A stretch of 64,000 bases of DNA from NCBI GenBank assembly GCA_033032865.1, contig JAWHQI010000005.1, positions 6,906,001 through 6,970,000 of the forward strand. The letters run 5' to 3'. Position 1 is the stretch's first letter. Each line of letters begins with the position of its first letter. The translations under genes were made by a program, and so were the position numbers. The stretch is from Dactylorhiza incarnata (Eukaryota; Streptophyta; Magnoliopsida; Asparagales; Orchidaceae). Positions 1-64,000 of the stretch are shown in pieces. The notes under the pieces were generated by a model. It worked only from the letters and a program-made list of their open reading frames with translations, was not told the DNA's origin and made no database searches.

Positions 1-1109
1 GTTCAAAACTCTCTATTTGGGTGTCATCAGCTCCTCTTGCTCCTTAGGTATGCTTGAATGCAAGACTTGGTTAAATAACATTCTATAACTTGATTCCTCT
101 CATTTCACGTTGATAAAATCTACTCTTGTATATCTGAATCAGTATTTGGTTACATGTCTTGATATGCTAGAATCACTCAATCATGAATTATTTCATTAAT
201 AACACAAGTAAACAATTGAACAGTAGAGTTTTAATTGGCGCAACTCCTTGACTTGGGTTCCCTCTTGAATCCCTAATGGGAACAAAGGACCGGTCATAGC
301 GAGCTTAAATTTCTGAATCTCCTGAATTCGTACTTGAATCTGTCTGAATCATGAATCGTGTGCGTCAAACAAAAACACCTACACTTTCACTTGTTACAAC
401 TTATGTTATTACATGATCATCTTTGTATGCTTTGCCCAGGAGTAGTCTAATAATTCTTGATATTTCTGCTTGTCTCGCATGCTTGTCTGTCTTGTTAGCT
501 TTGCTCATGAAAAACGGTACACAAATATTCTGTTTCCCCTGCTCGTATTTTATTTTTCTTTGCTCCCGTTTATTTCAATGTTCTGAGGCTTTTTCCTTCT
601 TGTTTTGGAATTTACCTTAGAGTTTGTGTCTGTGCCGCCCGCTTTCTGAGCCGATCTGCGTCAAGCTTCAGGTTTTGTGTTTATGTTTCATTTATTTTAC
701 TGTCGGATATTTATTCTGTGTAATAATTATAATCAGCCATTTTCTCTGTTATCATGGACAACTGCTGGGCTAAATCATATGTGTACTAGAATTTGACATG
801 ATTTGCATGTTCATTTCTCTGAGTTGTCATTGCATATCGATCTGTATCGGAACTTGTATCATGGGTTTTTTCTAAAATACATGTGCATTAATTTCTCACT
901 GTTATATTTTAACGCTTCCGCAATAAATCAATCTGTTTTACTCAAAAGTAACTATTTTAAAACTATTTGTAGTATTTCTGTTTCCGCCTTAGCAGACATT
1001 GATTCTTTTTCGCCCATGCCTGTGGCATCACGGCCCGCCCTGAAGTGCTCTCTGACTTTTGTTGAGACGGGTCGTGACCGTAATTTTAGGATAGCTAATT
1101 TCTGCATTA
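1..1109. other. No supported gene; AT-rich sequence left of R1
   Basis: I see no convincing gene, RNA or intact element here. The short open frames at 423-620 and 803-1162 have no recognisable motif. If the SWITCH2-like gene assignment is right, this stretch lies inside or beyond its second intron. A decayed LTR is possible but cannot be shown. Confidence 0.4.
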
Positions 1110-1297
1110 AGTGGGGTAAGAATTTGAAATATAAAATTATTATTCCAAAATTACTAACTTAATACATAGAAACTCACATCTTTATATAGAGTAGAGGAGA
1201 ATGAAGAATATACACTTGGAAATATGAGACTAAATACAAGAAAGATAAAAATATACAATTAGCTTGCTTTAGAGTTTTTTACAAATGGGCTTTAACA
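1110..1297 (-). repeat. R1 3' LTR (left edge approximate)
   Basis: On the minus strand the LTR begins TGTTAAAGCCC directly after the polypurine tract. This is the usual junction of a Copia 3' end. The far edge is a guess, because no second LTR copy is in the window for comparison. Confidence 0.5.
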
Positions 1298-1309
1298 CTC
1301 CCCCTCAAG

Positions 1310-2975
1310 TTAGAGTATATACATCAACCATTCCTAGCTTGACACAAATATCAGAAAAAGATGAGAACGGTTTGGTGAAAATGGTAGTCAACTCTTTATC
1401 TGAAGTAACAAACGGAGTGCATATTTTGATTTGTATACCCTGATCTATCATATTCGTCTGCTGATAATTTCCTCTCTAATGAAGTGACAATTTTCCTCAA
1501 TATGCATTGTTCTCTCATGGAACATAAATTTTTTTGGATATGTAGATAACAGTTTTATTATCATATAACATCGGTAGAAGATGGTTATAGTTTCATGAAA
1601 ATCTTTTACAAGCGTCCTCAACCACATTTAAGTCACAAGCACTCTGAGTCATATCTTTGTATTCAACTTTTGCACTTGACCTGGACACACTGCTTGTTTC
1701 TTGCTTCTCCAAGTGACAAAATGTCCTCAGACATACGTGCAATTTCCAGAAGTAGATATCGATCTTTTTTATCATATGCATAGCTTGCATTTGAATATGG
1801 TTCAATATGTAAGTGATTGTTTCTTTTAAACAATAATAAGAGATCTTTTGATATATTCTAGTATTTTAAATGCAGCTTCCAGGTGATACTCTTTGGGAGC
1901 TTGCATAAACTAACTGACCTTTCCAGTAGCAAAGGAGATGTCAGGTTTGGTGACGGTAAGATAAATGAGTTTACCACCAGATGTCTGTAACGAGTGATAT
2001 TTTGTAAAGTCTCATCCCAAAGTCAGTTAGTGCTCATGAGCATAGGATTCCGAGTAAACTTTGTACCAAAAAGATATGTTTCTACGAGTAGATCTAGGTC
2101 TTACTTTTGTTGCAAAAGAACTACGTTGTTATTTTGTCTCACAATTTTGATTCCCAAAAAGTATTTGGGAGGACCCATATCTTTTGTAACAAAATGTGCC
2201 CAAAGTTATTTCTTAGTTATCTTTGCTACAGAGGAATCATCTCTGGTAAGAAGAATGACATCCATGTATACAACAAGAATAACCAATCCTCGGTCAGTTT
2301 TCCGTATAAAGAGAGAGTGATCAGCATTGCTTCTGGAAAACTAATGGTAGAAGTGACCTGGATAAACTTGTCAAACCATACTCGAGGGACTTTGTTCAAG
2401 ACCATATATGACCTTCTGCAGCTTAAAAATCTGAGACTCTTGAGAACCATAATCAGGAGGTTGCTCAATATAAACTACTTCGTACAAATCACCATATATA
2501 AAGACATTTTTAACATCAAGCTGGGGATTTGCTAATTACAGCAATGGAAAAAAGGCCCTAGATAGTGTTGATACGTGCAACCAGAGAGAACGTGTCAAAT
2601 AAATCAACACCATATATTTGGGTGAACCCCTTGACAACTAGACGAGTTTTTTGTATCTATCCACAGTGCCATCAAGGAGAAACTTGATGACAAAGACACA
2701 TCGCTAACCAACAACATCGCCTCCACGTAGGGTAGGAACAAGAGTCCAAGTACCCTGCGATGCCAAGACAGAGATTTCCTCATCCATAGCCACCTTCCAG
2801 CAAAGTATATGAACAGCTTCATAGTAGGTAGTAAGGATGGTGGTGGTACAGAGTGTCAAGGCAAACTTGTTGCAAAAAGAACTAAGATTTGCATAAAATA
2901 AAATATTAGTAATAGGATGTTGTGTACTCCTCCTTACCCCCTTCCGCAAAGCAATGGGAATATTCAGGTCCAAGT
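1310..2975 (-). pseudogene. R1 pol: reverse transcriptase and RNase H remnant
   Basis: The minus strand encodes a degenerate Copia RVT_2 domain followed by RNase H. The best frame (2704-2973) begins with a segment like the canonical lead-in 'IALRKG.R..TQHPI' and continues to a 'TWTLVP' motif, where Copia reverse transcriptase starts. Further left, fragments match the region around 'LIYLT..KPDI' (about 1900-2000) and the end of RNase H (about 1500). Frames change several times and stops are common, so no working enzyme is made. It belongs to R1. Confidence 0.75.
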
Positions 2976-3495
2976 CTGCTGAGGTGAAGTTACCTTCTGA
3001 AAAGGAGAGAGACGGTCAGGTAACTAACGTCGGGGATCATGGAGTGGAGGGAGCTACGAGAGCGGAAGTAGCAAGACACTGATGATAATGATAAAGAAAG
3101 ATAACAGAGGTATAAGTCTAAGAGGAGGTATATGTCTAAGAGGTGGTGCGGGTTGTGTGATAGCCCGAGGAGTATGAATGATAGCAAAGGAGGATACATA
3201 GGTAGGGGAAGGAGAGGTGGTAAAGAGAGGAGGGATCTCGGGAGTAAGATACCCGCCATCCTTGGAGAAATAAGGGTTAAACTAACAAAAATGTGACATC
3301 AGCAGAGACAATGACGTTTGGAGAGAGGGTCAAAACAGTGATAGCCCTTCTGAGTAGGAGTGTACCCCACAAAAATACACTTGGTGGCACGAGCGAAGAG
3401 TTTATCCCGGCCAGGCGCGGGAGTGTGGACGAAGGCAGTACAGTCAAACACACAAAGAGTGAGGTAAAAAGAAGTACCATCCAAATGAAGAAGAG
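2976..3495 (-). pseudogene. R1 integrase C-terminal part and linker
   Basis: The minus-strand frame ending near 3299 shows the Copia integrase C-terminal signature: 'FVHTPAPGRDKL' and 'ATKCIFVGYTPTQKGY', followed by the short 'KRH' step that precedes the linker to reverse transcriptase. 2976-3290 is the poorly conserved linker. At 3495 the frame is cut by R2. It resumes on the other side of R2 at 7985 when one copy of the duplicated AAGAG is disregarded. Confidence 0.75.
3491..3495. repeat. Target-site duplication of R2, left copy (AAGAG)
   Basis: AAGAG directly precedes the TGATGCGG end of R2 and is repeated at 7985-7989 directly after the inverted end. The R1 integrase frame is continuous if one copy is removed together with R2, which confirms the insertion boundaries. 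Confidence 0.85.
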
Positions 3496-4903
3496 TGATG
3501 CGGAGCAGAGACGAGGACGAGTTTTGGACCCATTCGGGGCTGATTTGGCGACTTACCATATATGGCGTTCCCGGATTGACGATCGGACTCCGCAGATGTG
3601 TTCGGATTCGCGTTGCGAATCAATTTGATATATTGGTTTATGAATTTGGACTTATTATTGTTTTATTTTAGGCGTTTTCCATCCGGCCAATCATAGCCGT
3701 TGATTGGGATGCCCTAGTTTTGGTTTTAATTATAAATAGGCTCTTAGGGGGCTGATTTGAGGCATTGCAGAATTTGGAGAGAACTATTCCCGGATTCCAG
3801 CGATCACCCCGCGGTGCCGACGCCGTGGAACCCTAGGTGACGACTCCTAGGCTTGTATCTTCCTCCCCAAGGTATCCCCTAACCCTAGGCTCCTTCCTCC
3901 CCCTCCAAAGCCCCTTGCCGCCACCCTCAAACCCCCCAAAACCCAGCCACCAGTGGATGGCCTACTGTCCAGAATTCCAGCCTTCTCTATAGCACTATTT
4001 GATGAAATTTACTATTCATTCCTATGGTTTATTCTCCCAATTGAAAACAGCAGGCCTACTGCCTTCCCAGCAAACCACCCCGCCTACCTACTTCCCCCAT
4101 CCAGCCGCACCCCTACCTCCAGCCACCTTTCTCCTTGCTGCCAGACATCAACCGCCCCCTCCCTTACCTCCAGCGGCCCTTCCTCCTTGCCGCCCCCCCC
4201 CCACCCCTTCCAACAGCCACCCCACTCCTCCGCTGCCTTATCCGAACACCCCCTTCCTCCTCCCACGTGGATCCACCTCTCTTACACCCTAAAAACGCTA
4301 GATCAGTCCAGATCTAGAGTTTTGCCTCTCGATCCGTTATTTCCACCATCATACGCCCTCCCGCACCCCGGATCCGCTATCACACATCGGATTCATCCAT
4401 TCCCCACCCGGATCTATCTCCTAGTGGCCGGATCTATCCATTTCCGGCCCGATCTCCTTATTTTCCGCCAAGGACAGCCACCGCCATATCGTCACGCCTC
4501 CGGTTCCACCTTCGATCGCCGATCTACATACCCGGACCCGGATTCTTCATTGCCTTGGTCAGCCCACTACTTTGTGAGTCTAATTTGTATTGGATTATTA
4601 TTTTCAACATATTTATATTGGATTGGATCTCGTACCTGTTTTGGATATCTTGCATAGTAGTTGTTTGCTAGAATATTATTGTGATTTGCAGGATTTATTC
4701 GCCGCGCGCTCTTGCCTTGGCCCTCCACGCGGAGGAAAGCCTAAACCTGTTTCGCCCTAATTTAATTATTGTATCTTGTTGTGAATCATCTGCGTGGGAT
4801 GTTATTATTTATTATTCAATTGTAATTTAATCTGTCGGGCTTTGCATAGCATGTAGGGTTAGGTCGCCGATTCTCTCGCCGCCTATAGATTCGTCCTGCG
4901 TCA
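3496..4903 (+). repeat. R2 left LTR
   Basis: The LTR begins TGATGCGGAG and ends ...CTGCGTCA just before the primer site. A TATA-like TATAAATA lies at 3731-3738. The long C-rich stretch at 3890-4300 gives proline-rich open frames that are not genes. The inverted copy is at 6575-7984. Confidence 0.8.
3731..3738 (+). promoter_or_regulatory. TATA-like box in R2 left LTR
   Basis: TATAAATA lies about 240 bp into the LTR. In the right arm the matching site reads TACAAATA, so only the left copy keeps the consensus. Confidence 0.5.
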
Positions 4904-4905
4904 AT

Positions 4906-4917
4906 TGGTATCAAAGC
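4906..4917 (+). other. Primer binding site of R2, left arm
   Basis: TGGTATCAAAGC follows the LTR end by two bases and matches the usual plant primer site for initiator tRNA-Met, with one change from the common TGGTATCAGAGC. Confidence 0.75.
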
Positions 4918-4972
4918 ATAGGTTGCGCGCACTTTTCGATACGCAGTCGTAGAGTCTATAGGATTTTTCATT

Positions 4973-5770
4973 ATGTAAAGGTGTCACGATTATCATGATT
5001 ATTCCTCCCCTCACTTTGGAGGTCTCGAGTCCACTAGCACCCGCTCTCACAGAGCCCCGTCAGGGAGATTTTCACGTTACTACGACGATTATTCTCGATC
5101 GCAGCACACCACTTTTAGAGATCGTGTTGACCCACCGACACGAGACCACTACACTAGAGACAATCAGTATGATGGTTGTCGTCGTTCTTATCCGTACACG
5201 CGAGCAGATTGTGTTGATCCTTCGACACGACTCGGTTACCTTAGGAATGATTATTATGAGGATCGTCGTTCCGAGAGAGATCTTGAGAGTCAGTTTCGTA
5301 TTGCCGCCCCTTCCTTTGACGGCTCATCGAGTCCCGAGTCTTTCAGTTATTGGCTCGTGGATACGGAGTATTATCTTGACCATTTTGAGGTATTCGGTGA
5401 GCGTCGCGTCAAGTTTGCGAAACTTAGACTTTTAGATCAGGCGAGGGCATATTGGGCTAGCGTTGAGAGGACACGCGAGCGAGACCGTCTACATCGCGTC
5501 ACTAGTTGGGTGGACATGAAGCGTACATTGTGTCAGAGGTATCTACCTTCGTCGTATCGGAGTCGCTTGCTCGACCAATTATTTTCCCTTCAGCAAGGAT
5601 CCATGTCCGTCACTGAGTACAGAGATCGCTTTGATGAGTTAGTTGTGAGGAGCGATATCCGAGAGAACTCAGCCATGACCTCTTGCAGATTTCGGTCTGG
5701 CCTTCGATCAGACATTCGTACTGAGGTGGTTTATCGAGCTATGATAAACCACCTCAGTACGAATGTCTGA
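4973..5770 (+). pseudogene. R2 left gag (truncated, stop at codon 2)
   Basis: This is the left-arm copy of the gag described at 5708-6505. Here the start ATG (4973) is followed at once by TAA, where the right arm has TAT. Beyond that stop the frame is open to the palindrome centre and reads on into the other arm to a stop at 5768. It contains the Retrotrans_gag-like segment with 'YWASVERTRER' and 'SMSVTEYRDRFDEL'. Everything downstream (zinc knuckle, protease, pol) is absent. Confidence 0.75.
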
Positions 5771-6505
5771 TCGAAGGCCAGACCGAAATCTGCAAGAGGT
5801 CATGGCTGAGTCCTCTCGGATATCGCTCCTCACAACTAACTCATCAAAGCGATCTCTGTACTCAGTGACGGACATGGATCCTTGCTGAAGGGAAAATAAT
5901 TGGTCGAGCAAGCGACTCCGATACGACGAAGGTAGATACCTCTGACACAATGTACGCTTCATGTCCACCCAACTAGTGACGCGATGTAGACGGTCTCGCT
6001 CGCGTGTCCTCTCAACGCTAGCCCAATATGCCCTCGCCTGATCTAAAAGTCTAAGTTTCGCAAACTTGACGCGACGCTCACCGAATACCTCAAAATGGTC
6101 AAGATAATACTCCGTATCCACGAGCCAATAACTGAAAGACTCGGGACTCGATGAGCCGTCAAAGGAAGGGGCGGCAATACGAAACTGACTCTCAAGATCA
6201 CTCTCGGAACGACGATCTTCATAATAATCATTCCTAAGGTAACCGAGTCGTGTCGAAGGATCAACACGATCTGCTCGCGTGTACAGATAAGAACGACGAC
6301 AACCATCATACTGATCGTCTCTAGTGTAGTGGTCTCGTGTCGGTGGGTCAACACGATCTCTAAAAGTGGTGTGCTGCGATCGAGAATAATCGTCGTAGTA
6401 ACGTGAAAATCTCCCTGACGGGGCTCTGTGAGAGCGGGTGCTAGTGGACTCGAGACCTCCAAAGTGAGGGGAGGAATAATCATGATAATCGTGACACCTA
6501 TACAT
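5708..6505 (-). CDS. R2 right gag (Ty3-gypsy-type, truncated at palindrome centre)
   Basis: The frame encodes 265 aa. The start ATG at 6505 lies downstream of the primer site. The N-terminal half is rich in Arg, Tyr, Ser and Asp. From about residue 105 a Gypsy Retrotrans_gag-type domain follows, seen in 'SYWLVDTEYYLDHFEVFGE', 'ARAYWASVERTRER' and 'QQGSMSVTEYRDRFDEL'. Normal gag would continue to a CCHC zinc knuckle. Here it meets the palindrome centre after about 250 residues, and the last dozen residues are encoded by the opposite arm. The product would be a capsid fragment only. Whether it is expressed cannot be told from sequence. Confidence 0.7.
   Translation of the reverse strand: MYRCHDYHDYSSPHFGGLESTSTRSHRAPSGRFSRYYDDYSRSQHTTFRDRVDPPTRDHYTRDDQYDGCRRSYLYTRADRVDPSTRLGYLRNDYYEDRRSESDLESQFRIAAPSFDGSSSPESFSYWLVDTEYYLDHFEVFGERRVKFAKLRLLDQARAYWASVERTRERDRLHRVTSWVDMKRTLCQRYLPSSYRSRLLDQLFSLQQGSMSVTEYRDRFDELVVRSDIREDSAMTSCRFRSGLRSDIRTEVVYHSSINHLSTNV
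5736..5742. other. Centre of the R2 palindrome (7-base loop)
   Basis: The spacer GAGCTAT lies between TTATC (5731-5735) and GATAA (5743-5747), and full-length complementary arms extend from there. The spacer and the 5-bp stem fit a snap-back priming point. Confidence 0.8.
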
Positions 6506-6560
6506 AATGAAAAATCCTATAGACTCTACGACTGCGTATCGAAAAGTGCGCGCAACCTAT

Positions 6561-6572
6561 GCTTTGATACCA
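6561..6572 (-). other. Primer binding site of R2, right arm
   Basis: On the minus strand this reads TGGTATCAAAGC, two bases inside the right LTR end. It is identical to the left-arm site and in opposite orientation. Confidence 0.75.
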
Positions 6573-6574
6573 AT

Positions 6575-7984
6575 TGACGCAGGACGAATCAATAGGCGGC
6601 GAGAGAATCGGCGACCTAACCCTACATGCTATGCAAAGCCCGACAGATTAAATCACAATTGAATAATAAATAATAACATCCCACGCAGATGATTCACAGC
6701 AAGATACAATAATTAAATTAGGGCGAAACAGGTTTAGGCTTTCCTCCGCGTGGAGGGCCAAGGCAAGAGCGCGCGGCGAATAAATCCTGCAAATCACAAT
6801 AATATTCTAGCAAACAACTACTATGCAAGATATCCAAAACAGGTACGAGATCCAATCCAATATAAATATGTTGAAAATAATAATCCAATACAAATTAGAC
6901 TCACAAAGTAGTGGGCTGACCAAGGCAAAGAAATCCGGGTCCGGGTATGTAGATCGGCGATCGAAGGTGGAACCGGAGGCGTGACGATAATGGCGGTGGC
7001 TGTCCTTGGCGGAAAATAAGGAGATCGGGCCGGAAATGGATAGATCCGGCCACTAGGAGATAGATCCGGGTGGGGAATGGATGAATCCAATGTGTGATAG
7101 TGGATCCGGGGTGCGGGAGGGCGTATGATGGTGGAAATAATGGATCGAGAGGCGAAACTCTAGATCTGGACTGATCTAGCGTTTTTAGGGTGTAAGAGAG
7201 GTGGATCCACGTGGGAGGAGGAAGGGGGTGTTCGGATAAGGCAGGGGAGGAGTGGGGTGGCTGTTGGAAGGGGTGTGGGGGGGCCGGCGGCAAGGAGGAA
7301 GGGCCGCTGGAGGTAAGGGAGGGGGCGGCTGATGTCTGGCAGCAAGGAGAAAGGTGGCTGGAGGTAGGGGTGCGGCTGGATGGGGGAAGTAGGTAGGCGG
7401 GGTGGTTTGCTGGGAAGGCAGTAGGCCTGCTGTTTTCAATTGGGAGAATAAACCATAGGAATGAATAGTAAATTTCATCAAATAGTGCTATAGAGAAGGA
7501 TGGAATTCTGGACAGCAGGCCAGCCACTGGTGGCTGGGTTTTGGGGGGTTTGAGGGTGGCGGCAAGGGGTTTTGGAGGGGGAGGAAGGAGCCTAGGGTTA
7601 GGGGATACCTTGGGGAGGAAGATACAAGCCTAGGAGTCGTCACCTAGGGTTCCACGGCGTCGGCACCGCGGGGTGATCGCTGGAATCCGGGAATAGTTCT
7701 CTCCAAATTCTGCAATGCCTCAAATCAGCCCCCTAAGAGCCTATTTGTAATTAAAACCAAAACTAGGGCATCCCAATCAACGGCTATGATTGGCCGGATG
7801 GAAAACGCCTAAAATAAAACAATAATAGGTCCAAATTCATAAACCAATATATCAAATTGATTCGCAACGCGAATCCGAACACATCTGCGGAGTCCGATCG
7901 TCGATCCGGGCACGCCATATATGGTAAGTCGTCAAATCAGCCCCGAATGGGTCCAAAACTCGTCCTCGTCTCTGCTCCGCATCA
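6575..7984 (-). repeat. R2 right LTR (inverted)
   Basis: This is the inverted partner of 3496-4903. On the minus strand it runs from TGATGCGG (7984) to ...GCGTCA (6575). It differs at scattered bases, including T to C in the TATA-like box. The very low divergence suggests a recent origin for the palindrome, or ongoing correction between arms. Confidence 0.8.
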
Positions 7985-7989
7985 AAGAG
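7985..7989. repeat. Target-site duplication of R2, right copy (AAGAG)
   Basis: AAGAG immediately follows the inverted TGATGCGG end of R2 and matches 3491-3495. Confidence 0.85.
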
Positions 7990-8590
7990 TAAAATGTGTC
8001 TTACCATAAAGAGTAGAAGAAGACAGAAGATTAATGAGAAAAGAAGAAATGAGAATTGCATGATCCTAGTAGCTGAGGGGAACATTCATTTGGCTTAAGG
8101 GTGTTTGAGAAATATCGAGAAGATGACGATTTTTCCGGATAAATGATATCATTAGAGTTACAAACAAAAGGAAACAGCTGGCATATATTCCTTCGCATTA
8201 TCTGCCTATATAAATTTTAGGGCAAGACTAAACTGAGTGCGGATTTCGTTATAAAATTTATAGAATACAGAGAAGAGTTCAAGACATTCTTTTAAGAGAT
8301 ACACTTAAGTACATCTAAAGTAATCATCATTAAAAGTAACAAAATACAAACTTTCTCCACCAACAGACTTGGTGGCACTAGGACCGCAGATGCCCCGAAT
8401 GAACATGGTCAAAAGGATGTACAAAACACATACAAAGTTTGGCTGAAAAAGTAGTGCAATGATGCTTTTCATATTTGCAGGCTTCACAATCTAAAATAGA
8501 CTCGGATTGAAAAGACGGCAGGAGCCGGTGGACGAGACAAAATGAAGGATGATCAGACAGTAATGTCACTGAAGCAGTGAAATTGAGATG
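7985..8590 (-). pseudogene. R1 integrase N-terminal part
   Basis: On the minus strand, 8300-8570 shows the pre-integrase to integrase transition of a Copia element: 'CEACKYEKHH' (remnant of the zinc-binding finger) and then a 'FDHVHSG...GPSATKSVGG' segment and 'FVTFNDDY', which correspond to the conserved first-Asp region. 7985-8100 carries the segment ending near the 'FLIN' motif and joins in frame to 3495 across R2. A stop interrupts it near 8070. It is inactive. Confidence 0.75.
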
Positions 8591-8803
8591 GAAAATGTTG
8601 AGAAAGTGGGAAATTTGTTCATGTAAGCTCTAATAAATAAAAAATGAACCAAAATTCTTAGATTATTGATCTGCATAAAATGAACTCTTATCGTCGTGTA
8701 GGCCCTAGTGTAACATGATCCCCATCAGGGTGGCTAAAGGATATTTTATTTGCTTATATTATTGTGCACAAAATATAAATACTAGAGATGTACTAAATGA
8801 AAC
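8591..8803. other. AT-rich spacer, nothing recognised
   Basis: This stretch lies between the truncated R1 and the R3 LTR. I see no coding motif. Confidence 0.4.
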
Positions 8804-8957
8804 TGTTGAATATAAGAAAAGGATTAATACGATGCATTTTATTCATCCCTCAAAGGGGATATATAAAGGTTTACAACGACATACAAAACTCTAGTAGACC
8901 ATGTGGGACTAAACCCATGCATACTTAAAAGACTAAAATAATGCGCAAACTCCAACA
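8804..8957 (-). repeat. R3 3' LTR-like block
   Basis: The ends are TGTTG and CAACA, an inverted pair typical of LTR termini. It abuts a polypurine tract at 8958-8974. A partial second copy lies at 10268-10314. Confidence 0.5.
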
Positions 8958-10267
8958 CTCTCCCTCAAGCTAGAGGGGAAACCTTCGCTTGAAAACATAA
9001 AATAACTGTATTGGAGGTAGGCGATGTGGGACAAAATGACAAATCATCAAACGAGCCACCAGGGGAAATTCCAAACCGGGGAGTCAAACCTGAGATATAG
9101 CCACACACGATGTAGACCCACACACGCAGTAGACTCGCTGAAATCAGGTCAAACAACATCATCAACACATGCAACATGTGGAAGGGAACGAAAGATGTGG
9201 GGTTAATCATCAAACGGGCAACCAGAGATAATCCGCTGAGGATAATCCGTCGGGGATAATCTGCACACATGGCGGTCTCACATGACACGGTCCTACACAA
9301 CATGGTCCACACGACACAACCCGCTGAGATTGGGACAACATACAACAATCGTACCACAATACATGTACCAATCGAAAGAAAAATTGGGGAGACACAAATA
9401 ACAAAAGACATAAGCCGGGAGGACCGTTTGGGACTAAGGGCCGATTGAGACTAAGGCGAGAGTCGGGAAATACCATCCAAGTCGTCTTCGTCTCAACCAC
9501 TACTCCCCCTCATGTGGAACACACATGCAAGATGGCATAACAACAACATGCGAAACAAACACTAACAACAACACACAAAACAAACACTAACAAAAAAATT
9601 TATTAAAGACACGTAAAAACAACCAAATCAACACGAAGCTCCATCACCAGCGAGAGGAAAACACCTGAGAAGGGGTAGCAGCGGTTGGAATAGATAGAAA
9701 CTCCATAGGCAGTTCAAGTCCACAAAATAAGAGGCAGCGGCTGGATCTGCAGGAGATCATTGACAGGAAGGTCGGATGGGAATGTCAGGAACAGGAACAG
9801 CTCCATAGAGGCGTAGAAGCACCAGATCGGCAGCAGGGAACTTCCCTGGGACACAACCGAGCAGGGAAAGACTGCATAAAGAAAAGGGCTGCAAAAAGAA
9901 AAGGACTGCAAGGAATGATACCAGCAGGCGTTGTCGGCAGCAGATGGATCGGCACAAGGCGTCATCGGCAGAAGAAGCACCAGGAGGGTTCACCAGACAG
10001 GAGACAGAACATTACTAAACAGGAACAGCATGGATCGGGCCTAGACGGGATCAGACGTAGGTGGATCGTCGGCTGGAACCGAGAACAGTGACAGGATCGA
10101 CACAGGAGAACGACAACAGGATCGGCACAGTCGCATGCAGATGGGATCTGGAGAAGCAAGGGCCAGAGGAAGCCGTTGACGATGAGCAGCAACGGGATCG
10201 ACGAGGCCAGGAGAGGGTTCCGTCCGACGAGAACCAGCGACAGAGAAGCATAGAAGGTTTCAACATA

Positions 10268-10314
10268 CGGACTAAACCCATGCATACTTAAAAGACAAAC
10301 AATGCACAAACTCA
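10268..10314 (-). repeat. Partial second copy of R3 LTR block
   Basis: It shares GGACTAAACCCATGCATACT and the following AAAAGAC...CACAAACTC with 8905-8955. The rest of the LTR is missing. Confidence 0.5.
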
Positions 10315-10491
10315 AACATAAACTATAAAAATATTTTAATTGCCCAAAACAAGTTCTTTTTCATTCACGCAAATAAAACATAAGAAATATGTCATGGATT
10401 TATTTCAGTGACAAGAGAACTAAGAGCGGCTAGAAGATATTAACGAGAAAATCGGTGCAACTTTTTCAGAAAACAAAAATATTAAACTCAC

Positions 10492-10598
10492 ATGTCATCC
10501 CCCAGAACACCACCATGGTGGTTCTTGTACAAACCATACAGAAACTTCACACCCTCCTTTTGATGTTCAAGGAGTCTACAATTAATTGATGCAGGAAC
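10492..10598 (-). CDS. SWI2: SWITCH2/ERCC6L2-like SNF2 ATPase, exon 2
   Basis: This 107-bp minus-strand exon encodes 'VPASINCRLLEHQKEGVKFL' and ends in 'HHGGVLGDDM'. That is the start of the SNF2 ATPase domain: the Q-type motif ('LLEHQKEGVKFLY') and the first half of helicase motif I. The following GLGKT would come from the next exon. An AG precedes it (10600-10599) and a consensus donor GTGAGT follows (10491-10486). In plants such proteins (SWITCH2/CHR9, related to human ERCC6L2) are DNA-translocating repair or remodelling ATPases of the nucleus. It joins exon 1 at 28791 in phase 0. No further exon was found to the left, so the rest is outside the window or lost. Confidence 0.8.
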
Positions 10599-10763
10599 CT
10601 ATACGGAAGACAATGCATCTAATATTAGATCAAATTAGAGAATAATTCATCTCAAAAAGCTTTTGAACTAGAAACTGCTCAAAGACAATATCTTGTAAAT
10701 TGTAAGATATAAAAATAGTTTCATAGTCAATCAGTATATATTTCCATCCACCCAGCCAGAGTC
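10599..10763 (-). other. 3' end of intron 1 next to the exon 2 acceptor
   Basis: This is T-rich on the minus strand and ends in TATAG at the acceptor. No element is recognised between the acceptor and the Au SINE. Confidence 0.5.
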
Positions 10764-10781
10764 AGCAAATCAAATGGAATA
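10764..10781. repeat. Au SINE target-site duplication, left copy
   Basis: AGCAAATCAAATGGAATA is repeated at 10987-11004 with one mismatch (A for G). Confidence 0.85.
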
Positions 10782-10986
10782 GGGGGGGGGGGGGGTGGGG
10801 GGGGGGGCAGCCCGGTGCACAAAGCATCCCCGCACAGCGAGGGTCCGGGGAAGGGTCCCACCACAAGGGTGAAATGTAGGCAAACCTTACCCTGCATTTT
10901 TGCAAGAGACTGCTTCCAGGACTCGACCCCATGACCTCAAGGTCACACGACAACACCTCAACCGGTGCGCCTAGGCTCCCCTTCAA
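10782..10986 (-). mobile_element. Au-type SINE
   Basis: The minus strand begins GGGGAGCCTAGGCGC. It carries tRNA-derived polymerase III promoter boxes (A-box-like GGCGCACCGGTTGAGG and B-box-like GGTCGAGTCCT) and the Au-SINE core (TCTTGCAAAAATGCAGGGTA; CCCTTCCCCGGACC; GTGCACCGGGCTGCC). An 18-bp target duplication flanks it. It lies about 180 bp from the exon 2 acceptor of the SWITCH2-like gene. Au elements usually end in a short T run. This copy ends in a long C run on its own strand (10782-10807), broken by one A. Confidence 0.88.
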
Positions 10987-11004
10987 AGCAAATCAAATAG
11001 AATA
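10987..11004. repeat. Au SINE target-site duplication, right copy
   Basis: AGCAAATCAAATAGAATA matches 10764-10781 with one difference. Confidence 0.85.
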
Positions 11005-11893
11005 TGCAACAAAATTCAAGGGCTCATAATCAGATGGAAACTAAGTACCCACTTAAAAAAGACTTCCAAGCAAAGAAAAGTGTTATATATGCTACTAATA
11101 AATCGAGTTGATACTACGCCATCAAATTCAACAGAACTATCCAATAAACTTTATTTTTTTTTAATCGCATCATCATTAATACAATAAAATAAAATAAATA
11201 TAATAAAATAAATAAAATTAAAATAATATAAAATAAAAGTAAATATATAAAAGGCAAAATAAAATAAATTAGACAAATATAAAGTGATAGAAAAATAAAG
11301 TATCCCACGGTGGAAAATCATGATAAGGTTGAACGTATTGTTATCACGCATTGCCACCGGAAATATCTGAGATGGTCAAAGTACTGACATCGTCGGTAAG
11401 ATACTGTGCTCGTTAAGCTAATCGTCTACATTATGATAGTCTACTACATAGCCAGATTATATTATTTACCACTATGATTAGGTGCTATATAGAAATAACA
11501 TATTCCAAACAAAATGCTATTATTTTTAAGGATGCTTTCACTGTAATTGTATCCATAAAATTCACCATTGGTTTGCAGAGTTTACCGTTTAGCATTGTGT
11601 CAATGAGGTTGAAGAGTTTTCCATTTAAATTCAACTTGATGAAAGGTAGGATTTTTATGGCTCTTTCAGTATTATCACAATTTGTTCCCAAAAGAGAGTT
11701 ACACAATAAGAAGATTCGTGAGAAGAACCACTATTTAACAATGGGAACCATTTATATGTAATTGATACAGTGAATATGAAAGTCTTTAGCTGACTTTAGT
11801 ATTCTACAATGTCAAAATAAAATGCAAGGTATATCATTTAGCAAATAATTTCTATTACACACACACACATATATATAAGGGAATATAGATATC
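11005..11893. other. AT-rich intronic stretch
   Basis: A low-complexity TAAAATAAA-rich block lies at 11150-11300 and a CA/TA microsatellite at 11857-11878. The frame at 11474-11761 (plus, 95 aa) has no recognisable motif and may be chance. Confidence 0.5.
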
Positions 11894-12320
11894 TTGGAAG
11901 CGCACCAAACTTTCAATTTCAAATCTCAGCCTTCCGATAACACCCATTCTAAATTATCTGAATCCAATCCCCGTGCTTTCAAAATCCCTCCCCATGCCTC
12001 CAAGAATCCTCGCTTCGTGAATCCCTCGCCCTTGCTTCCAAAACCGCCCGAAGCCTTCGCTCCCCCCACCCGAAGCCTCAACAAAATCCTCTCCTGAAAT
12101 ACCTTGCTGTCGCTATCCTCCAGATCGAAGCCTCGACAAACCCCTCGCATGAAGCCCTCATCGTCGTCGTTGTTCGGGCCAAAACACATCTTCCTCGCCC
12201 GACGTCGACGCCCTCGCCCAAACCTAGGGCACGCTGGAAACTCATCTTCCTCCCCCGACGGCGATCTGCGAATCTTCGACTTGGATTTCAGCAAACTACT
12301 TTGCATTCTCTAGGTGAGTC
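11894..12320. other. C-rich open stretch of unknown origin
   Basis: Open frames exist on both strands (for example minus 11926-12306, 126 aa, rich in Arg, Gly and acidic residues). I recognise no domain. The base composition differs sharply from the AT-rich flanks, and a donor-like AGGTGAGT occurs at 12310-12317. It could be a captured first exon or leader of another gene inside intron 1. Confidence 0.25.
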
Positions 12321-13189
12321 TCCACCTCTTACTCTGGCATCTCTTTCTCCTTCGTTATCTCTTTTTTTTCTTTAAGCCCTAATCTCTTCCTTGACCGCAG
12401 CCACCCGAGCCAAAAGGAAACAGTACCTAAAGCTGCCCCTTCCATCAAAACCTACAACCTCCCTCAACCGTCGAAGCTCTCTGCATCCTCCTACAACCGA
12501 CTCCTACCTCCGACGGTAACTTCAGCCGAGATTCCCTTTGTTTTTTTCGATAAGGCCTTCTAAAAACGCCTAAATTTCTAAACTTCCGTGTTGATAATGA
12601 AAAACTTATAAATTTCTAAATTTCTTTCCAACCTAGGCAGTGCTTATTTTCATACATTTCTTATTCTCATATTTTATTTTTGCAAAATATGATTCTTTTT
12701 TGCTAAATGGGCATTTAATTCATCCGTTTTCATTGTTTCTCATGTATATTTGTTTAGATATTTTGTTCATTATTTAGAATCTAAACAGTCTAAGTTGAAT
12801 TTCTTACAACTTCAATGTTGAATCCCTACTGTCAAGACTCTCCCTTTGCTTATTTCTCCCAGTTCATCTCTTTTAAGTTGTAATCTGCTCAAAAATATTT
12901 CACCATGTTTGTGATGCTCCAGCTATTTCACCATGTTGTTTACTCACAAAAATGACATGCATGAGAGTTTGGTTCCTTGAGATCTTTCAAGAAACATAGG
13001 GGGATCAACAAGGATTCGTTATTCTTATCTTCGGATCACTTTGAAGTACTCCCATGGCCATTCTTTTCCATACATTCTTATACACTGAAATATCTTTAAA
13101 GTTTAGAAATTGAATAACTTGAACAAACAATAGATCTAACTCATTTTTCAAATCCACCAACCATGTGCTAAGAATAAAAAAATAAAGTG
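12321..13189. other. Nothing recognised
   Basis: AT-rich intronic sequence without coding motif or clear repeat. Confidence 0.4.
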
Positions 13190-13211
13190 TGAATGGTGGA
13201 AGCCTTGCCGA

Positions 13212-13262
13212 ATGTCGCCGACTCACCGAATGTCGCCGACTCACCGAATGACGCAGCAACGC
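13212..13262. repeat. Short tandem repeat (GTCGCCGACTCACCGAAT)
   Basis: An 18-bp unit repeats about two and a half times and decays to the right. It generates a repeat of His-Ser-Val-Ser-Arg-Arg on the minus strand, which is not evidence of a gene. Confidence 0.6.
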
Positions 13263-13529
13263 CGAATGTTGCCGCACGACGAATATGTCTGCGGGCACAG
13301 CCCGCACACCGCATCGAGCACGGGAGAAGAATCTCGTCACGAAACAGTGGAGAATCAAATCGAAGTTGAAGGCACGTTCATTTCCTATCCCCATTGTCGA
13401 CTTATTGTTTAAACTTGAGGGAGAGAGGGAGTGTAGAGATAAAGAACCGGAGGCTAGCGCAAGAGAGGGTGGTGGCGAGAAAAGAAGTGATGCAGTGGTA
13501 GGTCGACTCCTGGTAGATAAGTAAAATGC

Positions 13530-14065
13530 AAATCTAAATGCAATGTTTAATGTAGGTGCAAAAGACGATCCGCAATATAAATAGCAGCAATAATTAATTA
13601 TTATAAATAAACTAACAGAGGCACCAACTTTCACAAATTTTAATTTAAGAGAGCAAGCAAAGTTTCACAAGCGAATGAGGCGCAAATACTTTAAGCGTGC
13701 GCTTAATAAACCCTGCAAATTAAACAGCCACAGATACTACTAGCTAGCAAAATAAACATTCACTGCAAGTATAGTGTCAAGTCACAACAATAGAAAACAA
13801 AAACTCCAAAATAACGATTTACGCGTGCGGGCGGCGGAGGGACGATGGCTGATCATGTACATCCGAAAGTATTGTGGCTGGAAGACAGCGTGGAGGGGGC
13901 TCCGGAAGGTGAAAGGGGGTTGTTCGGTGGTGGAGATTAAAGGAAGGGGTGTGGGTTGTAGGGAAGGCGAAGGGGGAACTTCTGCGGGTAGAGGAAGGGG
14001 GCAGAGGAGCTGCTGCAGGTAGAAGGAGGGGCTTAGGAGGGGTGGTTTCAGGTTGGAGAGGGACT

Positions 14066-14109
<44 letters not shown>

Positions 14110-14500
14110 CTCAGCTTCAGGGAGGTGAAGGGGCGGCGAATCTGGGTTGAATGGGGGATGGCCAGTAATCGGCGGTTGGCTGGAAGGGGGAGGGGGAAGG
14201 AGACGTGTAGGCTTCCAGTGGTTGCACAAGGAAGAGGAGGGAAGGCATAGACTTGTGGTGGTTGCACGATGAGGAGGAGGAGGGGAAACGTAGGTTGGGA
14301 AAATGGCGGAAGACAGGTCGACGGCTGGAAGTAGGAGGTCGTGAGGGGCTCAGACAGTGGAAGGCTTACCAGAGAGGAAGAGGCAGGCAGAGGAGGGGCT
14401 TCCTGGAGTCGCACCAGGAGGGAACTTTCGACGTCACACCGCAAGAATTAGAGGACCGAGCGGTTCAGCAATCCAGCAAAACCAACCAGGGGCTTGGATT
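13530..14500 (-). repeat. Possible diverged LTR, GA/CT-rich, related to the R2 LTR
   Basis: The block AATAAACCCTGCAAATTA with CTAGCAAA downstream (13708-13760) resembles the R2 right LTR around 6779-6815 (AATAAATCCTGCAAATCA, CTAGCAAA). It is followed, as in R2, by a long G-rich stretch. The similarity is partial and I cannot set the edges. It may instead be unrelated low-complexity DNA. Confidence 0.3.
14068..14109. repeat. Poly-G homopolymer, about 42 bases
   Basis: An unbroken G run follows GACTGA and ends at CTCAGC. The true length is uncertain, because such runs are often mis-sequenced. It produces a polyproline frame on the minus strand that should not be taken as a gene. Confidence 0.9.
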
Positions 14501-15537
14501 GCTTCTCGTTGTCCCCGAGAAATTCATCTTCTCGTCGTGAAATTCATCTTCTGGACGCTAAATCCTTCAAGTCGCCCGCAGAATCAAATGTAGCCACGCC
14601 TGCGTCTTCCGGTTCCATCTACAACTCCATGTATGCACTGCAAGACACTCCCAAGCCCCTTGCTCCCCCCATGTAGAGCCCCCTGTAAATCCCGTTGTCG
14701 TGCTCACATCTCCATTTAACTGTTACATGTTGCATAATCATATCTAGGTTCCTATTTTGTAACTCTAGTTGTTCGGCATGTAACGATGATGCCCCCATTG
14801 CTTTTATTGTGCTTCATAGGTTGCATGTTGTCATTGAGTTAGATGGAGATGTGAAAATGGCTTTACTTGTTGATGACATAAATGCATATTACTTTTTGCA
14901 TCCCACTGAATTACCTAGGAAGTTCTCCTTCAAATGGTAATTTTTATTTATTTAGGAGTTAGTATTTCTCTTACACCAGGTATGGGGCATCAACTTTGGA
15001 AATATATGTAAGTTTCTGCTGGTTCTGACAAAATATAATCCTTATTTGTGGATATTCATAGGTATCTAATGCAACAACTTTTCAATAATTCCCTTTTTGC
15101 TATCTTATGAAATTTCTCTATAATTTGGTAGTCTAAATACTGGCCCAAACAGTCAACAGCTATAATCCTCATCAGTTTCAAATGTTACAAACTGGTTTCA
15201 GTTGGTATTAGTTGCAGTTGTTGATATTGATAGAAATTGGTCAAGATTAGTGATTCAGAAGCAAGGGACAGGCTATTAATGCCTGCACAATGTTCTGTCA
15301 AGAAGGAATTGAGCTTAAGCTATTCAAGGAAATAGATAGTAGCTTATGACATGCAATGGGGTGAGTAGGAAGTAGTTCACCGTGCTTATGAGTGAAAGGA
15401 TATGAATCGTTAAAATGCTTAAATGGATTGTTGTAAATTAGTTTCATTCCCTTCCCTTCGCTTCAATTCAAACAAGATAATACACGTTTTAGTTGGGAGT
15501 CTAATTCAAAGTAGCTTATGACCATACTTTTTTTTAT
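14501..15537. other. Unassigned intronic stretch
   Basis: A plus-strand frame at about 14815-14940 encodes a protein-like segment ('MALLVDDINAYYFLHPTEL') with a stop, but I cannot assign it. A short direct repeat of GAAATTCATCTTCT occurs at 14519-14532 and 14538-14551. Nothing else is recognised. Confidence 0.25.
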
Positions 15538-15555
15538 ATTTACATTGGTCAGCAT
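15538..15555. repeat. LINE target-site duplication, left copy
   Basis: ATTTACATTGGTCAGCAT recurs at 17443-17460 with two mismatches. Confidence 0.75.
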
Positions 15556-17442
15556 AAAAGATGAATCAGATACGGTTTTGACGGATGACGTGGCTATTAA
15601 GGAGCGATTGAAAAGATATTTTTATCAACTATACAATGAAAGAAAAGACAATGAACTGAACTTGGAAGAGTTAAGTAAATCCGAGGAGTATAAAAACATA
15701 CTTTTTAATCGTAAAATTCAAGCATCAGATATAGATGACGCTCTGAAGATGATGAAAAATGGAAAGGCGGTTGGGCCAGACGATATACCCACTAAAGTAT
15801 GGAAATACTTAGAGAGGAAAGGAATTTTATGGCTTACAAGTTTCTTCAATAAGATATTGAAGACAAAGAGGATGTCAGACCAATGGAGAGAAAATATTTT
15901 GGTACCTTTGTATAAGAACAAAGGAGATATACAAACTTGTGTCAATTTCACGGGAATTAAATTAATGAGTCGTACTATGAAACTATGGGAACGAGTAATA
16001 GAAAAAAGAGTTAGACGAGAGACTAGCATCTCAGAGAATCAATTTGGATTCATGTCATGGAGGTCAACCATGGAAGCTATACATCTCTGGAGGAGACTCA
16101 TTAACAACTATCGGGAAGACAAAAAGATTTGCATATACTGTTTATCGATCTGGAGAAGGCTTATGATAGGGTTCCAAGAGAGGTCCTGTGGAGAGTCTTA
16201 GAAAAGAAAGGTGTAAATGTATTATACATTGACATAATCAAAGATATGTATACAAATTCAGTGACCAGTGTGAGGACATCTGGAGGATTAACACAGGAAT
16301 TCCATATCGTTGTTGGCATACATCAAGGGTCAGCTTTTAGCCCTTATCTCATTACCCTTATCTTAGGCTTCATTTGGCGCGGCAGTGGCGGGAGCGGGCG
16401 GCGAGTGGAAAGGCGGGGTTGGGACTGAAGGGGGAGAGGCGGGGCTGGAAACTGCACTTTTCGGGGGCTTTTCCGTTGTTCGGAGGGAGGAAATAGAGCA
16501 AACGCCGTCGGACACCATTTGTTTTTCCGCTGTCCAATAGCGTTCGCTCCAAACGCGGGCGTGAAACGCCTTACCAAACAAAGCCTTAGATGAGCTCATT
16601 GGACATATCCAACAAGCAATACCTTGGTGTTTATTATTTGCAGATGATATTGTTTTGGTCGATGAGACACGCGAGGGTGTAAACGCGAAACTTGAATCAT
16701 GGCGAGACACTTTAGAAAAGAAGGGTTTTAGGTTGAGTAGGACAAAGACGGAGTATATAGAGCTTAAATTTAGTAGTGCAAGAAGGTCGAATGACTCCGT
16801 CATTAAATTGGGTGACCAAGATATTTCCCTCAGTGAGTGCTTTAAATATCTGGGATCGATAATTCAAGAAGATGGAGGTGTAGATAAAGATGTGATACAT
16901 AGAATCCAAGCAGGTTGGTTGAAGTGGAGAGGCGCGTCTGGGATCTTATGCGATCGTAAAGTACCATTAAAACTTAAAGGCAAGTTTTACCGTAATGCAA
17001 TTAGGCCAGCAATGCTCTACGGTTCTGAGTGTTGGGCAGGGAATTGTGTACATGAGCAAAAACTGGGAGTTGCGGAGATGAGAATGCTTAGGTGGATGTG
17101 TGGTCACACGAAACTGGATAAAATTAGGAATGAATGTATCAGGGATAAGACAGAAGTGGCGCCAATTGTAGAGAAGATGCGAGAAGCTCATTTAAGATGG
17201 TTCGGACATGTACATAGGAGACCATTAGAGGCACATGTTAGGCGTTGTGAGAGTTTAGTCACTAAATATGTTAAACGGGGGAGGGGTGGACCAAAAAAGA
17301 CTTGGAATGAAACTATAAGGAAAGATATGATGCACTTGGGCATTAGTGAGGCTATGATTAAAGATAGGGCTCAATGGCGACAAAGGATGCATATAGCCGA
17401 CCCCACTCTGGGGGATAAAGGCTTGAGTGTTGTTGTTGTTTG
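15556..17442 (+). mobile_element. RTE-type LINE, 5'-truncated, carrying a MITE
   Basis: This is a non-LTR retrotransposon starting inside the reverse transcriptase ORF and ending right after the stop with a (GTT)n tail (17428-17440). A 3' end this short with a trinucleotide tail is typical of plant RTE elements. Target duplications of 18 bp flank it. It is split at 16366-16585 by a Tourist-type MITE. Apart from the MITE it has one frameshift near 16130. It lies in intron 1 of the SWITCH2-like gene in the antisense orientation. Confidence 0.85.
16366..16585. mobile_element. Tourist/PIF-Harbinger-type MITE inside the LINE
   Basis: This 220-bp insert has imperfect terminal inverted repeats. The left end reads GGCTTCATTTGGCG. 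The right end, on the other strand, reads GGCTTTGTTTGGTAAGGCG. TTA is duplicated at 16363-16365 and 16586-16588. The interior is GC-rich and encodes nothing recognisable. A 3-bp TTA target and a GGCYTTGTTTGG-type end are characteristic of Tourist MITEs, mobilised in trans by PIF/Harbinger transposases. The LINE reading frame resumes when the MITE and one TTA are set aside. Confidence 0.88.
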
Positions 17443-17460
17443 ATTTACATTGGTTGGCAT
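17443..17460. repeat. LINE target-site duplication, right copy
   Basis: ATTTACATTGGTTGGCAT matches 15538-15555 with two differences. Confidence 0.75.
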
Positions 17461-17542
17461 ATAACAATTTCAAAAGCCGTGTCATCTGATATATCGAAAA
17501 AAAATTTGATATGGCAGTGTGTATTTTATTAAAGGACACAAT

Positions 17543-17743
17543 CTATTCTTTAAAAAAATATCGTTTTCCCCTAAAACATGTCGGTAGACATGTCAGGCAT
17601 ATCAGCGGACATTTAAAATAGCGGTCTTTCGGTAAATACACCAAATGCCACTTGTCATTATCCAAGGCAGTTATTTGTTCCAGCAGTGCATGTTTCCATC
17701 CAAAATTAGATCGAATCTTTTCTACGGTCTTAGAAACAAACAA
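17543..17743 (-). pseudogene. R4 reverse transcriptase, N-terminal fragment
   Basis: The minus frame includes 'GWKHALLEQITALDNDKWHL' and 'VYLPKD', which correspond to the conserved start of Copia RVT_2 (the W..A...E...L...TW.LV.LP pattern). Later motifs such as YVDD are absent, so the element is truncated just beyond. Confidence 0.7.
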
Positions 17744-18055
17744 AAGACAAAGTTGTCAAAAGGCACGATATTTGGGAGATAAAGAGTCATAAGAAACATA
17801 ATTTATAATGGGATAGTGAGTACAAGTTCGATTACATTTACGAATGTAGGCAACTCAAGAGTGTGATCGGACCTTAGTACCACAGGATCAGATGGTAGTA
17901 GTGATGAATCTAGTGTAAAAATTGTAGTATCCCTACATATCTCCGTCCAAGAATATCTGTGAATGTCATGGGTCTCTATATGAGTTGCTTCAAATTCCCA
18001 TATTCATATCAAGATGTATGGTGGCCTCTATAGTAATGGGAAGCTCATGAGTACT

Positions 18056-18693
18056 GTTGAGGCAAAAAGTGCATCAACTCTACACCAGAGGGCTATGAAA
18101 TGGATGGAGAGGTACTGCAGGTGGAAGAATACTTTGAATCATGAATGTGTTGGCGAGAGACTGGTGCCGAGAACGGCTAAGTCAGGTGGCTTTCAAGGTG
18201 AACCTTTAGTTGTATGTATTTTTATTGATTTAATGTTCGGATTACACCATATTGTAAATAGTAGAGATCTCGCACTACTAGATCAAAGCTCGCGAACACC
18301 ACTTTGACGTGTGCGAGTGTTGGGAGTTCTGTGAGCCAAAATTTGATGTGCCTTCAGTTACTGTTATAATAAGGCGTGAACAGAAACCGAAGGGCATCCG
18401 ATTCTAACTCACAAAACTCCCAACACTTGCACACCTAAAAGCGGTCCTCGCCAGCTCTAATCTAGTAGTACCAAAAAGACCTCTGTTATTTACAATCTGG
18501 TATAAACCGAACATTAAATCATAAAAACATGCATGACTAAAGGTTCACGTTGTGCGACACCTGGCCTAGCCATTTCTTGACACCCTCTCTCACCTACACA
18601 TTCGTGACTCAGAGTATTCATCCACCCACAGTTTCTCCCCATCCATTTCATAACCCCCGTGGTGTAGAGTTGAGACACTTTTTTCCTCAACAA
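18056..18693. mobile_element. Foldback element (about 640 bp) with long inverted repeats
   Basis: The left arm begins near TGTTGAGGCAAAAAGTG (18055) and is matched on the other strand by TTGAGGAAAAAAGTG ending at 18693. Complementarity runs almost to the centre near 18370, where GTGTTGGGAGTT (18322) faces its complement at about 18418. The arms have diverged by many substitutions. It sits between the R4 integrase C-terminus and the linker. Long terminal inverted repeats without coding fit a foldback or MULE-like element. I could not find a target duplication. Confidence 0.6.
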
Positions 18694-18699
18694 ATACAA

Positions 18700-19015
18700 T
18701 CAAATGCCACTTGGGAAGAGAGGTAAAAATCATACACACATGGATGATGCGAGGGAGTATTGCCAAAGTAAGGTGTGAAGTCAAAGAAGGTGATCTCACG
18801 AGACACAAAATATTTCCTGAAGGCAGTAATAACGTATAACCTTTTTGACTCCGTGAATATCCGAAGAAGATACATTTAGTAACTTTTGGGTCAAGTTTTT
18901 CCAAACATGGACCAAAGTTATGGACAAAGCTAGCGCATCCAAAAATATGATGAAGAGGGAAGAAATCTTTCTGGGAAAAGACAATGATAAGAAAGGTCAT
19001 TATTGAGAAGAGCAA
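18700..19015 (-). pseudogene. R4 integrase C-terminal domain
   Basis: The minus frame reads 'HHIFGCASFVHNFGP', then 'KLDPKVTKCIFFGYSRSQKG' and 'YTLLLPSGN', the conserved tail of Copia integrase (FGC..FVH, K..KC.F.GYS..QKGY). It then runs towards a 'SPSLTSHLTLAIL' segment and is cut by the foldback element. Confidence 0.8.
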
Positions 19016-19340
19016 GGCATCTGATTGATTAAGTGGCAGGTAGTCAGGGCAACATCAACCCAATATGATTTAGGAACGCACATGGGGAACATCATAGATC
19101 ATGTAACTTTAAGAGGATGATGGTTCTATCATTCAGCTCCATTATTTCGTTCAGAAGTGTGAGGGCAAGAATTCTAAAGTAAAATATCACGAGTCAAAAG
19201 ATAATCAAGAAATAGTTTGGATTGACTGGAGCATTGTCACTTCTAAGAGTTTTGATGGTGGTATTGAACTTATTTTGAATTTTAGCACAGAATGTAGTGA
19301 AAACTTTGTATATTTCAGAATGAGTACATAACAACAACAT

Positions 19341-19990
19341 TCATGTAATATGAGAGAAATCATCAATAAAGGTAACAAAATATCTCATACCGTTTAAATA
19401 AGAAGTACGGCAGGGACCCGATATATCACTATGAATAAGTTTACATGGACTCTTCGCTTTAGTAATAACTCGAGAAGGATACAACATACGTCGATGCATC
19501 TCATACTCACAAGACTCGCATTCTATGTTACACATTAGAGAACTGGAAAATATCAACTTCAATTGAAAAGAGAGGGATGACCATACCGATAATGAAGCTA
19601 CAAAAAAAGATGTAGGTACATAACAGACAGAAGGAGCCATGTCAAGGTAGTACAATCCACCCAATTCAATCATCATAACAATCGTCCTCCTCATCTTCAG
19701 GTCTTATATAATAGAAGAAGTGGAAGAAAAGTCGGAGAGCAATTTAAATCTTTGGTAAGTTTGCTAACACAAAAGAGCCAACAGAAATTTATGAACATAG
19801 AGAGTGTCACGAAGATCCAAGTCATGGTACGAGGTAGTGACTCCAATGCCCTTGTCTTGAGTAGTGGAATCATCAACAAGATGAATGGGAGAAAAAGTTG
19901 AATTAGTGACACTAGGAAGTTTAAAGAAAAAAACACTTGGATTACCACCCCTAAATCGATGATGCTGGTGTGGGAGGTAGAGGAAACACA
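19341..19990 (-). pseudogene. R4 protease end, pre-integrase and integrase start
   Basis: On the minus strand, 19697-19990 gives the region after the Copia protease active site, 'GIGVTTSYHDLDLRDTLYV' and 'LLALLCVSKLTKDLNCSPTF'. 19341-19694 gives 'GGLYYLDMAP', then 'CESCEYEMHRR' (second half of the HHCC finger), 'LIHSDISGPC' (first catalytic Asp region) and 'MRYFVTFIDDFSH'. Two frames are used. Inactive. Confidence 0.8.
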
Positions 19991-20370
19991 AGCGATGTAG
20001 TTACCTGAGCAAACATAAGTGGCAGTGGGTCAGGCAACCGAGTCCAATGTTAAAGGAGTATAGTGTACTCTTCTCTGCTAATGGATATAAGTAAAATACT
20101 TCAGAGGTTCAGAAGTATCAGTCATAGTTGCATTGGAATCTCTGTGGATGGGATTCCATGAAGCTTCCAACACTTGGATATGGCATAGACATCTTCCCCA
20201 CAGTGATACCATTTTGGTCATCCCCTACATGTTTGGCCACGAACTTGTCTGCATTTCTAATTGCTCTTGATGTGGATAACTAAAGTAGAGTGGTCAGTCA
20301 AAACATTGCTACTACCAAAAGTCTCTTTAGAAACATGAAGAACCCTTGAGAATGATTTACAATGGTCATT

Positions 20371-21172
20371 TGATAGGAACTAGAGAAAGTAACTTGCACG
20401 TTAACTAAAATTGAAATACAATCTTGCTAGATACGCTCACGCCAATCACTTGGGGGTTGGTACCCCTAAGGATCCCTCTACAAGAGAGTTACAAGAGTGA
20501 TTAACCCCCTTCTAAGACTCATAACTCTCCCTTATATAAGGGAGGATTCGCTAAAGACTAAATTCCCAAAATACCCCTTGAGAGGGAAAAATACATAAGA
20601 TGTGATATACATGAAGGTTAGGGGTGTGCATAAAAAACAGAAACCGACTGAACCGGGCTGATCAAACCAACCGATTTTTGGACCGAACCGATTGGTTCGA
20701 TTCAATTTCGGTTTAGGGGGGGCGAAAACCGGTATCATTTCAGTTATATTTGGTTTGTTGGTTGGGAAAACAGAAAAAACAGAACCGAACTTTAACTATT
20801 AGAGAATAAAGATTATTAACAAAGTTTATGTATTATAATTTTGTTTGGGTCAAGACACAGTAAATTACTTTTAAATATATAGATCTAAGATTAATTACTT
20901 TTAAGTTAACCATAAATCTAAATCAATTTATCATTTAAGTCAAAAAAATTTAATCAGAACTAAAAAAAACATTTTGGGCAAATTTTATTAGGAGTTAGCT
21001 ATGTCGGAGAACCGAACCGAACCATGTCGATTCGGTTTGGTTTCGGCTTGGGGTGAGCAAAAACGGAGGATATTCGGTTCGGTTTCGGTTTTACCCAAAA
21101 CCAAACCAAACCGCTTACAGGCATAATATAGGTAGGCAGTCGTGTGTAGCTGTATGAATATTCCGTTGCTCA
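20371..21172 (-). repeat. R5 3' LTR, carrying a hAT-like MITE
   Basis: It aligns with 22822-23098 over TGATAG..., CTCACGCCAAT, CTCTCCCTTATATAAGGGAG and TTGAGAGGGAAAA. The insertion at 20619-21125 splits it near its far end. TATATAAG near 20533 is probably the LTR promoter TATA element. Confidence 0.7.
20619..21125. mobile_element. hAT-like MITE rich in CCGAACCG / CGGTTCGG
   Basis: About 507 bp starting TAGGGGTGTGCA and ending (other strand) TATGCCTGTAAG, flanked by ATGAAGGT and ATATAGGT (6 of 8 match). Dense copies of CGGTTCGGTT and its complement sit at both ends, with an AT-rich centre. Plant hAT-type MITEs commonly have this TAGGGGTGT end and internal CGGTT repeats. The edges are less certain than for the other MITEs. 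Confidence 0.6.
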
Positions 21173-21179
21173 ATATCGA

Positions 21180-22640
21180 CCTTGTCCTCAAGGGCAAGTC
21201 ATGAAGGGGCTATCCTCGAGCTCAAGAGCCTCAAAATCAGCAAGGATAATGTCTTCATCTTCAGCGTCGAGTAGTAGACGCAATTCTTTATTCGAACAAT
21301 TGTGGGTGGGGGGAGAAAGACTGTTTGCAACGAAAACATAGGTCATGTATGCGGAGAGATAAAGGTACTCTTGGTTGTGTGTGGTGGGTTCAGCTTGGGC
21401 GGGGAGGAATAGGAAGTTGTGGTATGTCCAGGGAAGGTGGGGGTTTTGGCTAGTAAGTGGGATGATGGGGCGGAACAAGGTGATGGGAGTTACAGGGCTG
21501 GTAGCAGGCTGGTGGTTTAGGAGGATGGTAGTGGGAAGCGGTTTAGGGGGTTGGTAGCGGGGCGAGTTAGTGGCTGATAGAGCGTGGAACTCTTCTTCAA
21601 CAAATCAGTCTTGCTCCATGACACGAGAAAGGGTGTCTGGATTGATGACATGAAGACGCGTCTGGATGTGGGGTTGGAGGGTGATGAAATCGTTGACATA
21701 GGCAGAGACGGACTCTGCTTGGCGAACCATCCCTAGTCGTTCTTAAACATTGCTCACCTGGTGGCTAATCGTAGCAGAGAATAAGCTCTTCCTTGAACAT
21801 CACCCGTGTGGAAGTCGGATTGGATTAGTGAGTCCAGCAAAGCCAGTGAAGAGTGGATCCTTCCATGTAGACAGTTGACAAGAGAACCTTCTGTAGTGCA
21901 GGGGTCACATGGAGTTCGAAAAATTGTCTAGCACAAGCAATCCACCCAAGGAGGTTTGTCCCATCGAAAACAAGAATGTCAAGGCGACGACAGTGTGCAG
22001 GGTCAGCCTCAACAAGCAGTTGGAAAACTGCAGTCGGCGCGGAAGTGCTGCTAGAGGGTTGCATGTCGACTGTGATCGATTCCAAAGTCGCGGGCGGTGG
22101 CGGTGGAGGGTTCTGGCGACCGACGAGGAGGGTGTGGATTTCTCGCGCAGTGACCTGGAGTTCAGACAAGGATTTATTGACAAGATCCATACAACCGAAA
22201 AGGGTCATGACCGTGAGAGCTGCGTCATCAACGTGAGCAAACATAAAAAGGATAGCAGTCATACACCGAAGTGTTACGGTGGCGACGGGAAGCCCGTGGA
22301 GACTTGCAATCGGTGGAAGTAGTAGGAGAAAGGATCTGAAGGATGCCCTGAACAACAGAGTGGTCGATCATGGGAAGTCGGCGTCACTGAGGGAGAGGGC
22401 GGCATGCTGAAAGTGGCAATCTCATGTGTAGGAGGCGCATGCAGCAAGTGGTTGTCTAGTAGCCGGAGACGGGCGAGAAGGCGGGGATGTTGACGGAGTC
22501 GGACGATGCAGCCTGGACAGCCATTGTCCAAGAGCGCGCAAGCAATAGCGAAGAGGGTTGTGAATGAGAGAACATGTTGTTGTCGACCACAACTGGAAGG
22601 ATGATCGCATGGATCACGGGGCAAGGCCCGCATGAATCGA
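21180..22640 (-). pseudogene. R5 gag remnant (Ty3-gypsy type)
   Basis: The clearest piece is the minus frame 21825-22355. An N-terminal region with a polyproline run is followed by 'RRLDILVFDGTNLLGWIACA' and 'ARQFFELHVTP', then 'STVYMEGSTLHW', which is the Gypsy gag pattern (LDFP.FDG.DP.GWI...E.YF...). The capsid domain continues in shifted frames to about 21500. No zinc knuckle or pol is seen. Confidence 0.7.
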
Positions 22641-22821
22641 TCTAGGAGTCGTGGATCGGGAGAGTTCGCTGAGAGATTCGCGTGTGAAGTGGTGGAACAA
22701 CGAGGCTTCGTCGATCGAGATCGATCACAGTTGTAATTGTGGGATGGGCATAGGAGATGGAACTGAAAGAAAGATTAGGGTTTGGAGTTGAACCCTAATT
22801 TGTGAGGCAGATCAGACCAGT

Positions 22822-23098
22822 TGATAGAAAACAAATAAAGTACCTTGCTCGTTAACAGAAACTGAAATACAACCTTGTGAGGTATGCTCACGCCAATTAT
22901 TTGAGGGTTGGTTCCCCCTAAGTATCCATCTACAACTATAAAAGAGTTACAAGACTACTTGACCGCTTCTAAAATGCACTACTCTCTCTTATATAGAGGA
23001 GGAATCGCTAGAGAATAAATTACCAAAATATCCCTCGAGAGGGAAAATACATAAAACGCGATATTCATGAACGTTAACCATCGTGCGTAGCCATAACA
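22822..23098 (-). repeat. R5 5' LTR
   Basis: 277 bp with TG...CA ends, matching the left LTR without the MITE. CTCTTATATAGAGGAGG at 22984-23000 marks the TATA region. The next internal bases on the minus strand (ACTGGTCTGATCTG) may be a mutated primer site. Confidence 0.7.
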
Positions 23099-23940
23099 TC
23101 ATCTTCGTAATATCTCCCAAAACCTATGATCGAATTATTTCAAAACCTTATAGGAATGTCATGAACTACAATTGCTCGCATTGTTGTTGTATGACTCTGA
23201 CATTAGTGAAAATATGGATAAGAGAATTCAATTCTTCAACCAATTTCCTTAATTCACCAGAGTATTCACGCACGGACTTGGAACCCTTCTTCAGTTTGTT
23301 TAACATTTGTGAGAGGCCATAGATTTTGCTCAAGATATTATTTCTCGTTTATAATAATGTCAAATGATCTCATACAACCTTGGTTCTCATGCAATGGGTG
23401 ACTAGATCGAAAACAGAGATTTCCGTGCAGCCCCACATCATACTCATAATTTGAGCATCTTCTTGCTCCAACATATCATAGACAGCAGTTTCAATGGTAC
23501 GAGGGACTTGAGTAATATGAGCTCTCTTTCCCCTACCCATAAATACATGAGAATAGGGTTCTTTTATTTCATGTAATTTTCAATACGTCTTAGCTTTTTG
23601 AGGTAATATGACTAAGGGTGTCAGTTGTTGTTACGAATCTATTCACTGAAGCAATCTCCCTCTCATCGGTCATCTTAGGCATCTCAGGAGCACTGTCAAA
23701 GTCAAACACACTAATAGAAGTCAAATTCAGTGTTGGGACAACACATAGAAAGTTCAATAAGGGGCTAAACAAAATAGAATCAGTGATTTATGGGTACCCG
23801 GTCTCGATGGTGTTGAAGGTCACTCTTGTTGATGCCTCTATAACTCCATCTCCGGCACTCTTTAGCATCCTACCAGAGCTTGACCCCCTACTTATTTTGT
23901 TTTTGAAGAAATGGAGAAAGAGATAATCTCAGGAAAGTTG
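23099..23940 (-). pseudogene. R4 gag remnant (Copia type)
   Basis: The minus strand encodes a Copia gag (Retrotran_gag_2/UBN2 type) in broken frames. Around 23440-23560 comes 'RAHITQVPRTIETAVYDMLE' and a W-rich segment. Around 23200-23330 comes 'IYGLSQMLNKLKKGSKSVRE', matching the ...L...F..L.QG..SV.EY... pattern of gag. R5 has cut it on its 3' side. Confidence 0.65.
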
Positions 23941-24135
23941 GGGGCAACCAACCATCTCAAGGACAATCATCCGCGTATGCACCGAGGCAACATGCTATCA
24001 AAAGCATGAATTCCATCCACAGCAGACCCCCTCCCCCCAGTTTTTATTATTGCAATTGACACTTGAAGCACATCCCGGACTGAGATTAATGTATTAATAG
24101 AGGAACTATAGTCTTTATGGATGCTTACCTAGTCT

Positions 24136-26960
24136 TTGAGGCCTAGATCATCCGCCTCCAATAAAGGTATATCTCGTCTTTCTCATAGTATATCCTGGAA
24201 AACATTTGAAGCCACAAATCATATTACTTTGCAGAAGCCTTTGAGATGCACAAATATAATTTTCCAAGTCATTACAGTAGTCAATGGAGAAACCACCTAT
24301 GTTAGCAAATCTGCAGAAGTATCTCTTAACTCTAGTTTATCTCTTTGTCATACACTTTGTGTTCCTAGATCATATTTTAATCTTCTTTCTATTTGCCATC
24401 TAATTCATGATCACAAAGGTTTAGTGATACTTTCTTATTCTTCTTTTGTGATTCAGGATCTTCGAACACAGAGTATTGGGGGAGATTTTTAATGGGCTCT
24501 ATATTTTGGACATTCCTCCATCACCTATATCATCCATCACTTATGTGGACTAGTGTTGTCATCTTTTCCATGAACCTATCATGATCCTCCAAAAGGCTTT
24601 TACCGTATTAATTTTGACTTTTGTGTAAGTTGTGTGTCTACTGGAAACAATATTGCTCTACTTTCCCCTCATTGTACAACGATGCTTCATTTTTTAGAGC
24701 ACTTCGATATTTGGAGTCCTTATAAAACTGTGAGTTTATCTAGTTATGACTACTTTGCTATTTTTCTTGATGATCATTCTCAGACGACTTGGTTGCATTT
24801 TCTTTATGGTCATTTTGAAAATTTGAGTGTCTTTCACTCCTTTGTCTTGGAAACCCGCAGCTAGTTCTCTACTGCAATCAAAACTATCAGGACTGATAAT
24901 GCCCGTGAATACTTCAGTCAAGAGTTTCATGAGACTTACAATTCTTCTGACATTATCAATTAGACTTCTTGCTTCTGTACACCACAACAAAATTGTGTGG
25001 TTGAGTGGAAAAACCATAATCTTCTTAAAGTAGCTAGGGTCTCTTATGTTAATGCATGTTCCAAAAATTTATTAGAGTTATAGTGTTATTACTACATGAT
25101 ATTTAGTCAATTGTATGATTTGATTGTTCTTATCATTAAATCTTCTTTCTCCATTCTTTCCTTCCACACCACCCCTCTAACTCCTTGATTTTTAGGTGCG
25201 CATGTTTTGTCCATCATCTTGGTCCTCCTGTTGATAAGTTGGCCCAATGTGCTAATAAGTTTGTCAGGAACAAACTTTCTTTCCTACACAAGTTACACCA
25301 TCAGCTCATCCACATGTGTTGTTGATTATAAACCTACAAATGTTGTACAACCACCACCTTCGCCCCGCTGAAGGCTTACACTCGTCGACGATTTCACCAG
25401 ACAGCTCTTAGATAGTCACCCACTACTAATGTTATCCATGTGCCCGATGATTTGCCCATCGCCCTTTGTAAGGGTACACGCTCACGTACCGCTCACCCAC
25501 TCTTTCATTATGTCTCCTTTCATAGTTTAACTCCTCCACTACACAGGTTCGCTTATTCCTTGTCGTTTATTTCCACTCCTTTTGTGTAAAGGACACTACA
25601 ACATTCAGCCTGGTGGACTGATATGGATAAAGGAATGCAAGCCATATGGGTCAATAACACGTGAGAGTTAGTGCAACTTCCACATGGACAGTCTCGTTTT
25701 AGTTGCATATTGGTTTTCACTTTGTCAAACATCATTCAGTGATCCAGATGGTTCAGTTGAGCGCTTAAAGGCGCGGCTTGTTTCCTGCGGGTTCACTCAG
25801 CAATACGGTATTGATTATGATGGCACATTTTCTCATGTTGCTAAGTTAAATATAGCTCAATTCGCTATCTCTTTGGCAGTTCATCGTCATTGGCAGTTGC
25901 TTCATCTGAATATCAAGAATGCATTTCGTAACAGCGATTTATGACTATAGGGGGAGTCTTTGTATATCGCCTAAAAATCTATTTATGGCTCAAGCAGTCT
26001 CCTCAAGCTTGGTTCGACAAATTCAGTGATGTAATTTAGTCTTTTGGTTTTACACATAGCTCGGTTGACTTCTCTCACTTCACGGATCATCGTCTGAAGG
26101 TACAATGATTCTTTTAGTTTATGTTGATACTATCATTATTACTACTGATGCTTTGACTAGTGTGTCAATGATCAAAAAGTACTTGGACACTCATTTTCAT
26201 CCAAACCTTTGGGCCTTGTTTGATAATTCCTACATTTTGAGATAGCTCATTGCCATGACGTACTCATACAATCCCGGTAAATATTGTATAGATCTCTACA
26301 TGATGTCGGATACTTGGGCAAATCTCGAGTATTATCAACGGCTAGTCGGAAATCTTATATATCTAACTGTCGCTCGATTGGACATCCCCTTAGTTGTTGG
26401 TATTGTTAGCCAGTTCAGGCATGCTCCTCAGAAGTCTCACCTTCAAGTTGTTGAGTGCATCCTCTGATATTGGAAGAATGCTCTTGGTAAGGAGCTTGTG
26501 TATAGGCCCTTGTCTTCTCTCTTGTTGATTGTCTACTTTGATGCTAACTATGTGGGATTTGTAGATGATCATTGGCTTGTGGGGGTAATCTAGTTATGTG
26601 TAGGAGCAAAAAATAATCTGGTGTGGACCAATCAATAGCTGAAATTGAGTATCGCTTACTGGACTGTGGGTTTCCGAGCTTACATGGTTAGGAAGTCTTC
26701 TTAAATAACTTAGTGTGCTTCTCACCACTCCTGCGGTCCTCTACTATGATAATAAAGATGTCATTCATATCGTTGAGACCCCTATATTCCATAAGCACGC
26801 CAAACATATTAAAATTGATTGTCACATCATTTGGGAAAAGTTCAAGTTGTGTTAGATCGATCTTTAGCATGTTCTCGTTGTATCTCAAATCGATGATATT
26901 CTCGCCATGGATTTGTCTCATCCACTTTATCATCAGTTTATTTCCAAGCTTAGAGTCTCC
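24136..26960 (+). pseudogene. R6 pol remnant
   Basis: Recognisable pieces are: the protease-to-finger region 'CVPRSYFNLLSICHLIHDHK'; integrase 'YDYFAIFLDDHSQTTWLHFL' (24741 on) and 'IKTIRTDNAREYFSQEF' (second Asp region); the TPQQN-type motif near 24980; reverse transcriptase 'ERLKARLVSCGFTQQYGIDY' (25759 on) followed by 'HLNIKNAF'; 'YQRLVGNLIYLTVARLDIPL' (26332 on); and the RNase H end near 26745-26900. There are at least ten stops or frameshifts. No YVDD box survives intact. Confidence 0.8.
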
Positions 26961-27015
26961 AATATGTAAGCTCCAATTTGTCTCATCCACTTTATCATCA
27001 GTTTATTTCCAAGCT
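26911..27015. repeat. 40-bp direct duplication next to the Helitron end
   Basis: 26911-26950 and 26976-27015 are the same 40-bp segment (ATTTGTCTCATCCACTTTAT...CCAAGCT), separated by 25 bp. The second copy stops exactly where the CAGACACTCG palindrome arm begins. Confidence 0.85.
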
Positions 27016-27055
27016 CAGACACTCGTATATATATATATATATATACGAGTGTCTG
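27016..27055. repeat. Perfect 40-bp palindrome, CAGACACTCG(TA)10CGAGTGTCTG
   Basis: Two decamers in opposite orientation flank ten TA units. The right decamer is the 3' terminus of the Helitron. The left one is an orphan copy of that terminus. Confidence 0.85.
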
Positions 27056-27534
27056 ACACGGGGCTCCGCCCCTACGGCCAAGCGCGACAGTACCCTGCCA
27101 GTGACTGCGGGCTTCGCCCATCCCCGGCACGATGCTATTGGGCGGCCTTCGACCGCATCCAGGCGGGCTTCGCCCACCTCAGCACGGGCTTCACCCGTGC
27201 ACGATGCGTCTGCGGGCTGCGCCCGCAACATATACATATGAGTACTCGAAATGACCGTAAAAAATATACATCAATATTACAATATTTATTTTGTAAAAAA
27301 AATATGTATATACTTAAAAATATTATTTTTTTTCCTCTCTCTTTCCCTCTCCGCCGCACTCTCTCCCCCTTCTCTCATCTCTTTCTCTCTCTCTCTCACT
27401 CTCTCTCCCGGGAGGTTTATTTTTATTTTTTTATATTAAAGACGTTTCGGATAAAACATGTGAAATATCCAACGGTGGAAAATGAAAGCACGGTAAGAGC
27501 ATGGAGAATGTTTTATTCACTTATATAATAAAGA
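27046..27534 (-). mobile_element. Non-autonomous Helitron
   Basis: Read on the minus strand it starts TCTTTATTATATAAG at 27534 after an A, and ends GGGGCGGAGCCCCGTGTCAG ACACTCG at 27046 before a T. It therefore inserted between A and T in TA-rich DNA with no target duplication. The 3' part has a GC hairpin about a dozen bases from the end, as Helitrons do. The terminal tetramer reads CTCG rather than the usual CTRR. Four further short GC hairpins precede it. No Rep/helicase is encoded, so movement would depend on an autonomous relative. Confidence 0.6.
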
Positions 27535-28790
27535 TATATATATACACACACACACACATACACACATATATATATATTTAGTTCTATATAATGTTAGACC
27601 CACATCGAGTATGGAGAGATGTGACTCTCATTTATAAATACTGTAGTATATACTCCTATTCAAGCAAGTGAAAATAAGATTTTGAGTTCTCTCATAATTA
27701 TGAAAAGCACTACTTATCATGTACTTGATTACTTGGCTAATGACTAGATTGAATATAATTAAGGAACTTCTAATTTCTATCATAACTTATAAAACACCAC
27801 TAAATAAGCGTTAACATCGGTAATATTATTGATGGTCACCTTCTCGTTTTCTCAATTTACATGCTTTCTCAGCCCACACCTATGATGATTACTAGTTAGA
27901 TGTATTTTTAGTTTAATGAACGAATTAATTACTTTAGAAAAAGTCAAGTAAACCAGATGGTCCTGTTCAAGGAAATCCTTACAAATAAAATTATTAATAC
28001 AAAGAGTGAGAGGCTGGAAGGAAGCAACAGTGCAAACAAAAAATAGGTTTGGGAGCTTATTCGATCATGATGCTTGAAATAAAGTTGTTGTAGCTTTTAT
28101 ATGGATGGACGTGCAGCACTACCAGTGCAATTTGCGGTCATGGAGACATAGAGAAGGTGCACATGAAGGGTTTTTTACATGCTTTTCATGTAAATTAAAA
28201 CTATGATCAAAATATGCAGAACAAAACAAAACTCAAAAGAGACATTCGTTTTGGTCCCTTTATTTTGCGGCATGCGGCATAAACATGGGGACATAAATCA
28301 TGTAGCAAGATACGGTGAAGGATTCAAACAAACTAAATAAAAGAACCCAATTGACATAAAAGAATTTTTCTCGCCGTTGCATTTTTGAAAAAAAAACAAA
28401 TGTTATTTTTTGCCTGCTTGAATAGCCTTCATTCATAACCATTAATTTCCCAAAACATTGTTTTATGTCTTATTCTAACAGGGAGAAGCTACGTTCAAGA
28501 ACGTTGTTTTATCTCCATCTCTAACAGCTCCATCTTCAACCGTCACCGCCCACCCAAACAAGCCAGCTTACTATTGCAATCACTATAAACATAAGGGTAA
28601 TACAATTACAAATATATATATATATATAATCTGAAAAAATTCCATTATCCTATGATCCACAGAATAATTGCACAACCAAAGCAGCATTTGTTATAAAAAA
28701 AATCTCATTAGTTTTCAGTAATGGGGCAAACAAAAATCTATATCGTGGAAAAGAAGCAGAAGCTAATTGATCGAAATAGAAGATGCTAGC
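27535..28790. other. AT-rich intron sequence with microsatellites
   Basis: TA/CA microsatellites occupy 27533-27578 and a TA run lies at 28612-28628. TGTTAGACCCACATCGAG (27592-27609) resembles an LTR start, but no partner is seen. This is the 5' part of intron 1 of the SWITCH2-like gene. No exon is recognised in it. Confidence 0.5.
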
Positions 28791-29222
28791 CTGAACAACG
28801 GGAAATTCCCCAGATGACGACAGCACAAGGGGCTCAAATGGCCCTTTGGCACCTAAATCGATCCGCGCAGCCGCCTGGCGAGCAAAGGGCAAGGGTGCAG
28901 AATCCTTCCCATCCCTTTCCTCTTCTTCTAGCCCTTCAACTTCTTCCTCCCTTCCTGCAACTCGTTTTTGGCACCGTCCTCCATTATGGATGACGCTTCG
29001 AGTTGGTTCTGTTGAGTGCTTCCCGGTTGGAGGAAAGAAGGCGAAATCGAGTCGCTGTAACTGCTTGGAGAGCGAGGATTTGGGCGGCTTTCTCAGTGGA
29101 GGGTTATCCGTCGAGAATTCTCTAGAAGTATATGAAGGGGCAGCGGGCGTGGATGAAGTGGCGGGGGTGGAGGCGGAGTGAGAGCACGGCCGGAGAGTTT
29201 CCTTAAGACTGTTTAACGACAT
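28791..29222 (-). CDS. SWI2: SWITCH2/ERCC6L2-like SNF2 ATPase, exon 1
   Basis: The start ATG at 29222 opens a 144-codon exon: 'MSLNSLKETLRPCS', a Ser/Pro/Thr-rich stretch, 'LRKPPKSSLSKQLQRLDF' (residues about 46-63), an acidic Glu-rich block, then 'GPFEPLVLSSSGEFPVVQ' at the exon end. This order matches the N-terminus of plant SWITCH2/CHR9 proteins, which runs straight into 'VPASIN...', the first residues of the exon at 10598. The splice donor would be CAG/GC (28790-28789), a non-canonical GC donor. Two GT dinucleotides just upstream are in-phase alternatives. The gene product is a nuclear SNF2-family DNA translocase tied to DNA repair. Confidence 0.78.
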
Positions 29223-29312
29223 TTTCTCCTCTGCTAAGTTTTAGGAAACCGCCAAATGCTTTCTTCTTCCCAAATAACATTCTCATGTACTCCAATAACC
29301 TCCTGTCTGCCT
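29223..29312 (-). promoter_or_regulatory. Short 5' region of the SWITCH2-like gene
   Basis: Only about 90 bp separate the start codon from a MITE target duplication. The promoter therefore either includes the MITE or has been disrupted by it. No clear TATA box is seen in these 90 bp. Confidence 0.4.
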
Positions 29313-29930
29313 CTTCAAACTAAGGCTGATATCGAGTCGAGTTCGAGCGATTTGGGCTCGGCTCGAAATCGAAATTTTCGAGTCGAACTCGGCTCAAAAT
29401 CGGCTCAAAATCGGCTCGAAATCGAAATCGATTTCGAGTAGAGCCGGCTCGACTCGAAATGGCTCGATTCCGAGCCGGCTCGAAATCGAATCGAGCTAGC
29501 TCGAAATCGAATTTAGCTGGCTCAAAATCGAATCGAGCTGGCTTGAAATCGAATTAAGTTGACTCGAAATTGAGCAATTTTTCTCTTTATTCCTAGTTGG
29601 CTCGAAATTAAATTGGGAAACATTTAAATTTAGTAAATGAAACACTTAAAGCCTTCAATATTTGTATTTAGCTTTAAAATTTAGTGTTTTATTGTAAAAT
29701 AATAATATATTAATAAATACATAATATTTTTAACCAATTCGAGTTGATTCGAATCATATTTCGAGCGATTCAGGGCTGGCTCAAAATCGACTCGAAATCA
29801 GATTCGAGTCAAATTAAATCGACTCAGATTGAGTCGAATCAATTGTAACTGATTCCGATTCGGCTCAATATTCGAGCGATTTTTGAGCGATTTTCGAGTT
29901 TCGAATAATATGCTCAGCCTTACGTCAAAC
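29313..29930. mobile_element. hAT-like MITE built of GGCTCGAAATCGAA-type repeats
   Basis: The element is 29321-29922 (602 bp). Its ends are TAAGGCTGAT and, on the other strand, TAAGGCTGAGC. It is flanked by CTTCAAAC (29313-29320) and CGTCAAAC (29923-29930), an 8-bp duplication with one change, as hAT transposases make. The interior has dense degenerate copies of CTCGAAATCGAA and related TCGA-rich units around an AT-rich centre. It lies about 100 bp upstream of the SWITCH2-like start codon. Confidence 0.75.
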
Positions 29931-29975
29931 TCCTTGACACTACAACAGCCCTAGGTGTGTTCGTATGAGGGATTT

Positions 29976-30290
29976 TGTTACGGACATGGACATACGCATG
30001 GAGTCGAATCACCCACTATTTTAACATGGCGGAGTTCCCTTAATTATTTTCTATTTTAATTATTTCTTATTTTAATTATTTTTATTTTAATAGTTTCTTA
30101 TTTTAATTATTCTTTATTTTACATCTCTCTTAGAGTTATAAAAGGGATGTGGTATTGTATTCTGGCATGTTTGGATTAATCTGAAAATCAGGGTTGTTCT
30201 CTATCTCTCTCTTCTCTATTCTCCTCTTCTCTCTCAGACCGTAGTCACCGGTCCCCCTTGCCGGCCTTCTTCTCGCTCTGTAATATTTGG
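29976..30290 (+). repeat. R7 putative 5' LTR and leader
   Basis: This is the AT-rich block with TATA-like TATAAAAGG (30137-30145), followed by a CT-rich leader. The 3' edge and the primer site are unclear to me, and there is no second LTR in the window for comparison. Confidence 0.4.
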
Positions 30291-30453
30291 TCCGACCTGC
30301 CTCACCGCCCGCTGCTCGCCGCCAGTGCTCCCCTTTCGTGCGATTTTGCGAATCAATTTCCCTCGCTCGAGCGCCGTTGTAGCCGCCCTACCACCCGACG
30401 CTTCCGTCGGATCTACCGCCCGGCATTTTCGCTCGCGCATTCGGCCGCTGTCA

Positions 30454-31560
30454 TGGCTCCGACCCTGCGTTCCGCCGCCGAGACTCCTCCGGAGGATGCT
30501 ACCGACGCCCTCACTCGTCATTTGGAGACTCAGGAACAACATGTAGCCTCCATGTACGCCGCTATCCTCACTCTACACTCCAAACTCGACGCCTTCCAGC
30601 GTCCGCCGCCCCCACGTCCACCGGATCGGGATCGGTTTCCCCAGCCAATGGCGGATCCCTCCTCGGTGCCGGACCGACCATAGCGGTCGCCGGTATCACA
30701 GCCCCGACCGAACCACCCCGTCCCAATCTCTCGCTGGACCTTCCCGCTTTCTCTGGACTCGACCTCATGGGGTGGATCGTCAAGGCTGAGCAGTACTTCG
30801 ACCTCAACCACACGCTGGAATTGGACAAGGTGTCCACAGTCGTAGTGGGCCTCGATGGCTCGGCCCTCTACTTTGTCTGGTGGCTTCGCCAAACCAACCC
30901 CCACATTTCCTAGGCCGACCTCAAACAGGAGATGATTCGCTGATACGACACGCACTATTCGGGCTCCGCCATTGAGCGTCTTTGTGGCGTTCGTCAGACT
31001 GTCAGCCTTGACGAGTACATCGATGAGTTCGTCGCCCTGGTGACTCACGTGCCCGTTTAGCCACCCGACCACTACTTGGGCTTTTTCATGCAGGGGCTTC
31101 TGCCCCACATCCGTTCGCGTCTTCGCACGCATCATCCATGCACTGTCAGCGACGCGGTTGACATGGCCCGCTTGGTGGAGGCGGATATCGGCCCCTGGGT
31201 CCCTACCGGCACAGGTAGCCACCCCAGTCTCGGCCGCCCTAGCGACCGCCCCCGACCCGGCTCCTCCGTGGCTACCTTCCAGGGGACCGCGGCCCGGGCG
31301 GCCGCCGCCCCAGCGCATCTCCAACTTCGACTCTAACGACCTTCGCAACAAGGGCCTCTGTTTCCGCTGCCGCCATGCATATGCTATCGGGCATGTATGC
31401 CCTGTCAAGGAGTTTCACGCATTGTCGGTTACTTCGACCACGAGGTCACATTGGAGGATTTCGAGGCTCTGGAGGTCTCTGAGAGCGAAGGGGCACCAGA
31501 CGTCGTGGAGTCATCTCTCCACCGCTTGGAGTTACCATGTTTTTCCATGGGTGGGGGGAT
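30454..31560 (+). pseudogene. R7 gag (Ty3-gypsy)
   Basis: The ATG at 30454 starts 'MAPTLRSAAETPPEDATDAL'. An amber stop follows at 30681 and the frame shifts. The capsid region reads 'LPAFSGLDLMGWIVKAEQYF' (about 30737), 'GVRQTVSLDEYIDEFVALV' and 'MQGLLPHIRSRL', with stops at about 30911, 30941 and 31057. A Gypsy zinc knuckle 'CFRCRHAYAIGHVC' (31361-31402) closes gag. Gag packages element RNA into cytoplasmic particles. This copy is broken. Confidence 0.8.
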
Positions 31561-31576
31561 ATCGAGCCCCTAGACC

Positions 31577-32658
31577 ATGAAGTTGATGGGCATACTGTGT
31601 GACCACCCCATTGTAATCATGATCGACAGTGGCGCAAACCACAACTTCCTCTCATCCCAATTGGCACACCAGCTCCACCTGTCCATGGTTCCTTCACCAG
31701 ATTTTTCTGTCTACCTCGGCAATGGGTGTCGCCAACCAACTCAGGGGTGTTGCGCCGCTTTCTCTTTATCGGTGGGTTCCTGCCCCGTGACTACCGAATT
31801 CAACGCCTTCTGCCTGAGTAGTATTGACGTGATCCTCGGGGTGGCCTGGCTCTGCACGCTCGGCGATGTGCGCGTCAACTGGGCGAGCATGATGATGCAG
31901 TTCCACCACCAAGGTCGGGCGTGTCGTCTAGTGGGTGACTCCGCCCTCCTCTTTTCCCCAGTCTCTTTCCGCACCATTCAATGGACCACCGACGTCGACT
32001 TCCCTGCGTGGCTCTGGCTGATGTACTCTATGGCGTCGACACCCCATCCCATCCCTGCGGACCTCCAGACGCTCCTCATCGAGTTCGACGATGTCTTCGA
32101 GGCCCCGACCAGCCTTCCACTGATTCGGCCGACCGACCACGCCATTCCACTCTTGCCAGGGACCGCGGAAGTCTCGGTCCGCCCTTATCTCTACAGCCAC
32201 ACTCAGAAGGACGAGATTGAGCGCCTTGTTCAGGAGATGCTGCTATGGGGCCTCATCCGGCCCAGTGTGAGCCCCTTCTCTAGCCCGATCCTCCTGGTGT
32301 AGAAGAAGGACGGCAGTTAGCGGTTCTGCGTCGATTACCGCGAGCTCAACAAGGCCACAGTCCTCAAAAGGTATTTATTCCAGTGTTACATGAGCTTTTG
32401 GATGAACTGCATGTCGCCTTCATCACCAAGCTGGACCTTCGGGCAGGGTACCACCAGATCTGGGTGCAGCCAGGGGACATTGCCAAGACTACCTTCTGGA
32501 CACATGATGGACACTACGAGTTCCTGGTCATGCCATTCGTCCTGACCAACAAGCCAGCTACCTTCCAGGCCACGATGAACGATATCTTCCGAGCGATACT
32601 TCGCCGCCACATTCTTGATTTCTTTGATGATATTTTGGTCTACAGTTCTTCGTGGAAA
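31577..32658 (+). pseudogene. R7 protease and first half of reverse transcriptase
   Basis: The aspartic protease shows 'IVIMIDSGANHNFLSSQLA' (active-site DSG) and 'DVILGVAWL'. Reverse transcriptase starts with '[20 protein letters not shown]' and 'ILLV', then two amber stops (about 32300 and 32318, the second where Trp is expected) around 'KKDGS' and '[10 protein letters not shown]'. After a frameshift it continues '[20 protein letters not shown]', '[20 protein letters not shown]' and the catalytic '[10 protein letters not shown]' (normally YxDD; here FFDD). R8 inserts right after 'SSWKD'. Confidence 0.85.
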
Positions 32659-32660
32659 GA
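32656..32660. repeat. R8 target-site duplication, left copy (AAAGA)
   Basis: It pairs with CAAGA at 46335-46339 (one change). The R7 reverse transcriptase frame is continuous across R8 when one copy is disregarded. Confidence 0.75.
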
Positions 32661-33864
32661 TGTTGAAAATGTTGAAGTGGAAATTTGTGTGGTTGGCGGT
32701 CTGGGGGGGGGAGACCGCGCGGTCTGGTCTGACCGCACGGTCTTGCGGTCTCCTCTGGCAGTCTGACCTCTCTGGTCTAGTCGCGGACTATTTGGCGTGA
32801 CCGCCGTTCTTCTGTCCAAGGGTGCTGAGGTGAGGCCGCGCGGTCTGGTTGTGTGACCGCGTGGCAAGCTGTCTTCTGTTCGGTGTAACCGTGCGATCTG
32901 GTGCTTGTGATCGCATGGTGGGGGCAGCCCGGTCTGGTGGCTGTCCGGTCTCTTTGTGGTGCGCGCGGACTAAGGTCTTCTTAGTCGCGCGGTCTCCGGG
33001 TTGTGTTCGCATAGCTGGTCCTTCGGCAATCTGCTGGTATATGCGGTCACAGGTGTTTGGTCGACTTGGCGGGCTGTTGTCCTAGTCGGCCTGGTGTGTT
33101 CGCGGTCTCTGGAGGAGGTCGGGTGGCGAACACAGGTGGTGAGCGTCATAACCGGGCGAGTTGTCATGATCGCGTAGCTTCTGTTGAAGTCGACAAGCTC
33201 ACTAAGCAGAAGGATCTTTTTGCTGATCGCGCGGGTTGATCGGTCTGGTCGCACGGTCAAGGTGGTGACCCTATCTCATAGGGTGGTGACTGGATCAGGT
33301 CTCACGCCTATAAATAGGAGCCACTGTAGCAACAAAATCAATCGCACCAAGTGTAAGCAGAGCTCGCGGCTAGTTCTTGCGGTCTCATTTCTTGTGATCG
33401 GTCGGTTTTGCTGATTGAACTTCTTTTGTGCAGCTTCTGCGGATTGTGCGGGTAGCCGCGATCACCTCCTCTTCTGAAGGTGTTCGGGCGGTCTCGCAGC
33501 TTGCAGTGCGGGTTGCTGGAGTTCGGGAGGATCAGTGATAGGTCGCGGGGTTCTCAGTTGGTGTTGTTCAAGTCGAAGGCAGACAGTTCGGGCGGTCTCC
33601 TTTCCTAGTCGCGCGAACTCGCAAGTCGGGCGGTCAGGCGGTCTCAGAATTTCAGACCGCTGGTTATCTTTCAGCAGTGTATTTTTTCTCCTATTTTTTG
33701 TGTACTTGCGAAATCATGTCTCGCCATGTATACCTCGCCTTGTAATGAAGTTTTCTGCTAGCATCAATAAAGATTGAAGTTGTTTTTCATGTGCTTCTGG
33801 TTGTTGGCTTGAACTTTGAGTTATACTATTCCTGCTCACTCCTAGATCTATGGAAAATTTCACA
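32661..33864 (+). repeat. R8 5' LTR
   Basis: 1204 bp with TGTTG...TTCACA ends. It is unusually GC-rich and studded with CGCGGTCTG-type repeats. TATAAATA lies at 33309-33316 and AATAAAG at 33765-33771. Confidence 0.9.
33309..33316 (+). promoter_or_regulatory. TATA box in R8 5' LTR
   Basis: TATAAATA in the context CCTATAAATAGGAGCC. The same site is at 45779-45786 in the 3' LTR. Transcription would start about 30 bp further on. Confidence 0.65.
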
Positions 33865-33877
33865 TGGTATCAGAGCC
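33865..33877 (+). other. R8 primer binding site
   Basis: TGGTATCAGAGCC directly follows the LTR and is complementary in type to the 3' end of initiator tRNA-Met. Confidence 0.85.
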
Positions 33878-33952
33878 AGGTTGGAGTGGATAGAGCAGTG
33901 ATTAACTCATAGTTGTCATCGCCTTTGTGAAGAAGGAACCAGTGGTAGAGCC

Positions 33953-34888
33953 ATGAAAGCAAGGGGTCTTGGAATTGAGATGCTCAACTCGACTAACTTC
34001 AAGAAGTGGAAGTCTTGTATGCAGAGTTATCTTCTGGGTGAGGACCTCTGGGAGGTGGTTGGAGGAGAGAGCACGGAGGAAGTTATCCTGATTGGGGATA
34101 ACAGTCATGAGGTGAGGAACTGGAGGCAGATTAATGCCAAAGCAGAGTTCGCCCTGAAAAGGGCAATATCACCTGATTTGTTCGATCACATTTTGGGGTG
34201 TGGATCAGCTGCTGAGATCTGGAGAGCCCCGGATGGTCTGTTTAACAAGAAGAATGTGGCAAGACTTCAATTCCTGGAAAATGAGCTGGCCAGATCGGCT
34301 CAAGGTGATCTTTCTATCTCTACGTTCTTCTTGAAGATGAAGAACCTGTGTGCTGAGATTTCAGCACTGGATCCTGATGAGCCAATTTCTGAGGCGAAGC
34401 TGAAGATGCACATCATCTGTGGCTTGCGGAAGGAGTATGTGGCCTTTGTGACATCGGTGCAGGGTTGGGCAAATCAACCGTCTCTGCTGGAGCTGGAAAA
34501 TCTGCTTGCGTCGCAGGAGAGTCTGGCAAGGCAGATGGCGGGGGTGTCAGTGTCTAGGGGAGAAGGCGAGGTTCTCTTCACGGGGAAGAAGAAGAAGTGG
34601 GATAAGAAGAAGAAGACCGCTGGAGGAGGCAATGAGCCTTCAACTTCTGGACAGCAGGAGAGGGGCTATGCTCCTAAGGCTGAAGGGAAGAAGAAGGGAG
34701 AAGGTCCCAAGTGCTTCAGGTGCGGGAAGCTTGGTCACATCAGGAAGGATTGCCGGGTGAATCTTCAGCCAGGGCATGTTGCTGCAGGAAAGGAGGAAGC
34801 TGAAGCCAGGCAGATTGATGGAGGATGGGGAGGAGCCTTCTCGACTTCTGTTGGAGCTGCGGCTCCTATCAACTATCAGGAGGACTAG
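33953..34888 (+). CDS. R8 gag (Copia)
   Basis: 311 aa, uninterrupted. The ATG at 33953 lies 76 bp after the primer site. The capsid part (Retrotran_gag_2/UBN2 type) shows 'MLNSTNFKKWKSCMQSYLLG', 'EDLWEVV', 'LFDHILGCGSAAEIW' and 'FFLKMKNLCAEISAL'. A basic Lys-rich stretch (about residues 212-245) precedes a canonical CCHC knuckle 'CFRCGKLGHIRKDC' (34713-34754). The frame ends at an amber codon in the exact phase of pol, where related elements have the Trp before the protease 'VDSG' motif. Gag and pol were therefore one polyprotein, split by a single-base change. Confidence 0.88.
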   Translation: MKARGLGIEMLNSTNFKKWKSCMQSYLLGEDLWEVVGGESTEEVILIGDNSHEVRNWRQINAKAEFALKRAISPDLFDHILGCGSAAEIWRAPDGLFNKKNVARLQFLENELARSAQGDLSISTFFLKMKNLCAEISALDPDEPISEAKLKMHIICGLRKEYVAFVTSVQGWANQPSLLELENLLASQESLARQMAGVSVSRGEGEVLFTGKKKKWDKKKKTAGGGNEPSTSGQQERGYAPKAEGKKKGEGPKCFRCGKLGHIRKDCRVNLQPGHVAAGKEEAEARQIDGGWGGAFSTSVGAAAPINYQED

Positions 34889-35881
34889 ATCGTGGACTCG
34901 GGGTGTGGTCATCACCTCACCGGGGACGAGTCGAAGCTTACTTCAGCACAGCCCTACTCAGGTAATAATGTCATTATAACTGCTGATAATACCGTGCATA
35001 GTGTCGAGAATGTGGGGGTTGTTTCCTTGGGCAGTGATAGAGGGACACTAACTTTGAAGAGTGTCTATCATGTGCCCGGAATGAGGAAAAACCTCTTCTC
35101 CGTGACCAACGCTGTAGACGCTGGGTATCACGTTCTATTTGGCCCAACAGAAGTGAGGTTTCTTCGAAATGTTGAAACAGTGAAAGCGGAGGTCGTTCAT
35201 GTGGGGAGAAGGGCAAAAAACTTGTTCGTTCTATCAACAAGTTCTTATGCCGACAAGATGAGGATGAATGATAGTGCCGTGATATGGCACGAGAGGTTGG
35301 GGCATGTAGGAATGGATAAGCTGAAGGCTATGGCGGTGAAAGGTCTTGTCAAGGGCCTGCCTAGTCTATCCTCCTACGGAGATGGTCATATTTGCGCAGG
35401 ATGTCAGTTCGGCAAGTCTCATCAACTACCGTTTGATAAGTCGCAAACAAGGAGTAGTGTGCCGTTGGAGTGCATCCACGGTGACTTGATGGGACCGACT
35501 GCTACCCCAAGCCTCGGAGGCAACATGTATATGCTGGTGTTGATCGATGATCACACCAGATATGTCTGGGTTTATTTCTTGAAGGAGAAGGCGGAGGCGT
35601 TTGCCAAGTTTGTAGAGTTCAATGAGCTCGTGGAGGGTCGGCTAGGTCTGCGGGTTAAGAAGCTGAGAACTGACAACGGAGGGTAGTTCACCTCTGGTGA
35701 GTTCTCTAGTTTTTGCAGGAAGGCGGGCATCTGAAGGGAGCTTACTTGTGCACATACTCCACAACAAAACGGAGTTGCAGAGCAGAAGATCCGTCATCTG
35801 ACGGAGACCTGCAAGTGTTGGCTGCATGCCAAGAGTATCCCAAAGTCCTTCTGGGCGGAGGGAATGTCTTGTGCTGCTTAC
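34889..35881 (+). pseudogene. R8 protease, finger and integrase (first part)
   Basis: In the gag frame. Protease 'IVDSGCGHHLTG' (34889 on) is followed by 'VYHVPGMRKNLFSV', the integrase finger 'WHERLGHVGMDKLKAM' ... 'CAGCQFGK', catalytic 'HGDLMGP', 'LVLIDDHTRYVWVYFLKEKA' and 'LRTDNGG' (second Asp). An amber codon at 35684 replaces the residue expected after it, and TGA follows at 35731. The TPQQNGVAEQ motif (35756 on) carries the final catalytic Glu. R9 interrupts at 35882-35886. Confidence 0.85.
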
Positions 35882-35886
35882 ATCTG
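35882..35886. repeat. R9 target-site duplication, left copy (ACATC)
   Basis: It pairs with ACGTC at 41080-41084 (one change). The R8 integrase frame resumes after it. Confidence 0.75.
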
Positions 35887-37756
35887 TTGGAACCTTAGTT
35901 TTGATTTGAGTTAGGATCCACCTTTAGTATCTAAGTTTATATCATAATATATCTTACAACTTAGATTAAATATTCTATTAAGTTAAAAGGCTGAAAATGA
36001 TATATATATATAAATAATATAGTAAGAATAATATATATATAATAATAGGCTAAATAATATAAGAGAAAATAATATAAGAGAAAATATTATAAGAGAAATT
36101 AATATAAGTTAATATAAGAGAAGAAATATATTTCATATATTAGCTGCGTTCGACGAACGTCGAACAGCGCTCAGCATTCGTCGGACGGCGCCCGACGAAC
36201 AGATCATATTTTATAGCAGCGCTCGACAGATTACAGCAGGGAAGCTGCGGTCGACGAATGACGAACAGCGGTCGATGAATTCCAACCAGAACAGCGGTCG
36301 ACGAATGACGAACAACGGTCGACGAATTCCAACAGATGTTCAAAAACAGTAAAATTAATAATCCGGTCGATGAACCAAATGATGAGCTCGACGAACATAG
36401 AGCTCCGCTAGACGAATTTCTTCCAGTAATATTTTATATTATTTAGCTTGACTAAAATATATATTTGCTATAAGATTTATTTAAAGTAATATCTTATTTA
36501 TTTTATTTATATATTGCTATATATATTGTTGATTTAACCTTACAGCGTGAAGCATTTAATGCTGTAGCCATTTGGCAGCAAAGTATTTAATACTGTAGCC
36601 GTTGCAGCAAGTCAAAGACGGCAAGTTATGTTCTCAAGGATCTGGGAAATGAAAGAGACTTTACTCCCTTCCTCTTTGGTCGGTAAGAATTCAAATTAGC
36701 CGAAAGAAGACAACAGCTCTTTTACACGACAGCAGGAAGCATTCCTTATATACAGTAGAATATATTACAGCAGAAGATATATCAGAATATATACAGTTGT
36801 TCTCTCTTAATATATATATACAGAATATATATTGCTGTACAGATCTAACATAGATATAATATATATTACAACTGCTGTACAGGAATTAGAGAACAAGGAG
36901 AAGAAAAGAAAAGGAAGAACAGAGCAAAAAGAAGAACATATCAGAATATATATTATCTTCTTTTTGCTAATCCTTTTCTTGCAGATCTTCTATACATATC
37001 CTGAGACACCAAACCAATATTACTTGCTCAGGATCTAAAAATGCAAGAAGAAGAACAGAGGATTTGCAACCAAGAGAAGGAGCCTCCACAAGCTGTCATC
37101 AAACATAATCAGACAGGGGGAGCTCTCTTCAACAACATCATCATCAAGATCCAACTGAACATCTCATCATGATCTTCAAGTGTCTTCTCAGCAAAAGAGA
37201 AGAACAACATCTGTTTTCTTTATTTATTCCTCCAATCTTGTAAAGGGTTAAAACTCCCTTCAAAAGTTTACTCCCGGTGACAGGCCACCTTAGCAAAAAC
37301 CTGCAGCTTGGTTTCTAAGCACCTGATCAAAAACTTATAGGTGAATTGGGCACCTGATCAAACCTCCATTGGTGTGCGGACACCTAAACAAAAACACCTT
37401 GGTGTGTGGGCACCAGATCAACTCTCCTAATGGATTCCTACCAGTGGGTAGAAGAGTAGATGTACCCAGTTGAGGGGAACTACAATATATCTTGTGTCAT
37501 CTGGATTGCTTGGTTTGCTTGTTGTTTTATTTCTTATTATTGCTGTGATATTTTTATATGCTTCTACTGTTTGATTTTATTTCTCAATCAGCAATCAGCA
37601 AACATCATATGTATTTATATATATCACCTATTTTGAAAGCAAACTTAAACAAGAGTTTTAACAGATAAATAAGAACTAAACTCTCCTTTCAATTGGTATC
37701 AAAGTAGGTTGATTTTATCAATCACCCTCATCAGAGGATATCAATTGTCCCTTTCA
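35887..37756 (+). repeat. R9 5' LTR
   Basis: 1870 bp with TGTTGGAACC...CCCTTTCA ends. It includes a CG-rich motif array (36140-36420), TA-rich tracts, a repeated CACCTGATCAAA block (37300-37425) and, near its end, an internal primer-site-like sequence (37694-37704). Confidence 0.88.
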
Positions 37757-37840
37757 ATTGGTATCAGAGGTGGTTGATTTTATTTTTTCAATTTCTTGCA
37801 TCTGATACTCAATTGAACCCCTTTCAATTGGTATCAGAGG
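37694..37840 (+). other. Three tandem primer-site blocks in R9
   Basis: CTTTCAATTGGTATCAAAG (37686-37704), CTTTCAATTGGTATCAGAGG (37751-37770) and CTTTCAATTGGTATCAGAGG (37821-37840) follow each other at 65 and 70 bp. The LTR of R9 ends at the second CTTTCA, so the first primer site lies inside the LTR. Confidence 0.88.
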
Positions 37841-37924
37841 AGGTTGATTTTTTTTACATAGGCTAACACCTGAAATCACAAAGATCACCTTAGTTCTTAT
37901 TTGTTTTTAAAAAGACTTTTCCAA

Positions 37925-38377
37925 ATGGCATTAGCAGAGTTTCTATTTTCAGATCCACCTTTATGTAATTTGGATAGTATTGATTTATGGCAAATTAGAA
38001 TTAAGTTATATATGAATGCCATAGATGGAAGTATTTACAAATCTGTTTTGACAGGAATTTCATCTTCAATCTCTTCATCTGATGATAAAGAAAAGTTGAT
38101 CAGTGCTGATGCCATAGCCATGGAGATATTGGCTAAATCAATGTCTCATGACATTCTTCAAAAAGTTGATGATTTCACTTCAGCAAAGGCCATCTGGAAC
38201 TCCCTCTCTAGGATGGTAAATAAATCCATTCCTACTTCTTCCACTAACTTTACTTTTGATGCAGAGCCATCATTCACTCTAAGTGAAGAAGAAGAAAAAG
38301 AAGAACAAAAAGCCAAAATTTTTTGCATGTTGGCTATATATGGTTCAGATTACAAATCTGATGCAGAATCTGAATAA
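37925..38377 (+). pseudogene. R9 gag fragment (SIRE type)
   Basis: The frame reads 'MALAEFLFSDPPLCNLDSID', 'LWQIRIKLYMNAIDGSIYKS', 'ADAIAMEILAKSMSHDILQK' and 'KAIWNSLSRMV', colinear with the first 120 residues of R12 gag. It then jumps to an acidic segment 'EEEEKEEQKAKIFCMLAIYG' that corresponds to the gag C-terminus of R12. The middle of gag, with the zinc knuckle, is deleted in frame. Confidence 0.8.
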
Positions 38378-39196
38378 GAAAAGGGAAAAGAGGTAACATC
38401 ATTTCCTAATTTTACCTCTGAAAATTTCAGATCTGTTTTCACATCACCTTGTGCAGGTCTACAAATTTCTGAAAACAGAATCAGTAAAAAGCTATTAATA
38501 AACAAATTATGTTCTGATAAAATTAAAGAAGATTTTAAAACATTAGAAAAACACATTATCTGTTTAAAAAATAAGTTCATTAAAGCTAATAAATTTGAAC
38601 AACCTGTTAAAAAGAAAATTATGTATGTTCGGCAAAATAAAAATAAATTTACAAATTCATACTTTAATGAAATAAAAAGGCCAACATACCTATCTATAAG
38701 GCAATTTTGTTTTAACAGTATAATGTTTTTACTTAAATTATAATTAAATTAAAACATCAGTTTTAAGTTTCTTTTGAATTTTCTATCATTAAAAATAATG
38801 TCAGATAGACTTCACTTTCTTACAGATTTTTTTTCTCCTAAAATCATGTTGAGCATTCTACTGTAGTTGCATTGATCAAGAATGATCATGACACTGAGTG
38901 TGAGTCTCTTCTGATTAGAGAGGATTCTATAGAAAGAAGCTATCAGATATTGTCTTTCTGATTATAAAAATTCCTAGAATCTGTTAACAGCTAGCAATTC
39001 ATTTCATTTAAATTCCTATTTTAATCAAGATTTAGGAAATTAGAAATTGCTCAGTTTTAAAAAAAAATTTAAAAATAATCTCTAACCCTTAAGCTACTCA
39101 AGACTTTTATGCTTAGGAATCCTAAACCAAATAAGGGGAGATTGTTAGAACCTAGTCTTTATTTGGATTAGGATCCCAACTCAAATATGGGGAGAT
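38378..39196 (+). pseudogene. R9 gag-pol linker and integrase scraps
   Basis: AT-rich sequence with weak similarity to the R12 coiled-coil linker (38400-38650), then a short integrase piece around 'STVVALIKNDHDTE' (about 38855). The polypurine tracts ATAAGGGGAGAT (39131-39142) and ATATGGGGAGAT (39185-39196) are each followed by an LTR-start-like TGTTRGAACC. Confidence 0.65.
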
Positions 39197-41079
39197 TGTT
39201 GGAACCTTAGTTTTGATTTGAGTTAGGATCCACCTTTAGTATCTAAGTTTATATCATTATATATCTTACAACTTAGATTAAATATCCTATTAAGTTAAAA
39301 GGCTGAAAATGATATATATATATAAATATACTAAGAATAATATATATATAATAATAGGCTAAATAATATAAGAGAAAATATTATAAGAGAAATTAATATA
39401 AGATAATATAAGAGAAGAAATATATTTCATATATTAGCTGCGTTCGACGAACGTCGAACGACGCTTAGCATTCATCGGACAGTGCCCGACGAACAGATCA
39501 TATTTTATAGCAGTGCTCGACAGATTACAGCAGGGAAGCTGCGGTCGACGAATGACGAACAATAGTCGACGAATGACGAACAACGGTTGACGAATTCAAA
39601 CCAGAACAGCGGTCGATAAATGACGAACAACGGTCGACAAATTCCAACAGATGTTCAGAAACAGTAAAATTAATAATCCGGTCGACGAACCAAATGATGA
39701 TCTCGACGAACGTAGAGCTACGCTCGACTAATTTCTTCCAGTAATATTTAATATTATTTAGCGTGACTAAAATATATATTTGCTGTAAGATTTATTTAAA
39801 GCAATATTTTATTTATTCTATTTATATATTGCTATATATATATTGTTGATTTAACCTTACAGCGTGAAGCATTTAATGTTGTAGCCGTTTGGCAGCAAAG
39901 TATTTGATATTGTAGCCGTTGCAGCAAGTCAAAGACGGCAAGTTATGTTCTCAAGGATCTGGGAAATGAAAGAGACTTTACTCCCTTCCTCTTTGGTCGG
40001 CAAGAATTCAAATTAGCCGAAAGAAGACAACAACTCTTTTACACGACAGCAGGAAGAATTCCTTATATACAACAGAATATATTACAGCAGAAGATATATC
40101 AGAATATATACATCTGTTCTCTCTTAATATATATATATATATACAGAATATATATTGCTGTACAGATCTAACATAAATAGAATATATATTACAACTGCTG
40201 TACAGGAATTAGAGAACAAGGAGAAGAAGAGAAAAAGAATAACAGAGCAAAAAGAAGAACAGATCAGAATATATATTATCTTCTTTTTGTTAATCCTTTT
40301 CTTGCAGATCTTCTATACATATCCTGAGACACCAAACCAATATTACTTGCTCAGGATCTAAAACTGCAAGAAGAAGAACAGAGGATTTGCAACCAAGAGA
40401 AGGAGCCTCCACAAGCTGTCATCAAACATAATCAGACAGGGGGAGCTCTCTTCAACAACATCATCATCAAGATCCAACTGAACATCTCATTAGGATCTTC
40501 AAGTGTCTTCTCAGCAAAAGAGAAGAACAACATCTGTTTTCTTTATTTATTCCTCCCATCTTGTAAAGGGTTAAAACTCCCTTCAAAAGTTTACTCCCGG
40601 TGACAGGCCACCTTAGCAAAAACCTGCAGCTTGGTTTATAAGCACCTGATCAAAAGCTTATAGGTAAATTGGGCACCTGATCAAACCTCTATTGGTGTGT
40701 GGACACCTGAACAAAAACACCTTGGTGTGAGGGCACCTGATCAACTCTCCTAGTGGATTCCTACCAGTGGGTAGGAGAGTAGATGTACCCAATTGAGGGG
40801 AACTACTATATATCTTGTGTCATCTGGATTGCTTGGTTTGCTTGTTGTTTTATTTCTTATTATTGCTATGATATTTTTATATGCTTCCACTGTTTGATTT
40901 TATTTCTCAATCAACAATCAGCAAACTTCTTATGTATTTATATATATCACCTATTTTGAAAGCAAACTTAAACAAGAGTTTTAACAGATAAATAAGAACT
41001 AAACTCTCCTTTCAATTGGTATCAAAGCAGGTTGATTTTATCAATCACCCTCATCAGAGGATATCAATTGTCCCTTTCA
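39197..41079 (+). repeat. R9 3' LTR
   Basis: 1883 bp, very similar to 35887-37756. It ends CCCTTTCA directly before the ACGTC target copy, which proves that the primer-site-like TGGTATCAAAG at 41018-41028 is inside the LTR. Confidence 0.88.
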
Positions 41080-41084
41080 ACGTC

Positions 41085-41866
41085 ATCAACAGAATGCCTC
41101 TCAGTCCTATCAATATGTTGACCCCGCATGAGATGATGTTCAAGGAAGAGCCAAGCGTAGCACACCTTCGGGTGTTTGGTTCCACCTGCTATGTGCACAT
41201 TCCAGATACGCTTCGAACGAAGCTAGATACAAAAGCAAGGAAGCTAGTCTTCGTGGGATATGATGATCGGAAGAAGGGCTGGAAGTGCATGGACCCGGAG
41301 ATGCGGAGATTTGTTATATCTCGCGACGTCGTGTTTGACGAGGTAACGTCTTACAAGGGTTGTTCTGGTGTTGAGCTACCAGAAAACAGGGTAGAGGAGC
41401 CGGAGACAGCTGTGGAAAATCTTCAGGTGGAGCTGCCTGTGTCACCAGGTGGTCCTTCTACTTCTAGCTCTGAGACGGAGGTTTCTGGATCAGGAAGTAG
41501 GGGGAGCGATGCTCCTAGTACGTCTGGAAGGGGAGCTAGAGAAGAAGCACCTGAGGATGTTGCGAGTTAGGGGAAGGAGCTGAGGAGATCAAAGCGAACG
41601 ATCATTGCCCCTGATCGCTATACAGGAGGAAACATGGTGAGCTTTGTCTCATGTTTCTTTGCTGGTCCCTTGGATGAGCGGGAACCAGTGAGCTTCGAGA
41701 AGGCCAAAGGCGTGGAACAGTGGGATTCAGCTATGCAGGAAGAGATGAGTGCTCTTGAGAAGAATGAGACTTGGTCTCTGGTGCCCAGGCCCAATGGTAT
41801 CACCCCTGTGACATGCAAGTGGGTCTATAAGCTTAAGAAGAAGACTGAGGGCAGTATCGAGCGATA
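41085..41866 (+). pseudogene. R8 integrase C-terminus and start of reverse transcriptase
   Basis: It continues the R8 integrase: 'INRMPLSPINMLTPHEMMFK', 'HLRVFGSTCYVHIPD', 'KARKLVFVGYDDRKKGWKCM', then a Ser/Gly/Glu-rich linker with an amber/ochre-type break at 41568. Reverse transcriptase begins 'WDSAMQEEMSALEKNETWSL' and 'VPRPNG...CKWVYKLKKK' and stops where R10 inserts (CGATA, 41862-41866). Confidence 0.85.
41862..41866. repeat. R10 target-site duplication, left copy (CGATA)
   Basis: Exact match with 43770-43774. The R8 reverse transcriptase frame resumes directly after it. Confidence 0.85.
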
Positions 41867-43769
41867 TGAAAGGAAAGTTTAGTTCTTCTTTATCTTATTA
41901 AAAGATCTTGCTTCAGTTTTACTTTCAAAATAAATGATATATATAAATATAAATGTGTTTGCTGTATGAGTAATAAAAAAACAGTAAGGAAGCATAAAAA
42001 TCACAGCACACAAATAAGAAATAAAACAAGCAAGGCACATCACATCCAGATGACAAAAGGAAATATAGTAGTTCCCCTCAACAAGGTACATCTACTCTTC
42101 TACCCACTGGTAGGAATCCACTGGAAGTTGTTGATAAGGTGCCCTCACACCAAGGTGTTTTTGATAAGGTGCCCACACACCAATGAGAGTTTTGATCAGG
42201 TGCCCAATTCACCTATAAGCTTTTGATAAGGTACTTATAAACCAAGATGCAGGTTTTTGCTAAGGTGGCCTGTCACCGGGAGTAAACTTTTGAAGGGAGT
42301 TTTAACCCTTTACAAGACGAGAGGAATAAAAGAAAACAGAAAAGATTATGCTGTTCTTCTCTTTTGCTGAGAAGACTCTTGATGAAGATGTTGAAGAGAG
42401 CTCCCCCTGTCTGATGTAGTTTGATGACAGCTTATGGATGGAGCTCCTTCTCTAGATTGCAAATATTCTTCTTCTTGCAGTTTTGATCCTGAGCAATTGA
42501 TAGTGTTTGGTGTCTCAGGATATGTATACGATCTGCAAGAAAAATGTTTAGCAAAAAGAAGATAATATGATTTGATCTGCTTCTTCTTTTTGCTATGTTC
42601 TTCTTTTTCTCTTCTTCTTCTTCTTCTCTTTTTCCTGTACAGCAATATGTAATATATTCTGTGTATATTCTGTATATCTATTCTGTACAGCAATATATGA
42701 TATATATGTAATCTGTCGAGAGAGACAACAGTATATTATTCTATTATATATATAATCTGCTGTATATTATCTGCTGTATAAAAAGATGCTTCCTGCTGTC
42801 GTGTAAAAGATGTTGTCCTCTTTCCTGGCTAATTTGAATCCTTGCCGACAGAAGAGGAAGGATATATTATCTCTTTCTTTTTCCAGAAACTCGAGCAGAA
42901 CAAAGTCCTTCTTTAGCTTGCTGCAACGGCTACAGCATTTATTGCTTTGCTGTCAACGACTATATCATTCAATGCTTCACGCTGTAATGTCAGATCAACA
43001 ATATATATATAGAAATATATAAATAGAAATAATAAATATTGCTTTAATAAAGTCTGACAGCATATTAGAATAAGAAATATAATACTGCATAAATTTCGTC
43101 GAGCTGAGGTTCACGTTCGTCGAGCTCATCATTTGATTCGTCGACCTGAACATGTGATTTACTGTTTCTGAACTTCTGCTGAATATTCGTCGAACGCAGA
43201 CTTGAGTTCGTCGAACGGAAGGATTCGTCGACCGCTGAGCTTGAATGATTTCGTCGACCGCTGAAGTATTGAGCTGTTCATCGAACGCAAATGGTCGTTC
43301 GTCGAACGCAGGATTTTGTCGACCGCTGAGCTGGGGTCTGTTCGTCGACCGCTGAGATTGAGTAGAGGCATCGAGCGCTGAATCACTGAGACGGGATCGT
43401 CGAGCGCTGAGATAATAGATCTTCGTCTACCGCTGAGATAGCTGGATTTCGTCGAGCGCAGAATGCACGCCATTCGTCGACCACAGGACGCCATTCGTCG
43501 ACCGCAGATCGCCATTCGTCGAACGCAGATCGCCATTCGTCGAACGCAGAGAATATATGTAAATTTAATTCTTCTCTTATTATTCAGCCAATTAAATATG
43601 TCTCTTTTCAGCTTTCTTTCTTAATAGGATTTATTCTAAGTTATAAGATATATTATGATATAAACTTAGACACTAAAGGTGGATCCTAACTCAAATCAAA
43701 ACTAAGGTTCCAACAATCTCCCCCTATTTGAGTTGGGATCCTAATCCAAATTAAGACTAGGTTCTAACA
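41867..43769 (-). mobile_element. R10: solo LTR of the R9 family, minus strand
   Basis: 1903 bp with CGATA duplicated on both sides. On the minus strand it begins TGTTAGAACCTAG and ends ...CTCTCCTTTCA. Compared with the R9 LTR it starts 54 bp earlier (including the second polypurine tract, 43716-43727) and ends 65 bp earlier (before the first primer site). A solo LTR arises by recombination between the two LTRs of a full element, so R10 records the LTR borders of its parent. It includes the CG motif array (43095-43550). Confidence 0.88.
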
Positions 43770-43774
43770 CGATA

Positions 43775-45137
43775 CAAGGCTAGCCTTGTGGCTCGGGGAT
43801 TCTCACAGCAATACGGTGAAGACTATGAAGAGACATTCAGTCCGGTGGCCAAAATGACTTCAGTTCGGGTTGTGATTGCCTTGGCGGCAAGTTGGGGGTG
43901 GGAGATTTGGCAGCTCGACGTAAAGAATGCATTCTTGTACGGAGAGATTGACAAGGACATCTTCATGGTCCAGCCGCCAGGCTTCGTGTCTGAAGATTTT
44001 CCTGACTATGTCTGCAAGTTGAAGAAGGCCCTGTATGGGTTGAAGCAAGCGCCGAGGGCGTGGTATGGAAAGATAGCAGAATATCTCCTATTCTGTGGGT
44101 TTGGTGCTTCAGACTCAGACTCAAGCTTGTTCGTCAAGAAAAGCGGGGAGCTTCAAGTCGTCGTGCTTCTTTACGTCGACGATATGATCGTGATGGGGAA
44201 TTCGAAGGAGGAGGTAGCAAAGCTTCAGGCTGAGCTATCTATCAGGTTCGAGATGAAGGACTTAGGTGAGCTTCACCATTTCCTTGGACTCGAAGTGCAG
44301 AGGAAGGGAAGTGGAGTGCTGGTATCCCAGGCTGGATATGCGAAGCGAATCGTGGAGCGGTTCGGCATGAAGGAAGGGAAGTGCATTTCCACACCTTTGG
44401 AGAAGGCCATGAAACTTCGCAAAGATGAGGGGAGGATTTTGGAAGATCCGCTGGTGTTCTGAGCTCTGGTTGGGAGCTTGATTTATCTGACGATCACTAG
44501 GCCGGATATTGCGTATGCAATTGGCAGGGTGAGTCGGTATATGGCGGAACCACGGATGCCTCATCTTTTAGCGGCCAAGAATATATTGAAGTATGTCAAG
44601 GCGACTTCGGATACGGGTCTCTTTTACAGGAGGGATGCGGGCTTCGAGGTGCATGGGTACATGGTTGCTGATTACGGGAGGGATTCAGATGATCGGAAGT
44701 CGATGTCTGGATACGTCTTCATGGTGGGCCCCACGGCTATATCATGGTGCAGCAAGAAGCAGGATTCCGTGTCGGTCTCCACCACGGAAGCGGAATACAA
44801 GGCTTCGGCCTTGGCAGCTTAAGAAGCCATCTGGCTTAAGAGGTTGGTAGGAGACGTCCATAAGGAGTTTTGGGGTCCGACTCTGCTCCGCGGCGACAAT
44901 GAGAGTGCTCTCAAACTGGTTACTAATCCAGTTTGTCACGCGAGGACCAAACATATCGAGATCGAGCATTATTTCATTCGTAAGAAGGTGCTGGAGGGGT
45001 CTCTTTCGGTCGAGCATGTTCGGAGTCAGGACAACATTGCTGACATATTCACAAAGGCGCTGGCGAAGGGGCCGTTCACTCGACTAAGGAGTTTACTTGG
45101 GCTGTTTTCAACTTCCCACTTCAAGGGGGAGTGTTAA
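43775..45137 (+). pseudogene. R8 reverse transcriptase and RNase H
   Basis: The Copia RVT_2 domain resumes with 'LVARGFSQQYGEDYEETFSP' (just upstream), 'VAKMTSVRVVIALAA', 'WQLDVKNAFLYGE', '[15 protein letters not shown]' and the catalytic 'LLYVDDMIVMG' (44166 on). It has 'FLGLEVQRKGSG', a TGA at 44461, then 'SLIYLTITRPDIAYAIGRVS'. RNase H shows 'SMSGYVFMVGPTAISWCSKK', 'STTEAEYKA', a TAA at 44820, 'LRGDNESALKLVTNP' and 'ARTKHIEIEHYFIRKK'. The final stop (45135) overlaps the 3' LTR by a few bases. Only two stops break this part. Confidence 0.9.
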
Positions 45138-46334
45138 AAATGTTGAAGTGGAAGTTTGTGTGGTTGGCGGTCTGGGGGGGAGACCGCGCGGTCTGGTCTG
45201 ACCGCACGGTCTTGCAGTCTCCTCTAGCAGTTTGACCTCTCTGGTCTAGCTGCGGACTATTCGGCGTGACCGCCGTTCTTCTTTCCAAGGGTGCCGAGGT
45301 GAGGCCGCGCGGTCTGGTCGTGTGACCGTGTGGCAAGCTGTCTTCTGTTTGGTGTAACCGCGCGATCTGGTGCTTGTGATCGCATGGTGGGGGCAGCCCG
45401 GTCTGGTGGCTGTCCGGTCTCTTTGTGGTGCGCACAGACTAAGGTCTTCTTAGTCGCGCGGTCTCCGGGTTGTGTTCGCATAGCTGGTCCTTTGACGATC
45501 TGCTGGTATATGCGGTCACAGGTGTTTGGTCGACTTGGCGGGCTGTTATCCTAGTCGGTCTGGTGTGTTCGCGGTCTATGGAGGAGGTCGGGTGGCGAAC
45601 ACAGGTGGTGAACGTCATGACCGGGTGAGTTGTCTTGATCGCGCAGCTTCTGTCGAAGTCGGCAACCTCACTAAGCAGGAGGATCGTTTTGCTGATCGCG
45701 CGGGTTGACCGGTCTGGTCGCGCGGTCAAGGGTGGTGACCCTATCTCATAGGGTGGTGACTGGATCATGTCTCACGCCTATAAATAGGAGCCACTGTAGC
45801 AGCAAAATCAATCGCACCAAGTGTAAGCAGAGCTCGCGGCTAGTTCTTGCGGTCTCATTTCTTGTGACCGGTCGGTTTTGCTGATTGAACTTCTTTTGTG
45901 CAGCTTCTGCGGATTGTGCGGGTAGCCGCAGTCACCTCCTCTTCTGAAGGTGTTCGGGCGGTCTCACGGCTTGCAGTGCGGGTTGCTGGAGTTTGGGAGG
46001 ATCAGTGACAGGTCGCGGGGTTCTCAGTTGGTGTTGTTCAAGTCAAAGGCAGGCAGTTCGGGCGGTCTCCTTTCCTAGTCGTGCGAACTCGCAAGTCGGG
46101 CGGTCAGGCGGTCTCAGGATTTCAGACCGCTGGTTATCTTTCAGTAGTGTATTTTTTCTCCTGTTTCTTGTGTACTGGCGAAATTATGTCTCGCTATGTA
46201 TACCTCGCCTTGTAATGAAGTTTTCTGCTAGCATCAATAAAGATTGAAGTTGTTTTTCATGTGCTTCTGGTTGTTGGCTTGAACTTTGAGTTATATTATT
46301 CCTGCTCACACCTAGATCTACGAAAAATTTCACA
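45132..46334 (+). repeat. R8 3' LTR
   Basis: 1203 bp, near-identical to 32661-33864. It has a TATA box at 45779-45786 and AATAAAG at about 46234. CAAGA, the right target copy, follows at 46335-46339. Confidence 0.9.
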
Positions 46335-46339
46335 CAAGA

Positions 46340-46516
46340 TCATCTCCAGCACGTCCGTCTCACGCTGACCACCATCCAGCATCACCGCCTCAAGCTTCAC
46401 TCGAATAAGTGCTCCTTCGGGGTGACCAAAGTAAGCTACCTCGGACACACCATCTCGGCTCGGGGGGTCGCCATGGACGAAGACAAGATTTCAGCAGTTC
46501 TTCGCTGGTAGATGCC
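46340..46516 (+). pseudogene. R7 reverse transcriptase, continuation
   Basis: It picks up the Gypsy reverse transcriptase directly after R8. 'HLQHVRLTLTTIQHHRLKLH', 'SNKCSFGVTKVSYLGHTISA' and 'GVAMDEDKISAVLRW' are the segment that follows the catalytic DD box. It is cut after about 57 residues by the R11 LTR. Confidence 0.85.
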
Positions 46517-46522
46517 TGTTGG

Positions 46523-46527
46523 ACATG
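46523..46527. repeat. R12 target-site duplication, left copy (ACATG)
   Basis: Exact match with 56635-56639. It lies within the first bases of the R11 LTR. Confidence 0.88.
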
Positions 46528-48460
46528 TGTTAGAACAACCCTATTTCTGATTTGGGCTAGGATCACTATATGTTGACTAAGGACAAGTTGACCCCGATGT
46601 ATAGTTTATGTGTTAAGAGTTTAGGAAGAGTTTAGGCTGTTAGAACTAGAGAATTCATTCAGATTCTGCGTTCGACGAACTCCACACTGCGTTCGACGAA
46701 TGGCTATATGCGTTCGACGAACGACAAGCTCTCTGCATTCGATGATTGGCTTACATTCTGCGTTCGAAGAACGACGTGCTTCAAGCCCGTCTCAGCGGTC
46801 GACGATCCCGTCTCAGCGGTCGACGATCCCGTCTCAGCGGTTCAGCGCTCGACGCTCCCGTCTCAGCGGTCAAAGCTTTTACTCAGGCTCAGCTCGACGC
46901 TCGACGCTTTTACTCAAGCTCAGCGGTCGACGAATTTATCCAGGCTCAACGGTCGACGAATTCTTCCGTTCGACGAACTCAAGTCTGCGTTCGACGAATA
47001 TTCAGCAGATGTTCAGAACAGTGAATTTAATGATCAGGTTGACGAAGTAAATGTTGTGTTCGACGAAAATCTTGAGGTTGACGAATTTGCGTTCGACGAA
47101 TTTTGTTCAGATCGAAGAATTATTATTTAAGGTCAGAAAGTTTCAGACAGATTATACTTATTCCATTCTCTGAACTCAGATCGACAACAGCAACGGCTCT
47201 TTCTATCAGATCAAGTAAGGAAAATATATTTCCTTTTATTATTCCAAGATTATAGCCGTTGACATTAGCAGAAAAGGACATTTCGCGGAAAAGGAAAAGG
47301 CAAACGGCGCTGTAGATGTACTGTTCCCGGAATATCTTCTCAGATATATTATATTCCTTAAGATAAAGGATTTACATTTAATTCTGTCAGAGATTTGAAA
47401 AAGAAAAGGAAGAAAATATAGCAGAATAATATACAACAGATTTATTACCTTCAGCATACACGACAGATGATATACAGAACATTATTTTCAAATTGCAGCA
47501 CAGTTTTTCAGAACAAGAAAGAAAGAAAGAAAAAGGAGAGAAGAAGAACATATAGCTAACAGATCTTCTTCTTCCTCCTCAAGCAGCAGCACATATTTTC
47601 TGAGAACATCTTCAACACCATCTCTCTTCATTTCTATTGCAAGAATCAGATCAGGAAAAGAAAGAAAGCTACAGGAAGAAGTAGAAGAACAAAAAGCAGA
47701 TCATCTTCTTCTTCCTCAACAAGCAGCACCTTCATTCAACTAAGAACATCTTCATCAACAATACTCTCCCAGTCTTTGCTGCAAGCCCATATCTTCAAAA
47801 GAGCAACAACAACCTGAGAAGCACTCTTGCCTTTCAGTTTTATCTGCTACATGAAGATCAAATCTTTCAAGAAAAGGCTCCAGCACATTCAACTGTCAAA
47901 CAAATTCATATCAGACAGAGGAGCATTTCAAGATCAAATCCACTAGAGTCTTCTCTATACATCTTGACAGAGAAGAACTTCATAACCCCTCTCCATTCCA
48001 TTCTGTACAGGGTTAATACTCCCTTCAAAAGTGTAACCCACTGGTGGCAAGACACCTTATCAAAAAATCCTTGTGTGGGTTTTAAGCACCTTATCAAAAG
48101 CTTATCGTTGATTTGGGCACCTAATCAAACTCCCATTGGTGTGTGGACACCTTATCAAAAATCCCTTGGTGTGAGGGCACCTTATCAAAAATCCTAGTGG
48201 ATTCCTACCAAGGGTGGTAGAAGAGTAGACATACCCAGATTTATTGGGGAACTACTATAGCTCCTTGTGTCCTCTGTGATTGTTTATTTCTTTGTGCTGT
48301 GCTGTGTGATTTTATTTATTCTGTTTTTATTTATCACTTACTCTATACACATATACTTATATCAGTATTTTCAATTCCGCAAATAAAACTAAGGGAAAAA
48401 GTTTTAAAACTCTATTCACCCCCCCTCTATAGTTAATTTAAGATCTAACCTCCACTTTCA
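46528..48460 (+). repeat. R12 5' LTR
   Basis: 1933 bp with TGTTAGAACAACC...CCACTTTCA ends. The CG-motif array lies at 46667-47105, with two copies of a 21-bp GTCTCAGCGGTCGACGATCCC unit, and a CACCTTATCAAAA repeat block at 48048-48195. Confidence 0.92.
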
Positions 48461-48462
48461 AT

Positions 48463-48473
48463 TGGTATCAGAG
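48463..48473 (+). other. R12 primer binding site
   Basis: TGGTATCAGAG lies two bases after the LTR end. It is a single copy here, unlike R9. Confidence 0.85.
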
Positions 48474-48575
48474 GGCTGTTGATCTTATTTACAGGCTAAC
48501 ACCTGGATCACAAAGATCAATTAGATCTTAAATTATTTTAGAGTTTTTACTGTTTTTATTTTCTGTTAAAAACTC

Positions 48576-49814
48576 ATGGCACAAAATAAGGAGTATTCAA
48601 GCACAAGACCTCCTATGTGCAATCTCAGTAAGTTCGCACTGTGGAAAGCAAGGATTAGGCTTTATATGAACTCAATTGATGAAGAAATTTTTAATGTGAT
48701 TTTGACAGGGCCTCCAACACCTACATCAGCAACAAGCACTGAAACCACAACTGCCAACAATGCTGTCCCACCTCCTGAATGGACAGAAGCACAGAAAAAG
48801 CAAAGGAGTGCTGATGCAAAAGCCATGAATATTCTGGCTCAAACAATGTCTGATGATATATTTCAGAAAGTGGTGGATTGCACCTCAGCTAGAGAGATAT
48901 GGACTTCTCTCAACAATATGGTTGCAGGTTCTGCTGATGAAACAAAGGACAGAAGATCTCACTTGATCTCTCTGTATGAGAACTTCAAGAAAGGTGAAGA
49001 AGAATCAGTTGTAGATATGTACACTAGATTAAGTGTAATTATAAGTGAACTCAGAACATTGGACAAGGAAATCTCATTAACTGAGATCAATGACAAAATC
49101 CTAATGTGCTTCCCCAGCACTTGGGACTCTAGGATCTGGCCTATCAAGGAAGCCAGAAGTCTTAATGAGATAACTACTGTGACACTGCTAGGAAAGCTCA
49201 AATCCTATGAACAACTCATCAAGACAAGGGAAGCTGAACAAGTGAGCACCTCCTCTTCAACAAAGAAGGACATGAACATTGCCTTCAAAGCTACAGAAGA
49301 AGAAGGAAAGACTCCTAACAATGAGGAGTTGATGAGTCTGTTTGCCAAAAGATTCTACAAGATGGCAAGAAAAGATTTCAGAAAAAAGTCATCCGGAAGC
49401 CATGAAAAGCCAATGTATGACAAGTTAAATTCTAAAGAAATTATATGTTTTAGTTGCAGGAAACCAGGACATATTGCACCAGACTATCCAGAAAACCAGA
49501 AGAAAGAAAAGAAAAAGGACAAAGAAGAGAAAAGAAACTCCAGCAAGTCTTCCTCCCACAAACACAAGAAGATGGGAAGAGGATTTGTAGCAGAATCTTG
49601 GAGTGAAACTGAATCAGAATCATCATCCAGCTCATCAGATGATGAAGAAGAAACAAAAGAGAATGATCAGTGCCTGATGGCAATTTATGACTCAAGCAGT
49701 GAGTCAGCAGATGCTTCTTCATCCAGTGATGATGAAGATATTGAAGAAGAGAAGAACTTCTGCATGATGACAATCAATGCCTCAGCCAACAATTCTGATG
49801 AAGAAGGATCATAA
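48576..49814 (+). CDS. R12 gag (SIRE type)
   Basis: 412 aa from the ATG at 48576, ended by TAA at 49812. The capsid region shows 'LSKFALWKARIRLYMNSIDE', 'RSADAKAMNILAQTMSDDIF', 'KVVDCTSAREIWTSLNNMV', 'LYENFKKGEEESVVDMYTRL' and 'LMCFPSTWDSRIWPIKEARS'. A zinc knuckle 'CFSCRKPGHIAPDY' (49446-49487) has Tyr where the fourth metal ligand, Cys, is expected. An acidic, Ser-rich tail with 'FVAESWSETESES' and 'DQCLMAIYDSSSES' follows. In the family gag continues into the linker. Here a stop separates them. It forms particle shells in related elements. Confidence 0.88.
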   Translation: MAQNKEYSSTRPPMCNLSKFALWKARIRLYMNSIDEEIFNVILTGPPTPTSATSTETTTANNAVPPPEWTEAQKKQRSADAKAMNILAQTMSDDIFQKVVDCTSAREIWTSLNNMVAGSADETKDRRSHLISLYENFKKGEEESVVDMYTRLSVIISELRTLDKEISLTEINDKILMCFPSTWDSRIWPIKEARSLNEITTVTLLGKLKSYEQLIKTREAEQVSTSSSTKKDMNIAFKATEEEGKTPNNEELMSLFAKRFYKMARKDFRKKSSGSHEKPMYDKLNSKEIICFSCRKPGHIAPDYPENQKKEKKKDKEEKRNSSKSSSHKHKKMGRGFVAESWSETESESSSSSSDDEEETKENDQCLMAIYDSSSESADASSSSDDEDIEEEKNFCMMTINASANNSDEEGS

Positions 49815-50640
49815 TCAGAAGTAGAAACTGATGCAGATCAGGTAATATCTACCTTTGATTTTACTTCAGTTGAATTCAAAGCTGAATTCAAAGTCCTTTG
49901 CTCAGACTTAATTAAATCTGAGAAAGAAATAATCTTACTCAGACTTAAGCTAGCTGAAATGAATAATATAAGTGAAGAAAATATAAATCTTAAGAAAGAT
50001 TTGGCTGACTCCAGATAACATATTGTTCTCATTGAGTGCAAGTTGTCCGAAGCCAAGAAATTTGAAGAATCCCTAAATGGGAGAAGCATCAAGCTGATGG
50101 ACATTACAAGCACAGTAAATGCTAGACTTAATAGCAAACTGGGCTTGGGTGCTTCATCAAGTGAGCCACCTCTAATTAAGAAGAATATATTATCTACACC
50201 TATAAAATTCATCTCTGCTAAGAGCAAAGAGGTTGTAGATGAAGATAAAAAACATTTCAAGCAAGTCTGTTATGAATAAAAGAATTCAGAAGAATTCGTC
50301 GAACGAAGCTCGACGAAAAGATTTCAATTTGTCGAACGGAGATCGACGAAAACTGAGAACAGATTTTCAATATAGTTATTACATGAACGACGCTCGACAA
50401 AATCATGTACATTCGTCGAACGGCGATCGACGAACTTACCCAAATTCGTCGAACAGATACTATACAGAAAATTTCAAGAATTCTAATTCAAAGCAAACTA
50501 AAAATCCTTTCACTGAATGGATTATACCTCCAAGGAGATATCATCCACAAGGTTACAAGGACCAACCTGAAATATCTTTTAATTCAGATTTTTGTGGAAA
50601 TACAAAAAGACCCAAGGTAATCTGTGTCAGGAACAAATAG
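49815..50640 (+). pseudogene. R12 gag-pol linker (coiled coil plus motif array)
   Basis: In the gag frame after the stop: a Lys/Glu/Leu-rich heptad region ('CSDLIKSEKEIILLRLKLAE'), an ochre codon near 50018, then 'EAKKFEESLNGRSIKLMD' and 'RLNSKLGLGASSSEPP'. The frame then shifts and an Arg/Asn/Ser-rich segment (50280-50470) is encoded by repeated TCGTCGAAC/TCGACGAA motifs. It ends in 'CVRNK'. R13 has the homologous linker at 62972-63652. The role is unknown; such linkers are found in SIRE elements. Confidence 0.75.
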
Positions 50641-53600
50641 ATTGTTTTCTTGTTTTTTGCAGGTACACAGCTGTCCAAGAATAAATGAGAAATGGTATTT
50701 GGACAGTGGCTGTTCAAAACATATGACAGGGAGCAAGGCCAACCTGAGCAATTATAAGGCAAAGCTTGGACCCAAAGTTGTCTTTGGAGACTCCAACTGT
50801 GGACAAACCAAAGGCTATGGAAAAGTCAAGGTTGGAGAAGTCACCTTCAAAGAGGTAGCTTATGCCAAAGGACTAAAGCACAACCTCATCAGCATAAGTC
50901 AATTATGTGATGAAGGGTATCAGGTAACCTTTAATAAATTGAAATGACTTATTAAATCTGCTGATAATGTTATTGTTTTATCAGGTATTAGGCAAGGTAA
51001 TATTTATTTAGTTAATTTCAATTCATCTACATCAGAAATTTGTTTATTTAATGAATTAAGCAAACCTAGTGAACTTTGGCATAAGAGATTAGGACATGTA
51101 AACCTTAGGACCATTGCTAAATTATCTAAGGACAATCTTGTTAGAGGTTTACCCTTAGGTTCATACAAGAAAGAAGGTCTTTGTAGGGCATGTCAACTAG
51201 GCAAGCAAACTAAAAATAGCTTTAAATCATTATCTAAAAGTGATTCACCTAGAATCTTATATTTGCTACATATGGACCTTTTTGGACCTATTGCAACAAA
51301 GAGTTTAGGGGGGAAGTCTTACACTCTAGTTATTGTAGATGACTTCTCTAGATTCACTTGTATGTTCTTTTTGAGAGAAAAGTCAGATAACTTTAAAGTT
51401 CTTACAGATTTTCTTAAGAGCATAAAGATTGAGTACTCTACTGTAGTTGCATTAATCAGAAGTAATCATGGCACTGAGTTTGAGTCTCTTCTTATGCAAG
51501 AATTCTGTGAGAAGGAAGGTACCAGGCATTGTTTCTCAGCTCCTAGAACTCCTCAACAAAATGGGGTAGTTGAAAGGAAAAATAGAACTCTAATTAAATC
51601 AGCAAGAACATTGCTTGCAGATGCTAATTTGCCCCTATCCTTTTGGGCAGAGGCTGTTAGCACAACAAACTATGTGCTAAATAGAAGTTTGATACACAAA
51701 CTTAAGGGAAAGACTCCTTATGAATTACTTAAAGGGAAGAAACCTAAAGTTAACTATTTTAGAGCATTTGGTCGTAAATGTTTTGTTCATAATAATGATA
51801 AGAAATATCTTAGAAAATTTGAACCAAAATCTGATGAAGGAATTTTCTTAGGCTATTCACTAATCAGCAAAGCATATAGGGTTTATAACAAATCTACTCT
51901 TAAAATAGAAGAATCTATGCATGTTTCCTTTGATGAAACTAACATGTTTTATAAGGAGAAGAATTCTTCTACCATAGAAAATCTGCAGGTACCTACACTA
52001 TGTGAGCAGCTAGATAAATTAGCTCTACATAAAGAAGTATTTCTAAATTCTGAACAACAGAATGCTGAAGAAAGTGAAGAAGAAAATCACCCAGATTTTG
52101 CTGAAAGTTCAGTACAGATAACAACAGGTCATCCTCCACAGGAAATAGTAGCTGAACAAATTCCCCAAGTGGAAATTATTGCTGAACCCACTCCAACTGT
52201 TGATTACATCACAGTTAGAGATCACCCAATATCTCAAATTATTGGTGATATTTCAGCAGGTGTGCAAATAAGACAACAAGTAAATCAGAATATGACGCAC
52301 ACTTGTTTTCTCTCTCAGATTGAACCTCAATCCCTACAAGATGCATAACAAGATCCCAACTGGATCATTGCTATGCAAGAGGAGCTCAATTAGTTTGAGA
52401 TAAATAAATTTTGGGAATTGGTTCCTAGACCAAAGAATCATCCAGTCATTGGAACTAAGTGGGTCTACAGGAATAAGCTAGATGCAGATGGAAACATTGT
52501 GAGAAACAAAGCTAGACTAGTAGCTCAAGGATACTCACAAGAAGAAGGAATAGATTATGACCAGACTTTTGCACCAGTTGCACGGTTAAAAGCAATTAGA
52601 ATTTTCCTTACATTTGTTGCATACAAGAAATTCAAAGTTTATCAAATGGATGTAAAAAGTGCATTCCTAAATGGAGAAATCAAAGAAGAAGTCTATGTGG
52701 AACAACCACTAGGTTTCATCTCTCCAACTCAATCCTCTTTTGTATTTAAGCTTAAGAAAGCTCTTTATGGTCTCAAACAAGCTCCTAGAGCATGGTATGA
52801 GACTTTAGCTAGTTTTCTTTTAGAGAATAAATTCTGTAGAGGCATAGTAGATAAAACATTATTTTACAGGATACATAAAAATCAAACATTGCTAGTTCAG
52901 ATATATGTAGATGACATTATCTTTGGCTCTACTGATTCAAATTTGTGCAAAAGATTTTCTAATCTAATGCAATCTAAATTTGAAATGAGTAGTATGGGTG
53001 AACTATCATACTTCCTTGGTCTTCAAGTGAAGCAAACTCCAAATGGAATCTTCATATCCCAATCTAAGTATGCTAAGGAATTAGTGAAAAGATTTGGTAT
53101 GTCTGATTCTTCCACCATGAAAACACCCATGCCCTCAAATGCTGTTGTTGATAATGATGAATCAGGGAAACCTGTTGATTCAAAAGTATACAGAGCAATT
53201 GTTGGCTCACTACTTTATTTAACAGCTAGTAGGCCTGATATAATGTTTGTTATATGTATTTGTGCTAGGTTTCAAGTTAACCCCAAAGAATCTCATCTAA
53301 TTTTATCAAAAAGGATTTTGAGATATAAAGGGTTGCCCTAATCTAGGACTTTGATATCCAACAGCATCTGAATTTGAATTAACTGGATTCTCAGATTCAG
53401 ATTATGCAGGATGCAGAGTAGACAGGAAAAGCACATCAGGAACTTGCCAGTTTCTTGGTGATAGGCTTGTGTCTTGGTTTTGTAAGAAACAAACATCTGT
53501 GTCTACATCAACAGCTGAAGCTGAATATATAGCTACAGGCAGTTGCTGCTCACAGATATTGTGGATACAAAATCAGCTCCTAGACTATGGTGTCAACTTA

Positions 53601-53852
53601 AATAATTCAACTATATTTTGTGACAATACTAGTGCAATATCTATAGCACAAAATCCAGTTCTCCATAGTAGGACTAAGTACATAGAGATTAGGCACCACT
53701 TCCTTAGGGATAATGTGGATAAAAACAAAATTTGTCTACAATTCATCTCTACTGATTTGCAAAGAGCTGATATTTTCACGAAGCCCTTGGATGAAAAGAA
53801 ACATATTATCTTTATAAATCAGTTGGGAATGATAGATGGAGATTCAATTTGA
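50641..53852 (+). pseudogene. R12 pol: protease, integrase, reverse transcriptase, RNase H
   Basis: Protease 'WYLDSGCSKHMTG' (50695 on). Finger 'LWHKRLGHVNLRTIAKLS' with 'CRACQLGK'. Integrase 'LHMDLFGPIATKSLGGKSYT', then 'ALIRSNHGTEFES', where the second catalytic Asp is Asn, and 'TPQQNGVVERKNRTLIKSAR' with the Glu. C-terminal 'VNYFRAFGRKCFVHNNDKKY'. Reverse transcriptase '[20 protein letters not shown]', '[14 protein letters not shown]', catalytic '[11 protein letters not shown]' (52901 on). RNase H 'SVSTSTAEAEYIATGSCC' and 'IFCDNTSAISIAQNPVLHSR'. Stops lie at 50945, 52346 and 52391, with frameshifts near 53325 and 53450. Otherwise complete in order. Confidence 0.9.
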
Positions 53853-54660
53853 TAAAAAATTAAGTTTTCTATTTACCCCTCATTCCCTATCACATCAAAC
53901 TATGTGTTTTTTTATTATACAAATGCCTACATAATTGTTTCTCTTCTAGTTCCCATTTGCATTTGATCTCTATTTTATTATGCAGGAACAACAACAATAT
54001 AAATCTTGCATCCTTCCCTACCTCCATCAAATGTCCCTTCTTCAAGGGGCCTAGCTTCAGCCTTCCTGAAACTAGGCAGGGGGAGAAGTTTGTATGAACA
54101 AGCTCCATTTGATGCAATTACTCAGGGGGAGTTGTTCTATGAACTAAGCAAGGGAGAAAGCTGAAGAACCTCCAGAACTCAGGGGGAGACACTCTCAGGG
54201 GGAGTTGCTGTATGAAGAAGCTTGATAAAGCTTACAGCAGTTTGCTGATTACAGTTTTTTGATTTCAGAAAAATTCAGAAGTTCAGATGCAGATACAGTG
54301 CAGTTCAGAAGAAGAACTATATTATAGCAAATTCAGTAGCAGTTATTGCTACAGCTCAGCTTATCAGAAATTCTGAAATCAGTTAAATATTCAGATTTGA
54401 ATTCAGAATAATACAGATCAGATAAAATCAGAATTTCACAATTCAGAAGCAGCAGAATTCAGAAAAATCAAGGTTCTGATTGTATTTTCATTTCTGTTAT
54501 TATTGAAATGTATTTTCAAAAACTCAGAGTACTATTCATTTTATATCTGATAAAATATTTAAAATATATCAGATATATTCATGCTCTGTTGTTTTTGATG
54601 TTTAGTATTTGTTTATTTTCAATTTTGTCAAATAGTGTCCTAACCCAAATATGGGGAGAT
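53853..54660 (+). other. R12 3' non-coding region with repeated polypurine tracts
   Basis: No frame of note on the plus strand, so no envelope-like gene remains. CAGGGGGAG-type tracts occur at about 54076, 54125, 54180 and 54197, well before the true polypurine tract ATATGGGGAGAT that abuts the LTR (54649-54660). The rest is AT-rich with many TTCAGAA repeats. Confidence 0.7.
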
Positions 54661-56634
54661 TGTTGGAACAACCCTATTTCTAATTTGGGATAGGATCACT
54701 ATTTGTTGACTAAGGACAAGTTGACCCCAATGTATAGTTTATGGGTCAAGAGTTTAGGAAGAGTTTAGGCTGTTAGAACTAGAGAATTCATTCAGATTCT
54801 GCGTTCGACAAACTCCACACTGCGTTCGACGAACGGCTATCTGCGTTCGACAAACGGCAAGCTCTCTGCGTTCGACGATCGGCTTACATTCTGCGTTCGA
54901 TGAACGACATGCTTCAAGCCCATCTCAGTAGTCGACGATCCCATCTCAGCGGTCGACAATCCTGTCTCAGCGGTCGACGATCCCGTCTCAGCGGTCGACG
55001 ATCCCGTCTCAGCAGTTCAGCGCTCGACGCTCCCGTCTCAGCAATCGAAGCTTTTACTCAGGCTCAGCTCGATGTTCGATGCTTTTACTCAAGCTCAGCG
55101 GTCGACGAATTTATCCAGGCTCAGCGATCGACGAATCCTTCCGTTCGATGAACTCAAGTCTGCGTTCGACGAATATTCAGCAGATGTTCATAATAGTGAA
55201 TTTAATGATCAGGTCGAAGAAGTAAATGTTGTGTTCGACGAAAATCTTGAGGTCGACGAATTTGCATTCGATGAATTTTGTTCAGATCGAAGAATTATTA
55301 TTTAAGGTCAGAAAGTTTCAGACAGATTATACTTATTCCATTCTTTGAACTCAGATCGACGACATCAATGGCTCTTTCTATCAGATCAAGGAAAATATAT
55401 TTCCTTTTATTATTCCAAGATTATAGTCATTGACATTAGCAGAAAAGGACATTTCGCAGAAAAGAAAAAGGCAAACGGCGCTGCAGATGTACTGTTCCCG
55501 GAATATCTTCTCAGATATATTATATTCCTTAAGATAAAGGATTTGCATTTAATTCTGTCAGGGATTTGAAAAAGAAAAGGAAGAAAATATAGCAGAATAA
55601 TATACAGTAGATTTATTACCTTCAGTATACACGACAAATGATATACAGAACATTATTTTCAAATTGCAGCACAGTTTTTTAGAACAAGAAAGAAAGAAAG
55701 AAAAAGGAGACAAGAAGAACATATAGCTAACAGATCTTCTTCTTCCTCCTCAAGCAGCAACACATATTTTCTGAGAACATCTTCAACACCATCTCTCTTC
55801 ATTTCTGTTGCAAGAATCAGATCAGAAAAAGAAAGAAAGCTACAGGAAGAAATAGAAGAACAAAAAGCAGATCATCTTCTTCTTCCTCAACAAGCAGCAC
55901 CTTCATTCAACTGAGAACATCTTCATCAACAATACTCTCTCAGTCTTTGGTGAAAGCCCAGATCTTCAAAAGAGCAACAACAACCTGAGAAGCACTCTTG
56001 CCTTTCAGTTTTATCTGCTACAGGAAGATCAAATCTTTCAATAAAAGGCTCCAGCACATTCAACTATCAAACAAATTCATATCAGACAGAGGAGCATTTC
56101 AACATCAAATCCACTAGAGTCTTCTCTATACATCTTGACAGAGAAGAACTTCATAACCCCTCTCCATTCCATTTTGTACAGGGTTAATACTCCCTTCAAA
56201 AGTGTAACCCACTGGTGGCAAGACACCTTATCAAAAAATCCTTGTGTGGTTTTTAAGTACCTTATCAAAAGCTTATCGGTGATTTGGGCACCTGATCAAA
56301 CTCCCATTGGTGTGTGGACACCTTATAAAAAATCCCTTGGTGTGAGGGCACCTTATCAAAAATCCTAGTGGATTCCTACCCAGAGTGGTAGAAGAGTAGA
56401 CGTACCCAGATTTATTGAGGAACTACTATAGCTCCTTGTGTCCTCTGTGATTGTTTATTTCTTTGTGCTGTGATGTGTGATTTTATTTATTCTGTTTTTT
56501 ATTTATCACTCACTCTATACACATATACTTATAATAGTATTTTCAATTCCGCAAATAAAACTAAGGGAAAATGTTTTAAAACTCTATTCACCCCCCCCCT
56601 CTAGAGTTAATTTAAGATCTAACCTCCACTTTCA
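54661..56634 (+). repeat. R12 3' LTR
   Basis: 1974 bp and 41 bp longer than the 5' LTR. Most of the difference is two extra copies of the 21-bp CTCAGCGGTCGACGATCCCGT unit (54920-55015). The exact ACATG target copy follows. Confidence 0.92.
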
Positions 56635-56639
56635 ACATG

Positions 56640-57772
56640 TGTATCACATCCCTTTGTTTGAGAATAATAAATCTCAAATTGTATTTGATCTTGCTTGTCG
56701 TGTGTTTATAGTGTGCAGGAACTATAAGTGCAATACTCCACAGGTAGAAAGCAGTATGGAACCAATAAACTAAACTTAAGCACTACCTCCAGCGCTATGG
56801 GTTACCGCAGGTGCTAGCGCTACCGCCTGACGCTAGCTCAAGTTTGTGCACAACACCACGCAGCCGACGGTTTTGTAACCGCCTCTACACGAATGATACC
56901 GCAGGCATTATGAGCTACTGCAGGTGCTAGCGACAAAGTCAATAAATTGACGGCTTCTCTCTCATTTTGTTAATCCATCCCAGAGAGATTGCTTGTGCCA
57001 AAATCCCATTGATGTTATGCTGCCAAAGATGGATCTCCCACAAAAAGCTTAAGGAGAATTCTGGAGGAGGACTACGTCACGCTACATCCGAAGGACGATC
57101 GCTTCGACCTCGCTCATACTACAACGACCCTTCATCTCCAACTTCAGAAGATCTCATACAAGGAGTTTTTATTGTTGTTATCATTATTTCCATTTCATTC
57201 CATTTTGGCGACTAGGTCCTTGCGCGGCTTAGGGGGTAATTCTCCGCATGAGTTGGCGACTAGGTCTAGGAGATTAGATCTAGGGGGTGCTCGAGGCCAT
57301 ATCCGGGGAAGGATTGGCTAGAGTGACTTGAGGCCATATCCGGGGAAGGATAGGCTAAAGCCAACTGGTTTGTGGGGATACAAGTCGGTATAAAAAAGGA
57401 AAAGATATTTTCATTTGTACGCCTCCGATTTCTAGCGATATTGAAATCAAATTTATGTAAACACCTTTTATATAAATACAATCATGTCTCTATTTGTGTT
57501 TACTTGATTTCTCTCCTTTGGCATAATCTCTAAAATATTGGTTACTAAGTGTTCAATTCTAATTACTTTATCTAAATTTTTTATTTCAATCTATTTCATC
57601 ATAAAACCATTTAGTACTTGCTTCTAAACTTGGATATTATGATATTCTTTTAATTGAGCTAAATTGTTATTTTGCCTTCTCCTATTATAAAACAATTTAG
57701 TAAATTGCTTAATATTACAAAAAAAAATTTATTCCCTTATTCACCCCCCTAAGGGCGTCTATCGATCCAACA
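56640..57772 (+). repeat. R11 5' LTR, main part
   Basis: It continues from the 11 bp at 46517-46527. It has its own CG-rich repeat cluster (ACCGCAGGTGCTAGCG and relatives, 56801-56935). A frame at 56967-57215 has no recognised motif. It ends TCCAACA just before the primer site. Confidence 0.75.
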
Positions 57773-57774
57773 AG

Positions 57775-57785
57775 TGGTATCAGAG
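57775..57785 (+). other. R11 primer binding site
   Basis: TGGTATCAGAG lies two bases after the LTR end TCCAACA. Confidence 0.8.
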
Positions 57786-57820
57786 AAGGTTATTCCAAAT
57801 CGATTTAAAAACCGGGAATA

Positions 57821-58860
57821 ATGGCGTCTCATGATCTCGCTTCTACTAGTGGGGGAAACTTTCTTATAAATGAAAAATCTTTGGCACCACCTTTATTTGA
57901 AGGCAAAAATTATAATGGGTGGAACACTCTTATGGAAAAATTTCTTAAATCTTTGGATATTGAAGTTTGGAATATTACAATTAAAATGCTCCCAAGTATT
58001 CTTAATAAAAATGAAATGTTTTTAAATGCCAAATCAATGAATAGTCTATATTGTGCATTAGATCAAAATATTTTCAAACTTATTTATACACTTCCTACTG
58101 CTTATGAAGTTTAGAAATTTCTTGAGAATATTTATAGTCTTCCTTCCACAGATGATGAACAAGAGGAATTTCTTATGGATCCAAGAGAAGAAATCGACGA
58201 GGACTCATGCTTGGAGGAAGGTCTATCTAAGAGAGAAACAATATTGAACTCAATTGATGGCAAAACATCAAGCAAAAGAGAAGACGGAAACTATGGCAAG
58301 GTAAGAAAATCTAAATCTTCTCTTTTTGTAACAAATTCTATTTCTACATTTTGTGTGCTTAAATTTGCTAAACGTAAATTTCAAAGTTGAAACATGCTAA
58401 TTCCAAATTACGTTTAGAAAATAAAACTTTAAAACAAACGCTAAAGTAGAATCTTATATTGATGTTTCAAATTCTTTTTCATGCTCTTTAGTTAAAATTC
58501 ATACTCCTTGTTTAGAATGCGATCTATTAAAAGAAAAATTCAAGGATATTGAAAAAGGGCTCTTAGTTTCTAAAGAACATAATAAAAAATTGATAATTGA
58601 AAATGATGCTTTAACTTGTAAGTTAAGACAGTTAAAATCTTTTGTTGAAAAAGTTTTAATTTCTAGTAATGTCATTCATCATAAGATTTTGAATAACAAA
58701 GATAAATTAACTTATAAAATCATTTCTAAAAAGGACCACTTTCACACATCAACTCAAAAGGAGTTTAGTTTCAAAAGGAATTATGATCCTCACAAAATCT
58801 TAAGAGTCACTATTATAAGTCTCAATATATTTTCATTCATGACTCAAATTTAAAAACTTC
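57821..58860 (+). pseudogene. R11 gag and linker remnant (SIRE-like)
   Basis: The ATG at 57821 opens 'MASHDLASTSGGNFLINEKS', then 'PPLFEGKNYNGWNTLMEKFL' and 'KSLDIEVWNI', the Copia gag start (F.G.NY..W...M..FL...D...W). 'NAKSMNSLYCALDQNIFKLI' continues. After a stop at 58112, most of gag including the zinc knuckle is missing and the frame jumps to 'DPREEIDEDSCLEEGL' and a coiled-coil linker ('KEHNKKLIIENDALTCKLRQ', 58576 on). Broken by R13 at 59031. Confidence 0.75.
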
Positions 58861-59031
58861 TTTTCATGAAAATCAAACTATAAAATATTTTCCTTCACAT
58901 TAAAAGAGTATGTCTATAAGAAAGAGTGGAATTGAAAATCATCAAAATAAGAACCAATCATTTAAAACATATTGTAACCCACTCTTTCAACATTCAATTC
59001 TTAAAAAAGTCCATCACTCTTATAAACTCTC

Positions 59032-59115
59032 TGAAAGTGCACAGTTAACCACACTAGAATTCTCTAGAGGGGGGGGGGGGGTGAATAGAGATTTAAAAGT
59101 ACTTTGTGCAAAGTT

Positions 59116-59152
<37 letters not shown>

Positions 59153-60359
59153 AATAATCACAAAGTTAAGCTTCCCACACACCAACAAGAATTAAGCAAA
59201 ATAGCAAAAAGAAAATCACAGCACAACACAAAGAAATATAGTGGTTCCCAAACTTTGGGTAGTCCACTCTTCTACCCCCTTGGTAGGAATTCACTATCTT
59301 GTACTGAGTCTTTTGATAAGGAGACTCTTAGAATTAGCCTGAGTCTTTTGATAAGGAGACTCTTAGAACCAGTACAACTGAATTTTTTGAAGAGAGATTC
59401 TAAAAACTCTTTTACACAATTTGAAAATGAAATGAAGATAAGAAGAAGAAGTAGAAGAAGTAATTTTAAATAAGAAAGAATCTTCTTCCTAGCAAGAAGA
59501 TTAGAAGCACAAGAAATAGTGAATGAAATCACTCTTCTATAGTGAGAAGGAGATTGTAGGTCTTTTTCTCTTTCAATGAGAGCTATCAGAGATTGCAGCA
59601 GTATGACTTCAGAAAGAAGGAGAAGAAGAAGGTTTGTTGTTGGCTTCAACACACTATCACTTCTCTCAGCTTTTCTCACTTTTCTCTTGGGAGCTTTTCC
59701 TCTATTTCAAATGTATGGAGTGGATCACTTCTCATGTTCTTCTCTGCCGACTTCCCTCTTATTTATAGCTCTGTTTATTCAAAGAATACTATAGGAGAAT
59801 AATCAATTAGCAGACAGAGAAATAGTAAGAGAGAAAAGATTCCATAATCAATATTTCTGTAGAAGGAAAGAGATCATTCTGATTTCAAATAATATCCATA
59901 ATAAACTTAATCAATTTAGCCAAGAATCATTTAGAAGGAAAGACTGATTCAAAACGGCTAGAAAAGAATAATATCATTCCATAAAATTCAGATCTACAGA
60001 TAGAAGGAAAGAAATCTGACGTGTTTTGAATTTGACATATAAATCGACGTAAGTCGATTACTATTCGACGGAAGCGTCGATTTCAGACTGGCTGGACGTC
60101 GAGAGAAGAATATGGAAGGTGCGTCGACTAAGATACGTCGACTTCACTAGATACGTCGACTAGAAGTCAGAGTTACGTCGACATAGGTTACGTTGAATTC
60201 TGTTTAGAGCTACTTCGACTCATTCTGAGAGGAACGTCGACTATACTTCGACGTTGCGTCGAATACTATTTGACGCATATTTACTTAGACTAATTTTTTA
60301 TTCTTGGAATTTATATTCTACTCTTTTTTAGGGGTTAAGATAAATCATTTCCCCAACAA
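59032..60359 (-). repeat. R13 3' LTR
   Basis: 1328 bp. The minus strand begins TGTTGGGGAAATG after the polypurine tract and ends ...GTGCACTTTCA at 59032. It includes a TA microsatellite (59120-59148), two copies of TTTTGATAAGGAGACTCTTA (59310-59329, 59346-59365) and a GTCGAC-type motif array (60045-60270). A poly-G run lies at 59070-59082. Confidence 0.8.
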
Positions 60360-60372
60360 TCTCCCCCTATTT
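60360..60372 (-). other. R13 polypurine tract
   Basis: AATAGGGGGAGAT on the minus strand, directly before the 3' LTR. Further tracts of the type CTCAGGGGGAGC lie upstream at about 60668, 60692 and 60786. Confidence 0.75.
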
Positions 60373-60698
60373 GTCTTAACCCTATTCAGGGAGAAATTGT
60401 ACCAGCTTTTAATCAACACAGCAAGGCATTCATATATAGGAAAGAAACATGTTAAGTAATCAGAAGAAAATAGAATCATATACATAGACTTCATAAACAA
60501 TATTTAAGCATGGAGAGAGAAAAAAAATATAGAGTATATCAGCATTTGTTCAACACATTGTTCAACACATCACTCAGGAGGGGTAGGGGGAGTTTTTCTT
60601 TTCCTAGTGTATACTAAGGTTTTTAAAGAAGAGAGGTTCTCCTTCTCAGTAACATGTGGTTCACTCAGCTCCCCCTGAGTAACAGCAGTTTGCTCCCC

Positions 60699-61838
60699 CT
60701 AAGATGGAACTTCCTTTGAGCCTTCTACTTCTTCATCTTCTGGTTCTTTCTCAGCTCCAGCTTCAATTATATCAGCATTTGGCTCCCCCTGAGCTTCAGC
60801 TTCTTTTTCAACAAAAGTTTCCTTTTCAACTTCTTTCTCTGCTCTGCTAGCCTCCCCTTGAAAGAGAACTACTTGTTGTATAGCTTCTCTTGCTATAGAG
60901 AGTACATTTGTTATCTGGTCCTCATTATGTAGCTCTGGGACTAATTCATTTCCAATTGTCTTATCAGCTTTTGAAGTAGGAAGGGACTTGTGTGAGAGAG
61001 ATTTGTGACTTGAGAGCTGCTCTTCATCTAATTTCTCCCCCTTCTTGACCTTCTTAGCCAAGGAGGTTAAGAAAGACTTGGTCACTTTGGAGGAAGAGAC
61101 AGAGGACTTCAAGCTTTGCACAGAGGCATTGACCCCATCTATTTGGGTTTGCATGTGTATGATGGAGGAGTGAAGTTGGGAGCAGTGTGCATCCAACATT
61201 TCTTGAAATTTTTGGGCTGCTGATTGGATACACTGGGTGATGAGAGTGTTAGTGGATGGAGATGGCTCAAGGTGTGAAGATGTAGGTAGGATAGGAGTTG
61301 TGATGGTAGTAGAGACTATTGGTGTGGATGATGTAGGTAGGGAAGAGATGTCTGTATGCTGAGGAGGAGGTGAGGATGGATGGCTAGGAGAGTTTGGAGG
61401 AGAGGGAGTCCTATCAGGAATGGAACCAGGCTTGGGAATTTGCCTGGTCCATTTTGAGAAGAGGGCTATGGACATCCTTTTTCCAGGGGGAATGGGGATT
61501 CCTTTTGACCTACATAGGTCAGGGAAGGAGTGGAGGAGTACCTGACTCATGATCCTCATATAGGCATTCTCTTTGTGAGAATATTTGTAGCCTATCATTT
61601 TCAGTAAGCAGCTGGCCCAGTTAACCTTATTTTTCAGCACAAGGGCCCCCATGATGTTCAGTTGCTGCTTGGGCACTGCATCATGGGCAGAGATCTTGCA
61701 TAATATAACTTTTCCTACTATGTCTGCCAATAGTCTATATTCCTCAGAAAAATCTATTTTCTTCAGGTGGATTGGTTTATCTTTGGAGAACTTCATGATG
61801 AGTAGTAGATTCTTGGTTTCCTCAGGGGTGAGATCCAC
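60699..61838 (-). CDS. R13 extra ORF, part 2: Pro/Ser-rich and coiled-coil protein
   Basis: About 379 codons, read from GTG at 61838 with the frame open slightly upstream. The N-terminal 150 residues look globular ('ADIVGKVILCKISAHDAVPK', 'KVNWASCLLKMIGYKYSHKE', 'PIPPGKRMSIALFSKWTRQI'). A Pro/Ser/Thr-rich stretch (about residues 138-200) follows, then a probable coiled coil (about 200-275, 'QTQIDGVNASVQSLKSSVSS') and an acidic Glu/Ala tail. I know no function. The position between gag and LTR, the Pro-rich segment and the coiled coil recall envelope-like ORFs of SIRE and Athila/Calypso elements, but no signal peptide or membrane segment is seen. A captured host gene is possible. Confidence 0.55.
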   Translation of the reverse strand: MDLTPEETKNLLLIMKFSKDKPIHLKKIDFSEEYRLLADIVGKVILCKISAHDAVPKQQLNIMGALVLKNKVNWASCLLKMIGYKYSHKENAYMRIMSQVLLHSFPDLCRSKGIPIPPGKRMSIALFSKWTRQIPKPGSIPDRTPSPPNSPSHPSSPPPQHTDISSLPTSSTPIVSTTITTPILPTSSHLEPSPSTNTLITQCIQSAAQKFQEMLDAHCSQLHSSIIHMQTQIDGVNASVQSLKSSVSSSKVTKSFLTSLAKKVKKGEKLDEEQLSSHKSLSHKSLPTSKADKTIGNELVPELHNEDQITNVLSIAREAIQQVVLFQGEASRAEKEVEKETFVEKEAEAQGEPNADIIEAGAEKEPEDEEVEGSKEVPS

Positions 61839-61878
61839 AGGTTCATCACCTGATAAGGGAATGATGATGAAGATTTAT

Positions 61879-62205
61879 TTAGTTGTCTTTAGAAAATAAT
61901 TTGCTTCCCCTTTTTGATTTGAACAAGGATAATGTACCTGATGGAAGATCAAAAGTGTCCCTAAGGTGTTCTGCTGAGATTGAGACAGGTGTCTCATAGA
62001 GTGTTCCTGTGATTTCTCCTTGCTCAGATATTTGAACATGATTCATTAACTCAGTGAGTTCTGTCTCTAGGATTCTGCATCTTGTGGAAATGAGTTTGTC
62101 TAAACCAGCTTCAGTGAAGAGAGCTATGCTGCTCTTATAGTTTTCGGCGGCGGCTTGGAAGGATTCAAGATCAATGTCAAAACCGGAGTTAATCTTGGGA
62201 GCCAT
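61879..62205 (-). CDS. R13 extra ORF, part 1
   Basis: 108 codons from the ATG at 62205: 'MAPKINSGFDIDLESFQAAA', 'ENYKSSIALFTEAGLDKLIS', 'ETPVSISAEHLRDTFDLPSG'. It ends at 61879, and the frame of 60699-61838 opens just beyond in another phase. The two are probably one protein split by a frameshift between 61838 and 61900. No domain recognised. Confidence 0.5.
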   Translation of the reverse strand: MAPKINSGFDIDLESFQAAAENYKSSIALFTEAGLDKLISTRCRILETELTELMNHVQISEQGEITGTLYETPVSISAEHLRDTFDLPSGTLSLFKSKRGSKLFSKDN

Positions 62206-62960
62206 TTAGGTCAGTGAAAGAGAAGAAGAGATGGCTGGTCTAAGAAATGAGAAGGATGAGAGAAGCTCAGGAGTGTGCAGAATTTTAACTGAAGAGTCTA
62301 TTTTAGTCAGGTGAAACGTCGATACGAGACACAACTCGAGGTTTATTCGGTACAGCCGTAGATGTGACCGAAAATATTTCAGTATTGCCACTCTTTTTCA
62401 TGAAGTCGACGTTGCGTCGAGTGGAAGTCGATGTATACGTCGGTATAGTCTGATAGGGTTTCCTATCGACGTATGCGTTGATATGAGTCGACGCATACGT
62501 CGAGTTTACTAATCATTTTTAGTTATCGACGATGCATCGATTAAGGAATCGACTTGATTTTTACTTTGTCTGAAAATTTCAGGTTTTTCTTGAGGGGTTA
62601 TTTCTTCCTAATCCTAAGGTTTTCTAAGTCACCCTTGGACTAATTTTATAAACAGTTGGATTGATTGTGCAAATATTGTTTGGCAGTGTGGCCAATTTTA
62701 TTGCAGATATAACACCTAATTTTCTTTTGACTAAGGAGATTTGAGTTTAGGGAGGAATAGAGATGGTGATTAGGATAAAATTTTTGATCAGGATAGTAAT
62801 TTTGATTATGAAAAGATTTTTGATTAGGATAGAAGTTTTGATCAGGATAAAAATTTTGATCAGGATGAAAGGGTCCTGAATGGGGGTTAAGATAGAAAGT
62901 TTTGAAGAATACCCATGTCCTGTATTTAAGTTGCTCTGAGATTTTATGCGTCGATATCTA
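62206..62960 (-). other. R13 spacer with CG-motif array and zinc-knuckle remnant
   Basis: 62310-62560 is an array of TCGACGTATGCGT-type motifs directly upstream of the extra ORF. 62673-62714 encodes 'CYICNKIGHTAKQY', a CCHC knuckle with Tyr in place of the last Cys. 62770-62880 is a run of repeats of TTTTGATCAGGATA type. Confidence 0.6.
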
Positions 62961-62971
62961 TTCGACGTATG

Positions 62972-63652
62972 TTAAGAGTTGCGTCGATATGTATTCAGCG
63001 CTTTCTCTAGATTGCGTTGATCTGGAATCGATGCATAGGAGTAGTTGCGTCGATTGAAAGTCGACGTACTGTTATTCATGTGTCGATGAGAGGTCGAAGC
63101 ATCTAAGTGATTGCGTCGAGTAGAATTCGATGTACTATCATTCATGCGTCGATATGAAGTCGACGCAATTTTATCTTCACAGATTTTATTTTTCCCTTTT
63201 TCTGATTGGAGTTTTGTTTCCTTTGGCATAGTTGCTTTCTCAGAGGTAGTTTGAGTGTCTTCTTCTGAATGGTATGATGATGATTCATTAAGGTGGTTCA
63301 TCTCTTTGAAGGTGAGGTCTTCTGTATTTTGTGAGTCTTCTTCTAAGTTTGTTGATTTGATGGATTTAGTGAATTTAATAGGGCTCATCCAAGCAGGTTT
63401 GGTAGATGGTATTGAACTGGTTGAAGGATCAGCTCCTAACCCAAGATTCTTATGTCTGATTATTTGTTTTTCAGTGATTTCTTTAAGTGTTTGGCTTCTG
63501 ACTTTTATAGATTCTTCAAAAGCTTTTGCATGGGATACTTTCTTCTTAAGGAGTTGATTTTCTATTTTAGCACTATCAATTTCTTTTTCTGTTTTATAGA
63601 TTTTACATCTTAGTTCATAATTTTTTGAACATGTATCCTCTATTTTTCTCAT
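62972..63652 (-). CDS. R13 gag-pol linker
   Basis: 226 aa. The N-terminal 75 residues form a coiled coil ('KTEKEIDSAKIENQLLKKKV', 'HAKAFEESIKVRSQTLKEIT'). 'RHKNLGLGADPSTSSIPSTK' matches the R12 linker ('LNSKLGLGASSSEPP'). The C-terminal third is a low-complexity segment of Arg-Arg, Asn, Ser and Thr ('YRRMNDSTSNSTRRNHLDAS'). It is encoded by GTCGAC/TCGACGCA repeats, the same motif as in this element's LTR. In SIRE elements it is part of the gag polyprotein. Confidence 0.7.
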   Translation of the reverse strand: MRKIEDTCSKNYELRCKIYKTEKEIDSAKIENQLLKKKVSHAKAFEESIKVRSQTLKEITEKQIIRHKNLGLGADPSTSSIPSTKPAWMSPIKFTKSIKSTNLEEDSQNTEDLTFKEMNHLNESSSYHSEEDTQTTSEKATMPKETKLQSEKGKNKICEDKIASTSYRRMNDSTSNSTRRNHLDASTSHRHMNNSTSTFNRRNYSYASIPDQRNLEKALNTYRRNS

Positions 63653-63764
63653 ATTAATTTGATCTTTTAGATCCTTAATTTCTTATTTAGCTTTTAGTTG
63701 ATCTAAACAAAATCTTTCAAAATTATTTTTAAAATCATCACATAGAAAATCTATTTCATCAAAA

Positions 63765-64000
63765 TGCTTACCTCATCCTTATCCTCAGATTCCTCTATGA
63801 GAATAAGGCTATTTGCTTTTGCTGTTGAAGAGATGCTTCCTTCTGATCCTGTTTCACTCCATGATTCAGCAAAACATTCTTCTTCTGTGCTTCCAAGAGC
63901 CATCAAGCATTGATCTTCTTGTTTAGACTCTTCATTGTCACTTTTGGATGAAGTGCTGTCTTCAGAATCTATCTCACTCCAAGCTTCTGCAATGAAGCCA
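63765..64000 (-). CDS. R13 gag, C-terminal part (runs off the window)
   Basis: The minus strand reads an acidic, Ser-rich tail with 'AEAWSEIDSEDSTSS', 'EDQCLMALGSTEEECFAESW' and 'SETGSEGS', colinear with the end of R12 gag. The start and capsid lie beyond position 64000. A short break separates it from the linker frame. Confidence 0.7.

Follow-up and report, generated by a model that had tools for sequence, protein, structure and literature searches.

Structure of the Locus

The 64-kb window (the whole stretch of DNA analyzed here) contains, at positions 3496–7984, two inverted arms that each consist of an LTR, a primer-binding site, and part of gag. The left arm (2240 bp, 3496–5735) lies on the plus strand and the right arm (2242 bp, 5743–7984) on the minus strand; they are separated by a 7-bp center, GAGCTAT (5736–5742; ATAGCTC on the minus strand). 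The left LTR (1408 bp, 3496–4903, plus strand) has its U3 end (TGATGCGG) outermost and its U5 end (CCTGCGTCA) facing inward, and the right LTR (1410 bp, 6575–7984, minus strand) likewise has its U3 end outermost, so that both outer ends of the palindrome are U3. Each outer LTR terminus adjoins a copy of the target-site duplication (TSD) AAGAG (3491–3495 and 7985–7989), and the inverted repeat ends exactly at the LTR termini. The terminal sequences of the LTR (TGATGCGG...GCGTCA) set the same limits as in five normal relatives, with a TG start, a CA end, and 5-bp TSDs.

Primer-binding sites were read from the sequence at 4906–4917 on the plus strand (TGGTATCAAAGC, presumably initiator-Met-like) and at 6561–6572 on the minus strand. 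The gag fragments (4979–5735, plus strand, and 5743–6556, minus strand) both match Retrotrans_gag (PF03732; E = 5.6e-16 and 3.4e-16); a stop private to the left arm lies just before 4979. A TATA-like box, TATAAATA, which may serve as a promoter, is found in the left LTR (3731–3738, plus strand); the right-arm version is TACAAATA, the difference (3733/7747) being private to the right arm.

The inverted repeat is not a product of chance, since 3404 20-mers within 2501–9000 have a reverse-complement partner, whereas none of 200 base shuffles gave more than 3. Self-comparison found no second copy of an arm in the 64-kb window. A pair of LTRs in direct order with one U3 and one U5 outer end, as expected of Ty3/Gypsy elements, is present in the five relatives and absent from the palindrome. 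Also absent is the internal third LTR that two direct elements would have in common; the arms meet in gag. Like complex insertions formed by template switching, the palindrome is a fused cDNA that integrated once and lies between matching TSDs. Remeasurement agrees with a preliminary description in the layout and length of the arms, the 7-base center, AAGAG on both sides, and U3 at both outer ends; that description had also called the palindrome perfect, which it is not, the arms being 98.5% identical.

Target Site

The palindrome interrupts a Copia integrase frame on the minus strand, with the C-terminal (SH3) region on one side (3299–3490) and the other part of the frame beyond the right TSD (7990–8137). 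The retroviral SH3 integrase domain PF25597 matches 3299–3493 (E = 2.4e-18). When the palindrome and one AAGAG are removed, the target frame aligns continuously through the junction to a Copia open reading frame at 50948–52345 (106 columns, 43.1 bits); when both copies of AAGAG are kept, the alignment ends at the junction (52 columns, 34.3 bits). The frame had been described as closing exactly on this removal; the alignment does cross the junction, though the frame is decayed and has stop codons of its own, and the Pfam SH3 match of the rejoined target is no longer than before rejoining. Because the TSDs match and the target frame rejoins, the palindrome entered the chromosome by one integration.

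Related Elements in the Genome

The 3.27-Gb assembly of the source plant itself was searched for relatives. Five that were checked are normal elements of 5.6–5.7 kb with direct LTRs and 5-bp TSDs (GCAGC, CCATT, CCTAC, AAAAC, and CCTTG, the last two taken from the flanks after the cut was shifted by eye). In one further copy, the 1.98-kb internal part is a single open frame of 660 codons whose sole domain is the integrase tail SH3_Tf2-1 (PF24626; E = 9e-08), and no pol core domain was found in the internal part of this one copy. The family is apparently a short, pol-less Gypsy-type LTR retrotransposon. Non-autonomous elements of the TR-GAG type have LTRs, a primer-binding site, a polypurine tract, and one gag open reading frame, and lack pol. 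The search for a full-length gag-pol parent, as first proposed, yielded a normal family, but one of short elements, with no pol core domain in the copy examined. No match to an arm was found in 201 kb of arbitrary stretches of the same genome.

The genome contains 916 U3 ends (starting TGATGCGGAGCAGAG). Among the 121 places listed, all with 0–1 mismatch (three more single ends are listed beside them), 42 neighboring pairs are direct and one, the palindrome at 3496–7984, is inverted; a search for other copies with U3 on both sides had been suggested, and further palindromes may occur among the other 792 places. In DIRS-like or fold-back elements, members throughout the family normally have inverted termini. 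That is not so here, given the 42 direct pairs and one inverted pair among the 121 of 916 places. No heritable palindromic family was found: besides this count among the listed places, all 16 relatives that were read have normal sequence at the break.

Divergence of the Arms

Aligned with one another, as the preliminary description had proposed, the arms differ at 34 of 2244 columns (28 substitutions and 6 gap columns). When the differing columns were compared with eight relatives, 17 proved private to the left arm and 15 to the right, and two were common with one relative each; private substitutions number 13 per arm. By identity, neither arm has a closer sequence than the other arm (an arm matches any of the eight relatives at 98.4% at most), and the two are sisters in the tree with modest support (82/86), where the path from the right arm to one relative (L038) equals that from the right arm to the left (0.015).

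Sites at which both states occur elsewhere make up 31–60% of the differing sites in 15 control pairs drawn from six close relatives (507 of 1074 pooled) and 2 of the 28 arm substitutions (binomial P = 0.003 against the lowest control pair, the sites not being independent); in 13 further control pairs involving two distant rows, just 3–33% of sites are shared. No base is common to both arms and absent from all eight relatives, so the case for a common founder depends on the arm differences not recurring in other copies. With 32 of 34 differences private to one arm, it is strongly suggested that the arms were identical at birth.

The two LTRs of the palindrome differ at 21 of 1408 positions, compared with 56 of 7056 in normal LTR pairs of the family (Fisher P = 0.02), implying either that the insertion is older than the compared copies or that palindromes mutate faster. 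At a grass substitution rate of 1.3e-8, the nominal age is 0.48 My for the arms and 0.25–0.41 My for the five relatives. The 20 transitions between the arms fall in CG (8), CHG (3), and CHH (9) contexts, a distribution that is not decisive. From 4979 onward, the gag differences comprise five changing and one silent, with about 71% changing expected in the absence of selection, numbers too small to weigh.

The Switch Point

A match reaching the break was found in 32 relatives. All 16 that were read across it (fewer than 16 independent copies, since L029–L032 resemble copies of one another) continue in gag past the loop sequence (ATAGCTC in 15, ATAACTC in one) and the GA that follows it in all 16; the next base is A in 14 and G in two, and never T. 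On the right-arm strand of the palindrome, the loop and GA are followed by the strand's own reverse complement. Because the gag of the relatives runs through the center and GA, the right-arm plus strand is the primer, extending 9 nt past the end of the arm, with a 2-nt match and a 7-nt loop. The point and direction of the switch, the primer strand, the loop, and the match can thus be read directly, and the new strand began no more than 9 nt from its own 3′ end, out of 2240 arm bases.

When folding is limited to sequence up to 5747, stability does not exceed that of shuffled sequences (z = −0.35). The DNA fold of the center together with both arms is a trivial outcome of the palindrome.

Origin of the Palindrome

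Our analysis favors, at a probability of about 0.72, a single integrated palindromic cDNA that arose by snap-back of the plus strand and was completed to a duplex. The plus strand would start at the polypurine tract, hence exactly at U3, and copy the LTR and some 840 nt of the interior (the primer-binding site, the leader, and part of gag). Its 3′ end would then fold back, the final GA pairing with TC just upstream across the 7-nt loop, and synthesis, which we infer to be that of reverse transcription, would copy the strand's own gag, primer-binding site, and LTR back to the U3 start. Another plus strand that likewise began at U3 would most likely anneal to the displaced new arm and be extended through the center, giving a duplex with two U3 ends. 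This extra step is needed because U3 forms just one end of a simple hairpin, and the step leaves no trace in the sequence. Integrase, like the other enzymes presumably supplied in trans, would join both U3 ends to the Copia element and duplicate AAGAG. A primer match of 2 bp is very weak and counts against snap-back. The initial proposal, that reverse transcription produced a palindromic cDNA which was then integrated, remains the best fit to the normal family, the base-level switch point, the pattern of arm differences, and the TSD with its target frame.

It is conceivable, if rather improbable, that the plus strand jumped instead to its counterpart in another cDNA of that particle, the arms deriving from two RNAs. 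Such a jump would need less extra synthesis to arrive at two U3 ends and agrees with the lack of a base unique to both arms; two co-packaged RNAs and plus-strand displacement-assimilation have been described in retroviruses (PMC3187697), and complex insertions formed by template switching are known in cereals (PMC1950507). Given the private differences, however, the two RNAs would need to be nearly identical, and a landing so close to the primer's own end is not required by an intermolecular jump. The site patterns rule out two clearly different source RNAs and leave room for near-identical ones. Somewhat less probable again is host repair before the action of integrase: after resection of a broken linear cDNA, the plus-strand end would fold back, and a host polymerase, for instance polymerase theta, would extend it. 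The 2-nt match and small loop are also compatible with such repair, and alt-EJ is mentioned in papers on retrotransposon circles; the break has no other sign of end processing, and the polymerases are inseparable by sequence.

Chromosomes do form inverted duplications, but a normal insertion that was later rearranged, or a nested pair of insertions in opposite orientation, is very improbable: it would have to end precisely on the outermost LTR base and re-create AAGAG beside it, and it faces matching TSDs around two U3 ends and a Copia frame that rejoins minus one TSD. An assembly artifact such as a palindromic chimeric read is equally remote, the palindrome stopping at LTR ends with TSDs, carrying 13 private substitutions per arm, and lying inside a 34.4-Mb contig. 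Both were set aside on the TSD at the LTR ends, the private arm mutations, and the rejoined target frame.

Implications

The palindrome appears to record to the base a normally invisible step of reverse transcription, a plus strand turning on itself, and the snap-back product would still have served as a substrate for integration. If this reading is correct, the integrase that served the family can act in vivo on a molecule with U3 at either end. Element finders seek LTRs in direct order, so palindromic insertions may have been overlooked; a search for inward-facing LTR pairs with matching TSDs might recover what methods based on direct LTR repeats miss. It is conceivable, though not likely, that LTR retrotransposition repeatedly ends in plus-strand snap-back and integration by way of two U3 ends, each insertion being a ready long-hairpin locus that possibly feeds small RNAs against its own family, as Muk does for MuDR. 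Palindromic LTR loci would be obvious places to look for hairpin RNA acting to silence the parent family; the candidate hairpin locus here has about 2 kb per arm, and the TATA-like box of the left arm faces inward.

Comparison with Known Systems

A literature search of open-licence papers found no integrated palindromic LTR element as a precedent; in the searched text of a paper on tandem LTRs (PMC11899658), "palindrom" occurs 0 times and "inverted" in the reference list alone. A protein search with gag scored 0 of 1366 candidates, an Rfam search gave 0 matches, and viral and bacterial collections gave pattern matches alone and no relative.

Normal family members (for example, C1657:507314–512953) have the LTR, primer-binding site, gag, and U3 start of the palindrome, with at most 98.4% identity over the arm, but carry two direct LTRs with one U3 and one U5 outer end and 5-bp TSDs. 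Complex insertions formed by template switching resemble the palindrome in being one integration event with flanking 5-bp TSDs; their switch, between two R regions, leaves a third LTR in the interior and two core regions that follow one another in direct order, whereas the palindrome reverses direction within gag and has U3 at either outer end. Autointegration in retroviruses and inverted circles likewise yield aberrant retroviral DNA forms with inversions (PMC5314604); the circles are extrachromosomal and result from autointegration, whereas the palindrome is a chromosomal product that would stem from folded-back synthesis. A further parallel is Muk (Mu killer), a rearranged MuDR of maize whose 2.4-kb hairpin RNA transcript silences its family (PMC2563033). 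There, too, a transposon has been turned into an inverted duplication with arms of similar length; Muk derives from the DNA transposon MuDR, the palindrome from an LTR retrotransposon known here from its DNA sequence.

Structure and Integration of the Palindrome

The window contains an inverted repeat with exact boundaries (3496–7984), comprising a left arm on the plus strand (3496–5735) and a right arm on the minus strand (5743–7984). In each arm an LTR (1,408 bp on the left, 1,410 bp on the right) is followed by a primer-binding site and part of gag (PF03732), and the sequence GAGCTAT lies between the two arms, bearing out the inverted LTR–primer site–gag arrangement of the preliminary description. 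The repeat is far beyond chance expectation (3,404 20-mers have a reverse-complement partner, versus at most three in any of 200 shuffles). It is not the "perfect" palindrome that had been claimed, as 34 of 2,244 aligned columns differ between the arms (28 substitutions and six gap columns). The claim that both outer ends are U3 stands: both ends of the unit begin TGATGCGGAGCAGAG..., the U3 start according to five relatives (other copies of the family in this genome). A nonsense change private to the left arm (TAA at 4976–4978, the third place being T in the right arm and in all eight relatives compared) lies directly upstream of the open gag stretch.

AAGAG is present on either side of the unit (3491–3495 and 7985–7989). 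The flanks code on the minus strand for the C-terminal region of a Copia integrase (PF25597), a target frame already decayed and containing in-frame stops. Removal of the unit and one AAGAG closes this frame, as previously proposed; it then aligns unbroken across the junction with a Copia ORF at 50948–52345 (106 columns, 43.1 bits), whereas with both AAGAG copies kept the alignment goes no further than the junction, giving 34.3 bits over 52 columns. The Pfam match of the target is confined to one side, with no extension across the junction after rejoining. The matching AAGAG copies and the frame rejoined by removal of one of them indicate a single integration event with a 5-bp target site duplication (TSD).

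Origin of the Arms

The 351 bp around the arm end were read in 16 of the 32 relatives whose match reaches it; the 16 include four similar copies (L029–L032), possibly duplicated from one another. All 16 have TTTATC or a one-base variant, followed by the loop (ATAGCTC in 15, ATAACTC in one), GA, and then A (14 relatives) or G (two). Read inward from the right arm, the palindrome is TTTATC-ATAGCTC-GA-TAAACC, and the left-arm strand leaves the parent sequence immediately after TTTATC. Comparison of the right-arm strand with the relatives thus shows that nine bases of template were followed past the symmetric arms before self-copying, with GA priming on TC. Because the right-arm strand keeps the parent sequence nine bases longer, the direction is fixed, with the right arm as primer and the left arm as copy. 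The primer starts in U3 and ends in gag, which identifies it as plus-strand DNA, the sole form with the right make-up under the established reverse transcription scheme (PMC3187697).

When the differing columns are set against eight relatives, the left arm alone departs in 17 and the right arm alone in 15. Each of the other two is shared with one relative; as both are transitions, they probably arose by parallel change. Every base common to both arms also occurs in at least one of the eight relatives, which indicates a founder with the usual family sequence. The argument for a single founder lies in the scarcity of arm differences found also in relatives: both states occur elsewhere at 2 of the 28 substitutions, compared with 31%–60% of differing sites in 15 control pairs from six close relatives (pooled 507/1074; comparison rows included both window arms), a contrast valid for close relatives only, since the share was 3%–33% in 13 further pairs that involved two more distant rows. 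By identity, each arm has the other as its nearest sequence, ahead of all eight relatives. The arm alignment recommended earlier therefore gives good but not strong evidence that the arms were identical at birth: 32 of 34 differing columns are private and the arms are sisters in the tree (support 82/86), but path lengths in the tree place the right arm equally near the relative L038 (0.015) and the left arm.

Snap-back of the plus strand at the 7-nt loop accounts for the arm pattern as well as for the centre and the direction of copying, and yields a hairpin with one open end. In the next step that we propose, the displaced new arm paired with a second plus strand, whose extension across the centre (strand displacement-assimilation of a kind) would have left both strands beginning at U3, giving two U3 ends; two identical hairpins annealing to each other would do as well. 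The enzymes are likewise part of this proposal. It is plausible that integrase accepted two U3 ends, given the similarity of the U3 and U5 outer ends (TGATGCGG versus TGACGCAGG).

Family Members and Rarity

Of 6,893 candidates in a search of the 3.27-Gb genome with an arm, 40 were scored, giving matches at 68 places; inspection of these rows by eye showed two arms facing each other in the window only. Five of the matched copies carry a pair of LTRs in direct order (TG...CA), 5-bp TSDs, and a total length of 5.6–5.7 kb, with a purine-rich tract just before the second LTR (CGGGGAGAT in four, CGAGGAGAT in one); the two LTRs of each copy differ at 10/1410, 15/1412, 11/1411, 11/1411, and 9/1412 sites. 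The search for a full-length gag-pol parent thus recovered normal direct-LTR relatives, but the internal 1.98 kb of a further copy (C66; L055:2–1981, minus strand), one open frame of 660 codons extending the gag frame (by eye), matches a single domain, the integrase-tail SH3_Tf2-1 (E 9e-08). This frame resembles the result of an in-frame deletion of protease, reverse transcriptase, and integrase core. Given these features of C66, the family appears to have arisen by internal deletion, retaining gag and the integrase tail, and from this one copy we infer that it depends on enzymes in trans.

The U3 terminus (≤3 mismatches) occurs 916 times genome-wide, 453 times on the forward strand and 463 on the reverse; the reversed pattern, used as a control, had no match. 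Among the 100 of these places with the fewest mismatches to the window copy, neighbouring U3 pairs within 15 kb are same-strand in 36 cases and opposite in one, the window locus. A by-eye count of another 21 listed places adds six direct pairs but none in opposite orientation, and three more U3 ends are single. The suggested check for copies with U3 on both sides therefore returned the window locus itself and, among the places listed, none besides (42 direct neighbouring pairs). Having neither a sense 3′ LTR nor a polypurine tract, the palindrome should be a dead end in the normal cycle, which agrees with a one-off event.

Other Repeats in the Window

A Copia-type element (32661–46334; gag, PF14223) has 1.2-kb LTRs (32661–33864 and 45132–46334) that are 95% alike. 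Between them, apparently nested, is a direct pair of 1.9-kb LTR-like repeats, 94% alike, around approximately 1.4 kb (35885–41080); a related stretch adjoins it inverted at 41867–43769 (79%–85%, with a piece of approximately 180 bp at 91%), forming another head-on arrangement. A Copia element at 46521–56646, with gag, integrase core, and SH3 domains, has repeats of approximately 1.95 kb (93% alike) that contain 21-bp tandem repeats. A run of 42 G residues is located at 14068–14109.

Comparison with Known Systems

The left LTR retains a TATA-like box at 3731, oriented toward the centre; in the right arm this box is altered by a change private to that arm (3733/7747). A transcript from the left LTR would fold to a hairpin with an arm of approximately 2 kb, a predicted product comparable to the hairpin that Muk forms for MuDR in maize (PMC2563033). 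The window palindrome is one example, well documented at the level of sequence, and the literature searched yielded no description of a palindromic LTR element that had integrated with U3 at both ends. Among the systems described in that literature, the nearest is a template-switch complex insertion (PMC1950507), which keeps direct order, whereas the window palindrome is inverted.
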